From an uncultured Pelagibacteraceae bacterium (GTDB taxonomy: Bacteria > Pseudomonadota > Alphaproteobacteria > Pelagibacterales > Pelagibacteraceae): 64,000 nt of DNA. Each line of letters opens with the position of its first letter. The first letter of the stretch is position 1. Shown here piece after piece: positions 1 through 64,000 of this stretch. The notes under the pieces were generated by a model. That model saw nothing but the letters and a program-made list of their open reading frames with translations. It searched no databases and was not told the origin of the DNA. Both the position numbers and the translations under genes were made by a program. The stretch lies in NCBI GenBank assembly GCA_902569975.1, contig CACFWD010000004.1, positions 1 to 64,000 on the forward strand, read 5' to 3'.

Positions 1-519
1 TGTGGTTGCTATTGGTATCACTGTTTTAGATTTATTAGGAAAGTTACTAATAAACTGAAGGACCTGCATACCTCCCATTGAACCACCAGTTATAGAAAAT
101 AGTTTGTCAATACCAAAATGATCAAGTAAATTATATTGAGCATTCACCATGTCATTAATTGTAATAACTGGAAAATTTGTTCCAAAAATTTTTTGATCAG
201 GATCTTTATGACTTGGTCCGTATGATCCCATACATCCACCGATTACATTAGAGCAAATAACAAAATATTTATTTGTATCGATAGCCTTATCAGGACCTAC
301 AGCATAACTCCACCAACCCTCTTTGTTAGTTACAGGGTTTATTCCAGTTACAAATTGATCTCCTGTTAGAGCATGAAAAACTAATATTGCATTATTTTTT
401 TTTAAATTAAGCGAACCGTAAGTTTCATAGGCTATTGGAAAATCTTTGATAGTTTTTCCACAGTCAAGTTTTAAAGGTTTTTTAACAATTAAAGTTTTTA
501 TATTTTTCTTAGTATTCAT
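1..519 (-). CDS. metX: Homoserine O-acetyltransferase (MetX), C-terminal part cut off by window edge
   Basis: Reverse-strand reading from the ATG at 517-519: MNTKKNIKTLIVKKPLKLDCGKTIKDFPIAYETYGSLN...HALTGDQF...GGCMGSYGPS...SITGGSMGGMQVLQF; alpha/beta-hydrolase MetX motifs. No stop before position 1. Confidence 0.9.
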   Translation of the reverse strand, partial: MNTKKNIKTLIVKKPLKLDCGKTIKDFPIAYETYGSLNLKKNNAILVFHALTGDQFVTGINPVTNKEGWWSYAVGPDKAIDTNKYFVICSNVIGGCMGSYGPSHKDPDQKIFGTNFPVITINDMVNAQYNLLDHFGIDKLFSITGGSMGGMQVLQFISNFPNKSKTVIPIATT

Positions 520-549
520 ATTTTTAGACTGTTTTGAATTGTGAGAAAA

Positions 550-605
550 AAAACTATTTTAGCGGTTTTTTTTAAGCGCTCGCAATTCAGTTAAATCAGC
601 GCATA
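550..605 (-). ncRNA. SAM-II riboswitch (metA motif) in the metX leader
   Basis: Reverse strand: TGCGCTGATTTAACTGAATTGCGAGCGCTTAAAAAAAACCGCTAAAATAG matches the remembered SAM-II core (CGCGCUGAUUUAAC.GUAUUGCAAGCGC...AAA...GCUAAA). GCGC/GCGC stem and downstream GCUAAA pseudoknot strand are present, in a metX leader. Confidence 0.88.
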
Positions 606-608
606 AAT

Positions 609-637
609 TTTTTACTAGAACTTATTTATTATGTCAA
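609..637 (-). promoter_or_regulatory. Sigma70-like promoter for the metX riboswitch transcript
   Basis: Reverse strand TTGACA (632-637), 17-nt spacer, TAAAAA (609-614), directly upstream of the riboswitch. Confidence 0.55.
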
Positions 638-709
638 TTTTTTAAAAAAACCTCTTATTATCTATAAAAATTTGTAATTTTATCTATAAAGAGCTCATAA
701 ATTAAAAAA

Positions 710-1795
710 ATGACAACTCCAAATTTTAAAAGATTTGATATTGAAGCTTATAGGCCTGGCAAATCAAAAGTTAAGAAACTTAAGAAGGTAATTAAGTTAT
801 CTGCAAATGAATCTGCTTTAGGTATGAGCCCTAAAGCAAAGAAAATAATATCAAATAAAAATTTAAATTTAGATAAATATCCAGATGGAAAATCTCAAAA
901 TTTAAGAAAAGAAATATCTAAAGCTTATAAATGTAATTCTGAGAAAATTATTTGTGGAGCAGGTTCAGATGAAGTGATTCAAATGATATGCCAGTTGTTT
1001 TTAAACCCAAAAGATGAGGTTGTAGTACCCGAGTATAGTTTTTTAATGTACAGAATTTATTCAAAAATTGTTGGTGCAAAAGTTGTATTTGCAAAAGAAA
1101 TTAATTTTAAAGTTTCAGTAAAAGAAATTTTAAAAAAAATTACAAAAAAAACTAAAATTGTTTTTATAGCAAATCCAAACAATCCAACAGGAACTTACAT
1201 AACTAAAAAAGAGGTTTTAGAATTAAGAAAAAGATTAAATAAAAAAATTTTACTTGTTATAGACGATGCCTATGCGGAATATATGAAAAACAAAGATTAT
1301 TCATCTGGGTTAGATTTGTTTAAAAATAAAGACAATGTTTTCATACTTAGAACTTTTTCAAAAATGTTTGGATTAGCTTCTTTGAGAGTAGGTTGGGGAT
1401 ATGGATCAAAAAAAATAGTTGATGCGTTAAATGTTATAAAACCACCATTTAATGTAAATGGTATTGCTCAATTAGCTGCCGCTCAGTCACTGAAGGATAA
1501 AGCTTTCATAACTAAATCGATTAGACATAATTTATTATATTCTGAAAAAATTAAGAAATTTCTTGAGACATATAATATTTTTTCAAATTCAGTTTCAGCA
1601 AATTTTTTATTACTTAATTTTGATAAATGCAGATATTCAGCAAAATTTTTGTATGAAAAACTCAAAAATAATGGAATTATTTTAAGATCAACAGAAAATG
1701 GTTATCATATAAAGAATAAATTGAGGTTAACTATTGGATCTAAACAAGAAAATTTAAAGTTTATGAGTGTTATTAGGCAAGTATTGAAAAAATGA
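710..1795 (+). CDS. hisC: Histidinol-phosphate aminotransferase
   Basis: KLSANESALGMSP, NPNNPTG, RTFSKMFGLASLRVGWG motifs of fold-type I aminotransferase HisC. Confidence 0.9.
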   Translation: MTTPNFKRFDIEAYRPGKSKVKKLKKVIKLSANESALGMSPKAKKIISNKNLNLDKYPDGKSQNLRKEISKAYKCNSEKIICGAGSDEVIQMICQLFLNPKDEVVVPEYSFLMYRIYSKIVGAKVVFAKEINFKVSVKEILKKITKKTKIVFIANPNNPTGTYITKKEVLELRKRLNKKILLVIDDAYAEYMKNKDYSSGLDLFKNKDNVFILRTFSKMFGLASLRVGWGYGSKKIVDALNVIKPPFNVNGIAQLAAAQSLKDKAFITKSIRHNLLYSEKIKKFLETYNIFSNSVSANFLLLNFDKCRYSAKFLYEKLKNNGIILRSTENGYHIKNKLRLTIGSKQENLKFMSVIRQVLKK

Positions 1796-2688
1796 AAAAT
1801 ATTTTAATTATTGGCTGTGGATTATTAGGTTCATCTTTATTAAGGCGTGTTAGTAAAAAAAAAATTGCTAAGAAAATATTCATTTATGAAAAATCAAAAT
1901 CGAATATTGCTAAAATTAAAAAATTAAGATTACCTGGAACAATTGTTAAATCATTAAAAGAAGGTGTAAGTAATTCAGATCTAATTATCTTTTGTACACC
2001 AATGAGTGAATACAAAAATATTATTTTAAAAATTAATGCCTTTATACCATCAAAAACATTAATTACAGATATTGGTTCTTCAAAAATTGAAACTTCTAAA
2101 ATTATAAATAAATTTTTAAAGAAAGGTATTCATTGGATTCAAAGTCACCCAATAGCTGGATCAGAGGTCAGTGGACCAGAACATGGAAAAGATAATATGT
2201 TCATAAATAGATGGTGTATAATAATTAAAGAAAAAAATACTCAAAAAAATAGCATAAATATTATTGCTAAGTTTTGGAAAAAAATTGGATCAAAAGTAGT
2301 TGTAATGAGTGCTGAAAAACATGACAAGATTTTCTCTATGACTAGCCATCTACCACATTTAATTGCATATAATTTAGTTAAATCCGCACAAGATTTTGAA
2401 AAAAAACAAAGCTACGATTTAATAAAATTTAGTGCAGGTGGATTAAGAGATTTTTCTAGAATAGCAGCATCAAATCAAATTATGTGGCGTGATATTTTTT
2501 TTGATAATAAGAACAACATTTCAAAAGCTATTGATTTATTTATAAAAAATTTGAGCCAATTCAAAAAAGATATCAATTCAAAAAATAACAAGTCTATTAT
2601 TAAAAAACTTATTCAAACTAAAAAAGTAAGATCAAAAATCATTAAGTTGAGACAAGATATTGATAAACCTGACTTCGGAAGAGATTAA
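1792..2688 (+). CDS. Prephenate/arogenate dehydrogenase family protein
   Basis: Rossmann start MKNILIIGCGLLGSSLLRRV, HPIAGSEVSGPEHG, SHLPHLIAY; 4-bp overlap with hisC. Confidence 0.88.
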   Translation: MKNILIIGCGLLGSSLLRRVSKKKIAKKIFIYEKSKSNIAKIKKLRLPGTIVKSLKEGVSNSDLIIFCTPMSEYKNIILKINAFIPSKTLITDIGSSKIETSKIINKFLKKGIHWIQSHPIAGSEVSGPEHGKDNMFINRWCIIIKEKNTQKNSINIIAKFWKKIGSKVVVMSAEKHDKIFSMTSHLPHLIAYNLVKSAQDFEKKQSYDLIKFSAGGLRDFSRIAASNQIMWRDIFFDNKNNISKAIDLFIKNLSQFKKDINSKNNKSIIKKLIQTKKVRSKIIKLRQDIDKPDFGRD

Positions 2689-3434
2689 TATTGTAAGTTA
2701 GATACTTTTTTTATTTTTAGATTTGCAGTTTTTTGAATTCTATTAATTGTTTCTTTAATTGGCATAATTATAACTTTTTTTTCCGGCCCATAAGCATGAA
2801 TTAGTTTTTTAGAATTTAAACATATGGCTACATGACCTTTCCAAAATATGATATGCCCTTTTTTAAATTTTTTTTTCTTAATTTTTTTTTTTGAGTATTT
2901 AATCTGATCTTTTGTATCTCGTGGATAAAATGAGTTATTATAATTAAAGTATATTTGTAATAAAGCTGAGCAATCAATACCATTAAATGTTTTTCCACCC
3001 CAAACATATTTTACGTTCAAAAACTTTTTAAATATTTTAACAAAATTTTTTTCTTTATAATTTAATTTTTTAACATCAGTTTTTTTAATCCATTTATTTT
3101 TCTCAATTTCAATGTAATTTATATTTTGAGTTAATACAGATAATTTAGATGCAAGTGGAAGCCAACTATTTGTTTTAATTCCAGGTTTTTTGAATATTCT
3201 TGCTTTTAATGAACTGACTTTATAAACAGGTTTAAATTTTTTTAAATATTTTGAGTTTCTCATATAACCAATGTAATTATCAAATAATGTTTTAATTTTA
3301 ACCCAATTTTTATTTTTAGATAAAATTTTAAATTTTTCACCATATATGATTTGAGAAATCACCTCTGATTTATTAGAAGGTTTTTTATAGATATTTGATA
3401 AATTATTTATGAAATAAAAATTATTTTGCACCAA
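2685..3434 (-). CDS. NlpC/P60 family cell-wall hydrolase with SH3-like N-terminal region
   Basis: YVWGGKTFNGIDCSALLQ (catalytic Cys motif), KKGHIIFWKGHVAI (His); SH3_3-like N-terminus. Confidence 0.85.
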   Translation of the reverse strand: MVQNNFYFINNLSNIYKKPSNKSEVISQIIYGEKFKILSKNKNWVKIKTLFDNYIGYMRNSKYLKKFKPVYKVSSLKARIFKKPGIKTNSWLPLASKLSVLTQNINYIEIEKNKWIKKTDVKKLNYKEKNFVKIFKKFLNVKYVWGGKTFNGIDCSALLQIYFNYNNSFYPRDTKDQIKYSKKKIKKKKFKKGHIIFWKGHVAICLNSKKLIHAYGPEKKVIIMPIKETINRIQKTANLKIKKVSNLQY

Positions 3435-4815
3435 TTTTAATTTTATTTTTAATTAACCATAGACAAACTAATGAAGGTATTACCATTATAGTTGTTAAAA
3501 CAAAAAACGTGCCCCAATCCCCATTTAACCAGTCAACCAAAGCTCCAGATGATGAAGCTAGTGTAGTTCTGCCCGCAGTGCCAATAGAGGCAAGTAATGC
3601 ATATTGTGTTGCTGTATAAGTTCTGTCGACTAATAAAGATATAAATGCAACAAATGCTACAGTTGCAAAGGCAGCAGTAATGTCATCGGCTATAACAGCA
3701 ATCGCAAATAAAACTTCTGACTTTCCAGTCCAGGCTAAAATTGCAAATAAAAGATTCGTTACTGCCATTAGACCTCCAGCAAAAAACATTGTTTTAATTG
3801 TTCCAGCTCTCATTGCCATTATACCACCTAATAATGTAAATATCACAGTTGTAATCCACCCTAATCCTTTTGAATAAATTGCAATTTGACCTTTTGAAAA
3901 TCCAACTTCTTTATAAAAAACTATAGACATTCTTCCCATAAAAGCTTCACCTATTTTAAACAAAAAAACAAAACCCAAAATACCTACAGCTATAGCAAAA
4001 CCATTTTTTTTGAAAAAACTTATTATTGGTCCACCAATAGTCCCAGAAATATAAGCTATAAAGTTTGTAATAAAATTGTTTGAACCAAGTTTTCCTTTAA
4101 TTAGTTTATCTGTCTCAATTTGTTTTATTTGTCTATCTGTCTCAAGGGGCTCATGGACAAACATTAACCCAATATTCATCAAAACAACTAAACTTCCTAG
4201 AACTAAAAAAGTAGCTTGCCAATAGTCTGAAATTCCTAAATTTTCGAAAAATTCTGCTGTGAATAAAGCAACAACTCCACCTAATTTATAACCTGTCCAC
4301 CACCCGACAACTGCCATAGCTGCTCCTGCAGCCATAGATTTTCCCTCATTTTCATTAATTTGCTCAATTCTTAAAGCATCTACGGTAATATCTTGAGTTG
4401 CAGATGCTATAGCAATAATTAATCCCACAGAAATTAATAATGCTAAATTTTCTGTAGGATTAATAACGCTCCAAATTATTAAACTTAACAAAATAATAAT
4501 TTGCATTAAAACAATCCAGCCTCTTCTATGACCTATTTTTTTGGTTAGAAATGGAATTTGAATTCTATCTATAATTGGTGCCCATAAATAATTAAAGGCA
4601 TATACTCCAAAAATTAAACCTGCCCACCCAATTGTTGATCTACTAAGTCCTTCTTCTTTAAGCCAAAGGCTCAAGCTGCTTGCGATCAATACCCAAGGAA
4701 ATCCACTAATTGCACCTAATAAAAGAATCCTAATCATTCGTATATCTTTATAAATTATAAGAGACCCTAACCAGGATTGTTGTTTATTTATTTCAGACAT
4801 AATTAATTTCTCCAA
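3421..4815 (-). CDS. MFS transporter, AmpG-like
   Basis: Multi-TM protein; GFPWVLIASSLSLWLKEEGLSRSTIG, NYLWAPIIDR, IASATQDITVDALRIE are typical of AmpG permeases. Confidence 0.8.
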   Translation of the reverse strand: MEKLIMSEINKQQSWLGSLIIYKDIRMIRILLLGAISGFPWVLIASSLSLWLKEEGLSRSTIGWAGLIFGVYAFNYLWAPIIDRIQIPFLTKKIGHRRGWIVLMQIIILLSLIIWSVINPTENLALLISVGLIIAIASATQDITVDALRIEQINENEGKSMAAGAAMAVVGWWTGYKLGGVVALFTAEFFENLGISDYWQATFLVLGSLVVLMNIGLMFVHEPLETDRQIKQIETDKLIKGKLGSNNFITNFIAYISGTIGGPIISFFKKNGFAIAVGILGFVFLFKIGEAFMGRMSIVFYKEVGFSKGQIAIYSKGLGWITTVIFTLLGGIMAMRAGTIKTMFFAGGLMAVTNLLFAILAWTGKSEVLFAIAVIADDITAAFATVAFVAFISLLVDRTYTATQYALLASIGTAGRTTLASSSGALVDWLNGDWGTFFVLTTIMVIPSLVCLWLIKNKIKIGAK

Positions 4816-6242
4816 AAAGATGGTAAAAACAATACTAGTATTGCAAATAGCTCAAGTCTACCCAATATCATGCCAAAGGTTAAAATCCATTTTGAACTAT
4901 CAGGAAGAGTTGAGAAGTCTCCATTTGGGCCAATTATTGAACCTAGACCAGGCCCAACATTAGATATGGATGTGGCTGCTCCAGAGATAGATGTAACAAA
5001 ATCTAATCCAGTCAAAGATAACAAGGCTGTTAAAACAAAGAAAATCACTAAATACATGTAAATGAAAGATATAATTGAAGATATAAATTTATTATCTATT
5101 GGATTTTTATCATATTTTAAAACAAAAACTCCTTTAGGATAAATTATTTTTTTTAGTTGATTAATAATAAATAAATATAATATTTGAATTCTAAATATTT
5201 TAACTCCACAAGTTGTAGATCCAGCGCAACCTCCAATGAACATTAATAATAAAAATAAAATTAATGTAAAACTTCCCCAAGTATCAAATTCAGCATTCAC
5301 ATAACCTGTACCAGTTAAAATTGATATAATATTAAAAATTACAGATCTAAAATTAAATTCTTTTGAACTACTTATCATCAGATATATCGACAAAATTATT
5401 ATACTAAAGATTATTACCTTAAAAAAAGTTCTTATTTGGATATCGTTAAATAGTATTTTTTTATCCCCACTAATAAATTTTATGTAGGCAATAAAGGGCA
5501 AACTTCCTAAAATTATAAAAATCATTGCTGAAATTTCAATGGAAACACTGTTAAAAAAACCAATTGATTCATTATAATTAGAAAAACCGCCCGTTGCTAT
5601 TGTAGTCATTGAGTGTGTTAGACTATCGAATAAGTTCATCCCGAAAATTTTATAAGTTAAACCACAAAAAAATGTTAATAATGTATAAATATATATTAGA
5701 CGAAGTGCTATTTCTTTTGACTTAGGTAATATTTTCTCAGATGAGTCATTATTTGAAATTTTAAAAAGTTGCATCCCACCAACATTCATTATTGGCATTA
5801 ATGTGATTGCCATGATTATAATTCCAATGCCCCCTAACCATTGAAGAATAGCCCGCCAAAGTAGTATACTTTTTGGCATTTCATTCAAATTGGAGATTAC
5901 AGTAGATCCTGTTGTTGTGATTCCAGACATGCTTTCAAAAAAAGCATTTATGAATGAAAAATTTAAATCAGAGAAGATAAATGGTAGAGATCCAAAAATT
6001 GCAATACTCAACCATGAAAGTGCGGTTAGAAGAAAAGCTTGTTGTAAAGTCAATTTTTTATCATGGTCTAGATTAGATAAAAAAAATAATGTTCCAAAAA
6101 TTATTGTAACAATAGAGGCACCAAAAAAAGACGAATCTATTTCTGAATATATAAATTGAAAAATAATTGGGATAAACATGAATATACCAAGAATTATTTG
6201 TAAAATTCCAAGCGTAAAAAAAACTGTTTTGTAATTAGACAT
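4803..6242 (-). CDS. trkH: TrkH family potassium uptake protein
   Basis: FFESMSGITTTGSTV, GGIGIIIMAITLMP, GGCAGSTTCGVKIFR selectivity-filter-like repeats. Confidence 0.88.
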   Translation of the reverse strand: MSNYKTVFFTLGILQIILGIFMFIPIIFQFIYSEIDSSFFGASIVTIIFGTLFFLSNLDHDKKLTLQQAFLLTALSWLSIAIFGSLPFIFSDLNFSFINAFFESMSGITTTGSTVISNLNEMPKSILLWRAILQWLGGIGIIIMAITLMPIMNVGGMQLFKISNNDSSEKILPKSKEIALRLIYIYTLLTFFCGLTYKIFGMNLFDSLTHSMTTIATGGFSNYNESIGFFNSVSIEISAMIFIILGSLPFIAYIKFISGDKKILFNDIQIRTFFKVIIFSIIILSIYLMISSSKEFNFRSVIFNIISILTGTGYVNAEFDTWGSFTLILFLLLMFIGGCAGSTTCGVKIFRIQILYLFIINQLKKIIYPKGVFVLKYDKNPIDNKFISSIISFIYMYLVIFFVLTALLSLTGLDFVTSISGAATSISNVGPGLGSIIGPNGDFSTLPDSSKWILTFGMILGRLELFAILVLFLPSFWRN

Positions 6243-6331
6243 TTTGAAAGAACATTATTTTATGGTAAATAAATTTCAACTCTATAAGAATTAATAAAAT
6301 CGCTAATTTAAGATTTTAAAAAGATATATTC

Positions 6332-7894
6332 GTGATTAAAAAAGAAATTTTAGATAAAACAAGTGCATGGCCTTTTGTTGAGGCAAAAAAAATGCTTCGA
6401 GAAAGAAAATCGTTTATTGACAAAAAAGGCAAAATTACTCTTCAAACAGGATATGGTCCAAGTGGACTTCCTCATATTGGAACATTTGGTGAAGTTGCCA
6501 GAACATCAATGATGGTCAATGCATTAAAACAACTTACAGACCTGCCTACAGAAATAATCACTTTTTCTGATGATATGGATGGTTTAAGAAAAGTTCCTGA
6601 TAATGTTCCTAATCAAGAACTATTAAATGAAAATCTTCACAAACCACTTACACAAGTTCCAGATCCATTCAAAAAATTTGCTAGTTTTGGAGAACATAAT
6701 AATGAAATGTTGAAAGATTTCTTAAATAGTTTTAACTTTAATTATAGTTTTAAAAGTTCAACATCTTTATATAAAAGTGGTTTTTTTAATCCGACATTAG
6801 AAATTATTTTAGAAAACTATGATGGTATAATGAATATTATACTTCCAACTTTAGGTAAAGAACGTCAGAAAACTTACTGTCCTTTTTTACCTATATGTCC
6901 TGATACAGGTCACGTTCTAGAAATACCAGTTTTAGAAATTAATAAAGAAAATTCTAAAATAATTTTTGATAATAAAGGTAAAAAATTAGAATCAAGTATT
7001 TTAGATGGAAATTGTAAATTACAATGGAAAGTTGATTGGGCTATGAGATGGTATGCCCTCGATGTAGATTTTGAAATGTATGGAAAAGACCTTATTGAGA
7101 GTGCTATTTTATCAACTAAAATTATAAATCTAATTGGAAAAAAAAATCCATCTGGCTTCGCTTATGAATTATTTCTTGATGAAAAAGGTGAAAAAATTTC
7201 TAAATCCAAAGGAAATGGTATTACTATAGATCAGTGGTTGAAATATGCTTCCCCTGAAAGTTTATCTTTATACATGTATCAAAATCCTAAAAGAGCAAAA
7301 AAGCTTTATAAAGAAATAGTTCCAAAAGCTGTTGACGAATATCTAGATAACATTGAAAAATCAAAAAAACAAACAGACCAACAATTAGTAATGAATCCTG
7401 TCTGGCATGTTCACAACGGGAATGTTCCAAAAGAAGAAATGATTATGACTTTTTCTATGTTGTTGAATTTAGTTGAAACAAGCAACGCTGATAACAAAGA
7501 TCTATTATGGAAATTTGTAAAAAAATATAAATTAAATATCAATGAAAAAAATTTTCCAATTTTTGACGGCTTGGTTGGTTATGCAATTAAATATTTTAAT
7601 GATGTTATTAAGTCTAAAAAAAAATATAAAACTCCTACAGATAATGAGAAATTAGCTCTACAAGCCTTAGTTAAAACTTTAGAAAAGTGTGATGATCATA
7701 TGTCACCAGAAGATATACAAACTTTGATTTATACTACAGGTAAAGAAAATGGTTATGCAGAAAACCTTAGAGATTGGTTTAAGCTGATTTATGAAGTGGT
7801 CTTTGGTGATGAAAATGGTCCAAGGATGGGTTTTTTTATAAGTTTTTTTGGTGTGAAAGAAACAAAAGAGTTGATAATTGGTAAGTTGAAATAA
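6332..7894 (+). CDS. lysS: Lysyl-tRNA synthetase, class I
   Basis: Class I signature GYGPSGLPHIGTFGEV, DDMDGLRKVPDN and KISKSKGN (KMSKS-like). Confidence 0.92.
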   Translation: MIKKEILDKTSAWPFVEAKKMLRERKSFIDKKGKITLQTGYGPSGLPHIGTFGEVARTSMMVNALKQLTDLPTEIITFSDDMDGLRKVPDNVPNQELLNENLHKPLTQVPDPFKKFASFGEHNNEMLKDFLNSFNFNYSFKSSTSLYKSGFFNPTLEIILENYDGIMNIILPTLGKERQKTYCPFLPICPDTGHVLEIPVLEINKENSKIIFDNKGKKLESSILDGNCKLQWKVDWAMRWYALDVDFEMYGKDLIESAILSTKIINLIGKKNPSGFAYELFLDEKGEKISKSKGNGITIDQWLKYASPESLSLYMYQNPKRAKKLYKEIVPKAVDEYLDNIEKSKKQTDQQLVMNPVWHVHNGNVPKEEMIMTFSMLLNLVETSNADNKDLLWKFVKKYKLNINEKNFPIFDGLVGYAIKYFNDVIKSKKKYKTPTDNEKLALQALVKTLEKCDDHMSPEDIQTLIYTTGKENGYAENLRDWFKLIYEVVFGDENGPRMGFFISFFGVKETKELIIGKLK

Positions 7895-8946
7895 TGTATT
7901 CAAATTTAAGATCTTTAATTTTTAAGCTAGATCCTGAAAAAGCACATTTTTTAGCAATTCAATCTCTTAAACTTAATTTAGTTTCAAATATATTTGATGA
8001 AATCAAAAATGATCCTTTATTAAAAACAAAACTATTTGACCAAGAAATTGATAATCCAATTGGTATTGCAGCAGGTTTTGACAAGAATGCTGAGGTATAT
8101 AATCCTTTATTTAAATTGGGATTTGGATTTGTTGAGGTGGGCACAGTCACCCCGTTAAAGCAATATGGAAATGAGAAACCAAGAGTATTTAGATTAGTCG
8201 AAGATCAAGCTTTAATAAACAGATTAGGTTTTAACAATCAAGGATCAGATACAATTTTAAGTAGAATAAAATCAAATAAAAAATTAGGTGTGCTAGGTAT
8301 AAATATTGGCCCCAATAAAGATTCTAAAAATAGGCTTAAGGATTATTTGATTGGATTAGAAAAATTTCATGAAACTGCAGACTATATTACAATTAATATT
8401 TCTTCACCAAATACTGAAAATCTTAGAAATTTTCATGATACAAATAAATTAAAAGAGTTATTAAATTCTATATTAGAAAAGAAAATAGAATTAAAAACTG
8501 AAATTCCTATAGCTGTAAAGATTTCACCAGATATAAATGAAAATCAAATTAATTTAATTTCTGAAATACTTTTAGAAAATAATGTGAGTGCAATAATAAT
8601 TTCAAATACCTCTGATGCTTCTCGAGAAACAATTCAAAATATTCAGAGACATCAAAAAGGTGGTTTATCTGGGAAACCAATAGAAAAAAAATCAAATCTT
8701 TTGATAAGTAAATTTTATAGTTTAGTTAAGGGTAAAATTAAGATTATTGGAGTGGGCGGCGTTGACTCTGGCAAAGCAGCATATGATAAGTTTTTATTTG
8801 GAGCAGATTATGTCCAATTATACACTGGCATGGTATTTCAAGGACCTAATATTGCAGGCAAGATTAAAAAGGACTTAAAAAAATTGTTAATTAGAGATGG
8901 CGTTAAAAATTTCACGGAAATTGTGGGAAATAAAACTATTTCTTAA
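7894..8946 (+). CDS. pyrD: Dihydroorotate dehydrogenase (class 2, quinone)
   Basis: NPIGIAAGFDKNAEVYNPLFKLGFGFVEVGTVTP; ISSPNTENLR; GGLSGKPIEKKS. Confidence 0.93.
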   Translation: MYSNLRSLIFKLDPEKAHFLAIQSLKLNLVSNIFDEIKNDPLLKTKLFDQEIDNPIGIAAGFDKNAEVYNPLFKLGFGFVEVGTVTPLKQYGNEKPRVFRLVEDQALINRLGFNNQGSDTILSRIKSNKKLGVLGINIGPNKDSKNRLKDYLIGLEKFHETADYITINISSPNTENLRNFHDTNKLKELLNSILEKKIELKTEIPIAVKISPDINENQINLISEILLENNVSAIIISNTSDASRETIQNIQRHQKGGLSGKPIEKKSNLLISKFYSLVKGKIKIIGVGGVDSGKAAYDKFLFGADYVQLYTGMVFQGPNIAGKIKKDLKKLLIRDGVKNFTEIVGNKTIS

Positions 8947-8998
8947 ATCTATTAAACTTGACACCTTCATCATCTCATCTTAAATAAGCGCAATTATT

Positions 8999-9310
8999 AT
9001 GTCAAAAAAATGTGAACTCACCGGAAAAATTCCTATGAAAGGTCATAATGTTAGTCATGCTAACAATAAGACAAAAAGAAGATTTTTACCAAACCTAAAA
9101 AAAGTAAAATTTACAAGTGAGCTTACAGGAAGAAGTTTAAGACTTACAGTAAGTAACTCAGGCGTAAGATCAGTTGACAAAAAAGGTAGTTTTGATGAAT
9201 TTTTAAAAACTGTAAAGAATAAAAATTTATCCCCAAGATTGAAAAAATTAAAAAAGGTAATTTTAATTAAATCTCCCTTCAAAAAAAAACCTATAGCTAA
9301 ATCAGCTTAA
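8999..9310 (+). CDS. rpmB: 50S ribosomal protein L28
   Basis: [33 protein letters not shown]. Confidence 0.95.
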
Positions 9311-9864
9311 TGAATAAATTATTTATTACCCTATCTATAATGATGGGAATTGTTGTACTATCATCTAATTACTTAGTTCAGTTTCCAGTAAATTATCATG
9401 GGTTAAATGAAATTCTGACATATGGAGCTTTTAGTTATCCAATAGCCTTTTTAATTACAGATTTAGCAAATAGGTCCTATGGAAAATTATTAGCAAGACA
9501 AATTGTTTATTTAGGTTTTTTTATAGGAATCATATTTACATTGTTATTTTCAACTGATTTTGCAGATTTTATTTCCATTAGAATCGCAATAGGATCAGGG
9601 GTGGCATTTATTACTGCTCAATTATTAGATATTCAGATATTTGATAGATTAAGAAAAAAAGAGTGGTTTGTAGCCCCACTTACCTCATCTTTAATTGGAT
9701 CAACATTGGATACATTTTTATTTTTTTCAATATCATTTTATGCAACAGGAGTTCCTTGGGTTACTTTATCTCTTGGAGATTTAGCAGTGAAAATTTTAGT
9801 TGCTCTAATAATGCTAGTACCATTTAAATTACTATTGAAGATTGTAAAACCAATCAAAGTTTAA
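9310..9864 (+). CDS. VUT/YhhQ family queuosine precursor transporter
   Basis: ILTYGAFSYPIAFLITDLANRSYGK typical of YhhQ/VUT family. Confidence 0.82.
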   Translation: MNKLFITLSIMMGIVVLSSNYLVQFPVNYHGLNEILTYGAFSYPIAFLITDLANRSYGKLLARQIVYLGFFIGIIFTLLFSTDFADFISIRIAIGSGVAFITAQLLDIQIFDRLRKKEWFVAPLTSSLIGSTLDTFLFFSISFYATGVPWVTLSLGDLAVKILVALIMLVPFKLLLKIVKPIKV

Positions 9865-10736
9865 TAAAAAAACTTATAGGACAGAATTTTATAAGCTAAT
9901 TTTGCAACAAGAAAATTATAAGAATTAAATCCTTTAATTGGAGACAACTCATTAATATCTGCACCAACTATTTTTGAATTTTTTGCTGCAATTCTTATTA
10001 TATTTAATGTTTCGTCCCACAAAAGTCCTCCTGGTTCAGGTGTGCCAGTTGCAGGCATAATGCTTGAATCTAGTCCATCTACATCAAATGTAAGATAAAC
10101 AGTTTTGTCTTTAATCAATTTTTTAAATTTTGATAAGTTCCATTTTTTTTTATCTTTTGCCCAAAAAATACTTATTCTTGAGGAATTTTTTTTTAAGAAT
10201 GGAATTTCATTTTTGGAGATGTTTCTTATACCAAATGAAATTAATGAAACATTCTTATAATCTAAACATCTTCTTATTGCTGAAGCATGTGAAAATTTTT
10301 CTCCATTATAACTTTGACGTAAATCTGCATGAGCATCAAAATGTAGGAGACAAATATTTTTATATTTTTTAGTAAAAGGAACAATACATCCAGGCGTTAT
10401 CGAGTGTTCTCCACCAAATGTCATAGGAAAAAGCTTTTTATCTAAAATTTCTTTATTCAACTTTGAGATTTTATTAAGTGCTTTATTTATATTTTTATCA
10501 ATTTTAAATGGTTGGAGAGTTTTAATACCTATTTTTTTATAAGGTTCACAATTGAGCTCTTCATCGTATAGCTCAACTTGATGAGATGCTTTTATGATCT
10601 CTTTAGGTCCATTTTTAGTGCCTCCTCCGTAACTAACAGTTTTTTCCAAACCAAATGGAACAATTACGACTTTTTCTTTAAAATTAAATTTATTATCAAT
10701 TCCTAAAAAACCGTTTTTATTTGAGAGATATTTCAA
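9861..10736 (-). CDS. speB: Agmatinase/arginase family ureohydrolase
   Basis: GGEHSITPG, HFDAHADLRQSY, LTFDVDGLDSSIMPATGTPEPGG metal-binding motifs. Confidence 0.9.
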   Translation of the reverse strand: MKYLSNKNGFLGIDNKFNFKEKVVIVPFGLEKTVSYGGGTKNGPKEIIKASHQVELYDEELNCEPYKKIGIKTLQPFKIDKNINKALNKISKLNKEILDKKLFPMTFGGEHSITPGCIVPFTKKYKNICLLHFDAHADLRQSYNGEKFSHASAIRRCLDYKNVSLISFGIRNISKNEIPFLKKNSSRISIFWAKDKKKWNLSKFKKLIKDKTVYLTFDVDGLDSSIMPATGTPEPGGLLWDETLNIIRIAAKNSKIVGADINELSPIKGFNSYNFLVAKLAYKILSYKFFY

Positions 10737-10738
10737 TT

Positions 10739-11782
10739 TTATTCAAAAATTTTTGTAAAGTTTTTTCTTGCTCTATTTTTCCACGCACCTTTATGATAAG
10801 CATCACTAGCAATCAAAGGCAAAACACTAGTAGCTTCTGCAAACACCATTTGCTCTTTTGTGATATCTACCTTACCCCATGAACTTGCCTCTTTTAAAGT
10901 AGAGCTACTACAAGCACCATCCCTACTATCAGCGACAGTAATTTGGACAGCATATTTATGCATGTCAACATTTTTTCCCAATAGTTCAGCACAAATAACA
11001 GTATCTTGTATAAAGTTTTTAGGTACACCACCGCCAATCATAAATAATCCAGAGTCCTTAGATCTTATTTTAATTTCTGTTAGTTCTCTAAATTCTCTAA
11101 CTGAGTCTATTGTCAAATGTTTTTTGGGGTTTTGTTCTTGATGCATAACTAAACCAAATCCTGCGCTAGAGTCTGTAAAGGCAGGACAGAAAATTGGAAC
11201 ATTGTTATCAAAAGCAGTTTCAATCAAAGAATCTTTTTTCTTTGAGTCTTTTTTTAAATATTTTCCCATTTCATTAATAAATTCCCTTGAGGTATAACTT
11301 TTTGCCTCAAGATTATTTGCTATTTCACATATGATTTTATCACATAATTGAAGTTCTTCTTCATCTATATAGGTATCATAAATTCTATCTATATAGTTGT
11401 CTCTCAGCTCAGTATCATCTTGAAATTGTGAACCTCGATAATGTTTAAAACCAAGAGCTTCAAAAAAATCCATATCTACTATAGAGGCACCCGTTGCAAC
11501 GATTGCATCTACCATATTATATTTAACTAAATCTTTATAAATATTCATACATCCTGCTGCTGAAGTAGAGCCAGCTAATGTAAGAAAAATTGTACAATCT
11601 TTATCTTTAAGCATATCATTATATATATTTGCAGCATTGGCTGTTTCTCTAGAAACAAAGGACATTTTTTCCATTGAGGATATAATTTTTCTAGAGTCGA
11701 ATGAAGTTATATCAATGTGCTCAACAGGATTTTTTAAGAAATCTCTTTTACTGTTATGACCTGGATTTTTTTGACTCGACAT
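10739..11782 (-). CDS. Deoxyhypusine synthase family protein
   Basis: TLAGSTSAAGCMNIYKDLV...DAIVATGASIVDMDFFEALGFKHYRG...IGGGVPKNFIQDT...WGKV. Confidence 0.85.
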   Translation of the reverse strand: MSSQKNPGHNSKRDFLKNPVEHIDITSFDSRKIISSMEKMSFVSRETANAANIYNDMLKDKDCTIFLTLAGSTSAAGCMNIYKDLVKYNMVDAIVATGASIVDMDFFEALGFKHYRGSQFQDDTELRDNYIDRIYDTYIDEEELQLCDKIICEIANNLEAKSYTSREFINEMGKYLKKDSKKKDSLIETAFDNNVPIFCPAFTDSSAGFGLVMHQEQNPKKHLTIDSVREFRELTEIKIRSKDSGLFMIGGGVPKNFIQDTVICAELLGKNVDMHKYAVQITVADSRDGACSSSTLKEASSWGKVDITKEQMVFAEATSVLPLIASDAYHKGAWKNRARKNFTKIFE

Positions 11783-12981
11783 TAAGCTACCATGTTAGCT
11801 TTATTAATGTCTTTATCATACATTGTCATTATTGGATTATCTTCAACTTCATAAATTTCATTTGAGTAATAACCATTAAACTGAGTTCTAAATGTTAATC
11901 CGTATGCCCCGAGTTGACCAAGTTCAACATAATCATTTTCTTTAATATTATTAGGAAGCAAAAAAGGACCTTTCATATAATCCATACTATCACACGTTGG
12001 TCCAAAGAAATCAAAAGCAGTTAATTTTTTTGAAATTATTTTGTTAGAATTTTCTTTAATCATTCTAGATGGGAATACAATGTTTGGTGTACCTGCATCA
12101 AAAAGAGTACCATAGGTACCATCATTAATATAAAGCTTTTGTTTCTTTCTTAAATTAATTCTTACAACTGTTGAGCCACTTTCAGCAACTAATGCTCTGC
12201 CAGGCTCGCAAATAATTTCAGGAAGTTTTTCAAGCTTTAAATTTTCTAAACTCTTTTTTATTTCTTTAAAATAATTATCTAAAGATTGTGGAACTAAGTC
12301 AGGATAAATTGTAGGGAAACCTCCACCTACATTAATGTAATCTGGAATAATCTTTGTCTTTTTAATTATAGTTCCAATTTCACTAATTCCTTTTGAATAA
12401 GAAATTGGATGCATACATTGTGAACCAACATGAAAACTTAAACCGATCTTTTTAGCATGTTGTTTTACAAGTCTTAACAAACCTATTGCCTCTGACGTTA
12501 AAGCACCAAATTTTTTTGATAAATCAATTTCTGCGTGCTCATTAGAAACTGCAACTCTTACAAATAGTTCTAAATCTTTAGCATTATTTGTGCTCTCAAT
12601 AATTTTAATTAATTCATCTTTAGTATCTAAAGAAAAAGTTTTAACTCCATAATTAAAATATGCTTGATTTATGCTTTCTCTACTCTTTACCGTATGCATA
12701 TAAGAGCATTTAGCTGTAGAACTAAAATCTCTTATATTTTTGATTTCTTCTGTTGAGGCTACATCAAATTGATCAACACCACTTTCAATAATTGTTTTGA
12801 TTATCTCTGGATGTGGATTTGTCTTTACAGCATATAAAATTTTTCCAGGAAATTTATTCAAGAAAAATTTAGTAGCTGATTTTATGGAATTTTTTCTTAT
12901 ACAGTAAACTGGTTTTTCAGGTTTCAGTTGATTTACTAATTCTTCAACCGATTTAAATTTTTGCATTTTTAATGCCTCCAA
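11782..12981 (-). CDS. Fold-type III PLP decarboxylase (ornithine/lysine decarboxylase-like)
   Basis: ILYAVKTNPHPEII, SFHVGSQCMHP, NVGGGFPTIYPD, EPGRALVAESG, GPTCDSMDYM. The internal ATG giving MQKFKSVEEL is an alternative start. Confidence 0.88.
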   Translation of the reverse strand: MEALKMQKFKSVEELVNQLKPEKPVYCIRKNSIKSATKFFLNKFPGKILYAVKTNPHPEIIKTIIESGVDQFDVASTEEIKNIRDFSSTAKCSYMHTVKSRESINQAYFNYGVKTFSLDTKDELIKIIESTNNAKDLELFVRVAVSNEHAEIDLSKKFGALTSEAIGLLRLVKQHAKKIGLSFHVGSQCMHPISYSKGISEIGTIIKKTKIIPDYINVGGGFPTIYPDLVPQSLDNYFKEIKKSLENLKLEKLPEIICEPGRALVAESGSTVVRINLRKKQKLYINDGTYGTLFDAGTPNIVFPSRMIKENSNKIISKKLTAFDFFGPTCDSMDYMKGPFLLPNNIKENDYVELGQLGAYGLTFRTQFNGYYSNEIYEVEDNPIMTMYDKDINKANMVA

Positions 12982-13125
12982 AAAAAATTTAATAAAAAAA
13001 AGCCTTTTTTTAAAAAAACTTTAATATTTTTTGGCATATAAAGTAAACGGCACTAAAGTAAAGCAAATAATTCAAGTCAGAAATGCGTAAAATTCATATA
13101 TTGTAATATTCACAAGAGACCCCAT

Positions 13126-13698
13126 ATGAAGGATATGAAAGAAGAAGCAAAACTACAGAATCTCAATGATTTTGACAATAAATCATTACTAATCGTAGAT
13201 GATGATAATCCTTTCCGTGAGCGTTTAGCAAGAGCGATGGAAAAAAAAGGATTTGAAGTTTTTCAAGCTGAGAGTGTACAAAAGGGAGTTGAATCTGTAA
13301 AAACTAAAAAACCTGGTTTTGCTGTTGTAGACTTAAGACTTGGAGATGGTAATGGACTTGAGGTTGTAAAAGAAATTCAGTCTTCAAATAGCGATAGTAG
13401 AATTATCATGTTAACTGGTTATGGGAATATACCCACAGCAGTAGCAGCAATCAAAGAAGGTGCAATAGATTATTTAGCTAAACCTGCTGATGCAGAAGAT
13501 GTAGAGAAAGCATTATTGGCAGATCCATCAAAAAAAGCAGCCCCACCAGAAAACCCAATGTCAGCTGACAGAGTTAAGTGGGAACATATACATAGAGTTT
13601 TCGAGCTATGTAATAGGAATGTTTCAGAAACAGCTAGAAGACTTAAAATGCACAGAAGAACTCTTCAAAGAATTCTTTCTAAAAGATCACCTAGATAA
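13126..13698 (+). CDS. ActR/RegA-family response regulator
   Basis: Receiver domain LLIVDDDNPFRERLARAM...VDLRLGDGNGLEVV plus Fis-type HTH CNRNVSETARRLKMHRRTLQRILSKRSPR. Confidence 0.92.
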   Translation: MKDMKEEAKLQNLNDFDNKSLLIVDDDNPFRERLARAMEKKGFEVFQAESVQKGVESVKTKKPGFAVVDLRLGDGNGLEVVKEIQSSNSDSRIIMLTGYGNIPTAVAAIKEGAIDYLAKPADAEDVEKALLADPSKKAAPPENPMSADRVKWEHIHRVFELCNRNVSETARRLKMHRRTLQRILSKRSPR

Positions 13699-14242
13699 AT
13701 CTTTTAATTTTAATTATTTGCTTAGTCAAAATAGCTAAAAGCATAATTTTAAAAATCTCGGCTAATAGAAATGGTTTTGCACCTAAGGCAAAAATTGGCT
13801 TATCCCATCCAATCAATGTTCCAAGCCAAATTAGACCTAAAATATAGATTGTTGAAGTTGCGATAATTAATTTAAATAAAATAATGAAAAAATTATCATT
13901 AATCTTTATTTTAGAAGCCAAGTAACAAGCCGTTAAAAATCCGACTAAATAACCCATAGTTGGTCCTGTAAAGTAAACTAATCCAACACCCTTTTCAGGA
14001 GAATTTGAAAACACAGGAAGTCCTGCAATTCCTTCAATTAAATATAGGCTAATTGTAGCTAGTGCAATTTTATGCCCTAAACTTATTCCTAAAAATAATA
14101 CAACAAATGTTTGCATAGTCATAGGAACTGGATAGAAAGGAATTTTGATCTTTGCAGATATTGTTAGTGCTATTGAACCAAGAACAATAACAACCAGAGA
14201 TTTAAATAGTTTAGTCTGCGTGAGATTTTTTGTTAATTCCAT
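13691..14242 (-). CDS. bioY: Biotin transporter BioY
   Basis: KIPFYPVPMTMQTFVVLFLGISLG; GPTMGYLVGFL. Confidence 0.9.
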   Translation of the reverse strand: MELTKNLTQTKLFKSLVVIVLGSIALTISAKIKIPFYPVPMTMQTFVVLFLGISLGHKIALATISLYLIEGIAGLPVFSNSPEKGVGLVYFTGPTMGYLVGFLTACYLASKIKINDNFFIILFKLIIATSTIYILGLIWLGTLIGWDKPIFALGAKPFLLAEIFKIMLLAILTKQIIKIKRFI

Positions 14243-14356
14243 TGTTAAATAATACTCAAAATATAAAAAATAATCTACTTATAATTGTTATAATAATTGA
14301 AAGTAAATTTTTTTATATACAGAATATGTTAGCATTGTAATATTTAATAATACTTC

Positions 14357-17131
14357 ATGAATAAAATTCAAAAAACAGATCATTTTTATTTGATTGATGG
14401 CTCTGGTTATATTTTTAGAGCTTATTATGCTTTGCCTCCATTGACTAGAAAAAGTGATGGACTTCCAACAGGTGCTGTAAGTGGTTTTTGTAGTATGTTA
14501 TTTAAATTATTAGAAGATTCAAAATCTGATCAAAACTTGCAAAAACCAACACATTTTGCAGTAATCTTCGATTCAGCAAGAAAAACTTTCAGAAATGAAA
14601 TTTATAGTGATTACAAAGCTAATAGGTCAGAGGCACCTGATGATTTAGCTCCACAATTTGAATATATAAGAAAATCAGTCCTAGCATTTAATTTACCATC
14701 TGTGGATCTTCCAAATTATGAAGCAGATGATTTAATAGCCACATACGTTGATCAAATCCTTAAAAAAGGTGCAAAGGTTACAATTGTTTCATCAGATAAA
14801 GATTTAATGCAGCTTTATAAAAAAGGGGTTCGAATTTTTGACCCTATGAAAAACAAATTTATATCAGATGATGATGTTGTAAAAAAATTTGGAGTAGATG
14901 CATCAAAAATTATTGATGTGCAATCTTTAGCAGGAGATAGTAGTGACAATGTACCTGGTGTCCCAGGCATAGGTGTTAAGACTGCCGCAGAGCTAATTAA
15001 TGAATATGGCACTTTAGAAAATTTATTAAAATCTGCTCACGAGATTAAGCAAAATAAAAGAAGAGAAAAATTAATAGAGAACAAGGATAAAGCATTAATA
15101 AGCAAAAAACTTGTAACATTAGATCATAATTCTCCTGTTGATAGAGACTTAAGTGAATTTAAATTGAAAAATATAGATAAAGAAAAATTATATAAATTTT
15201 TAAGAGAAATGGAATTTAACAGATTGTTAAGCTCTGCAATTTCTGCTTATGGAGAACCTGAACTAATAAGTAATAAGATTGAAACTCAAAGTCTAGAAAA
15301 ACAACAAATAATAAGTAATAAAAATTATATTTTGATTAATGATTTAGATGAAATTGATAAATGGATAGAGGAGGCAGAAGAAGTTGGTGAAGTTGCTGTA
15401 GATACGGAAACCACTTCCTTAGATCCTCACCAAGCAGATTTAGTGGGTATTTCTCTTTGTTCTAAAATTGGAAAAGCATGTTACATACCAGTTGGCCATA
15501 AGTCACCAAAATGTATTAACAAAGAAGCAGTAATTAAAAAATTAAAAAAGACATTAGAGGATCCTAGTATAAAAAAAATTGGTCAAAATATAAAATTTGA
15601 TTTTATCGTATTTTATAAGCATGGAATAACCCTTTCATCAATGGAAGATACCATGCTTATGTCTTATGTTTTAGATGCAGGAAAAAACAGACATAATATG
15701 GATACTTTATCTGAAATTCATTTAGGGCATAAAACTATTTCTTTTAAAGAGATGGTAGGCACAGGTAAAAAAGAAATTAATTTTAGTGAAGTAGAATTAA
15801 ATAAAGCCAAAGATTACGCAGCTGAAGATGCCGATATTACTTTTAGATTATATAAAAAATTTATCAAAAATTTGAAATCAGAAAAAATGATAAATATTTA
15901 TGAAACTTTTGAAAAGCCATTAATTAAAATTCTTGCATTTATGGAAATTGAGGGAGTTGAAATTGATAGCAAGTTTTTAAAATCTCTTTCATCTAAATTT
16001 GAAAAAAAAATTCAAAAACTTGAAAAAGAAGTATTTAAAATTTCTAAAAAAGAGTTCAATATTGCATCCCCAAAGCAATTAGGAGAAATAATATACAATG
16101 ATCTAAAAATAGCTGGATTAAAGAAAACTAAAAAAGGAAGTTTTGCAACAAGTGCAAGTGTTTTAGAGGATTTAGCTTTTAAAGGACATCAGTTTCCTAA
16201 ATTAATTTTAGATTGGAGACAAGTTTCAAAATTAAAAAATACTTATTCAGATGCTTTACCCGAACATTTAAACCTGAATACAAAAAGAGTTCATACTTCG
16301 TTTTTGTTAGCCGCCACAACGACTGGGAGATTAGCATCTAGTGATCCTAACTTACAAAATATACCAATTAAATCAGAAGATGGAAAAGATATAAGAAAAG
16401 CTTTCACTGCAAAAAAAGGGCATCTATTAATCTCTGCAGATTATAATCAAATTGAGATGAGAATTTTAGCCGATCTAGCAGATGTAAAAGAGCTTAAAAA
16501 AGCTTTTAAAAATAAAGAAGATATCCATTCTTTAACAGCTAGCCAGATTTTTAATATTGATATTAAAAAAGTTAATCAAGACCATAGAAGAAAAGCTAAG
16601 GCTATCAATTTCGGAATTATTTATGGAATATCACAATATGGATTAGCCAAGCAAATAAATGTCTCTAATTATGAGGCAGAGGAATTTTTAAACTCATATT
16701 TTGCAAAATTTCCAGAAATTAAAGTTTATATGGATAATACAATAAAATTTTGTAGGAAAAGTGGATATGTAAATAATATTTTTGGAAGAAGATCTCACTT
16801 TAACGGAATAAATGACAAGAATTTCAATGTAAGAAATTTTCAAGAACGTGCAGCAATTAATGCGCCCATTCAAGGTTCTGCTTCCGAGGTAATGAGACTA
16901 GCTATGATAAGATTAGATAAGAAATTATCGGAGCAAAAAAATTCTAATTCAAAAATGCTCTTGCAAATTCACGATGAATTAATTTTTGAAATTCCTAAAA
17001 AAGACGAAAAAGTAATGATTAAATTAATTGAGAAAGAAATGACTAGTGTAGCTCAGAGTGATTATCATTCTTTTTCTACCCCTTTAACTGTTGATATAAA
17101 TAGTGGAGATAATTGGGGATCACTTCATTAA
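14357..17131 (+). CDS. polA: DNA polymerase I
   Basis: 5'-3' exonuclease N-terminus (YLIDGSGYIFRAYYAL), 3'-5' exonuclease (VAVDTETTSLDP), polymerase motifs SADYNQIEMRILA, RRKAKAINFGIIYGIS, LLQIHDELIFE. Confidence 0.96.
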   Translation: MNKIQKTDHFYLIDGSGYIFRAYYALPPLTRKSDGLPTGAVSGFCSMLFKLLEDSKSDQNLQKPTHFAVIFDSARKTFRNEIYSDYKANRSEAPDDLAPQFEYIRKSVLAFNLPSVDLPNYEADDLIATYVDQILKKGAKVTIVSSDKDLMQLYKKGVRIFDPMKNKFISDDDVVKKFGVDASKIIDVQSLAGDSSDNVPGVPGIGVKTAAELINEYGTLENLLKSAHEIKQNKRREKLIENKDKALISKKLVTLDHNSPVDRDLSEFKLKNIDKEKLYKFLREMEFNRLLSSAISAYGEPELISNKIETQSLEKQQIISNKNYILINDLDEIDKWIEEAEEVGEVAVDTETTSLDPHQADLVGISLCSKIGKACYIPVGHKSPKCINKEAVIKKLKKTLEDPSIKKIGQNIKFDFIVFYKHGITLSSMEDTMLMSYVLDAGKNRHNMDTLSEIHLGHKTISFKEMVGTGKKEINFSEVELNKAKDYAAEDADITFRLYKKFIKNLKSEKMINIYETFEKPLIKILAFMEIEGVEIDSKFLKSLSSKFEKKIQKLEKEVFKISKKEFNIASPKQLGEIIYNDLKIAGLKKTKKGSFATSASVLEDLAFKGHQFPKLILDWRQVSKLKNTYSDALPEHLNLNTKRVHTSFLLAATTTGRLASSDPNLQNIPIKSEDGKDIRKAFTAKKGHLLISADYNQIEMRILADLADVKELKKAFKNKEDIHSLTASQIFNIDIKKVNQDHRRKAKAINFGIIYGISQYGLAKQINVSNYEAEEFLNSYFAKFPEIKVYMDNTIKFCRKSGYVNNIFGRRSHFNGINDKNFNVRNFQERAAINAPIQGSASEVMRLAMIRLDKKLSEQKNSNSKMLLQIHDELIFEIPKKDEKVMIKLIEKEMTSVAQSDYHSFSTPLTVDINSGDNWGSLH

Positions 17132-17180
17132 TTTAATTCATTGCCCAAATTAGAACAATTTAGTATTTTTAATGTAGATC

Positions 17181-17888
17181 ATGCATAAACAAACCATTGC
17201 TTTAGTTGATGATGACAGAAACATTTTGACAAGTTTAAGTATTGCATTGGAAAAAGAAGGCTTTAAAGTTCAAACATATATTGATGGAGAAAGTGCTTTA
17301 ATTGGTCTCACAAGAATACCACCAGATCTAGCAGTTATAGATATTAAAATGCCAAAAATGGATGGTGAAGAATTATTAAAAAAATTAAGAAAAAAAACTT
17401 CAATGCCAGTAATTTTTTTAACATCAAAAGATGAGGAAGTAGATGAGCTTTTAGGGCTTAAGCTAGGAGCAGATGATTTTATAAAAAAATCAGGAGGTTT
17501 CTCAATCAAAGTTTTAATCGAAAGAATTAGAGTTCAACTAAGAAAAAAAGATGCAGATAATAGTATTGAGGAAAACAAGAATATAATTTCTCATGGAAAA
17601 TTAAAATTAGACCCTTCACAATTAGAATGTGAATGGAATGGTCATCAGTTACCTGACAAATTAACTACAACTGAATTTCTCATCGTAAAAGAATTAGCAA
17701 AAAGGCCAGGTATTATTAAAGAGAGAGCGCAATTAATGGATATAGCCTATCGAGAAGACACCGACATAGAGGATAGAACTATTGATAGTCATGTTAAAAG
17801 AATTAGAAAAAAATTTAAAAAAGTTGATCCTAATTTTTCAGCTATAGAAACCAGGTATGGAAGTGGATATAGATGGAATGTTAGTTAA
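17181..17888 (+). CDS. Two-component response regulator, ChvI-like (OmpR family)
   Basis: IALVDDDRNILTSLSIALEKEGF, VIDIKMPKMDGEELL, winged helix DSHVKRIRKKFK; ends at the start of a ChvG-like kinase. Confidence 0.88.
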   Translation: MHKQTIALVDDDRNILTSLSIALEKEGFKVQTYIDGESALIGLTRIPPDLAVIDIKMPKMDGEELLKKLRKKTSMPVIFLTSKDEEVDELLGLKLGADDFIKKSGGFSIKVLIERIRVQLRKKDADNSIEENKNIISHGKLKLDPSQLECEWNGHQLPDKLTTTEFLIVKELAKRPGIIKERAQLMDIAYREDTDIEDRTIDSHVKRIRKKFKKVDPNFSAIETRYGSGYRWNVS

Positions 17889-19429
17889 TGATTAATAATT
17901 TTTTAAAAAATCTGTCAATTTTAAAAAAATTTTTATTTATAAATTTAATTTTTTTTTCAATTATAGGTTTATTTACATTTCTTTATCTTAAAAATGTTCA
18001 ACCAAATTTAATTAAAAATAAATCATCTAATCACATAAAAATAATAAATAATACTGTTGAAAATTTAGAGAGATTAGATATTGAATTTAAAGAAGATGAC
18101 ATTAGAAAATTTTTACTTTCTACAAGATTTATTTTTCAAAGTCTTGATAGAGTAATTTTCTTTAATAATGAATTAGATCTTGTTGGTGATACAGATACTC
18201 TTGATCTTGACCCTAGATCATTTTCTTCAAGACTGGATATTATTGAATTAGAAATTCTAAATGAGGAAAAGACTAAAGAAATTACTGAGAAAAAAAATAT
18301 CAATATTGGAAATGAAAATCTTGTTTCTTTAAAAGATATTCTTTTTAATTATGTGGGTTCAAAAAAATTTGGAATTCCATTCACATTCACACAGCAAGAA
18401 TTTAATAATTTTAAGCTAACAACAATAAAAAATGTTTTTAGAAATGATAAAAATATTGGTTATATAGCAATAACTGAAAATGCAAATGACATAAGATCTG
18501 CGATTGATGAGAGAAAGACTTTTGTGATTAGAACTGCATTTGCTGTTGGTGTTGTAATATTAATATTTTCATATGTACTTAACCGATATTTTCTAAAGCC
18601 TATTCAAAATCTAGTAAATTATACAAATAAGATAAAAAACAAGGAATATAAAAAAATAAATATAGATAATTTGAAAATAAGAAATGATGAGCTAGGTCTA
18701 CTATCCAAATCTTTAGATGATATGACATTAGAACTGCAAAAAAGAATTTCACATGCTGAAACTTTCTCAACTGATCTTGTTCATGAAATAAGGAATCCTT
18801 TGGCTTCGTTGAAAAGTGCTTCAGAAATTTTAAGTGACACAAAAGAACCCAGTGAAAGATTAAAGTTAATAAATATTCTGAGCCATGATGTTCAAAGAAT
18901 TGAAAGGTTAATTACTGATTATTCACAAATTTTAAAAGATGAAGTTGCTTTAAGTAAAGAAAAATTTAAGAGAATTGATTTAAATCCAGTTATTCAGTCT
19001 GTAGTCGAAGATTATAACAATATATACCAAACCAAAAGAGGCATAAACATATCTTTTATAAATGATGGAAATACTAATTATTTAATTTATGGAATTGAAA
19101 ATAGAATTGAACAAATAATTGCAAATTTGCTGGATAATGCAATTTCGTTTAGTGAAAAAAATAAAAACATCACTGTCAAGGTTTCAAAAAATTTAGATAA
19201 GCATGTGGTTATTAATATTCTTGATGAAGGACCTGGATTTAAAGAGAGAGACACTACAAAAATATTCAAAAGATTTTACAGTAATAGACCAGATAAATTT
19301 GGGCAACATTCAGGTCTTGGTTTAAATATTGTAAAAAATTTGACCGATCTTCATAATGCCTCGATAAGTGCATCAAATAGACCTGACAGAAGAGGTGCAA
19401 ATTTAGAAATTATATTTCCTAAAACATAA
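17888..19429 (+). CDS. Sensor histidine kinase, ChvG-like
   Basis: Two TMs, [21 protein letters not shown]-box, [11 protein letters not shown]-box, [13 protein letters not shown]-box. Confidence 0.88.
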
Positions 19430-19472
19430 AGTTTTATTGATTATGCAAAGTAATATTGCTAGAAGCCTCTCC

Positions 19473-20759
19473 ATGAAAGATTTTAAAGTAAAAGATATTT
19501 CACAAGCAGACTTTGGAAGAAAAGAAATTTCAATCGCTGAAAGTGAGATGCCAGGCTTAATGGCTTTAAGAGAAGAATATGGTAAAGAAAAACCCTTAAA
19601 AGGCGCAAGAATAATTGGTTGTCTTCATATGACAATTCAAACAGCAGTTTTAATTGAAACCTTAGTCTATCTTGGGGCAGACGTAAGATGGTCATCTTGT
19701 AATATTTTTTCTACTCAAGATCATGCAGCAGCCGCAATAGCTAAGGCAGGAATACCAGTTTACGCGTGGAAAGGTGAAACTGAAGAGGAATACATTTGGT
19801 GTATCAAGCAAACAATTGAAGGAAAGAAGAATTGGAAACCAAACATGTTACTTGATGATGGTGGTGATCTCACTGCTTTGATGCACGATGACTATAAGGA
19901 ATTGCTTAAAGAGGTCAAAGGAGTCTCTGAGGAAACTACTACAGGGATAAAGGCTTTGAATAAAATGGAGCAGAGTAAATCATTATTGATACCAGCTATC
20001 AATGTTAATGACTCTGTAACCAAATCAAAATTTGATAATTTATACGGTTGTAGAGAAAGCCTAGTAGATGGCATTAGGAGAGCTACAGATGTAATGATGT
20101 CAGGTAAAGTTGCCATAGTTGCAGGATTTGGTGATGTTGGAAAAGGTAGCGCTGCATCTCTAAGACAAAGTGGAGCTAGAGTATTGGTTACTGAAGCTGA
20201 CCCAATTTGCGCTTTACAAGCATCTATGGAAGGATACGAAGTTGTATTAATGGATGAAGCTATTAGTAAAGCAGATATTGTAGTAACTGCAACTGGAAAC
20301 AAAGATATTGTAACTGCAGATCATATGAGAAATATGAAAGACAGAGCAATTTTATGTAACATAGGACACTTTGATAATGAAATTCAAGTAGATGCTTTAA
20401 AAAATTATAAATGGTCAGAAGTTAAGCCCCAGGTTCATGAAATAGAACTTCCAAGCGGAAAAAGAATTATATTGCTGGCAGAAGGAAGATTAGTGAACTT
20501 AGGATGTGCAACCGGTCACCCGAGTTTCGTAATGAGTGCTTCTTTTACTAATCAAGTAATTGCACAAATAGAGCTATGGAATAATTACAAAAAATATGAA
20601 AATAAAGTTTATGTACTTCCAAAACATTTAGATGAAAAAGTTGCAATGTTGCATTTAAAAAAGGTTGGTGCAAAACTTACAAAATTATCTAAAGAACAAG
20701 CGGACTATATCAGTGTAGAAACAGAAGGTCCATTTAAACCAGATGCATATCGCTACTAA
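19473..20759 (+). CDS. ahcY: Adenosylhomocysteinase (ORF open from 19437; ATG at 19473 preferred)
   Basis: [76 protein letters not shown]-terminus. Confidence 0.95.
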
Positions 20760-21183
20760 AGGTAGTAAAATAGATATATCTTCTGAAAAAAAATTAGAGA
20801 ATTTTTCAAAGAAAATAATCATTAATTTAAAATTGGGTGATATATTTTTTCTTTTTGGGGATATTGGTGTAGGAAAAACTACATTTGTAAGATATTTAAT
20901 TAATCATCTTCAAAAAAAATTTAATCAAAAAGTAACAGAGGTAACTAGTCCTACTTTTAATATAATGAATGAATACAATGTGGGTGATTTTTTAATTAAA
21001 CATTATGATCTTTATAGACTTAATAAAGCCATTGAATTAAAAGAATTAAACTTATTTGATAAAAGCGAAAAAGCAATTTTATTTATCGAATGGCCACAAA
21101 TAATAAAACAAAAACCTAGTTCGGTATTTGAATTGTATTTTGAATATGAAAATAATTATCAAAATAGATTTATAAATTTTTGA
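20743..21183 (+). CDS. tsaE: tRNA threonylcarbamoyladenosine biosynthesis ATPase TsaE
   Basis: [29 protein letters not shown]. Confidence 0.9.
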
Positions 21184-22136
21184 ATTTAATGATCTTAAGA
21201 AAAAATTTAAAAAGACTTAAAGGAGATGCGTCGCATAGAATTTTTTTTAGAAATAAAAAAAAAAGGATATCTTCAATTTTTGTCTATGCTAAAAAAGATA
21301 AAAAACTTAACTTATTGACTTATGATGCAATAAATCAAATTTTATTAAAAAATGATATTTTAGCTCCAAAATTATTAAGTGAAAATTATCATAGGAACTA
21401 CATAGAGATAGAGGATTTCGGTGATCAAAGTATATCTAATATTTTAAAAAAAAATTTATCAAACAAGTCCATAGTCTTTAAAAAAATTATAAAATTATTG
21501 ATAAAGATTCAATCGATCAAAGAAAGGCAAATAATAAATTTTAAAAAGAAAATTTATAAAATACCTATTTATAAAAACAAAATTTTATTTGATGAAGCTA
21601 AGTTATTTTTCGATTGGTATATTGTTAAAAAACTGTCAAAGTCAGATCAACTGATTTTTAAAAAAAAATATATTAAAATTATAAATAACCTAATTAAAAA
21701 ACTTAAACTTAAAAATAATATTTTTGTACACAGAGATTTTCATGTTTCAAATTTAATGAAACTTAATAGCAAAATTGGATTAATAGACTCTCAGGATGCT
21801 TTAATCGGTAATAAAGTTTATGATCTTGCTTCATTAATTGATGATGTAAGATATAAAACATCAAAAAATTTTAAAAATAGAATACTTAATTTGTATTTGA
21901 AATTTCAAAAAAAAATAAACATAAAAAAATTTAAAAACGATTTTGAAATAATTTCTGTCTTAAGAAATTTAAAAATAATAGGCATATTCACAAGGCTAGC
22001 TGTAAGAGATAAAAAAACAAGATACTTAAAATTAATTCCTCACGCATGGAGCTTAATTGAATTAAGATCAAAAAATAGTAATAAATTTAAAGATTTAAAG
22101 AATTTATTAAATGATTACGGAATTAGGAGTCTATGA
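21180..22136 (+). CDS. Aminoglycoside phosphotransferase-family sugar kinase (AmgK-like)
   Basis: FVHRDFHVSNLM...IGLIDSQDALIG kinase motifs; followed by a MurU-like nucleotidyltransferase. Confidence 0.8.
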   Translation: MNLMILRKNLKRLKGDASHRIFFRNKKKRISSIFVYAKKDKKLNLLTYDAINQILLKNDILAPKLLSENYHRNYIEIEDFGDQSISNILKKNLSNKSIVFKKIIKLLIKIQSIKERQIINFKKKIYKIPIYKNKILFDEAKLFFDWYIVKKLSKSDQLIFKKKYIKIINNLIKKLKLKNNIFVHRDFHVSNLMKLNSKIGLIDSQDALIGNKVYDLASLIDDVRYKTSKNFKNRILNLYLKFQKKINIKKFKNDFEIISVLRNLKIIGIFTRLAVRDKKTRYLKLIPHAWSLIELRSKNSNKFKDLKNLLNDYGIRSL

Positions 22137-22819
22137 AAATAAACACAGCTTTAATATTGTGCGCTGGACTTGGTAAAAGGTTAAATCCTATAACTTTAAG
22201 GACACCAAAACCTCTTTTAAAAATAAAAAATTTAACTTTATTAGATCATTGTATAAGTTTAATTGAGGATCTTAATATAAGAAAAATCTTAATTAATTCT
22301 TTTCATTTAAAAGAACAAATTAAAGTATTTGTGGAAAATCATAATTATGACATTGAAATTGAAATCGTCGAAGATGGCAAAAATATTCTTGATACAGGTG
22401 GTGGTATATTTAATTTAATAAATAAATCTGATGATGATAATTTTTTGGTTTTTAATCCAGATACAATTTGGAATAAAAATTATAAAGAAGAGATAAATAA
22501 TATGATTGATTTGTATTTTAAAAAAAAATTTAAAAATATACTTTTACTTGTTAATAAAGATTTAAGTTTTGATAAAGATTTGAAAGGCGATTTTAGTTTG
22601 GAAAAAAATTTAATTAATCAATTTGATAAGAAATATATTTATACAGGTTGTCAAATATTAAATAGAGAAATTCTTAAAAATGAGAAAATAACTAAATTTT
22701 CAATTACCAGTATATGGCAAAATTTAATAAAAAAAAATTTTTTGCATGGGTTTGAGAGTAAGCTTAAATTTTATCACATTAGTAATCTCACAACATTTAA
22801 TAAACTAAAAGATCTTTAG
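22133..22819 (+). CDS. Sugar nucleotidyltransferase (MurU-like)
   Basis: ALILCAGLGKRLNPITLRTPKPLLKI; pairs with the AmgK-like gene. Confidence 0.83.
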   Translation: MKINTALILCAGLGKRLNPITLRTPKPLLKIKNLTLLDHCISLIEDLNIRKILINSFHLKEQIKVFVENHNYDIEIEIVEDGKNILDTGGGIFNLINKSDDDNFLVFNPDTIWNKNYKEEINNMIDLYFKKKFKNILLLVNKDLSFDKDLKGDFSLEKNLINQFDKKYIYTGCQILNREILKNEKITKFSITSIWQNLIKKNFLHGFESKLKFYHISNLTTFNKLKDL

Positions 22820-23510
22820 CCCGATCTTGATCTAAATATTTGCAAGTTATAATTTTTTGATTTTTATCAAAATTTATTAATAAAGGATTTCCAGTTGGTA
22901 TTTCTAATTTAGAAATTTGTATTACATCAAGTTTAAATAAATATTTGCACAAAGCCCTAACAGAATTTCCATGTGCTGATATTAAAATATTTCCATTTTT
23001 AATTTTGTCTTTCAATTCTAATTCAAAGTAATTTATTACTCTTTTATAAGTATCTTTTAAAGATTCAGTATCAGGGACTTTTTCAATAGGAATATCTTTG
23101 TATATATCTATGTTTGCAGGATGAAATTCGCTTGTTTTGCTTAGTGGTGATGGTCGTAGATCCCAAGATCTTCTAAATTGATATACCTTTTCTTTACCAA
23201 GTTTTTCACCCATTTCAATTTTATTTAGTCCAGTAAGCTCTCCATAATGTCTTTCGTTTAGCTCCCAAGCTCTTACAAAATTTTTTCTATCATTCAAAGT
23301 TTCTTGTATTATTTTAAGAGTATGATTTGCTCTCTTCTGAAGAGATGAATAATAATAAGTTATTTGAATATTAGCTCTTTTAATTAAATCACCTGCTTTT
23401 TTAGCCTCTAATTTACCATTTTCAGTTAAACCTACATCAACCCAGCCAGTAAACCTATTTTCAAGATTCCAAGTACTTTGACCATGTCTTACTAAAATTA
23501 AATAACTCAT
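22797..23510 (-). CDS. gpmA: 2,3-bisphosphoglycerate-dependent phosphoglycerate mutase
   Basis: LVRHGQSTWNLENRFTGWVDVGLTENG; ELNERHYGELTGLNK; ISAHGNSVRAL. Confidence 0.93.
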   Translation of the reverse strand: MSYLILVRHGQSTWNLENRFTGWVDVGLTENGKLEAKKAGDLIKRANIQITYYYSSLQKRANHTLKIIQETLNDRKNFVRAWELNERHYGELTGLNKIEMGEKLGKEKVYQFRRSWDLRPSPLSKTSEFHPANIDIYKDIPIEKVPDTESLKDTYKRVINYFELELKDKIKNGNILISAHGNSVRALCKYLFKLDVIQISKLEIPTGNPLLINFDKNQKIITCKYLDQDRAKDLLVY

Positions 23511-23552
23511 TTTTATTAATGTTAATTTAATATAAATAAAATTTTTAGTTAA

Positions 23553-23945
23553 ATGAAAAAAATATTTTTATTTATAAAAACAACCTTTCATGTGTCTAAT
23601 ATTGGACTTATTTTAATATATATATACCCAGGAAGTATTTTTGGCAGAATGATATATGGTGACAGACAAAAACAACCACAATTAACCTCAGACTTTTTAA
23701 TATTTTCATCAAATCACGTGTATGCTTTTATTGTATTATCTCTATTAGGTCTCATAACATATTATAAAACTAATATTAAATTTATATTCATTTATTTGTT
23801 TTTACTTTCTATTTTTTTAGAGTTATGTCATATTTTAATCCCACAAAGAACCTTTCAATATCAAGACCTATTTGGAAATATTTTAGGGGTTTTTTTTATT
23901 TTTATACTGTTTACAATTTATAAAATATTAAAAAGTCATAAATGA
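23553..23945 (+). CDS. Small membrane protein, VanZ-like
   Basis: Four predicted TMs; SNHVYAFIVLSLLGL...ELCHILIPQRTFQYQDLFGNILG is VanZ-like. Confidence 0.65.
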   Translation: MKKIFLFIKTTFHVSNIGLILIYIYPGSIFGRMIYGDRQKQPQLTSDFLIFSSNHVYAFIVLSLLGLITYYKTNIKFIFIYLFLLSIFLELCHILIPQRTFQYQDLFGNILGVFFIFILFTIYKILKSHK

Positions 23946-24544
23946 ATATCAGGTTTAATAAATTTTTGTTAATTACTTTTATATTTATTGTATCAGCATG
24001 CTCTTCTGTTCCTAAGAATACTTCCAATAGTTGCAAAATTTTTGATGAAAAATATCTTTGGTATAAACATTCCAAAAAAGTTGAAGAAAAATGGGGCACA
24101 CCAATATACATTCAGTTAGCAATTATAAAAATGGAGTCCGATTTTGATTGGCTAGCCAAACCACCTAGACAAAAATTATTTAAAGTAATTCCTTTTAAAC
24201 GACCATCTAGTTCATTTGGTTATTCTCAGGCTATAAAAGGGACATGGGAGCAATATAAAAGTGAAACAGGTAATAAACTTGCAACTAGAGCAAGATTTAA
24301 GGATAGTGTAGATTTTATTGGTTGGTATACAAATAAATCAAAATCTATTTTGAATATACCTCTTCAAGATGCTTTCAAACAATATATTGCCTACCATGAG
24401 GGATGGGGAAATTATAAATTTTATAAAAAAAATAAAAAAATAATTGGTTTAGCAAAAAAAGTTGAGAAACAGTCTAAAATTTATAAAGAGCAATTTCTTA
24501 AGTGCAGTAAATCATTAAGTAAAAATCGATATATTATTTTTTAA
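23942..24544 (+). CDS. Lipoprotein with transglycosylase SLT-like domain
   Basis: Lipobox-like VSACSS; QLAIIKMESDFDW...SSFGYSQAIKGTWEQY...AYHEGWGNY. Confidence 0.75.
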   Translation: MNIRFNKFLLITFIFIVSACSSVPKNTSNSCKIFDEKYLWYKHSKKVEEKWGTPIYIQLAIIKMESDFDWLAKPPRQKLFKVIPFKRPSSSFGYSQAIKGTWEQYKSETGNKLATRARFKDSVDFIGWYTNKSKSILNIPLQDAFKQYIAYHEGWGNYKFYKKNKKIIGLAKKVEKQSKIYKEQFLKCSKSLSKNRYIIF

Positions 24545-27500
24545 TTAGTTGCTTTTTAAGCTCAATGTCCACAACATCTATTCTATTAGTATTTCTTGCT
24601 AAAGCTAAATACATTGATGGTGTAACATATAATGTGAAGATTGTTGAAATTATCATCCCACCTAAAATAGTTGCACCTACCGCCAATCTTGAACCTTCAC
24701 CTGCACCAGGGCCAATATTTCCAATCACAAGTGGCAACATAGCTATCATAGTACTTAAGGATGTCATCATAATTGGTCTAAATCTTATGTTACAGGCTTC
24801 TTTGACGGCTGACTCAATGTTTTTTCCAGTTGTTCTAATTCGATTTGCATAATCAACAATCAAAATACTATTTTTCGTAGATATACCTATTAAGATTATT
24901 AGTGCAATTTGAGAAAATATATTTATCGAGGTATTCAAAAAAAGAATAAATACTAACCCTCCAAATATTGCTAAGGGTACCGTTAGAATAATGATAAATG
25001 GATGAATAAAAGAATTAAAGGTTGCAGCCATAACTAAGTAAGCTGTCAAAAGAGCTAAAATAAAAATAATAAATAATTCACCACTAGTCTCCTTTACCTC
25101 TTCAGATTTTCCCTTCCAAGTAATTTGATTGTTTGGGGCTGTTTCTTTCATAATGTTTTCCAAATATGAAATAGCTTCTGTAAGTGTATAATTTTCACTT
25201 ATATTTGCTGAAATAGTAACCGCACTTTGTCGGTTATATCTGGATAATTCTTTCGCAGAACCTTCTTCTTTAAACTTAACTAAGTTGGCAAGTGAGATAA
25301 GTTTTCCAGATGTTTCTGATCTTACAAAAATTTTAGAAATTCCATCTTTATTTCTTCTGTCAGATATGTATTGCTGTACTATAATAGGATATTCTTTTCC
25401 TCGCTGATTGAAAGTAGTTATTTTTTTTCCACCGTATAAAGTCTCAAGAGTTTTTCCAATAGCTTCCGTAGACACTCCAAGATCTTTAGCAATATTTTTA
25501 TTTATAATTAATTTTATCTCTGGTTTATTTCTATTATAATCTGACTCAATTCTAGATAAATTCCTGTTTGATCTTAATTTTCTAATAACATTATTTTGTA
25601 TCTCTTCTAACTCCTCATAAGAATTCCCATATATTACCATCTGAACTGGTTTATTATAATTAGAGACTCTAATTGATTGAGGCGAAATTGGAAAAGCTAC
25701 TGCTTCTGGTAGAGTTACAATTTTCCCTATGGCTTCCCTCATAACTGTTTGTGAATCTTTTTTTCTATTTTTCCAATCATCTAATAGTGCAATTATAATA
25801 AAACTATTATAAGAATTTGCTGAACTTCCAAAGCCTGGTACTCTCATTATAAATCTTGAATAAGGACTATTTTCACCTTGCAATAATGGAATTAATCTTT
25901 TCTCAACTTCTTGTGCTTTTTCTTGTGTATATTCAAAAGATCTTCCTTCATCGGTAAATCCAATAACAAGATAGACTCCTCTATCTTCCATAGGCAACAA
26001 TTCTTTTTTTGAAAAATTAAATAATAATACTGATACAAAAATAATAAATATTATGAATATTCCTATTAGTTTAGTTTTATTTACTATTACATTTAATGTT
26101 TCTTTATATACTACAGAAAGACTTAAAAAAATTTTTTCAAATTTTTTAATTATATTATTTTTTGAATCTTTTTTGTTTAAAAACTTACTCGCCAACATTG
26201 GAGATAATGTAAGAGCAACAAAGGAGGAAATTATAATTGAAAATGATAATGCTATTGCTGTTTCCCTAAACAATGTTCCTGAAATACCTTCAATAAATAT
26301 TAGAGGAAGAAATACAGCAATTAATATTAAAGTTGTAGCAATAATAGCAAATGAAATTTGTTTAGATCCTCTATATGCAGCAACTAGAGGAGTTTCTCCA
26401 TTTTCTATTCTTCTATATATCGCATCAGTCATAATTACTGAGTCATCTGTGATTATGCCGATCGCGAGTATAAAACTCAAAAGAACAAATATATTTATTG
26501 ATAAATCAAATATGTATAAACCTAAAAAAGATGCTATCAAACTAACAGGTAGAGCAATAGCTGGAACAATTACAGCTTTAAGATTTCCTAAAAATAAGTA
26601 AATTATTATAACAACCAAAACAAATGCAATAATTAAAGTTTTATAAACTTCATTAATAGCAGCCTGAACATAAGTCGCTCTATCGAAAGAAACTCTAAGA
26701 TCTAATCCATCTGGTAAAGACTTTTCAATTTCTATAATTCTTTTTTTTATATTTTTTGAGAGTTCAACAGTGGAAGCGCCACTTTTTGCATAAATACCAA
26801 TTCCAACTGTTCTTAAGTTAATTTGATCACTAGTTTGAGCTTTAAACAAAGTTTTTTCTGAAACTGGGCCAAATTCTATATTTGCTACATCTGAGAGTAA
26901 TATTATTTTTTTAGAAGATTTTTTAATGGGTAATTGTTTTATTGCATCAATATTATTATAGGATTTATCTAAGTTTAAAGTTAAATCTACATTGTCAGCT
27001 TCTAAAGTTCCTGCAGGAAGTCTTATATTTTCTCCTCTTAGAGCATTTTCAACTTCTTGAATGGTTAAGTCATTTGCAGCTAATTTTATAGGATCTATCC
27101 AAACTCTTATGCTTAATTCTCGTAGTCCACCAACTAAGATTCTTCCAACATTTTTTACACTTGAGAATTGATCAATTAAAAACCTTTCTGCGTAATCTCC
27201 AAGCTCTAAGTCGCTCCAAGTTTTAGATGAAAGTGATAACCACATTGTTGTAGTAAATCCAGCTGCTCTTTTCAAAATTTGTGGTGGATTAGATTCGTCT
27301 GGAAGATTGTCGACTACTCTTGCAACTCTCTCTCTAATATCATTTGCTGCGTTATCTAAATCAATACTAGTATCAAATTCGATATTTATAGTGCTTCTTC
27401 CATTTTCAGATTTTGAATCAATATTTTTTATTCCCTCAGCTCCACCAATAACGTCTTCCAAAACTTGAGTCACTTCTTGATCTATGATTGAAGCTGCTGC

Positions 27501-27587
27501 AGAATTATAATTTACTTGAACTTGAACAACTGGTGGCTGAATTCCATCTGGTAACTCTCTTACTGGTAATTTCCAAATACTTAGCAA
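24534..27587 (-). CDS. RND-family efflux transporter permease (AcrB-like), N-terminally truncated
   Basis: KLPVRELPDGIQPPVVQVQ..., IITDDSVIMTDAIYRR, GISTKNSILIVDYA. The ORF opens at TTG (27587) with LSIWKLPV and a TGA lies just upstream in frame, so TM1 is absent. Confidence 0.87.
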   Translation of the reverse strand: MLSIWKLPVRELPDGIQPPVVQVQVNYNSAAASIIDQEVTQVLEDVIGGAEGIKNIDSKSENGRSTINIEFDTSIDLDNAANDIRERVARVVDNLPDESNPPQILKRAAGFTTTMWLSLSSKTWSDLELGDYAERFLIDQFSSVKNVGRILVGGLRELSIRVWIDPIKLAANDLTIQEVENALRGENIRLPAGTLEADNVDLTLNLDKSYNNIDAIKQLPIKKSSKKIILLSDVANIEFGPVSEKTLFKAQTSDQINLRTVGIGIYAKSGASTVELSKNIKKRIIEIEKSLPDGLDLRVSFDRATYVQAAINEVYKTLIIAFVLVVIIIYLFLGNLKAVIVPAIALPVSLIASFLGLYIFDLSINIFVLLSFILAIGIITDDSVIMTDAIYRRIENGETPLVAAYRGSKQISFAIIATTLILIAVFLPLIFIEGISGTLFRETAIALSFSIIISSFVALTLSPMLASKFLNKKDSKNNIIKKFEKIFLSLSVVYKETLNVIVNKTKLIGIFIIFIIFVSVLLFNFSKKELLPMEDRGVYLVIGFTDEGRSFEYTQEKAQEVEKRLIPLLQGENSPYSRFIMRVPGFGSSANSYNSFIIIALLDDWKNRKKDSQTVMREAIGKIVTLPEAVAFPISPQSIRVSNYNKPVQMVIYGNSYEELEEIQNNVIRKLRSNRNLSRIESDYNRNKPEIKLIINKNIAKDLGVSTEAIGKTLETLYGGKKITTFNQRGKEYPIIVQQYISDRRNKDGISKIFVRSETSGKLISLANLVKFKEEGSAKELSRYNRQSAVTISANISENYTLTEAISYLENIMKETAPNNQITWKGKSEEVKETSGELFIIFILALLTAYLVMAATFNSFIHPFIIILTVPLAIFGGLVFILFLNTSINIFSQIALIILIGISTKNSILIVDYANRIRTTGKNIESAVKEACNIRFRPIMMTSLSTMIAMLPLVIGNIGPGAGEGSRLAVGATILGGMIISTIFTLYVTPSMYLALARNTNRIDVVDIELKKQLIKK

Positions 27588-27652
27588 ACTTCAAAGACAA
27601 AGATGGTATGAAATACAGTAAATATAATCTTGAGTTTTTTGGTTTGTGCAAA

Positions 27653-27664
27653 AAGTGTACACTT
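27653..27664. promoter_or_regulatory. 12-bp perfect palindrome AAGTGTACACTT in the divergent intergenic region
   Basis: Read directly from sequence. Confidence 0.45.
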
Positions 27665-27673
27665 AAATAAAAC

Positions 27674-27727
27674 CATATCATTAATGATATTTTTTTAATA
27701 AAGTCATATCATTGATGATATTTTTTA
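27674..27727. repeat. Two tandem copies (31-bp period) of the palindrome ATATCATTRATGATAT
   Basis: ATATCATTAATGATAT at 27675-27690 and ATATCATTGATGATAT at 27706-27721, each followed by a T-run. Confidence 0.75.
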
Positions 27728-28053
27728 CTTTAAAGATTGTACTTGCCGCAATTATAATAGCCTTTGCTAGCTGGCTTTCTGGTCAAAATCCAAAACTTGC
27801 AGGTTTTATTATCGCCTTACCTCTTGTATCACTCATAGCTATAGCTTTTTCCTACTATGAGCATAATGATATAGAAAAAACAATTCTATTTACTAAAAGT
27901 ATACTGGTTGCGGTACCTGTGAGTTATTTATTTTTTTTACCGTTCTTTTTTGCGAAATCATTTAATATGAATTTCTTCCTAATTTATGGCACGGGCTTAG
28001 GATTTATAATTGTTGGTTTCTTTGTTCATAAATATATAACCAATTTTTTTTAA
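27712..28053 (+). CDS. Small multi-TM membrane protein (DUF3147-like)
   Basis: Hydrophobic 113-aa ORF, LAAIIIAFASWLSGQNPKLAGFIIALPLVSLIAIAF. Start is TTG 27712 or ATG 27715. Confidence 0.65.
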   Translation: MMIFFTLKIVLAAIIIAFASWLSGQNPKLAGFIIALPLVSLIAIAFSYYEHNDIEKTILFTKSILVAVPVSYLFFLPFFFAKSFNMNFFLIYGTGLGFIIVGFFVHKYITNFF

Positions 28054-28105
28054 TACTGCATCTCTTCGAAAAATTTGTAACTTAAAATTAATATTAAATA
28101 TTAAT

Positions 28106-29548
28106 TTATTCTACTATTAGGGTATCTTTCGATCCTCCGCCTTGAGAACTATTTACGATTGTACTTCCTTTTCTAAGAGCAACTCTAGTTAGGCCACCAG
28201 TTGTTACATAGTTTGTTTTCCCACTTAAAATAAATGGTCTTAAATCCAAATGTCTTGGCTCTATATTTTTTTCGGTAATAGTTGGAGCTGTAGATAGTGT
28301 TTCCAAAGGTTGGGCGATATATTCTCTTGGATTTTTTTTAATTTTCTCGGCTACTTCCGCTCTCTCTTTTAAAGAAGCCTTCGGACCTATCATTATTCCA
28401 TATCCACCGGAAGCATTGGCTGGTTTGACTACTAGTTTTGATAAGTTTTCTAAAACATACTTTTTTTGATTTTTATTATGACATAAATAAGTTTCAACCT
28501 GATTTAATATGGGTTGTTCTCCCAAATAATAAACAATCATTTTATTCACATAAGAATAAACTACCTTATCATCAGCAACACCTGTGCCTATTGCATTGAT
28601 AATACCTACATTCTTTTTTAACCAACACTTAAATAATCCTGGAACACCTATAAGTGAGTCTTTGTTAAAAGCTTTAGGATCTAAAAAATTATCATCTAGT
28701 CTTCTGTATATACAATCAACTTTTAGCGGACCTTTTACTGTTTTCATATAAACATTATCATTTTCAACAAAAAGATCTTTTCCTTCAACCAATGCAACAC
28801 CCATTTGTTCAGCTAAAAAAGAATGTTCAAAATATGCAGAATTATAAATTCCAGGAGTTAATACAACCATGTGCGGGTTAGCAGTTTTTTTCGGTATACA
28901 CTCGTTCATACAATTAAAAAGTTTATTAGTATATTGGTGTATGGATGCAACTTTATACCTTGTAAAAAGTTCAGGAAAGACATCTCTCATTACCATTCTA
29001 TTTTCAAGCATATAAGAAACACCTGAAGGAACTCTAAGATTGTCCTCAAGAACTAAATATTCCCCGCTCTTATTTCTGATTAAATCTACCCCAGATATAT
29101 TCGCCCAAGATTTATATTTTGGTGAAAATCCCTCACATTCCTTTACATAATAGGGTGAATTAAAAATAATTTCTCTAGGTATAATATTGTCTTTAAAAAT
29201 TTTCTTTTGATTATAAACATCATCTATAAATAAATTTAAAGCTTTTACTCTTTGCTTTAGACCTTTGGTTACCTTATTCCATTGTGATTTTGGAATTATC
29301 CTCGGAATAATATCTAATGGCCATTTCTTTTCCTCCGCCCTGTTATTAGCAGCATAAACCCTAAAATTAATACCTCTAGCGCTTATAGTGCTTTGACAAT
29401 TTTTTTCAATTTCTTGAAGTTTATCTTTTCCGTATCTTTCTAAAATATTTGAAATTATAACTGCATGTTTTCTTAGTTTATTCTCACTAGTAAAATAGCC
29501 ATCATATGCTTTAGTAGCATTATAATTATTCCAAAGTTTACCGCTCAT
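28106..29548 (-). CDS. Circularly permuted ATP-grasp protein (DUF404/DUF407-type)
   Basis: VLTPGIYNSAYFEHSFLAEQMGVALVEG, NAIGTGVADDKVVYSYV, VVKPANASGGYGIMIGP; long conserved protein paired with an Anbu-like protease. Confidence 0.85.
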   Translation of the reverse strand: MSGKLWNNYNATKAYDGYFTSENKLRKHAVIISNILERYGKDKLQEIEKNCQSTISARGINFRVYAANNRAEEKKWPLDIIPRIIPKSQWNKVTKGLKQRVKALNLFIDDVYNQKKIFKDNIIPREIIFNSPYYVKECEGFSPKYKSWANISGVDLIRNKSGEYLVLEDNLRVPSGVSYMLENRMVMRDVFPELFTRYKVASIHQYTNKLFNCMNECIPKKTANPHMVVLTPGIYNSAYFEHSFLAEQMGVALVEGKDLFVENDNVYMKTVKGPLKVDCIYRRLDDNFLDPKAFNKDSLIGVPGLFKCWLKKNVGIINAIGTGVADDKVVYSYVNKMIVYYLGEQPILNQVETYLCHNKNQKKYVLENLSKLVVKPANASGGYGIMIGPKASLKERAEVAEKIKKNPREYIAQPLETLSTAPTITEKNIEPRHLDLRPFILSGKTNYVTTGGLTRVALRKGSTIVNSSQGGGSKDTLIVE

Positions 29549-29656
29549 TTGAGGATTTTTTAATAATAAGCTTAAACAATCAATTGCGATCTAGTTATAT
29601 CAGCTATGCTTGAATTTAATTATATGTTACTTAATTATTAATTATTAATAGTTCAA

Positions 29657-30388
29657 ATGACTTACTGTGTTGGAATTAAAGCTCAAGACGGAATTGTTTT
29701 CGCCTCAGACTCTAGAACAAATGCTGGACTAGATAATGTTAATATTTACTCAAAAATGTTTGTTCATGACGTTGGTGATAGGAGTGTCATTATAGTTACT
29801 TCTGGAAACTTAGGTACATCTCAAGCAGTATATAAATCTATTGAAAAAGATCTTAAAGACGACAGCGGAATAATGAATTTAAATACATGTAAAGACTTTG
29901 ATCAAATTGCATCATATATAGGATCTTTAAATATTGAACATTCATCACCTAAAGGAATAAATACTGATACAGTTTTATTGGGATCTACATTTCTAGTTGG
30001 TGGTCAAATCAAAGGTCAACCTTTAGAATTATACTTAGTATACTCGCAAGGAAATTATATAAAACCAGCTGACAGCAAACCTTATTTGGTTATTGGTGAA
30101 GTAAAATACGGCAAACCTATTTTAGATAGAGTTATAAAACCAAGCGTATCTATTGGTGATGCATCACGTTGTGCTCTAATCTCAATGGACTCAACTTTAA
30201 AAAGTGATTTAACCGTTGGCCCTCCTATTGATTTTGCTGTCTATAAAAAAGATGAATATAAAATTGCCTCACAAAAGTGCCTGAATATTACCGATACTGA
30301 ATATTCTAAGGTCTGTGATCAATGGTCGGACGGCATATTTAAAATTTTTGATTCTTTTCCAAGATTTGATTGGGAAGACAAAAAATAA
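29657..30388 (+). CDS. Proteasome-type (Ntn hydrolase) protease, Anbu-like
   Basis: MTYCVGIKAQDGIVFASDSRTNAGLDNVN; Thr immediately after Met fits an Ntn nucleophile. Confidence 0.87.
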   Translation: MTYCVGIKAQDGIVFASDSRTNAGLDNVNIYSKMFVHDVGDRSVIIVTSGNLGTSQAVYKSIEKDLKDDSGIMNLNTCKDFDQIASYIGSLNIEHSSPKGINTDTVLLGSTFLVGGQIKGQPLELYLVYSQGNYIKPADSKPYLVIGEVKYGKPILDRVIKPSVSIGDASRCALISMDSTLKSDLTVGPPIDFAVYKKDEYKIASQKCLNITDTEYSKVCDQWSDGIFKIFDSFPRFDWEDKK

Positions 30389-30458
30389 GATTATTTTTCC
30401 TTTAAACTGTAATAAATTCTTAACATAACTGAAATAATATCAAATAAAGGGAAATTTT

Positions 30459-30680
30459 ATGTTTATAAAAAAATATCTAAAGTGGATCAGTACGTTTTTA
30501 GTTTTAGTAGGAATACTTCTTACAAATTTAAATATATATCCATTAAATATATATTTTCATGGATTGGGAGTTGTTGGATGGACCATTGCAGGATTTGTTA
30601 GCAAAGATAAAGCAATTTTAACTAACTTTGGATTACAAATTCCATTGTTTGTAATTGGTATTTATAAAGTTATTTTTTAA
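30459..30680 (+). CDS. Small two-TM membrane protein
   Basis: 73 aa, ISTFLVLVGILLTNLNIYPLNIYFHGLGVVGWTIAGF; tightly coupled to arsC (starts one base after its stop). Confidence 0.65.
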   Translation: MFIKKYLKWISTFLVLVGILLTNLNIYPLNIYFHGLGVVGWTIAGFVSKDKAILTNFGLQIPLFVIGIYKVIF

Positions 30681-31112
30681 ATGAAGAATGTTTTGTTCGT
30701 ATGTACAGGTAATTCAGCAAGAAGTATTATTGCTGAAAGTATAATAAATAACGAGTATGACGATATGTATAAAGGTTTTAGTGCTGGGAGTAATCCAACA
30801 GGAAAAATTAATGAAGATGTGAAGAATTATTTATTATCAAAACATTATGATCTTTCAAATTATAGATCTAAAAATTTTAATGAGTTCGTTAATAATCAAA
30901 TTAAAATGGATTACGTGATTACAGTTTGTAATAATGCCAATAACGAAGTCTGCCCTATTTGGCCAAATAAAGATCAGATAATTCATTGGGACATAGAGGA
31001 TCCTGTTAAATTACTTAATGAAACAAATGATTTAAATAAAAAAGATGAAATAATTGAAAAAGTTTTTAACCATATTAATAAAAATATAAAGAAATTACTT
31101 AATGAAAAATAA
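30681..31112 (+). CDS. arsC: Arsenate reductase, low-MW phosphatase fold
   Basis: VLFVCTGNSARSIIAESI P-loop; FSAGSNPTGKINEDV; VITVCNNANNEVCPIWP; WDIEDP. Confidence 0.9.
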   Translation: MKNVLFVCTGNSARSIIAESIINNEYDDMYKGFSAGSNPTGKINEDVKNYLLSKHYDLSNYRSKNFNEFVNNQIKMDYVITVCNNANNEVCPIWPNKDQIIHWDIEDPVKLLNETNDLNKKDEIIEKVFNHINKNIKKLLNEK

Positions 31113-31761
31113 AAGTCGTTATTTTCTTGCTGAACTATTAGGCAGTTGTTTTTTAGTAATGATTATTGTTGGTTCAGGTTTAATGGCTGAAAACTTAACC
31201 AATGACGTTGCTGTGATGTTAATTGCAAACACAATAGCAACAGGAGCAGGTTTATTTGTCCTTATTACAGTATTTGCTGATGTATCAGGAGCTCACTTTA
31301 ATCCATTTGTAAGTATCGCAATGGCAATAACAGGCAAATTAAAAAAGAAACTATTACCCTACTATATTATTGCTCAATTGGTTGGTTGCTTAATTGGTGT
31401 TGGTTTAGCCAATTTCTTTTTTGAACATGAAATTTATGAATTATCTACTAAATCAAGAGATGGAATTTATATATTTACATCTGAGGTAATAGCAACATTA
31501 GGACTTATAGTGATAATTTTTGGTTCAATGAAGTCAGGTAAAATTACTGTTGCTGCTAGTGTTGGTCTTTATATTACTGCTGGTTATTGGTTTACTTCTT
31601 CAACTTCTTTTGCAAATCCAGCTGTTGCAATTGCTAGAACATTTACAGAGTCATTTACTGGTATTAGTTATTTAAATACTCCTTATTATATTTTAGCCGA
31701 GCTTATAGGAATGTTAATTGCTGTATTTATTGTTAAAAAGTTATTTTTAGAGAAAAATTGA
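31102..31761 (+). CDS. MIP/aquaporin-family channel (AqpS-like)
   Basis: Six-TM protein; ADVSGAHFNPFVSIAMA and SFANPAVAIART are the two NPA-like half-helices; overlaps arsC. Confidence 0.87.
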   Translation: MKNKSRYFLAELLGSCFLVMIIVGSGLMAENLTNDVAVMLIANTIATGAGLFVLITVFADVSGAHFNPFVSIAMAITGKLKKKLLPYYIIAQLVGCLIGVGLANFFFEHEIYELSTKSRDGIYIFTSEVIATLGLIVIIFGSMKSGKITVAASVGLYITAGYWFTSSTSFANPAVAIARTFTESFTGISYLNTPYYILAELIGMLIAVFIVKKLFLEKN

Positions 31762-32249
31762 AAAATATAAAACTTACCAATCAAATAAGTTTGATTAACA
31801 AAAAATTTAAGAAAAAAGAGTTTTATCATTATCTTAAAACTTCTAATCTTTCATTAGTAATACCTAAGATTAAAGACAAATATATAGTAGTTTCTCAAAA
31901 AAGAGTTCCAATTAATAAAATTAATTATGAGTTTCCTTCTGGCATAGTAGAAATAAAAGAAACAACTCTGCAATCAGCTTATAAGGAATTAAAAGAAGAA
32001 ACAGGGTATAAATCAAGATCAAAATTGAGTAAAATTATAACTTTTTATACTGAGCCTGGACGACTAACTACTAAAATTACTGGTTATTTTACGAAAGACT
32101 TAATTAAAATTTCGAAACCAGAACAAGGTATTAGAATTCATCTTTTTAATCAAAGAGACATATTTAAATTAATATTAAATCAAAAATTTAATAATAGTTC
32201 TCATATAGCAATGTTTTTATATCTAATAACAAATCTTAAAAATCAATAA
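31758..32249 (+). CDS. NUDIX hydrolase
   Basis: Nudix box-like EFPSGIVEIKETTLQSAYKELKEETGY. Confidence 0.87.
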   Translation: MKNIKLTNQISLINKKFKKKEFYHYLKTSNLSLVIPKIKDKYIVVSQKRVPINKINYEFPSGIVEIKETTLQSAYKELKEETGYKSRSKLSKIITFYTEPGRLTTKITGYFTKDLIKISKPEQGIRIHLFNQRDIFKLILNQKFNNSSHIAMFLYLITNLKNQ

Positions 32250-32328
32250 ACTACAGGTTGTATTAAATTAACTTTCAGATTTATAAATTATGTGATTAAA
32301 TTAATCATCTAAAAATTTGGAGGTAGAG

Positions 32329-32538
32329 ATGGGAAAAAAATTAAAAAAAAATGAGAAGAAAAAAACAAAAATTTTAAAAGCAATTGATAGACTGAAAAAC
32401 AAAATTACGGCTAAAGAAAAAAAATTGTCAAAAGTTAATATTAAAATTGCTGGTTTAGAAAAAAAGGTTGCAGAAAAAAAAGCAAAAAAGCTTGCTAAGA
32501 AAAATGCAAAGCAGTCTCCTGCATCTATAAATAATTAA
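32329..32538 (+). CDS. Small lysine-rich coiled-coil protein
   Basis: GGAGG ribosome-binding site just upstream of ATG 32329 (ORF track starts at TTG 32317); about one third Lys. Confidence 0.65.
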   Translation: MGKKLKKNEKKKTKILKAIDRLKNKITAKEKKLSKVNIKIAGLEKKVAEKKAKKLAKKNAKQSPASINN

Positions 32539-32553
32539 TATCAAAAAAATCGT

Positions 32554-32588
32554 CTTTCCCCCTTCTTAGTTTAAGAGAAGGAAGAAAG
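32554..32588. repeat. Long hairpin (11/13 paired stem, 9-nt loop)
   Basis: CTTTCCCCCTTCT-TAGTTTAAG-AGAAGGAAGAAAG. Confidence 0.55.
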
Positions 32589-32595
32589 TAGTTAA

Positions 32596-32646
32596 TTAAC
32601 AAAATTTAACGGGGAAAAATAATGATTTTATTTCAAATTTTGTTAA
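32596..32646. repeat. 12-bp perfect inverted repeat TTAACAAAATTT/AAATTTTGTTAA, 27-bp loop
   Basis: Read directly: arms 32596-32607 and 32635-32646. Confidence 0.7.
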
Positions 32647-32710
32647 GTCTTTATAGATTAACTAAGTTACAAAATTATTTACTTATTGTTAAAGTTTAAT
32701 TAACTTAAGT

Positions 32711-34222
32711 TTATTTTGAATTATTAGAATAAATTACTCTTGGTTCTAAAAATAATTCTCTAGCAAGAGCTTTAAATCTTTTGGTAACTTGTTTTGAGAT
32801 TATTTCTTGATGTTGTGATGGAATTTTTAAAAATACAGCATTACCTCTTTTATACAATTTAAACTCTTCAAGAAATATCGTAGATATCGAGGTCAATGAT
32901 TGTGAAAATCTCAATGCTGCTCCAACTTGTTTGCTTGAAAAAATTTCATTATTATTCAAAAAAGTTAGATACTCCATCTTTGGATTATACTTGATACTAC
33001 AGTACCGCCAATAGCATGACAAAGCTAATTGTATTCTTTCTTTATGAGTCAATCTGAGTAACGGAGTATTTATCGTTTCTTGAAATACCAATTCAGCTTT
33101 TTGAAATGCTCCTAATCCCCAGTCCATATGACTTAATACACATGCCAGATATAATAATTTCTTATTAAAGTGCTCATTACCCTCAAAAACTGGCTGAATA
33201 AATTCATAATATTTTTTATAATTTGATCCTAGATCACCTCTTTTTTGCGCAACCTTCTCAAGTGCTTTATAAAAGATTTCAGATTCTTTTACATCTTTAA
33301 AATAATCAATTGATAAAGATCCTTCTCGCAAACCACTGATAGAACAAATTATATTTTTTGGATTTGAAACTTTCATAATTTCATCAAGTATAATACAGCT
33401 ATAAGGTAAATACGGTGTTCTAGATTTTGAAATATACTCAACTGTTTTAAGTTTGGATTTATTAAAAGAAGAAATTTTTTCAACAAACTTAGATAAAACG
33501 TTATTATCAATACTATATTGATGGATTATATGTACTGGATGATTATTTTGAAAAAGATGTAACTTAAATAATGCACGCCAAGTACCTCCAACTAAATATA
33601 AATTATTAAACTTCTTTTTTGAGATCCATTTTTCATCTCTTAATAATTTTTTAATATATTTTGCTAAATTTCTTTTTTTAACAATAGGATTATTCATTAA
33701 TCTTAAGACACCAACGGGTAAAGAGGTCTTATTTGTTACTATATTGTTTTCAACTCGGGCTAACTCCAAACTACCCCCACCTAGATCAGCAACTAATCCA
33801 TCAACATTTTCAAAACCTATTTTTACTCCCTCAGCTGAGTATGTAGCTTCTTCTTCGCCTGATAATATATTAATCTTAGTTTTAAAAAGTTTTTCAACTT
33901 CATCAATAAAAGGTTTTGTATCAGTTGCTTCTCTTATAACTGCTGTTGCAATAATCTTTAGATTTGTGATTTTTGAAACATTTAAAATTTCAGAAAATCT
34001 TTTTAAAACTTTTAAAGCATATTCAGTACCAGATCTGTGAAGTTTTTTCGATTTATCTAAATTTTTTCCAAGTTCACAAACAGCTTTTTCATTAAAAAAA
34101 GGCACACGAGAAGAACTGAAATCTTCATAAATTAGCATTCTTATAGAGTTTGATCCAATGTCTATTATAGCTAATTTTGTCTGTTTAAATTTTAAACTAT
34201 TTTTACTTTTAATTACTTCCAC
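32711..34222 (-). CDS. ppx: Ppx/GppA family exopolyphosphatase
   Basis: AIIDIGSNSIRMLIYEDF; LSGEEEATYSAEGV; LVADLGGGSLELA; overlaps ppk. Confidence 0.92.
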   Translation of the reverse strand: MEVIKSKNSLKFKQTKLAIIDIGSNSIRMLIYEDFSSSRVPFFNEKAVCELGKNLDKSKKLHRSGTEYALKVLKRFSEILNVSKITNLKIIATAVIREATDTKPFIDEVEKLFKTKINILSGEEEATYSAEGVKIGFENVDGLVADLGGGSLELARVENNIVTNKTSLPVGVLRLMNNPIVKKRNLAKYIKKLLRDEKWISKKKFNNLYLVGGTWRALFKLHLFQNNHPVHIIHQYSIDNNVLSKFVEKISSFNKSKLKTVEYISKSRTPYLPYSCIILDEIMKVSNPKNIICSISGLREGSLSIDYFKDVKESEIFYKALEKVAQKRGDLGSNYKKYYEFIQPVFEGNEHFNKKLLYLACVLSHMDWGLGAFQKAELVFQETINTPLLRLTHKERIQLALSCYWRYCSIKYNPKMEYLTFLNNNEIFSSKQVGAALRFSQSLTSISTIFLEEFKLYKRGNAVFLKIPSQHQEIISKQVTKRFKALARELFLEPRVIYSNNSK

Positions 34223-36365
34223 TTTTAATCAATCTTAAGTGCAGTTGTTTAGGCTGCATTTTTAATTTAGCCTTACCTCTTCCAGATAAGCTCGGATTAT
34301 TCATAAAATATTCATGAGCTGAAAAAGAATCGTTCTTACTATATTTAATTTTTTTATAATTACCATCAGCATTGAGCTCCCAGCTCTGATTAGTATCAAG
34401 ATAATTTGCTAACATTATTTGATCTAAAATCTGTTCATGAACAGTTTCATTTTCAATTGGAACTAGAAGTTCTACTCTTCTATTTAAATTTCTCGGCATT
34501 AAATCAGCTGAAGAAATATATACTTTTGCATTTCTATTAGGCATGTTTTTAGTGCCGTTACTAAAACAATAAATTCTAGAATGCTCTAAAAATCTTCCTA
34601 TGATACTTTTTACAACTATGTTTTCTGATCTATCTTTAACTCCTGGTCTTAAACAACAAACACCTCTCACAAATAAATGAATTTTTACACCAGCATTTGA
34701 AGCTTCATAAAATTTATCAATAATTTCTGGATCTACTAAAGAGTTCATTTTTGCCCAAATAACTGCAAATTTTCCATTTTTAGAATTTCTAATTTCAGCA
34801 TCAATATTTTCATTTAAAGTTTGCCTCATATTTACTGGCGAAATAGAAATTTTATTAAGATTTTTTGGTTTTGCGTATCCTGTTACATAATTAAAAAACT
34901 TTTCAACATCTGACGCCATTTTCTTATCACAACTAAATAAAGATAAATCAGTATAAATTTTAGCATTTACAGGATGATAATTGCCGGTTCCTAAATGAAA
35001 ATAAGTTTGTATTTTTCCTTGTTCTCTTCTTAAAACTAATGATGATTTTGCATGGGTTTTATATTTAGCAAAACCATAAACAATTTGGACACCTACTTTT
35101 TCTAAACTTCTTGATAGTTGAATATTAGCTTCCTCATCAAATCTAGCTTTAATTTCAATTAAAGCGGTAACTGTTTTTCCGTTTTCTGCTGCTGTTATTA
35201 AAGCTTTAACAATTGGTGAGTCTAGAGTTGTTCTATATAGAGTTTGTTTTATAGCTATAACTTTTTTATCATTTGCTGCTTGGTTTAAAAATTCAATTAC
35301 TGAGTCAAATGTTTCAAAAGGATGATGAACAACTAAATCTTTCTTTTTAATAGTTTCAAAAAAATTATCATTATATTCTTTTAATCTTTCAACTTCTCTA
35401 GGTGTAAAATGTTTAAATCTTAATTTTGGATTTTTTACTTTACATATTTGATCTATATCTTGAATTCCAACAAGGCCAGCAACATCATAAATATAGTCAG
35501 GATTTATGTCTAATTTATTAGTTATAAATCTTACCAATTCATTATCACTATTTTCAAGAACCTCTAAACGAACAATATCACCCGTTCTACGTCTTTTTAA
35601 AGCCAATTCAAAAGATCTAACTAAATCTTCTGCTTCCTCTTGAATCTCTACATCGCTGTCTCTTATTACTCTAAAAATCATTTTTTTTTCTAAATCATGA
35701 TCTGGAAAAATTTCATTAGCAAAAAAACTTATTATGTCATCTAGAATAACAAACTTCTTATGATTTTTAGAAGACTCTATTTCAATAAATCTAGATAATG
35801 CTTTTGGTATTACAATTATTGAGTTTAAAATCCTTTTTTTATTTTTTTTTCTTAACTTCATTACAATTGCTCTTCCTTGATTGATTATAAAAGGAAATGG
35901 GTGTGCAGGATCAATTGCTGATGGTGTTAGTAAAGGGTAAATCTCTTCTTTAAATATTTCTAGAAGTTTTTTTTTATCCTTAGTATTTAAATTAACTGGT
36001 TTAACTAAACTGATATTATTTTTTTTTAATTCCATAATCAGTTGAATAAAAATTTTGTTCTGTTTTTTTAATAGATTCTTAGTTTCAAGCACTACCTCAT
36101 CCATTTGCTCTTCAGGTGTCAAACCATCAGAACTTAATGAGTCAACTTCTTGTTTTATTTGACTATATAATCCAGCAACTCGGACCATAAAAAATTCATC
36201 TAGATTAGACCCAGCAATTGATAAAAACTTTACTCTTTCATAAAGAGGATTTTCGATATTTTGTGCCTCTAAAAGTACTCTGTCGTTGAATTTTAACCAA
36301 GAAAGCTCTCTATTTATATATCTAGATTTCAGCTCTTCTTTATGTTGTTTTTTTAAAGCAGTCAT
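34209..36365 (-). CDS. ppk: Polyphosphate kinase 1
   Basis: YINRELSWLKFNDRVLLEA; HPFETFDSVIEFLNQAA; HLGTGNYHPVNAKIYTDLSLF; ADLMPRNLNRRVELLVPI. Confidence 0.96.
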   Translation of the reverse strand: MTALKKQHKEELKSRYINRELSWLKFNDRVLLEAQNIENPLYERVKFLSIAGSNLDEFFMVRVAGLYSQIKQEVDSLSSDGLTPEEQMDEVVLETKNLLKKQNKIFIQLIMELKKNNISLVKPVNLNTKDKKKLLEIFKEEIYPLLTPSAIDPAHPFPFIINQGRAIVMKLRKKNKKRILNSIIVIPKALSRFIEIESSKNHKKFVILDDIISFFANEIFPDHDLEKKMIFRVIRDSDVEIQEEAEDLVRSFELALKRRRTGDIVRLEVLENSDNELVRFITNKLDINPDYIYDVAGLVGIQDIDQICKVKNPKLRFKHFTPREVERLKEYNDNFFETIKKKDLVVHHPFETFDSVIEFLNQAANDKKVIAIKQTLYRTTLDSPIVKALITAAENGKTVTALIEIKARFDEEANIQLSRSLEKVGVQIVYGFAKYKTHAKSSLVLRREQGKIQTYFHLGTGNYHPVNAKIYTDLSLFSCDKKMASDVEKFFNYVTGYAKPKNLNKISISPVNMRQTLNENIDAEIRNSKNGKFAVIWAKMNSLVDPEIIDKFYEASNAGVKIHLFVRGVCCLRPGVKDRSENIVVKSIIGRFLEHSRIYCFSNGTKNMPNRNAKVYISSADLMPRNLNRRVELLVPIENETVHEQILDQIMLANYLDTNQSWELNADGNYKKIKYSKNDSFSAHEYFMNNPSLSGRGKAKLKMQPKQLHLRLIKSGSN

Positions 36366-36378
36366 ATATTTAAATTTT

Positions 36379-36903
36379 ATGTATCAATTATACGTCATGA
36401 GACACGCAAAATCTAGTTGGGATGATTTAAGTATTAATGATTTTGATAGACCACTTAGTAAAAGAGGCAAGAGAAATGCAAAAATGATTTGTGAATTTTT
36501 TGTTAAAAAAAAATTTAAATTTGATTATGCATTAATTTCATCATCAAAAAGAACAAAAAAAACTTTTCAAATTTTGTCCAAGAAAATTAATAAACCAAAA
36601 AAAGTTAATTTTTCAAAAGATTTATATTTAGTTGATGAGAATGCAATTATAAAAAAAATTAAAGAAATATCCAGTGAATATAAATCAATTTTGATTATAA
36701 ACCATGAACCATCAGTGAAAAATTTAGTACGAAATCTTACAAAAAATCATAATACGAATAATTTTAAACTAATGAATTATAAATTCCCAACAGCAGCATT
36801 TGCAAAAATTGAGTTTGATATTAAATCCTGGAATGAAGTTGAGAAAAAAGGAGTATTAAAAGAATTTATAAGGCCCAAAGATCTTCAAGATTCTAAAGAA
36901 TAA
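36379..36903 (+). CDS. Histidine phosphatase, SixA-like (ATG 36379 preferred; ORF open from 36286)
   Basis: MYQLYVMRHAKSSWDDLSINDFDRPLSKRGKRNA; INHEPSVKNLV. Confidence 0.87.
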   Translation: MYQLYVMRHAKSSWDDLSINDFDRPLSKRGKRNAKMICEFFVKKKFKFDYALISSSKRTKKTFQILSKKINKPKKVNFSKDLYLVDENAIIKKIKEISSEYKSILIINHEPSVKNLVRNLTKNHNTNNFKLMNYKFPTAAFAKIEFDIKSWNEVEKKGVLKEFIRPKDLQDSKE

Positions 36904-37568
36904 CCAGCTGATCTCACTGTTCTAATTAAAGGTTTTGTATTTTGTATATTAATTGCTTGTCTTAATCTTCTAATATGAACATCTACTGTTCTAGACTCAA
37001 CATATATATCTTCCCCCCAAACATTATTTAGAAGTTGTTCTCTTGAATAAACTCTTTTTGGATTTTTGATAAAAAAATCTAATAGTTTAAATTCAGTTGG
37101 ACCTAAAGTAATTTCCTTATCTTTTCTATAAACTCTTTTTGTAATCCGATCTATTTTTAAATCAGTAAATTCTACAATGTCTGATGATGATTGAGGCTTA
37201 GATCTTCTCAATAAAGATTTAATTCTAGCATTTAATTCTTTTTGACTAAAAGGTTTAGTTACATAATCATCTGCACCTGTATCAAATGCTTTTAATTTGT
37301 CTTCTTCCTCCCCTTTTGCAGTTAACATAATGACAGGAATATCATTAAACTTATTATCTTTTTTTAAGTTTTTACAAATTTCAACACCAGATAATTCAGG
37401 TAACATCCAATCCATTAATATCAAATCTGGCTGTTTTGATTTTATTTGTTTAAGAGCATCTTCTCCATTTTCTGAATGACTGACTTTATAACCTTCTTTT
37501 TCAAGATTATACTTTAACAAACTAACAATTGATGCTTCATCTTCAGCTATGAAAACATGAGCTGACAT
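36885..37568 (-). CDS. phoB: Phosphate regulon response regulator PhoB
   Basis: OmpR-family regulator adjacent to phoU-pst: VFIAEDEASIVSLLKYNLEKEGY, MDWMLPELSGVEICK, VDVHIRRLRQAI. Confidence 0.94.
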   Translation of the reverse strand: MSAHVFIAEDEASIVSLLKYNLEKEGYKVSHSENGEDALKQIKSKQPDLILMDWMLPELSGVEICKNLKKDNKFNDIPVIMLTAKGEEEDKLKAFDTGADDYVTKPFSQKELNARIKSLLRRSKPQSSSDIVEFTDLKIDRITKRVYRKDKEITLGPTEFKLLDFFIKNPKRVYSREQLLNNVWGEDIYVESRTVDVHIRRLRQAINIQNTKPLIRTVRSAGYSLES

Positions 37569-37571
37569 AAA

Positions 37572-38279
37572 TCATTTTTCTCCAGTTACAATTGGCTCAG
37601 TGCCCTTAGGTCTGTCACCTTCTAAATATTCACCTTTAACTAAATAATAAATTTGTTCTGCAACATTTGTAGTATGATCACCAATACGCTCAACATTTTT
37701 GGTCACAAACAACAAGTGAGTTCCATCGTCTAAATTTTTTTCATTTTCTTTAAGATATTTTATAACTTCTTGCATACAAAGATTTGTTAGATCATCTATT
37801 TGCTCATCACCTTCCCAAACATTTACTGCCATTGGCGCAGATCTTTCTAAATAAGCGTCTAATGTTGATTTTAATTGTTTTTGAACATTGGTAGATACTC
37901 TATTTAGTGAATCTACCAAATTCTTTGGAAGATTTTCATTTAGCAAAAGTGTTCTCTTGGATATATTTTTTGCTAAATCACCTATTCTTTCTAAATCTGA
38001 AGACATTTTCAAAGCCGTTACTGTCTCTCTTAAATCAATTGCCATAGGTTGTCTTAAAGCAATTAAATTTACAACTTGTTGTTCAATCAAGGCTTCATAT
38101 TTATCTATTTTTTCATCATCTTGAATTACATTTTCTGCAATATCGCTATTTCTTGTTGTGATGGCTTGAATTGCTTTACCTAAAGCATCCTCACATGCAC
38201 TTCCCATTTTAATTATATTAGCATTCAGGTTTTTTAGTTCTTCTTCGTAAGATTTAACTGTATGTGGTGCTTCAGACAT
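37572..38279 (-). CDS. phoU: Phosphate transport regulator PhoU
   Basis: SYEEELKNLNANIIKMG...LRQPMAIDLRETVTALKMSSDLERIGDLAKNI. Confidence 0.95.
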   Translation of the reverse strand: MSEAPHTVKSYEEELKNLNANIIKMGSACEDALGKAIQAITTRNSDIAENVIQDDEKIDKYEALIEQQVVNLIALRQPMAIDLRETVTALKMSSDLERIGDLAKNISKRTLLLNENLPKNLVDSLNRVSTNVQKQLKSTLDAYLERSAPMAVNVWEGDEQIDDLTNLCMQEVIKYLKENEKNLDDGTHLLFVTKNVERIGDHTTNVAEQIYYLVKGEYLEGDRPKGTEPIVTGEK

Positions 38280-39055
38280 TATCCAAACCTCCCGGTTATA
38301 TAGTCCTGGGTTTTTGTATTATCAGGATTCTTAAATATTTTATCAGTAGATCCATGTTCTATCAATTGTCCTAAGTGAAAAAAACCTGTATTTTGAGATA
38401 CACGTGCCGCTTGAGCCATAGAATGAGTTACAATTATTATTGTGTGCTCTTTTTTTAACTCATCAATCAATTCTTCAATTTGTGCTGTTGCTATTGGATC
38501 TAATGCTGAACAAGGCTCATCCATTAATATAACTTCTGGTCTTACAGAAATCGCTCTAGCAATACAAAGTCTTTGCTGTTGTCCTCCAGATAATCCAGTT
38601 CCAGGTTCATGCAATCTATCTTTTACTTCTTCCCATAGTGCAGCTTTTTTTAAGCTAGTTTCAACAATTTCATCCATTTCTTGTTTTGATTGAGCCATAC
38701 CATGAATTGTTGGACCGTAAGATACATTTTCATATAAAGTTTTTGGGAAAGGATTAGGTTTTTGAAAAACCATACCAATTTTTTCTCTTAGTCTTACAAC
38801 ATCACAACTTTTATCATTGATATTAAAGTCATTAATTAAAATTTCTCCTTTAACACTGCAGATATCAATTACATCATTCATCCTATTAAGACATCTTAGG
38901 AAAGTTGATTTACCACAACCAGATGGACCAATTAATGCTGTTACTTGATTTTCCTCAATATCTAAACTTATATTAAAGAGCGCTTGTTTTTTTCCATAAA
39001 AAACATCAACATCTTTTGCTTTAATCTTTATCATTTTAACTCCATTTTTTCTCAA
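38279..39055 (-). CDS. pstB: Phosphate ABC transporter ATP-binding protein
   Basis: [43 protein letters not shown]. Confidence 0.96.
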
Positions 39056-40304
39056 ACTTATGTCTTATTATTTGGGCAAATAAGTTCATTGTTATTAAAA
39101 AGCCAAGAAGGACCATTATACATGCCGAAACTTTTTCTACAAATCCTCTTTCAGCACTTTCAGCCCAAATATAAATTTGAACTGGTAAACTTGCAGCAGG
39201 ATCCATAGGTGATCCAGGTATCGTGTTAACAAAAGCAACCATTCCAATTAAAATGAGGGGTGCAGTTTCTCCTAAAGCTTGAGCTAAACCAATTATTGTT
39301 CCTGATAACGTGCCAGGCATTGAAAGAGGAACAGTATGATGCATTGTGGTTTGCATTCGACTTGCTCCCATAGCAAGTGCTGCCTCTCTTATACTTGGCG
39401 GAACTGCTTTTAAAGATGCTCTGGCAGCTATGATTATTGTTGGTAAGGTCATTAAGGACAAAGTAATACCTCCAACTAATGGGGTAGACCTTGGTAGTTG
39501 AAATATAGCCAATAAAACTCCTAACCCTAATAGACCAAAAACTATAGATGGAACTGCTGCTAAGTTATTTATATTTACTTCAATAAAATCAGTAAATCTA
39601 TTTTTAGGGGCAAATTCTTCAAGATAGATTGCTGCTAGAACCGCTACAGGAAAAGCTATCATTAAACAAACAAGTATAGAAAAAATTGAGCCCATAAATG
39701 AACTTGCTATTCCAGCTAGTTCTGCTTCTCTTGAGTCAGCATTTGTAAAAAAGCTAATATTAAATTTACTTTCAACCTTACCATTTGCAACAAGTTGATC
39801 AAAAATTTTTAATTGATAATCGCTTACTCTTCTTTGATCTTCAGGTAAATCTCTTGGATAATTTCCTTTAAAAACTTGATCTAGATCATCTGAAGCAGTT
39901 AAATAAACCTCTTTTGTTTTTCCTATTAAACTAGGGTCATTTAAAAGTTCATTTTTAATTTCTTTTTCAAAGAAATAAGAAACCATTCTCTTCAATTCAT
40001 TTTCTTGATCCTCATTGGCATTTAGATCTAAATCAGCCATTGATTTTAATGCTATATCGTAATAATCAGCGTCTTGTATGTCCTCTTTAGAAGGGTTTTG
40101 TTCTAACATCATTAATTCAGCATCAAAAGTTACTGGAACAATGAGCCAAGTTTTTTGAAAAGCTGAATAGCCAGTTGAAAAAATTTTGAAAATAAAAATT
40201 GTTAAAAATAAAAGTGCCATAAAAATTGCACTTTGACCGTATAAGCGAAATCTCTGCTCAGCCTTGTATCTTTTATTTAATAATTGTTCTTTATTTTTAT
40301 TCAT
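39036..40304 (-). CDS. pstA: Phosphate ABC transporter permease PstA
   Basis: [14 protein letters not shown]..., [47 protein letters not shown]. Confidence 0.95.
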
Positions 40305-41682
40305 ATTTCTCTCTATATTTTTTAACTACTCTTAAGGCCACAATATTTAAACAAAGCGTTACTAAAAATAATGACATACCTAATGCAAAAGCAGCTTGCG
40401 TTTTTGGATCACCAAAAGCTTGGTCACCAATTAGAATAACTACAATTTGAGCTGTAATTGTTGAAGTAGATTCTAATGGATTTAAAGTTAAATTGGCAGC
40501 TAAACCTGAGGCCATAACAACTATCATTGTTTCTCCTATAGCTCTTGAAACACCAAGCAAAATAGATCCAACTATCCCCGGCAATGCCGCAGGAAAAATA
40601 ACTCTCTTGATTGTTTCTGATTTAGTTGCTCCCATAGCATAACTTCCATCTCTTAAACTTTGAGGTACACTTGTAATTACATCGTCACTTAAACTTGAAA
40701 TAAATGGTATGATCATAATGCCCATTACCCCTCCTGCTGCTAAAGCACTTTCAGCTGAAACTTCAAGACCCATAGAGGTTCCTAATTCTTTTAAAAATGG
40801 GCCAACAGTTAGGGCAGCAAAAAAACCATAAACAACTGTTGGTATACCAGCTAAAATTTCAATTAAAGGTTTTGCGTATTGTCTAACTTTATATGATGCA
40901 TATTCAGCTAAATAAATTCCACTCATTAATCCAATTGGGATAGCAACGCACATAGCAATAAATGCAATAAAAAAAGTACCTGCAAAAATAGGGACTGCTC
41001 CAAAAGTATCGGAATACATTGTCGGATCTAAAGCCTCAGAAGAATCTCTAACAAAAGCTTTTGCTGGATACCAGTGAGTTCCAAAGACAAAATCAAATAA
41101 TGGAATTACTTTAAAAAAATCTATAGTTTGAAATATAAGTGAGAAAACTATTCCAACAGTAGTTAATATTGCAGCTAAAGAAGCTGTAAATAAAACTGCG
41201 TTTAAAAATTTTTCAACTGGTTCTCTTGTTCTAGAATTAGATGAAATTCTTTTATATGCGTAAGCAACAGAGGCAATAATTGCAGATAATACTATAACAA
41301 CTTTTGAACTTTGAGCTATTGATCGAAGACTTAAATATTTTTCAGCTGAAGCCTCAATAAAAGGTGTAATTTCTCCAGTGAATTGACCTCGAGACAATGC
41401 TTTTGTTTTTTCGTATATTAAATTTAATTCATCATCAAGATAACCTTGATTTGAATAATCACTTAAGATTAATAGTTTTACAATTGTGGGCTCGAAAATT
41501 GCCCATAAAGAAAAAATTATAAAGGCTGGTATTGCACACCAGATTGAAAGATAATAACCATAAAATTGTGGTAATGCAGTTAATCTTTTTTTTGTAGATT
41601 GAATTGTATATGCTTTTTTGCGTCCAAAATAATAACTTGTGAAACCTAGAAGAACAATAAATGTAAATAATATTAAGTTCAA
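40297..41682 (-). CDS. pstC: Phosphate ABC transporter permease PstC
   Basis: MSGIYLAEYASYKVRQYAKPLIEILAGIPTVVYGFFAAL; AMGATKSETIKRVIFPAALPGIVGSILLGVSRAIGET. Confidence 0.95.
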   Translation of the reverse strand: MNLILFTFIVLLGFTSYYFGRKKAYTIQSTKKRLTALPQFYGYYLSIWCAIPAFIIFSLWAIFEPTIVKLLILSDYSNQGYLDDELNLIYEKTKALSRGQFTGEITPFIEASAEKYLSLRSIAQSSKVVIVLSAIIASVAYAYKRISSNSRTREPVEKFLNAVLFTASLAAILTTVGIVFSLIFQTIDFFKVIPLFDFVFGTHWYPAKAFVRDSSEALDPTMYSDTFGAVPIFAGTFFIAFIAMCVAIPIGLMSGIYLAEYASYKVRQYAKPLIEILAGIPTVVYGFFAALTVGPFLKELGTSMGLEVSAESALAAGGVMGIMIIPFISSLSDDVITSVPQSLRDGSYAMGATKSETIKRVIFPAALPGIVGSILLGVSRAIGETMIVVMASGLAANLTLNPLESTSTITAQIVVILIGDQAFGDPKTQAAFALGMSLFLVTLCLNIVALRVVKKYREKYE

Positions 41683-41716
41683 AGAATCTCCTTTATTGAG
41701 GACTGTACTCTTAATT

Positions 41717-41750
41717 TAAAAAAAAGGGGTCTAAAAAGACCCCCTTTTTT
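41717..41750 (-). terminator. Strong hairpin with T-run between pstS and pstC
   Basis: AAAAAGGGGTCTAAAAAGACCCCCTTTTTT: 7-bp GC-rich stem, 4-nt loop, flanked by A/T tracts on both sides. Confidence 0.88.
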
Positions 41751-41773
41751 ATCATTTGTTAACTGAGGAATAA

Positions 41774-42805
41774 TTAATTACCCATAGCAACTAGTTTGGT
41801 AGCATTAGTTCTAGTTGTTTTATACAACTTAGAGTCTAATGGCACTAAACCAATGTCTGCTAGGTAACCACCTTTTCCAATAGCTTTCTTCGTTGTGAAT
41901 TCTTTCACAAACTCATGTAAGCCTGGAATTACTCCAACGTGAGCTTTTTTCACGTAGAAGAATAAAGGTCTAGCAACAGCATAACTGTAGTCTTGAATAG
42001 ACTTCAATGATGGTTGTCCACCATCAATACTTGCTGCTTGCAATTTATCTTTTGCAGCTAAGAAATAACTGAAACCAAAGAAACCAAACATATCTTTATC
42101 TTGAGTTAACTTTTGGATGATTAAACTATCGTTTTCTCCTACTTCAATAGCAGCACCATCTTCTCTGTAAAGTTTTTGAGGTTTTTTGTATTTTTTATTT
42201 CCAGCTTCAAAACCAGCTTTATAAAGAGCTTTAGCTTCTTTAGTCATACCTTTTTTCATTACTAAAGAATTCCAAGCATCTCTAGTTCCTGATGTTCCTG
42301 GTGGGATCATCACTGAAATTTTTTGTTTTGGTAAACTAGAGTCAATTTGGTCCCAAGTTTTATAAATATTTGGAACTAATTTACCATCAACAACTGTATG
42401 AGCAGCTAGTGCTAAATACAAATGTTCTTTAGTAAAGTTTACTGGTTTTGCATCTTTGCTGTAAGCTAATGTAATACCATCGTTACCAATTACGATCTCA
42501 ACGATTTCATTTACACCATTTTTCTTACATAGAGCTTTTTCTTTATCTTTCATAGCTCTTGATGCGTTTGTAATATCTGGATGTTGTTCACCTACACCAG
42601 CACAGAATAGTTTAGCTCCACCACCAGTACCAGTAGACTCGATTACAGGAGTTTTAAATCCTGAACCACCAAATCTTTCAGCAACAACTGTTGCATAAGG
42701 GAATACCGTAGAAGAACCAACTATCTTAATTTGATCTCTTGCTTGAGCAACAGTTGCAATTGAAAGTGCAACTAAAGAAGCAATTACTATAGTTAGTTTT
42801 TTCAT
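41774..42805 (-). CDS. pstS: Phosphate ABC transporter substrate-binding protein
   Basis: Signal peptide; IKIVGSSTVFPYATVVAERFG; ESTGTGGGAKLFC; PPGTSGTRDAW. Confidence 0.95.
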   Translation of the reverse strand: MKKLTIVIASLVALSIATVAQARDQIKIVGSSTVFPYATVVAERFGGSGFKTPVIESTGTGGGAKLFCAGVGEQHPDITNASRAMKDKEKALCKKNGVNEIVEIVIGNDGITLAYSKDAKPVNFTKEHLYLALAAHTVVDGKLVPNIYKTWDQIDSSLPKQKISVMIPPGTSGTRDAWNSLVMKKGMTKEAKALYKAGFEAGNKKYKKPQKLYREDGAAIEVGENDSLIIQKLTQDKDMFGFFGFSYFLAAKDKLQAASIDGGQPSLKSIQDYSYAVARPLFFYVKKAHVGVIPGLHEFVKEFTTKKAIGKGGYLADIGLVPLDSKLYKTTRTNATKLVAMGN

Positions 42806-42872
42806 TATCTTTAATCCTTTCGTTATTTATTAATTAAAAGATGACTGACTCGTATAAATTTATTGAATCTTT

Positions 42873-42903
42873 AATATTACAGAATTGTTACACTTTTGTT
42901 AAA
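42873..42903 (-). promoter_or_regulatory. Pho-box-like 11-bp tandem repeat upstream of pstS
   Basis: Reverse strand TTTAACAAAAG|TGTAACAATTC|TGTAATATT, about 70 bp upstream of the pstS ATG; resembles the CTGTCATAAATCTGTCATA layout. Confidence 0.7.
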
Positions 42904-42914
42904 AAGGTAACTTT

Positions 42915-43523
42915 TTAGTTGTATTTTTTTGAAATAATTATCTGATCAATATCAGTTTCTAGGCCACCAATACATGAAACAGGGTTTACCTGTTCATTAA
43001 TAGCGAGTTCATTGCTTGGACGTAAAGTTATTTCTAGTTTTACTAAGTTTACTAATTCTTCTCTAATTTCTTCATCATATCTCCAGCTAGGCCATGAACT
43101 TGGGGTTGAAAATATAGAGGTTAAATAACTTGTAGCCATAGTATATCTGTAATTACTCAAATTTTCATTCCTCAATAAAAAATCTCTTACAGAATTAAAA
43201 ATATTCCTACATCTAAAAGAATCTGAAAAATAATTTTCCTTCTTGAGATTTTTATTCATAGGAACAGAAACAATTAAATCAATTGAATTTTTAGAATACG
43301 AGGTAACTACGTCTGTATAAAATTCAGCTTCAGTAACTTCTAAATGATCTTTTATAGAAGGATATGAAGTTTTTAAATCTGCTTCTAATCTAAAAATTCC
43401 AATATCAAAAACTGTAAGTTGCTGATTTCTTAATAATGTTGTGATATCTTTAGAAAAAACACTTGTTGTTATAGAGCTTAATAAAAAAGCAAAAATTAAA
43501 ATATTTTTGAATATTTTAACCAT
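42915..43523 (-). CDS. Uncharacterised exported protein within the Pho locus
   Basis: Signal peptide MVKIFKNILIFAFLLSSITTSVFS; 202 aa; no family recognised; between phoR and pstS. Confidence 0.7.
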   Translation of the reverse strand: MVKIFKNILIFAFLLSSITTSVFSKDITTLLRNQQLTVFDIGIFRLEADLKTSYPSIKDHLEVTEAEFYTDVVTSYSKNSIDLIVSVPMNKNLKKENYFSDSFRCRNIFNSVRDFLLRNENLSNYRYTMATSYLTSIFSTPSSWPSWRYDEEIREELVNLVKLEITLRPSNELAINEQVNPVSCIGGLETDIDQIIISKKYN

Positions 43524-43613
43524 ATAAAAAATTAATTAAAAGATTAACATTAATCAAGTAAAGAATTGTTAAAAAAATCTTCTAAAACTATTACAATATA
43601 ACACTTTTTAAAT

Positions 43614-44759
43614 TTAAGTTTTCGCTGGTAAATAAATTTGAATTTCAGTTCCTTGGTTTTCCTCACTTAGAATCTCATAATGTCCACGATGTTGAGTAAC
43701 TATATGTTTAACTATAGCTAATCCTAAACCGGTTCCACCTACTTTATTACTTTGTTCGAGATCTACTCTAAAAAATCTTTCTGTAATTCTAGAAATATAT
43801 CTTTGAGGAATACCAACACCTTCGTCTTTAACACTGATCATAAAATTTTTTTCTAACAATTTACCGTCGCTAATTTTGCTTGATATAAAAATAGACTTAT
43901 TTTCCTTTGAATACTTAATTGCATTATCTAAAAGATTAGAAAAAACAGTTTGTAATTTTTTTTCATCTCCAATAACAATTGTTGGATTTGCGAGAGATAA
44001 ATTAATATTTAATTTCTTTTTTTTTAAAACAATCTCAAAATTACTGACGATAGTTTTGAAAAGATTATTTATATCAACTAAAGAGTTTGGCCTAATGTGT
44101 TCTTCTAATTCAATTCTTGTGAGTATTAAAAGATCATTAATTAAATTTTCCATTCTATTTGATTGATCAGTCATTATTTTCATAAATTTTTTTTTTGCTT
44201 TATCGTCTTCTGCCGCTGGACCTTCAATAGTTTCTAGAGATCCTTTGATAGCCATCAAGGGTGTTCTTAATTCATGGCTTACATTTGCTACAAAATCAGT
44301 TTTAAATTTTTGTGCTTTTGTAATTTCAGTAAAATCTTTTAGAAATAATACAACAGAGTCTGGTTCAGTAAATAAATGAGTTGGGCCTGGAATAATATAA
44401 ATTTTATAAAATTGATATGACGGCAAGTCTATTTCAACATCAATACTTTTTGTTTTATTTTCAACTATAGCTTTTTCAATATTTTCTATTAATTCTGGTT
44501 TTCGAATTACAGAAGATATGTTTTTATCAATTAAATTACTTCCAAATCTTTTTAATGCACTTGGATTGGCATATTTAATTATGTTAAATTTATTTAATGC
44601 AAAAAACTGATCCTCTAGTTCATCAATAATTACTCTTTTTGTTTTTTCCTCTCTTTTATTAATTATTGTAGCGGTATTTATTGATTTGTTTTTTTTTTGA
44701 TTAAGTAAATAGAGAAGATAAACTATTACAACTATGAGTAGAATGATGAAATATTCCAT
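43614..44759 (-). CDS. phoR: Phosphate regulon sensor histidine kinase PhoR
   Basis: PAS-like domain, FVANVSHELRTPLMAIKGSLETIEG, DNAIKYSKEN, GGTGLGLAIVKHI; in the pst/pho locus. Confidence 0.9.
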   Translation of the reverse strand: MEYFIILLIVVIVYLLYLLNQKKNKSINTATIINKREEKTKRVIIDELEDQFFALNKFNIIKYANPSALKRFGSNLIDKNISSVIRKPELIENIEKAIVENKTKSIDVEIDLPSYQFYKIYIIPGPTHLFTEPDSVVLFLKDFTEITKAQKFKTDFVANVSHELRTPLMAIKGSLETIEGPAAEDDKAKKKFMKIMTDQSNRMENLINDLLILTRIELEEHIRPNSLVDINNLFKTIVSNFEIVLKKKKLNINLSLANPTIVIGDEKKLQTVFSNLLDNAIKYSKENKSIFISSKISDGKLLEKNFMISVKDEGVGIPQRYISRITERFFRVDLEQSNKVGGTGLGLAIVKHIVTQHRGHYEILSEENQGTEIQIYLPAKT

Positions 44760-44823
44760 AAATTTAGACGGCTTAATTTTGCATCATTACACTTTTTAAT
44801 GCAAACAAATTAAGAAAAATTAA

Positions 44824-45831
44824 CTAATGATTTGGTGAAATATTGTTAAAAAATATTTTTGCTGTTTCTTCCCAAGTGAATTTTTTTGCAAATTCAAGAC
44901 AATCATTTCTATTAACTTTCAAAGCTTTATGGGCCGAAACTTTAAGATCATTATCTAAACAATTTATTTTGGATCCTTCAAATATATCTTTAGGACCTGG
45001 AACAGGATACGCAGCAACAGGTGTTCCACAATTTAAAGCTTCTGTAACTACAATTCCAAATGTATCTGTTTTACTAGGGAAAACAAAAACATCAGAGGAT
45101 GCAAAATGTGATGCTAATTCACCATTTGTTTTTTCCCCTAAAAAAATATCTTTAGGAAATTCTTTTTTCAATTTTTTTAAATCAGGTCCTTTTCCTATAA
45201 TTATTTTTGTACCTTCTAAATCACATTCTAAGAAAGCTCTTATGTTTTTTTCAACTGCAACTCTTCCAACATAAATCCAAATAGGTCTTTTATGAGGTAA
45301 ATCAATTTTTTTAGGGTTCTTAAAAGCTCCATGATTTCCTCCTCTAGTCCAAGTAATCATTTTATTGTCATCTATACCTATATCGATTAATTCTTTTCTC
45401 ATAGACTCTGTAGTTACTAAAATTCTCTCAGCCTTATTATGAAAATTTGCTAAAAATTTTTCGGCCCATTTTGCAGGTATAATAGGAAAGTAAAGTTTTA
45501 GATATTTATCAAATCTTGTATGGAAACTCGTAGTAAACTTTAGATTATTTTTTAAACAATATCTTCTTGCCATAGTCCCTATGGGGCCTTCAGTAGCGAT
45601 ATGAATTGCATCAGGTTTTATTTTCTTTATTAAACTATCAACTCTTGGCCAAACATTAATTGATAATCTAATTTCATTATATTTCGGCATCGGAAAAGTT
45701 AAAAATAAGTCGGGTGTAATATATTCTATAGTATGACCTTGTTCTTTTAATACATTGCCTGTTTCATGTAAGGTTCTTACAACACCATTTACTTGTGGAA
45801 AATATGCATCTGTTGCAATTAAAATTTTCAT
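44824..45831 (-). CDS. GT4-family glycosyltransferase, Agt-like
   Basis: ILIATDAYFPQVNGVVRTLHETGNVL; EGPIGTMARRYCLKN; GT4 C-terminal SSDVFVFPSKTDTFGIVVTEAL; 3 bp downstream of the PlcP-like gene. Confidence 0.88.
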   Translation of the reverse strand: MKILIATDAYFPQVNGVVRTLHETGNVLKEQGHTIEYITPDLFLTFPMPKYNEIRLSINVWPRVDSLIKKIKPDAIHIATEGPIGTMARRYCLKNNLKFTTSFHTRFDKYLKLYFPIIPAKWAEKFLANFHNKAERILVTTESMRKELIDIGIDDNKMITWTRGGNHGAFKNPKKIDLPHKRPIWIYVGRVAVEKNIRAFLECDLEGTKIIIGKGPDLKKLKKEFPKDIFLGEKTNGELASHFASSDVFVFPSKTDTFGIVVTEALNCGTPVAAYPVPGPKDIFEGSKINCLDNDLKVSAHKALKVNRNDCLEFAKKFTWEETAKIFFNNISPNH

Positions 45832-45834
45832 TAA

Positions 45835-46647
45835 TTATGAAGCTTTTTTTAATTCTTCGGTTTTAATTGGTTTAATTATTTCTTTAGTATCTAAATATTG
45901 TTCTCTTATTTTGTCCCAATATAATATTTCAAAACTACCATCATAATTTTCAGCTAATGCAGTACAAGATTCTACCCAGTCTCCACAATTTAAATAATTG
46001 ACCCCATTAAAATCTCTATCCTCAGCATGATGGATGTGACCACAAATAATTCCATCAAATTTTTTTCTTTTTGCATAATTTGAGACTGTTTTTTCGTATT
46101 CACCAATATATTTAACTGCATTTTTAACTTTATACTTTAAAAATTTTGCAAGAGACCAATATTCTTTTCCTCTCAACCTTCTAAAAAAGTTAATTATTAC
46201 ATTTAATTGTAACAATAAATTATAGGCTATTGATCCAAGTTTAGATAACCATTTAGCATGTTTCATAACCCCATCCCAAGCATCACCATGAACAACAACA
46301 TATTTTTTTCCAGCATTTGTTTCATGAATAACTCTATTAACCATATGGATGTCACCAAAATGCATCGGAATAAATTTTCTTAACATTTCGTCATGATTAC
46401 CCATTATGTAGAAAACTTTAGTACCATGCCTTGCTTTTCTTAAAATTTTTTGGATTACATCATTATGTTCTTGAGGCCAAAAAAAACTTTTTTGCATTTC
46501 CCAGATATCTATAATGTCTCCTACAAGATAAAGATTTTCGGATCTTGATTTTTTAAAAAACTCTAAAAGTTTATTCGCCTGACAACCCTTAGTACCTAAA
46601 TGCACATCAGAAATGAATATACTTTTATATTTAAGTATATTAGGCAT
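45835..46647 (-). CDS. Metallophosphoesterase, PlcP/UDP-2,3-diacylglucosamine hydrolase-like
   Basis: ISDVHLGTKGCQANKLLEF; VGDIIDIW; IMGNHDEM; VHGDAWDG; CGHIHHAEDRDFNGVNYLNCGDWVESCTAL. Confidence 0.86.
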   Translation of the reverse strand: MPNILKYKSIFISDVHLGTKGCQANKLLEFFKKSRSENLYLVGDIIDIWEMQKSFFWPQEHNDVIQKILRKARHGTKVFYIMGNHDEMLRKFIPMHFGDIHMVNRVIHETNAGKKYVVVHGDAWDGVMKHAKWLSKLGSIAYNLLLQLNVIINFFRRLRGKEYWSLAKFLKYKVKNAVKYIGEYEKTVSNYAKRKKFDGIICGHIHHAEDRDFNGVNYLNCGDWVESCTALAENYDGSFEILYWDKIREQYLDTKEIIKPIKTEELKKAS

Positions 46648-46660
46648 TTAATAAATTTAA

Positions 46661-46679
46661 TTTTAATACAACTGTAACA
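46661..46679 (-). promoter_or_regulatory. Pho-box-like site facing plcP
   Basis: Reverse strand TGTTACAGTTG|TATTAAAA, 11-bp spacing. Confidence 0.5.
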
Positions 46680-46708
46680 CGAATCATGTATTTCTTATCT
46701 CATTCAAA

Positions 46709-46727
46709 TGTTACAATTTTGTTAAAA
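46709..46727 (+). promoter_or_regulatory. Pho-box-like site facing the DAG-kinase gene
   Basis: TGTTACAATTT|TGTTAAAA, 11-bp spacing, 18 bp before the ATG. Confidence 0.6.
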
Positions 46728-46745
46728 ATTTTTTAAGGATTAGTT

Positions 46746-47630
46746 ATGTTATATTGTTTGATTTACAATCTAAACTCTTCTTCTGGAAGAAAATCAAAAT
46801 TCATAAATAAGGTTTTATCTAAGTTAAAAGAAAATAATTCTGTAGACTACTTTGAAACTAAAACAATAACTCAAGCTAAGAAAGTTTTTAAAGATTTTAA
46901 TCAAAAAAATTATGATCGACTAATAATAGCTGGTGGTGATGGATCAGTATCTTTTGCAATTAATGAACTAATTAAAAATGATTTTAATTTTAAAGACGAT
47001 TTTGCCATAGGTTACATACCTGCTGGCACTGCAAATTTACTTCAGGCTGAATTATCAATGAATAAAAAAGTTGATGATATAGTCAATATATTGGTTTCTA
47101 ATAATTATAAACCCTCCAATCTTGTAAAAATTAACGAAAATTATTTCTTTTTAATGGCTGGTATAGGATGGGATGCAAAAATTGTTCATTCAATTAATTC
47201 AAAAATTAAAAAAATTCTTGGTAAAATTATTTTTGGCATCAAAGGTTTTCAATATTTCTTATTTATGAATAATAAAAAATTAAATGTAACTTTTGATGGG
47301 CAATTTTATCAAGCAGACTGGATATTATCCTCAAATACCAAATATTACGCTGGACATCATAAAATAAATAAAACAAATATTTTTGAAGATAAATTAGTCA
47401 CCTATATTTTTAAGGATTTGACTAGGATCAGTTTATTATATTCTATATTCTTAATAATTCTTAATGGTGATTTAAGTAAAAACAAAAATGTTATTACTAC
47501 TTATTCACAAAACATTACTATTGATGGAAATGATTTGATACCAGTTCAAATTGATGGAGATAATTTTGGTTCATATAAAAAAATTCATTTAAATCTATCA
47601 AATAAAAAAGTGAATTTTCTTATTAAATAA
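46746..47630 (+). CDS. Diacylglycerol kinase/LCB5-family lipid kinase
   Basis: DRLIIAGGDGSVSFAINEL; AIGYIPAGTANLLQAEL; MAGIGWDAKIV. Confidence 0.88.
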   Translation: MLYCLIYNLNSSSGRKSKFINKVLSKLKENNSVDYFETKTITQAKKVFKDFNQKNYDRLIIAGGDGSVSFAINELIKNDFNFKDDFAIGYIPAGTANLLQAELSMNKKVDDIVNILVSNNYKPSNLVKINENYFFLMAGIGWDAKIVHSINSKIKKILGKIIFGIKGFQYFLFMNNKKLNVTFDGQFYQADWILSSNTKYYAGHHKINKTNIFEDKLVTYIFKDLTRISLLYSIFLIILNGDLSKNKNVITTYSQNITIDGNDLIPVQIDGDNFGSYKKIHLNLSNKKVNFLIK

Positions 47631-47972
47631 TTATTTTAGTCTTCCTAAATAATTTACAAGAATAACTCCTATAATTATTAGAATTATACCTACAGTTCCA
47701 TAGATATTTGGCAATTGATTATATTTTAAAATACCAAAGATCGTTACTCCTGTAATTGTTAAACCGCCATAAGTAGCATAAGCAAAACCTACTGGGATCA
47801 TCATCATAACTTTAGATAAACAAAAAATGCAAAGAGTAATTGATATTATACAAAATATAGTTGGCATTAAATTTGTAAAACCATTTGTGTTCTTTAAAAA
47901 ACCACTTGAGGCAATACCTAATATCACTGCAAAAAATAAATATAGATATCCTGAAATTTTTAAAGAAATCAT
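47631..47972 (-). CDS. SMR-like small four-TM transporter (atypical: Glu14 position is Gly)
   Basis: Collinear with EmrE: YLYLFFAVILGIASSGFLKNTNGFTNLMP...IPVGFAYATYGGLTITGVTIFGI...GVILVNYLG. Confidence 0.75.
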   Translation of the reverse strand: MISLKISGYLYLFFAVILGIASSGFLKNTNGFTNLMPTIFCIISITLCIFCLSKVMMMIPVGFAYATYGGLTITGVTIFGILKYNQLPNIYGTVGIILIIIGVILVNYLGRLK

Positions 47973-48005
47973 TATTATATAATACTATAGTTTATTTTTT
48001 CATAT

Positions 48006-48200
48006 ATGAATACAAGAAATACCAATAGAATAACTTTTTATCCTGGCCCTGGAGCAAAACTTCAAGAGTGGTCTACTTATCAAAATGAATTTTTTGGTAG
48101 ATGTGATCCCCATTATCAAATGATTAAAAAAAAACTTTAAAGTGGATAAAAAAAAACGGGACAAGATGAAATTATACCAAAAAAAAATTAACCATATACA
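48006..48200 (+). pseudogene. Decayed N-terminal fragment of a class V (PhnW/alanine-glyoxylate-like) aminotransferase
   Basis: MNTRNTNRITFYPGPGAKLQEWSTYQNEFFGRCDPHYQMIKKKL* then, after frame changes at two A9 tracts, TLKWIKK and TGQDEIIP; no C-terminal domain follows. Confidence 0.65.
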
Positions 48201-48268
48201 TTTCAACTTTTTTAAAACATTTTTTCTAAAACTATATTTAAATTATGATTTAATTTTACTTATCTAAA

Positions 48269-49576
48269 TTAATTAAACCACTGTTTATAATCATTAAAAA
48301 GACGTTTTAAATTTTTTTGTGACAACCATGATAAATGATACAAAGCATCTGAAGAAACAGATCCTCCTATTCTTAAAATCAATACTTTTCCTTTACCAGA
48401 AAATTTATAATTTACATTAGGTTTTAGATAAATTGAATCTCCAGGATTAAAATTTTGTTTTATCTTTTTATTAAAATTAATCTTTATTTTTGAAGAGCCT
48501 ATGTTGTAGAGATACTGGTGGGCTGGAACTGAAAATCCAATATTATTCTTGTTATTCAAAATATTGAGTTCAAATGCTTTTGACATTGGTAAATGTGATA
48601 AATTTGTAAGTTCAACAAATAAGAAATCTTTTTTATATTTAGACGGATAAAACCAAGATCTATTGCTTTTATATTTCTGGATTTTAACATAATCGTTTTG
48701 TATTGGTGGCAATAAATCTCTAGAGTTTATTTTCAAATAAGTAGCAATTTTATCTATAACTTTTTTATTTGGTAATTTTTTATTTTTTAACAATCTGTTT
48801 AAATTTAAACCTGTTAATTCTTTAAAGTTATGATCTGAAATTGATGAATTTTTTAAATGATATAATAAAGATGATTTAAAAGCATAAATTTTATTTTTTA
48901 AATTAAGATTAAACTTTTTAGTTAATTCATACCCTATAGCTGAAAATTCATTTAAAGATTCTGTATTCAGTTTATCTGCATATGTTAATGCTAGAATATT
49001 TCCTAATAAATTTTTTTTATTTTTCCTAGTTGTAAAAGAATGAGGAATGTATGGAGAAATATACATAGAATCACCAGTGTTCATTTTAGCTACTCTTTTT
49101 TTATTATTTAAAATATAATAAAAATTTACAGGGCCTATAAAATATGTGAATTGATGAAGAAAATGACCATTATTAAATTTTACACCTTTGTTGTTGGGAT
49201 TTGAATTATCAACCACCTTTAATTGTTGTATCCATTCAGGTCTGAATGTAGATACTTTACTCATTACCGTATCTTTATATAAATAATATGCTTCACCTCC
49301 ACGATACATTTTTCTTTCTGTAGAATTTGAGGCTTTACTTTTAAAAATTTTGAAACCATGTTTAGCATCGTCCTCTACACTAAAAAACTCATTATAGTTT
49401 ACTGGCCATATTTTTACTGCTTTCTCAATTAAATCGAATTCAAGTTTTTTTTTACCTTCCAAAATTTGATTGATCTTTTTTTTTGTCAAACCTAAATCTA
49501 ATGCTGCATCCTCAGGTCTTCTTTTTAAATCATTAAGAATTTTTTTAAATTTATAGTTGAATATGTTTTTTGGCAT
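48269..49576 (-). CDS. mpnS: Methylphosphonate synthase-like HTH-cupin iron oxygenase (MpnS/HEPD family)
   Basis: Two HTH/cupin repeats; NNGHFLHQFTYFIGPVNFYY gives HxxxQ and MYISPYIPHSF gives the second His (MpnS-type 2-His-1-Gln); phosphonate gene context. Confidence 0.82.
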   Translation of the reverse strand: MPKNIFNYKFKKILNDLKRRPEDAALDLGLTKKKINQILEGKKKLEFDLIEKAVKIWPVNYNEFFSVEDDAKHGFKIFKSKASNSTERKMYRGGEAYYLYKDTVMSKVSTFRPEWIQQLKVVDNSNPNNKGVKFNNGHFLHQFTYFIGPVNFYYILNNKKRVAKMNTGDSMYISPYIPHSFTTRKNKKNLLGNILALTYADKLNTESLNEFSAIGYELTKKFNLNLKNKIYAFKSSLLYHLKNSSISDHNFKELTGLNLNRLLKNKKLPNKKVIDKIATYLKINSRDLLPPIQNDYVKIQKYKSNRSWFYPSKYKKDFLFVELTNLSHLPMSKAFELNILNNKNNIGFSVPAHQYLYNIGSSKIKINFNKKIKQNFNPGDSIYLKPNVNYKFSGKGKVLILRIGGSVSSDALYHLSWLSQKNLKRLFNDYKQWFN

Positions 49577-49722
49577 AATCTTATTCTTTAATCGTTCTAA
49601 ATTAAGATAATTATTTCTTTAATATTTATTATTTTTTAGAATAAATCTTAATTATCATTAATTTTGTTCGCTTACAAGTTAATCATTTAAATATAACTAA
49701 AACTCAATCAATAGTGTAAATA

Positions 49723-50853
49723 TTAATTTTTTGTAAATTTTTTGTTAAATCCTACTAATGCTTTCTTATAATCTTCAACAGTATCTATTTCTTTCCAGCC
49801 ACTTTCAATGATCACACAGTGAACTTTAATACCAATATCTACTAGTTCTTGAATAAAATCTGTAAGGTAAGCTTTTTGGAAAATTTTAGCTCTTTGAAAA
49901 GGCTTATTCCAATATATTTTTTTTAATCGATGGAAATGTTCTTTAAAAATTTCTGTTCCACGATTGGATAATTTTATCATTCCAATAAACTCACCATGAA
50001 CCTCTTCATTACCCGTATTTATTTTACCAATTTTTTCGACCTCATTATTTGAATTAAATATTACATTTTCTGCTTCTGATATAGGGTGATCTTTGCGTCC
50101 TACATAATAGCCTCGCCAATCAATATCAACTACAACAGAAATATCATGATCTGAATTTAACGTTCTTTCAACCACATAAGAGTCAAACAATATGTCAGAA
50201 TATGAAATTATAATATTCCCATTAATAACTTTTTCGGCATAAAAAATAGAATTTAAAATATTGTTATTTTTATAATCAGTATTTTCAAAGTACTTTATAC
50301 CTTTATAATTAATTTTTTCTTTTTTATATCCCCTAATTAAAGAAATATCTTTTACTCCACATTTTTTATATGCATCTAATTGACGTTGAAGAAGAGTTTT
50401 TCCACCAAAATCCAACATACACTTTGGAAGGTTTTCTGTATGCTTTTTAAGTCTACTACCCAAACCAGCTGCGATGATTAATGCTTTATTATTATTTTTG
50501 TTTAATGAGTTTTCAATATTTCTTATTTGCTCTTCATCAAGATTATTTTCTTTTATAGATCTTATTAATGAAACTATTCTTGGATTCTTTTCTATATATT
50601 CTCCTATATCAGGTGCAACATCGCCTTTTGATATACCTGCCAAATCATTGAGTATATTAATATTGATTTTCAAAAATTTAGAAATTTTTTTTATTACAAT
50701 TTGCTTTGGAGCTGAACGTTTTTCTTTTTCAATATCATTCAAATATGAGGCAGCTATACCAATTTTAGCAGCTAATTCTCTTTGACCAAAACCATTTTTT
50801 ATTCTAGCCTCACGAACTAATGCACCAAAATTTTTTTTTTTACTCATCACCAA
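49723..50853 (-). CDS. XRE-type HTH fused to a nucleotidyltransferase (PntC-like phosphonate cytidylyltransferase candidate)
   Basis: N-terminal FGALVREARIKNGFGQRELAAKIGIAASYLNDIEKEKRSAP (HTH) plus ALIIAAGLGSRLKKHTENLPKCMLDFGGKTLLQRQLDAY. Confidence 0.82.
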   Translation of the reverse strand: MVMSKKKNFGALVREARIKNGFGQRELAAKIGIAASYLNDIEKEKRSAPKQIVIKKISKFLKININILNDLAGISKGDVAPDIGEYIEKNPRIVSLIRSIKENNLDEEQIRNIENSLNKNNNKALIIAAGLGSRLKKHTENLPKCMLDFGGKTLLQRQLDAYKKCGVKDISLIRGYKKEKINYKGIKYFENTDYKNNNILNSIFYAEKVINGNIIISYSDILFDSYVVERTLNSDHDISVVVDIDWRGYYVGRKDHPISEAENVIFNSNNEVEKIGKINTGNEEVHGEFIGMIKLSNRGTEIFKEHFHRLKKIYWNKPFQRAKIFQKAYLTDFIQELVDIGIKVHCVIIESGWKEIDTVEDYKKALVGFNKKFTKN

Positions 50854-50861
50854 TTTTTTAC

Positions 50862-51965
50862 TTAATTTAAACCACGAATGATATTGTAAATATCTTTTCC
50901 ATCAATTTTGATAGGATTATTTCCAAGTCTTAATAAATTTATACCATTAATTATATTTTCTGAACTTTTATTTATATCAATATTCAATTTTGTTAAATCA
51001 TCCTCTAAATTTGCTTGTTTTTTAATTGATGATATTTGTGAACTAAAATCATCAATGTTTTGAACGTTGAATAAATTGAATATCTGATCATATCTTTTTT
51101 TTAAATCAAAAGATGTTTCTGATTTATCTAAATTCAAATAATTAAATCTAAAGAATTTTTCAAAAAATAATCCAACAGCATGACCATGGCTTATATTAAA
51201 TAAAGACGTAAAAGGATAAGATGTAGCATGTGGTGCTGTCGTTTTTGAGATGCTGATAGCTTTTCCTGCTAAATTTGCGGCTATACTCATCTCTGCTGCA
51301 TTGTTTAAATTAGGGTTTTTCAAATAAGGTAAATAACTAACTAAAGAAATTTTAAGAGATTTTAAAGCATAGTCGACACTTTTTTCATTAGATTTTTTCG
51401 ATATTAGAGACTCAAGTGCTTGAGCAATAGCATCAAAACCTGCTGATGCTTTAATTTTACCTGGAGCTGAAATTAAATATTCAGGAACTAAAAAGTAATT
51501 ATCGGGAACTAGTAATTCACTTTCAAATGAATGTTTAATACCATTCACATAAATAACAGCATTAGAGGTAACTTCAGCCCCTGAACCAGCTGTAGTTGGA
51601 ATAACAGATAATTTAGTATATTTTTTTTGGAAAGGATAAGAATAATTTTCAATTAATTCTTTAAGGTCGTCTCTAACATCGACCACATTAGCTATTTTAG
51701 CATAATCCATGATAGTCCCACCACCTATTGCTAGGATTAAATCTGGTTTAAAATTTCTTACTTCTTTAATAATTTCAATCAATTCCTCAAGTATTGGAAT
51801 CTCTGATTTTTTATAAAATAATTTTATTTCTTGATTTGGATTAATATCTTTCGACAAAGTTGTAGCTCCAGAGGAAATAAAAGATTTTTTTCCACATAAA
51901 ATAAAAATTCTTTTAAAACTTTTATCATTTATAAAGTTTTTGATATCGTCTATTGAATTAATCAT
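50862..51965 (-). CDS. Iron-type alcohol dehydrogenase, phosphonoacetaldehyde reductase candidate
   Basis: LAIGGGTIMDYAKIA, PTTAGSGAEVTSNAVIY, NISHGHAVGLF; next to Ppd and PepM. Confidence 0.87.
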   Translation of the reverse strand: MINSIDDIKNFINDKSFKRIFILCGKKSFISSGATTLSKDINPNQEIKLFYKKSEIPILEELIEIIKEVRNFKPDLILAIGGGTIMDYAKIANVVDVRDDLKELIENYSYPFQKKYTKLSVIPTTAGSGAEVTSNAVIYVNGIKHSFESELLVPDNYFLVPEYLISAPGKIKASAGFDAIAQALESLISKKSNEKSVDYALKSLKISLVSYLPYLKNPNLNNAAEMSIAANLAGKAISISKTTAPHATSYPFTSLFNISHGHAVGLFFEKFFRFNYLNLDKSETSFDLKKRYDQIFNLFNVQNIDDFSSQISSIKKQANLEDDLTKLNIDINKSSENIINGINLLRLGNNPIKIDGKDIYNIIRGLN

Positions 51966-53059
51966 TAATTCATAAATTGATTTTTTATCTTTATTAAATC
52001 TTTTGGTCTTGGTAAATTTTTTGTTTTAGAATTTGCAATCTTTACTTCCATAAAACTAAGTTTTTTAGATAATAAAAAATTAAGAATATTTTTTTTTAAA
52101 TTTTTGCTATTTTTAATACAATAATATTTTTTGAAACCTAAGCTTTTAGATAATTTTTCAAGATTAATTTTATTTGCATAAGTAACTTGGCCACCGACAG
52201 AATCATGTGTATTATTATTTAAAAGAATATATTTGTAGTTTTTACCCGCGAATGTGCCTGCAGATTTAATTGATCCTAAATGCATTAGAAAAGATCCATC
52301 TCCATCAATACAGACTGTATCATTTTTATTATTCATAGAATATCCTAAAGCCACTGATGACGTGTGACCCATTCCACCAACCATATAAAAATCTTTACCT
52401 TTTTTGATTTGAAATTTTTTTCTTAAATACATCAATTCTCTAGAATTATAACCTGTACTAGAAATAACTTTAGTTTTATTAGACAAATTTTGTAATAAGG
52501 TTTTTAAAAATAATTCTTTTTCTAAAGAATAAAAATCTCTTTTTGGTTTAATTTTAGCTTTTTTTGCTAATACTTTATTTTCTATAAGACATGCAACAAT
52601 ACTTTTATTTTTTTTTGCAAGTTTTATTTGTTTATCAAATTTTTTAAGATCAGGTTTTGACCTTAAAATTGTAAATTTGATTCCCAAAAGCCTGAGTAAT
52701 TCCCTAGTAATTTTACCTTTTACATTATGTTGAGGTTCATCTTTTAAACTAGGTGAGCCTCTCCAGCCAATAACCAAAATTAATGGTATCGAATATACTT
52801 TTTTATGGGCTATTGATATAAGAGGATTTAAAGCATTAGATAGACCTGAATTTTGCATATAAATAACTGGAACTTTCTTTGTAGATAAATATTGACCAAT
52901 ACCGATAGAAACTGCTGCTCCCTCATTAGTTGCTATTATGTGTTTTTTATTGTTTTTTAAGGATGAGGAAAAATGTTTTAAAACACTATCAGGTACTCCA
53001 GAAAAAAAGTCACATTTATTTTTTTTTAGTAAATTAATTAGTCCCTCTACTTCAATCAT
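51965..53059 (-). CDS. Phosphonopyruvate decarboxylase
   Basis: ThDP enzyme: FFSGVPDSVLKHFSS, ATNEGAAVSIGIGQYL, GWRGSPSLKDEPQHNVKG, GMGHTSSVALGYSMN, CIDGDGSFLMHLGS. Confidence 0.92.
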   Translation of the reverse strand: MIEVEGLINLLKKNKCDFFSGVPDSVLKHFSSSLKNNKKHIIATNEGAAVSIGIGQYLSTKKVPVIYMQNSGLSNALNPLISIAHKKVYSIPLILVIGWRGSPSLKDEPQHNVKGKITRELLRLLGIKFTILRSKPDLKKFDKQIKLAKKNKSIVACLIENKVLAKKAKIKPKRDFYSLEKELFLKTLLQNLSNKTKVISSTGYNSRELMYLRKKFQIKKGKDFYMVGGMGHTSSVALGYSMNNKNDTVCIDGDGSFLMHLGSIKSAGTFAGKNYKYILLNNNTHDSVGGQVTYANKINLEKLSKSLGFKKYYCIKNSKNLKKNILNFLLSKKLSFMEVKIANSKTKNLPRPKDLIKIKNQFMN

Positions 53060-54356
53060 TTTTAATTAAGCTAATTATTTCTTTAATAGGTATTATTTTT
53101 TTATCAGCCTCTAGTGCACGACTATTTTTCAAAATTGTTCGTGCGGTATTCTGCATTGCAGGATAAGCCGCTCTTAGTAATTGATTAGCATAGATGACTA
53201 GTTTGAATCCATGTTTTATGAGATCTTTCTCGTAAACTTTTGAATAAGTCGAAGGCACAGATACTAATGGTTTATAATATTTGCTTTTAGTAAATTTTTT
53301 TGCAAAAGAAAATATCTGAGAAGGTGTTTTTTCTTTGCTATGAATCAAAATTGCATCAGCTCCAGCTTTTGAATATATTTCTGCTCTTTTTAATGCATCT
53401 TGTAATCCTTTGCCTAATATAAAACTTTCAATTCTTGCAATGATCATGAAATCATTTGACTGTCTAGTTTTGCATATTTTTTTAATTTTATTTGCAAATA
53501 AATTTGGTTTATCTTGTTTAGTACCAGTTTGATTCTTGAATAGTGAATTTTTTTTGAGTCCAATTTTGTCCTCCATAATTATTGCAGAGACACCTGATCT
53601 TTCTAAAGATCTAATTAAATAAGGAAGATGTTCTATCTGACCACCATTATCTGCATCAAATACTACTGGCTTTGTCGTTACATCCATCATGTCGTTTAAT
53701 GAAGAAATTCTAGCTGAGAAAGATAAAGATGAGTTGTCCGGTAAACCTTTTGTAGCTGAGTCAGTTAAACTAGATGACCACATACCATCAAATTCTAAAT
53801 TTTTATTTTTTTTTTCTACTTTCAAATTTTCTATAATCAAACCAGTTAATGAATTATGAGATTCTAAAATTCTGACTATATTTTTAGATGAAATTAAACG
53901 TTTAAGTCTACTGACTCTATTTTGTGGAGAAATTGCAATTTCTAAAATTCTATTTTTAATTAATGAAGATGAAATATTTTTTGTATATTTTGGTTCAATT
54001 AATTTACCAGACCATTTTTTAAGAGCTTTGATAACATCTTGTCGAGTTTTTTTTTGGACACCTTTTTTCCAATCATCTCCATGTACAACATAATGAGGTT
54101 TAATAAGGTTTAAATTTGATACATAACTTAAAGTATGTTGTGGTATTACTTTTTTTACGTATTTGATATTTTGAACAATAATTTTTCTTCTTTTATAATC
54201 AAGATATGGAATACTTTTATATGAAGCAATTGCTTCATCTGTCAAAAGACCAACGATAACTTCTCCATATCTACTTGCTGTTCTTAATATATTAATATGA
54301 CCTTCATGGATCATATCTACTGATAAACCTACATAAACTTTTTTTTTTAATTTCAT
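53052..54356 (-). CDS. Cytidylyltransferase-phosphoenolpyruvate mutase fusion (PepM)
   Basis: N-terminal YVGLSVDMIHEGHINIL (HxGH) domain; C-terminal PepM with diagnostic EDKIGLKKNS (EDKx5NS). Confidence 0.95.
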   Translation of the reverse strand: MKLKKKVYVGLSVDMIHEGHINILRTASRYGEVIVGLLTDEAIASYKSIPYLDYKRRKIIVQNIKYVKKVIPQHTLSYVSNLNLIKPHYVVHGDDWKKGVQKKTRQDVIKALKKWSGKLIEPKYTKNISSSLIKNRILEIAISPQNRVSRLKRLISSKNIVRILESHNSLTGLIIENLKVEKKNKNLEFDGMWSSSLTDSATKGLPDNSSLSFSARISSLNDMMDVTTKPVVFDADNGGQIEHLPYLIRSLERSGVSAIIMEDKIGLKKNSLFKNQTGTKQDKPNLFANKIKKICKTRQSNDFMIIARIESFILGKGLQDALKRAEIYSKAGADAILIHSKEKTPSQIFSFAKKFTKSKYYKPLVSVPSTYSKVYEKDLIKHGFKLVIYANQLLRAAYPAMQNTARTILKNSRALEADKKIIPIKEIISLIKND

Positions 54357-54422
54357 TAATAAGATAGAAAATTAGTTTCTCTTATATATGAAAAAAACAA
54401 CAGATCCATTAATATATTTTAA

Positions 54423-55166
54423 TTATCTTTCTGATAATGCTTTTGATTTATTCTTGCTAGTTTCTTTATCTTTAAAATATTCATCATATTTAGAACCATT
54501 TTCACTAGGAGTATATGTGTAATATATTATTCTTCTAATTTGATCAGAATCATTCTTTTTTGATCGATGAGGACAAGTATTAGAAAATATTATCATGTCA
54601 CCAACTTCTAAATCTATTACTTTAAACTTTGTTTTACTCTCAACTTCATCAGATAAAGCGGGCGTACCATCTTTTTTAGTATTTTTATAGAGTTGGGCAA
54701 AATCTCCATTATGAGATTTTGCTAGTTCGAGGGCTCCATTTTCTTTGTCACATTTATCTATAGCTATTAATGCACTAATAAAAAAATCTCCATACTCATA
54801 CCAGCCTTTTTTTTTCTCATCCTTAGAATTAATGAATTCAAATATACCATCATAATGAGCAAAAAAACCTTCGCCTCCAGGTGGTTTAGAATTAAATTTA
54901 TCTTTAAATATTAAAAATTCTTTTTTAAAAATTTTTTTTAATAATATTGATATTTTTTCATTTAAATCAATTAAGTTTGTTCCTTTATCATAAAGTTTTT
55001 CAATTCTTCTTAGATTGTTTGAATTATCAAAATATTTGACAGTACCAGAGGCGTTATTTATTTCGTCTATTAACTTAGATACAAAATGTTTACTTAAAAA
55101 ATTTTTGAAAACAAAATATCCTTCATTATCAAATTTTTTTTTGTAATCTAAAGAGCTAATATTCAT
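54423..55166 (-). CDS. Phytanoyl-CoA dioxygenase (PhyH)-like Fe/2-oxoglutarate oxygenase
   Basis: FFAHYDGIFEF (HxD), NTCPHRSKKNDSDQIRRIIYYTY (distal His, Arg). Confidence 0.83.
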   Translation of the reverse strand: MNISSLDYKKKFDNEGYFVFKNFLSKHFVSKLIDEINNASGTVKYFDNSNNLRRIEKLYDKGTNLIDLNEKISILLKKIFKKEFLIFKDKFNSKPPGGEGFFAHYDGIFEFINSKDEKKKGWYEYGDFFISALIAIDKCDKENGALELAKSHNGDFAQLYKNTKKDGTPALSDEVESKTKFKVIDLEVGDMIIFSNTCPHRSKKNDSDQIRRIIYYTYTPSENGSKYDEYFKDKETSKNKSKALSER

Positions 55167-55183
55167 AATCTATCCTGCTAATA

Positions 55184-56305
55184 CTAAACACATATATTTG
55201 AAAAATTTTCATCAAAATATTTTATTGTATTTTCATAATTATAAAAATTTGTTTTTATAAAGTTATTAATTTCATTTTTATCAAATTCATTTGAGGCATT
55301 ATCAATAATTTTATCAATTTCAATTATCTGATTTTTATTAAATTCATATCCAAATTTATCTTTAATAAAATCTTCTATTGGTTGCAAATCTTTAAACATT
55401 CCAAATTTTTCATTATGAATTTTATCAAAATCGTTATAATAAATTACAGGTTTTTTAAATATCATCATATACTCAATTGAAATACCCGAATTATCAGTGA
55501 TTAAACACTTGGCTTTTTGCATAGCTTCAAGATTTTCCGGATTATCATCAAATATAAAATTTTTGTTCTGAAATCTTTCTTTATACATTTTCATCAAGGA
55601 TTGTGATCTTTTTATGGTTTCTGGATGAGGTCTAAATCTTACCTTGTAACCTAAATTTAACAGGTTAACTAATATTTCTTCAAAATCCTCATTAATATAA
55701 TTTGATCTATTTTTATTCCATGAAGGTGCTACTAAAATTTCATCATTATCAATTTCATCGATTTTATTTTTTAAATAATCAAAATAAAAAAAACCTGATT
55801 TAATAAGTTTTTTTTTTTTTAAATTTTCTATCTTTTCTCTATGTTGAATTTCATTAATTTGATAATCACCATTACATAATATTGTATCATAATTGTCAAA
55901 AGCTCCTGAGGTGTAAATTTTTGTAGTGCTTACAGCACCATGGAAATAATAGATATAATTTTTTACAAATTCATTTTTTTTTACAATATTGTTATTAAGA
56001 TCAGTTAAAGTCATAAACATATTATCAGTTACAACACTTTTAAAAAAATACTGAAATAAAAAACCCTGTCCAATATATAGATTTTTAACATCTAGCTGTA
56101 ATATTTTATCGTTTATGTCAGATGAAACATAGTAAATTTCTCCAGGATATTTTTTTGATAAATATTCAATAATCAAATAACTATATTTTAAATACGACTT
56201 ATTCTCCGAGTAAAATATAAATCTTGGTTTCTTCTCGCTAAGTTTATTTATTTCTCTAAATATTGTAAAAAAATTTTTGAAATTAAATGTCAATTTTTTA
56301 AACAT
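55184..56305 (-). CDS. CDP-glycerol glycerophosphotransferase-like (TagB/TagF) enzyme
   Basis: LVAPSWNKNRSNY, VRFRPHPETIKRSQ, AKCLITDNSGISIEYMMIFKKPVIYY. Confidence 0.82.
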   Translation of the reverse strand: MFKKLTFNFKNFFTIFREINKLSEKKPRFIFYSENKSYLKYSYLIIEYLSKKYPGEIYYVSSDINDKILQLDVKNLYIGQGFLFQYFFKSVVTDNMFMTLTDLNNNIVKKNEFVKNYIYYFHGAVSTTKIYTSGAFDNYDTILCNGDYQINEIQHREKIENLKKKKLIKSGFFYFDYLKNKIDEIDNDEILVAPSWNKNRSNYINEDFEEILVNLLNLGYKVRFRPHPETIKRSQSLMKMYKERFQNKNFIFDDNPENLEAMQKAKCLITDNSGISIEYMMIFKKPVIYYNDFDKIHNEKFGMFKDLQPIEDFIKDKFGYEFNKNQIIEIDKIIDNASNEFDKNEINNFIKTNFYNYENTIKYFDENFSNICV

Positions 56306-56311
56306 TAATTA

Positions 56312-57502
56312 CTATCTTGTTCTTCCATAAATATCATTATATCTAATAATATCAGTTTCCTTTAAAATTGATCCTATTTGAGCTTCAATTATTCTAACAG
56401 GTTTTTTATTTGGATTTTCTATTCTATGAACTGAACCTTGTGGAATAAAAATAGTTTCATCTGGTTTCATTGTAAAATATTTCTTATTTAAAGTAATTTT
56501 AGGTTTACCTTGAGTAACTACCCAGTGCTCCGCTCTATGATGATGTTTCTGAAGACTTAATACACCTTTGGGTTTAACATATAGTTCTTTAATTAAGAAT
56601 TCCTTACCGTTAAATAAATTTACATAACTACCCCAAGGTTTATGAAATACATTTTTCTTTTTAAAATAATATCTTTTATTTCGTCCATACATTTTACAAA
56701 TTTCTTTCCAGGACCCTAAATCAGACCAGGGAATATCTAATTTGATAGCATTGATATCTTTAGCTTTTTCTAAGATTGCATAGTCAAAAGACTTAGCTGT
56801 TACTTTGGTAAATGCTTGTTTGTTTAAATAATATACATTACTTTTATATTTTGCTTTTGACAAAGCTTTGTTACAGTTTCGGTAAATCTTAGGTTGATAT
56901 TTTTTAAAATTGTTAATAATTGAATCTTTTCTCAAATAAAAAATTCCAGAATTCCAATAACCTTTTTTACTAATTATTTTTTTGGCTTTGGCCTCTTTAG
57001 GTTTTTCAACAAACTTAGTTACTTTATTATTTTTTGTCAAAAAATATCCAAATTCACTTGAAGGCATTGTTGGTTTAATTCCAAAAATAAAGACATTATT
57101 TTGTGTAAGTTTCTTTTGGTTTTTTTGGATAGCTTTATTGAACAAAGCAATCTTCTCTATCAAATGATCAGCTGTTAAGAACATTAAAGGTTGTTGATTT
57201 GGAATATCTTTTATTAATGCGGCACTCAGTATTGCAGGAGCTGTATTTCTTTTTGTAGGTTCCAAAACTATTTTAAATTTTTTTATTTTATGTCTTTTTA
57301 AATGCTGTTTAACTTTTTTTAAATATTTTGAGTTAGTGCTTATAATCGGTACATCAAATATAGATGCTTTAATTCTCTCAAGAGTTTTACTTAACAAAGT
57401 CCAATTACCAAAATTGATAAACTGTTTAGCTTGAGGATTTTTAGCTTTTGGCCAAAGTCTTGTTCCGGCTCCACCACATAAAATGACTGGGCGAATTTTC
57501 AT
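56312..57502 (-). CDS. manC: Mannose-1-phosphate guanylyltransferase / mannose-6-phosphate isomerase type II
   Basis: RPVILCGGAGTRLWPKAKNPQAKQFI; FVEKPKEAKAKKII; cupin KEFLIKELYVKPKGVLSLQKHHHRAEHWVV. Confidence 0.9.
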   Translation of the reverse strand: MKIRPVILCGGAGTRLWPKAKNPQAKQFINFGNWTLLSKTLERIKASIFDVPIISTNSKYLKKVKQHLKRHKIKKFKIVLEPTKRNTAPAILSAALIKDIPNQQPLMFLTADHLIEKIALFNKAIQKNQKKLTQNNVFIFGIKPTMPSSEFGYFLTKNNKVTKFVEKPKEAKAKKIISKKGYWNSGIFYLRKDSIINNFKKYQPKIYRNCNKALSKAKYKSNVYYLNKQAFTKVTAKSFDYAILEKAKDINAIKLDIPWSDLGSWKEICKMYGRNKRYYFKKKNVFHKPWGSYVNLFNGKEFLIKELYVKPKGVLSLQKHHHRAEHWVVTQGKPKITLNKKYFTMKPDETIFIPQGSVHRIENPNKKPVRIIEAQIGSILKETDIIRYNDIYGRTR

Positions 57503-59220
57503 TAAATTTTTGAATAATCCTTTACTTCTTTTTTCTTACCTGGGTGAGTAGGTGCTCCTAAATATGCAGGCCCAACTGTTTGAGCGTATTTCCAAAGTGT
57601 ACCTGATCCAAAATCAGATTTTCTAGCCTTCCATTTTCTTTTTCTTGAAGCTAATTGAGCTCTTGTTAAACGAACATCTATAGTTCCCTTTTTAGCATCA
57701 ATATCGATAATATCTCCATTACGTAAAAGAGCTATAGGACCTCCTAAGGCAGCTTCAGGTCCAACGTGACCTACGCAAAATCCTCTAGTAGCTCCTGAAA
57801 ATCTTCCATCAGTGATTAAAGCAACTTTCTCACCTTTACCCTGACCATAAATTGCACCAGTTGTTGAAAGCATTTCTCTCATACCTGGTCCACCTACTGG
57901 TCCTTCATATCTAATGATAATTACATCTCCATCTTTGTATTTTTTACTTTGAACTGCTTTCATTGCGCTTTCTTCATTATCAAAACATCTTGCTCTACCA
58001 GTGAATTGTAATTTTTTTAGTCCAGCAATTTTAACAATTCCACCTTCGGGAGCTAAATTACCTTTTAATCCAACAACACCACCATCAGGTGATAGTGGCC
58101 TGTTATAAGCTCTTAATACTTTTTGTTTTGGGTTAAATTTAATTCCTCTTAAATTTTCTTTCATAGTTTTACCGGTAACTGTCATGCAATCACCATGAAT
58201 ATAGCCACCATCGTAAAGAGTTTTTAAAAGCATCGGTACACCACCTGCTAACCACATATCCTTTGCAACATATTTTCCACCAGGTTTTAAATCTGCAAGA
58301 TAAGGAGTTCTTTTAAAAATTTTCGCAACATCCATTAGATCAAATTTAATTCCTGCTTCATTTGCAATTGCTGGTAAATGTAAAGCGGCATTTGTTGAAC
58401 CACCTGTTGCAGCAACAATTGTTGCAGCATTTTCTAAAGCTTTTTTTGTTACTATGTCTCTTGGTTTTATTTTTTTAGCTAATAATTCCATTACCATTTT
58501 GCCGCTTAATTTTGCGTATTTATCTCTCTCTTCATAAGGAGCTGGAGTACCTGCTGAGTAAGGTAATGCTAAACCAATAGCTTCCGAAACACATGCCATA
58601 GTATTTGCAGTAAATTGACCACCACAAGCACCTGCACTTGGACATGCAACTAATTCTAATTTTCTTAATTCTTTTGCAGTCATTTGCCCTGATGAATGTT
58701 TTCCAACAGCTTCAAAAACATCTACAACAGTAACATCTTTACCTTTATATCTTCCTGGAAGTATTGATCCACCATAAATAAAAACACTTGGTACATTTAA
58801 TCTTACCATTGACATCATCAAACCTGGTAAAGACTTGTCACAACCTGCTATACCCACTAGAGCATCATAACAATGACCTCTAACAGTAAGTTCTGCACTA
58901 TCTGCAATAACTTCTCTTGAGATTAACGAAGATTTCATTCCCTCGTGACCCATTGCAATACCATCAGTGACCGTAATCGTGCAAAATTCTCTTGGAGTTC
59001 CTCCTGAGGCTCTTACACCCTTTTTAACTGACTGCGCTTGTCTCATTAAAGCAATATTACATGGCGCTGCTTCATTCCATGTTGATACAACACCTACGAA
59101 TGGTTTGGAGACATCTTTTTCAGTTTCTCCCATAGCATAATAAAAAGATCTATGTGGTGCTCTATCTGCACCTAGAGATGTATGTCTACTTGGTAATTTT
59201 TTTTTATTAAACTTACGCAT
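57502..59220 (-). CDS. ilvD: Dihydroxy-acid dehydratase
   Basis: [73 protein letters not shown]. Confidence 0.96.
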
Positions 59221-61850
59221 TATAAACTTTTAATAGTTATTGATATTTTTTTGATATCATCTTTTAAATTACTATAGTTAGTTTTTTCTTGTTCAACAAT
59301 ATTTTTTGGTGCTCTATCAGTAAAACCTTTATTAGATAATCGTTGTGATATCTTGTCCATTTCTTCCTGATATTTACTCTGCCTTTTGACTAAATTTTCT
59401 TTTATTAAATTTAAATCAACATTCTCATCAAAATATATCTTAAATATGTCGCCAGATATAACTAATGAAGCTGAGGGTTTTTGTTGATCTTTCTCAAAAA
59501 AATTATTGATACGACCAAGCTTTTTAATAATTACTTCGTTATTTTTCACCAAAGTTTTGTTCTTTTTATTAATTTTATTAATTGATATATCAACAAATGA
59601 ACCAGGACTTACATTTAATTCATTTTTAAATGATCTTAATTCTGAAATTATATCAATTATCTTTTCAACATCTTTTTGAGATTGATCTTTTTTCACTTTA
59701 CCAGATGGCCAATTTTTATACATAAGAAAATTTTTATTTGATTTATCAAACTTATTTTTTAACCATATTTCTTCAGTCACAAATGGAATAAAAGGATGAA
59801 GCATTACTAATATTTGTTTGAAAATATAAGCAGATACCTCTTTTACCTCTTTTTGAGGTTTTTTATCATCTGAATGAAATATTGTTTTTGAAAGTTCAAT
59901 GTACCAGTCACAATAGGAGTGCCAAGCAAACTGATAAGCATTTTTAGCAGCCTCATCAAAACGGTAATCCTCAATATTTTTTTGAATTTTGTTCTTAATT
60001 TCTATTAACTCGTAATATATCCATTTATTGATATTTAATGTGATTTTTGGAACTTTATCAGTTTTCTTAAAATCACATTTATTTGTAATTAAGAAATTAT
60101 TAGCATTCCATAATTTATTTAAAAAATTTCTATAACCTTTAACTCTATCTTCAGAAAGTTTTACATCTGTTCCTGGAGATGCCATAGACAATAAAGTAAA
60201 TCTTAATGCATCAGCACTGTATTTTTCTATTAAATCTAATGGATCAATGACATTTCCTTTAGACTTAGACATTTTTTGTCCTTTTTCGTCTCTTACAAGT
60301 GCATGAACATAAATAGCTTTGAAAGGTTCTTTGTTTAAAAATTCCATTCCAAACATCATCATTCTAGCAACCCAGAAAAATATAATATCAAACCCAGTTA
60401 CTAATACAGAAGTAGGATAAAATTTTTCAACATAATCTTTATTGTCTGGCCAACCTAATGTTGCAAATGGCCATAAACCAGACGAGAACCATGTATCTAA
60501 TACGTCTGGATCACGAATTAAATTTACATCTTTACCGTAATGTTTTTTAGCTTGTTTTTTTGCATTTGTTTCATTTGATGCAACAAATATTTTTTTATCT
60601 GGTCCATACCATGCTGGTATTTGATGACCCCACCAAAGTTGTCTTGAAACACACCACGGTTCAATATTATTCATCCATTGAAAATAAGTTTTTGACCAAT
60701 TCGTTGGAAAGAAATTTGTCTTTTTTGATTTAACTATATTTTTTGCTTTAACTGCTAATTTTTTTGCATCAACAAACCATTGTTCAGTCAAAAAAGGTTC
60801 TATAATTGAATTAGATCTATCACCGTAAGGAACTTTATTCTTAATATTTTCTTCTTTAACAAAAAAATTTTTTTCCTTAAGTTCTTTTAAAATTTTCTTT
60901 CTCGCCTCAAATCTATCTAAATCAATATAATCTTTAGGTGCATTTTCATTAATTTTACCAGCTTCAGTAAATATATTAATAATTTCAAGATTATTTCTTT
61001 GTCCAACATCATAATCATTAAAATCATGTGCTGGAGTAATCTTTAGCGCTCCAGTTCCTTGTTCGGGATCTGCATAATTATCTTCTATAATATTTATCTT
61101 TCTTCCAACAATTGGTATTGTAACTGTTTTGCCAACAAAAGAGGTAAACCTTTTATCTTTTGGATTGACAGCAATTGCTGTATCTCCCAGCATTGTTTCA
61201 GGTCTTGTTGTTGCAATAGTAATAAATTCATCTGTTCCATCAATAGGATATTTAATATAGTAAATTTTTGAGTTTACCTCTCTTTGGTCAACTTCAAGAT
61301 CAGATATTGCAGTTTTTAAAACTGTATCCCAATTTACTAGTTTTTCATCTTTATAAATTAAACCTTTATTATAAAGATCTACAAAAACTTTAACTACTGA
61401 TTTTGAAAGATTTTCGTCCATTGTGAAGGCATTACGAGACCAATCACAAGAACATCCTAGTTTTTTTAATTGATTGATAATAATATCACCATACTGTTCT
61501 TTCCATTGCCATACTTTTTCAACAAATTTTTCTCTACCAATTTCATTTTTATCAATCTTTTCTGTAGAAAGTTTTCTCTCAACTAAAGCTTGGGTAGCTA
61601 TTCCAGCATGATCCGTACCTGGTTGCCATAAAGTTTCATAATTATTCATTCGGTGATAACGGACAAGTAAATCTTGTATAGAATTATTGAGAGCATGACC
61701 CATATGCAAACTTCCAGTAACATTTGGAGGTGGTATAACTACTGAATACTTTTTAAGATTATTTTTAGGTTTAAATAGTTCATTTTTTTCCCAATAATTA
61801 TATATTTTTTCTTCAGATATTTTATGATCATATTTATTGTTATCTGTCAT
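59220..61850 (-). CDS. valS: Valyl-tRNA synthetase
   Basis: [44 protein letters not shown]; coiled-coil C-terminus. Confidence 0.96.
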
Positions 61851-61938
61851 TGTATAATTATAAATATTGTGATTATTTTTAATGTCAAAGTAAAATCTAT
61901 TATTTTATTGGATTAACATAACTCTAATATAAAGTAAA

Positions 61939-62869
61939 TTGTCAATGAATATTTTAAAAAAAATCTTATTATTTTTTATCCCAATTAAATTTGTTCTAGA
62001 CAAATATAATCCTATATTTCTTTATCATTCATTGGGTAGGGCATCAAATTTTAATTCAAATATTGACCACGTGGATTTAGAAACTCTTGAAAAACAATTA
62101 CGATACATTCAGAAATATTGGAAATTTGTTACAATTGATGAATATATAGATACAAAAGATAAAAAAGGTCTTACTAGTTTGACTATAGATGATGGTTACA
62201 AAAACGTAATAGATGACGCATTTAAGGTTTTTGAAAAATTAGAAATCCCAATAACTATATTTATTAATTCATCAACTTTTAATGGAAAAATTTTTTGGAG
62301 AGATAAGATTCGCTATTTAATACAAAATAATATGATTAAAGAATTTGTAAAATATTCTAAACTTTTCAAAGAAAGCGATGTTAATAATTTTTATTTTATA
62401 TCAAAAAGTACAAAATTTAACAGCAAACAAGTTGAAATTGAATTAGATGAATTTATTTTGAGAAAAAATATAGATTTAAATACTGAACATAAATTATGTT
62501 TTGATAATACAAAATATTTAATTAATCATCCATTAATAAATTATGGTAATCATTCGGCAAATCATTACTTTCTTTCATCTTTAAGTAAAGAAGAGCAATA
62601 TAAGGATATATTGGAATGTAAAAACTTTTTTGGAAAGTTTTGATATAAATAGATCTAATGTATTTTGTGTACCATTTGGAGGGATAAGTTCATTCAATAA
62701 TGATACTGAGACTATTATAAAAGATTTAAATTACAAAACATTATTACTAACTGAAAATAGATTTAATAAATTATCAAATAAAGATAAATTTTATAGAATT
62801 ATGCCATCTAAGGTTATTATTAATAATTTATTAAAAAAAATTTATTTGAAACAATTAATTAGTGATTAA
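61939..62869 (+). CDS. Polysaccharide deacetylase (NodB-like), split by a frameshift at T6 62626-62631
   Basis: ORF1 61939-62643 (TIDDGYKNVIDDAF, NYGNHSANHYFLSSLS) and ORF2 62630-62869 (NVFCVPFGGISSFN) make one domain if one T is skipped. Confidence 0.78.
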
Positions 62870-62888
62870 AATTAAAAAAATTTAATTC

Positions 62889-63987
62889 ATGAAAATTTCA
62901 TACATATCCAATAGTTCTTGTCCATCACAACTTCCAAGTTCACTGCAAATTGTAAAAACTTGTGAATACTTATCAAAGTATGGAAATAAAGTTTTTTTAA
63001 TACTTCCAAACACAGCAGGTTTTAATGACAAAATTTCAAATTTTTATGATATAAAATATAGATTTAAATTAATTAGATTGTCAAAATTTAAAAAGTTTCC
63101 AATTGGATTAAATTATTACTTATTTTCATTAATATCCTTTTTTGAAAGCTAAAAAAATAAGCGAATTTATTATTTCTAGAAACTATTTTGTTATATTTCT
63201 CTGCTGTATTTTTAACGTAAGATGTACAATAGAACTTCATAATGATATAAAAAATGAATCTAGAATTGTAAGATTTATATTTAATAATTTTAATATTTTT
63301 AATTCAAAATCAGTAACTAAAATTGTTTGTATTTCACATGGTGTAAAAAATAAATATATCAAGGATTTTAATTTAAAAAAAAATAAAAAAATAGTTGTCC
63401 TACCTTCGGGATCTTCTTTAGATATAAAGTATAAAAACTCACTTAATAATAAAAGATTAAATCTAGGATATTTTGGTACAATCAACCCTTCAAGAGGTAT
63501 TAATATCATTTTGAAACTTGCTCAAATGGATAAGCAAAATAATTACTATATTTTTGGTGGTTCCAAAAATCAAGTGAGAAACTTAAAAAAAAAATATAGA
63601 TTAAACAATTTATATTTAAACTCACATCTTAATTATAAAAAAGTTCAAATAAAAATTTCAGATATGGATATTTTATTAATGCCATATTCAAATAAAGTTA
63701 CAGTTTCTGGAAATGTTTCTAATACAGTAAAGTTTATGTCACCTTTAAAATTATTTGATTATATGAGAGCTGGAAAGTTAATTATTAGTTCTGATTTAGA
63801 AGTATTAAAAGAGATAGTGAACAAAAACCAATGTGTCTTTGTAAAAAATTATCTAAACCCAATGTCATGGATGCTTGAAATAAGAAAAATAAAAAATAAT
63901 ATATTAAAAAGAAACATAATTGGGAAAAATTCTCACTTAAAATCTAAACTGTATACCCATAAAAATAGGATCTTAGAATATTTTTAA
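62889..63987 (+). CDS. GT4-like glycosyltransferase, split by a frameshift at T6 63138-63143
   Basis: ORF1 62889-63152 (MKISYISNSSCPSQLPSSLQIVKTCEYLSKYGNKVFL) and ORF2 63142-63987 (LGYFGTINPSRGINIILKLAQ, SPLKLFDYMRAGKLIISSD) join if one T is skipped. Confidence 0.78.
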
Positions 63988-64000
63988 CATTTAATTACAT

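Follow-up and report, generated by a model that had tools for sequence, protein, structure and literature searches.

A probable methylphosphonate biosynthesis and activation locus, apparently chimeric, in a SAR11 genome

Known methylphosphonate systems and the present locus

Methylphosphonate (MPn) made by marine microbes feeds the aerobic release of methane in oxygenated seawater. MpnS proteins from Pelagibacterales (PMC9381506) and SAR11 bearing pepM (PMC8931226) are already published, while MPn production itself had not been shown in SAR11 (PMC8931226). Many phosphonate pathways include nucleotidyl activation: the cytidylyltransferase (CT) domain of Fom1 activates 2-hydroxyethylphosphonate (HEP) to CMP-HEP, and LicC-type enzymes encoded near pepM were proposed as phosphonate activators, as two tested ones proved to be (PMC6697681). 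In the SAR11 mpnS loci of the described kind (L011-L016 here; PMC9381506; PMC8931226), mpnS is accompanied by CT-PepM, phosphonopyruvate decarboxylase (Ppd) and an alcohol dehydrogenase (ADH), and a separate CT stands beside mpnS, mostly divergent from it. The locus presented here, which lies in a window of 64,000 nucleotides, has the same pathway genes, but an HTH-LicC-like enzyme (HTH-NTP) replaces the separate CT, mpnS lies on the same strand as the pathway genes, and PepM belongs to a HEP-type lineage. Thus, an MPn pathway in SAR11 is of an already known kind; what is new, as far as the searched literature goes, is the HTH-LicC-like replacement, the separate assembly and the pattern of one CT per product, and no paper combining SAR11, phosphonate and cytidylyltransferase was found there.

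The host genome is SAR11 (863 kb, 62% complete), and its named relatives are Pelagibacteraceae or Pelagibacterales. All five consecutive minus-strand genes reported by the sequence-only reading were found at full length (Table 1), and its description of a complete-looking set for MPn biosynthesis held at the level of family matches for PepM, Ppd and MpnS. CT-PepM, Ppd and ADH overlap successively by 8 and 1 bp, HTH-NTP follows after 8 bp, and mpnS after a further 146 bp. Judged by its matches and packing, this five-gene arrangement is not due to chance. The bounds first given to the locus, 48269-54356, likely omit members, namely the upstream PhyH-type and transferase-like genes (54423-56305) and the downstream SMR gene (47631-47972).

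Table 1. Features of the locus and its flanks in the window
Feature	Position	Strand	Basis
SMR-family transporter	47631..47972	-	PF00893; 94% DNA identity to L087
Probable N-terminal remnant of AEP-transaminase-like protein, weak evidence	48006..48134	+	38% over 40 aa, E 0.0016
mpnS, predicted methylphosphonate synthase, HTH + double cupin	48269..49576	-	6b9s E 1.7e-108; residue table
HTH_3 + LicC/PntC-like nucleotidyltransferase (HTH-NTP), probable phosphonate cytidylyltransferase	49723..50853	-	domains and PDB matches
Fe-type ADH, probable phosphonoacetaldehyde reductase	50862..51965	-	PF00465/PF25137; 81% to L092 ADH
Ppd, phosphonopyruvate decarboxylase	51965..53059	-	TIGR03297 above cut-off
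CT-PepM, Fom1-like CT domain (aa 1-140) + PEP mutase (aa 151-433)	53052..54356	-	TIGR02320; 5x3d E 5e-45; motifs
PhyH-type Fe/2-oxoglutarate dioxygenase, possible second tailoring step	54423..55166	-	PF05721
Transferase-like protein, FRPHPE + ITDNSG motifs, candidate phosphonate-to-glycan transferase	55184..56305	-	
Mannose-1-phosphate guanylyltransferase/mannose-6-phosphate isomerase type protein (manC), conserved site flank	56312..57502	-	TIGR01479 351 bits, just under cut-off

With TIGR02320, PepM reaches 368 bits (cut-off 319.6), and its motif EDKIGLKKNS, pointed out already from the sequence, fits EDKxxxxxNS; Ppd scores 352.6 bits against TIGR03297 (cut-off 312.5). A PepM paralogue on another contig (C14) of the same genome fell below the PEP mutase cut-off. 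The ADH belongs to the general Fe type, reaching 104.8 bits with the phosphonate Fe-ADH model TIGR03405 (cut-off 423.7), and family and gene order suggest that it serves as phosphonoacetaldehyde reductase. The pathway would then run from PEP to phosphonopyruvate by PepM, to phosphonoacetaldehyde by Ppd, to HEP by the ADH and to MPn by MpnS; the fused Fom1-like CT would make CMP-HEP, HTH-NTP would make CMP-MPn, and a transferase might place the phosphonates on a surface glycan. Judged by the gene neighbourhood, the cell would make methylphosphonate esters, with the final acceptor and the roles of the transferase and PhyH presumed. PhnJ was not found in this genome, which at 62% completeness says little about the absence of C-P lyase. 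Taken as a whole, an MPn biosynthesis and activation locus of chimeric make-up is an explanation that we hold with reasonable, though not full, confidence.

A probable HEP-type backbone with mpnS

Where does such a locus come from? Its closest counterpart is a HEP-type locus of another SAR11 genome (L092 of G385), in which the order is CT-PepM-Ppd-ADH-HTHNTP-PhnD-PhnC-PhnE-SMR. Both share the backbone from CT-PepM to HTH-NTP (91% identity for CT-PepM, 83% for Ppd, 81% for ADH and 74% for HTH-NTP) and the SMR gene, but between HTH-NTP and SMR the window has mpnS where L092 has phnDCE. In trees the window is sister to L092 with support 100/91 for PepM and 95/95 for ADH, and this pair falls outside the main MPn clade (98/93) and does not group with L011. 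In relatives the SMR gene follows phnDCE as the end of an HTH-NTP/phnDCE/SMR block, and with one of these (L087) the window shares DNA of 94% identity that runs through SMR and ends at 47983. The rest has other affinities: MpnS is nearest to that of L011 (81%, the next being 59%); for the transferase-like and manC genes, L016 is nearest. From these different nearest relatives, mpnS appears to have joined the backbone separately, and the MPn pathway of this locus seems to have been put together on its own, as a chimera with a HEP-type backbone. At the DAGK/manC-ilvD site, mpnS probably took the position of phnDCE in a backbone that ended in HTH-NTP/phnDCE/SMR. Most other SAR11 mpnS loci found here lie at this site too, and the manC-type flank recurs in other mpnS loci. 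The probable remnant between SMR and mpnS matches a PhnW-like protein that adjoins CT-PepM in another locus (L114), and frame breaks follow it; an aminotransferase-type phosphonate locus may have stood here before. Searched as DNA, the interval between SMR and mpnS yielded only AT-rich chance matches.

Two candidate activating enzymes

The CT domain fused to PepM finds its best match in 5x3d (E 5e-45), and its catalytic motifs HxGH (HEGH) and ISSS (NISSS) are intact. The entry 5x3d, named PEP phosphomutase, we take to be Fom1; the window domain differs in standing outside any fosfomycin pathway. HTH-NTP joins an HTH_3 domain to a LicC/PntC-like domain (PF12804, 4.8e-10; 1jyk, 7e-13; 6pd1, 5e-8), is linked to pepM in the window and in L092, and shares with the PntC/LicC cytidylyltransferases (PMC6697681) the NTP_transf_3 domain with the active-site motifs GLGSRL...PK and EID; unlike them it has an N-terminal HTH and no aminotransferase fusion, and its phosphonate substrate is putative. 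Because the fused CT is Fom1-like, both it and HTH-NTP are candidate activators. The sequence-only reading had spoken of an extra CMP-activation enzyme; a second nucleotidyltransferase is indeed present, but a second one is usual in SAR11 MPn loci, and what is unusual, as the sequences go, is its kind.

How usual it is became visible from 398 genomes of the order, in which 46 loci around pepM or mpnS were annotated (PepM above cut-off in 42 genomes, mpnS in 7). Loci with ADH but neither mpnS nor aminotransferase are called HEP type, and none of these 20 has a separate CT, the fused CT being the only one. A separate CT stands beside mpnS in eight of nine MPn loci, the window not counted, and is found in 11 of 12 loci with a PhnW-like aminotransferase, for which the label 'AEP type' is a presumption, since the aminotransferases match PhnW models below cut-off only. 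The Fisher P of 2e-6 for MPn against HEP type is too small, because the sequences are related and the few MPn loci lie on about three PepM backgrounds, so that 8/9 versus 0/20 is not a matter of 29 independent points. The separate CTs of MPn loci form a single clade (99/95) and those of aminotransferase loci another (100/100), except for one CT in L168 that falls among fused domains. Motifs of the fused CT are broken in four of 20 HEP-type loci, in six of 12 aminotransferase-type loci and, among MPn loci, in L011. The fused CT also persists in aminotransferase-type loci that lack ADH, where it is broken in some cases, and so it may act on something other than HEP in part of the loci. In the window locus the separate CT is absent and HTH-NTP stands in its place, while absence from the remainder of a 62% complete genome carries little weight. 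Probably, then, the fused domain makes CMP-HEP and HTH-NTP makes CMP-MPn, doing the job of the separate CT. The comparison yields a rule that can be tested: each phosphonate would have its own cytidylyltransferase, HEP being served by the fused CT, and MPn or a transaminated product by a second enzyme. Such a rule would be in keeping with seawater polysaccharides that bear both MPn and HEP.

It might also be that MPn is made here while HTH-NTP serves an imported phosphonate, AEP or phosphocholine, or mainly regulates, the fused CT activating HEP and/or MPn. We regard this as the most serious competitor, though clearly the less probable account. Orthologues of HTH-NTP occur at 67-93% identity in ten other genomes, phnDCE follows directly in seven of eight readable contexts, and among these ten genomes (completeness 83-92%) eight lack a PepM above cut-off and all lack PhnJ. 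Being usually a neighbour of phnDCE, HTH-NTP might act on some other phosphonate or on a phosphate ester; moreover, the closest solved relatives are LicC, acting on phosphocholine, and PntC, acting on AEP. On the other hand, phnDCE is gone from the window and mpnS is present, a second CT is found in nearly all other SAR11 MPn loci, and the tested LicC-type enzymes near pepM were phosphonate activators. AEP in particular is an unlikely substrate here because the locus has no intact transaminase.

The arrangement in those other genomes deserves attention of its own. HTH-NTP lies directly before phnDCE in L086, L087, L088, L089, L092, L093 and L095, often with an SMR gene and mostly in genomes without PepM, and in L090 and L093 LicD genes lie close to this position on the chromosome. 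The HTH-NTP/phnDCE block may be a salvage-to-surface module for phosphonates or phosphoesters. These contexts fit import followed by CMP activation, and they also fit plain import of phosphate; PhnD1 of picocyanobacteria binds phosphite, phosphate and MPn and is proposed to belong to a phosphate transporter (PMC10284923). The exchange of phnDCE for mpnS offers a route to the substrate of a SAR11 enzyme that is otherwise tied to phnDCE. One could go further and suppose that HTH-NTP is a cytidylyltransferase for MPn or small phosphonates in general, that elsewhere it works with PhnDCE so that imported phosphonates are built straight into surface glycans, no synthesis or C-P lyase being involved, and that here synthesis by MpnS replaced import of the same compound; this extension is speculative, and we give it rather little credence.

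The dioxygenase, the cupin and the flanking genes

DhpA hydroxylates HEP and PhnY* hydroxylates MPn, and the PhyH-type dioxygenase encoded next to CT-PepM could likewise make a hydroxylated HEP or hydroxylated MPn as the final product, with MPn an intermediate or side product. This is doubtful: although two HEP-type loci have an orthologue immediately before CT-PepM (L174, 65%; L185, 57%) and the protein matches the NCBI methylphosphonate hydroxylase model NF052437, the match is weak (65 bits where the cut-off is 500), the gene has no orthologue in the other SAR11 MPn loci, and its orthologues occur without mpnS. More distant PhyH-type dioxygenases (32-35% to that of the window) recur in aminotransferase-type loci (L159, L162, L163, L165, L166), where they might hydroxylate a phosphonate.

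The transferase-like protein adjoins mpnS in L016 and L012 and CT-PepM in L098. It has no significant Pfam match (best E 0.056), and its relatives match Epimerase_2 or GT9 weakly. Sequence and profile searches of the PDB gave no relative, so that a TagF-like label is unproven, and its AlphaFold model (pLDDT 43.5) is unusable.

What product does the cupin make? It aligns with MPnS of Nitrosopumilus maritimus (6b9s/6b9t) over residues 9-435 at 45% identity (E 1.7e-108), and with the 2-hydroxyethylphosphonate dioxygenase (HEPD) of Streptomyces albus (6b9r) at 31% (E 2.5e-63). In the alignment, H138, Q142 and H179 correspond to the metal ligands H148, Q152 and H190 of the N. maritimus enzyme. The sequence-only reading had assigned the cupin to the MpnS type on a Gln in place of Glu at the metal site; alignment to MPnS and HEPD puts Gln there, but the argument is insufficient because S. 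albus HEPD has the same H-x3-Q...H triad at the same positions, and Gln as a proof of MPnS is ruled out. The assignment itself stands on the full-length match, the ligands and the residues F149, H151 and I184 (N. maritimus numbering), which are F, H and I in the window and in seven SAR11 relatives, and L, Y and G in S. albus HEPD. Residues adjacent to the Gln reportedly decide between MPnS and HEPD products, according to the 2017 MPnS structure paper. The AlphaFold model is poor (pLDDT 56.2, TM 0.25), and Foldseek of it ranks 6b9s first, which lends weak support only. On the evidence of sequence, it is well supported that the protein, a predicted enzyme of SAR11, is a methylphosphonate synthase; that it is instead a Gln-type HEPD, the locus ending in hydroxymethylphosphonate, is very improbable in view of these three residues and the much stronger score to MPnS, the shared triad and 31% identity notwithstanding.

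No relative of this MpnS was found in phage records. A divergent MpnS-like cupin, 41% to that of the window, is encoded in another genome (L021 of G306, 8431-9702), with PepM on another contig and no second CT nearby, which counts against the preferred account; it has L149 as in HEPD, and H151 and I184 as in MPnS, and its product is uncertain. In one single-cell genome (L017, 9995-11298) mpnS is broken into two frames, by decay or sequencing error. That the window locus is itself decaying or not expressed, as the aminotransferase remnant, the broken L017 gene and the possibly recent arrival of such SAR11 accessory genes might suggest, is hardly to be expected of five full-length reading frames with intact catalytic motifs and tight operon packing.

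Finally, the region 32711-46647 of the window is a phosphorus-related neighbourhood, with genes for polyphosphate kinase, a likely exopolyphosphatase, a PhoB-like regulator, PhoU, Pst components and a PhoR-like kinase. It also holds a glycosyltransferase and metallophosphoesterase pair, which may serve lipid remodelling.
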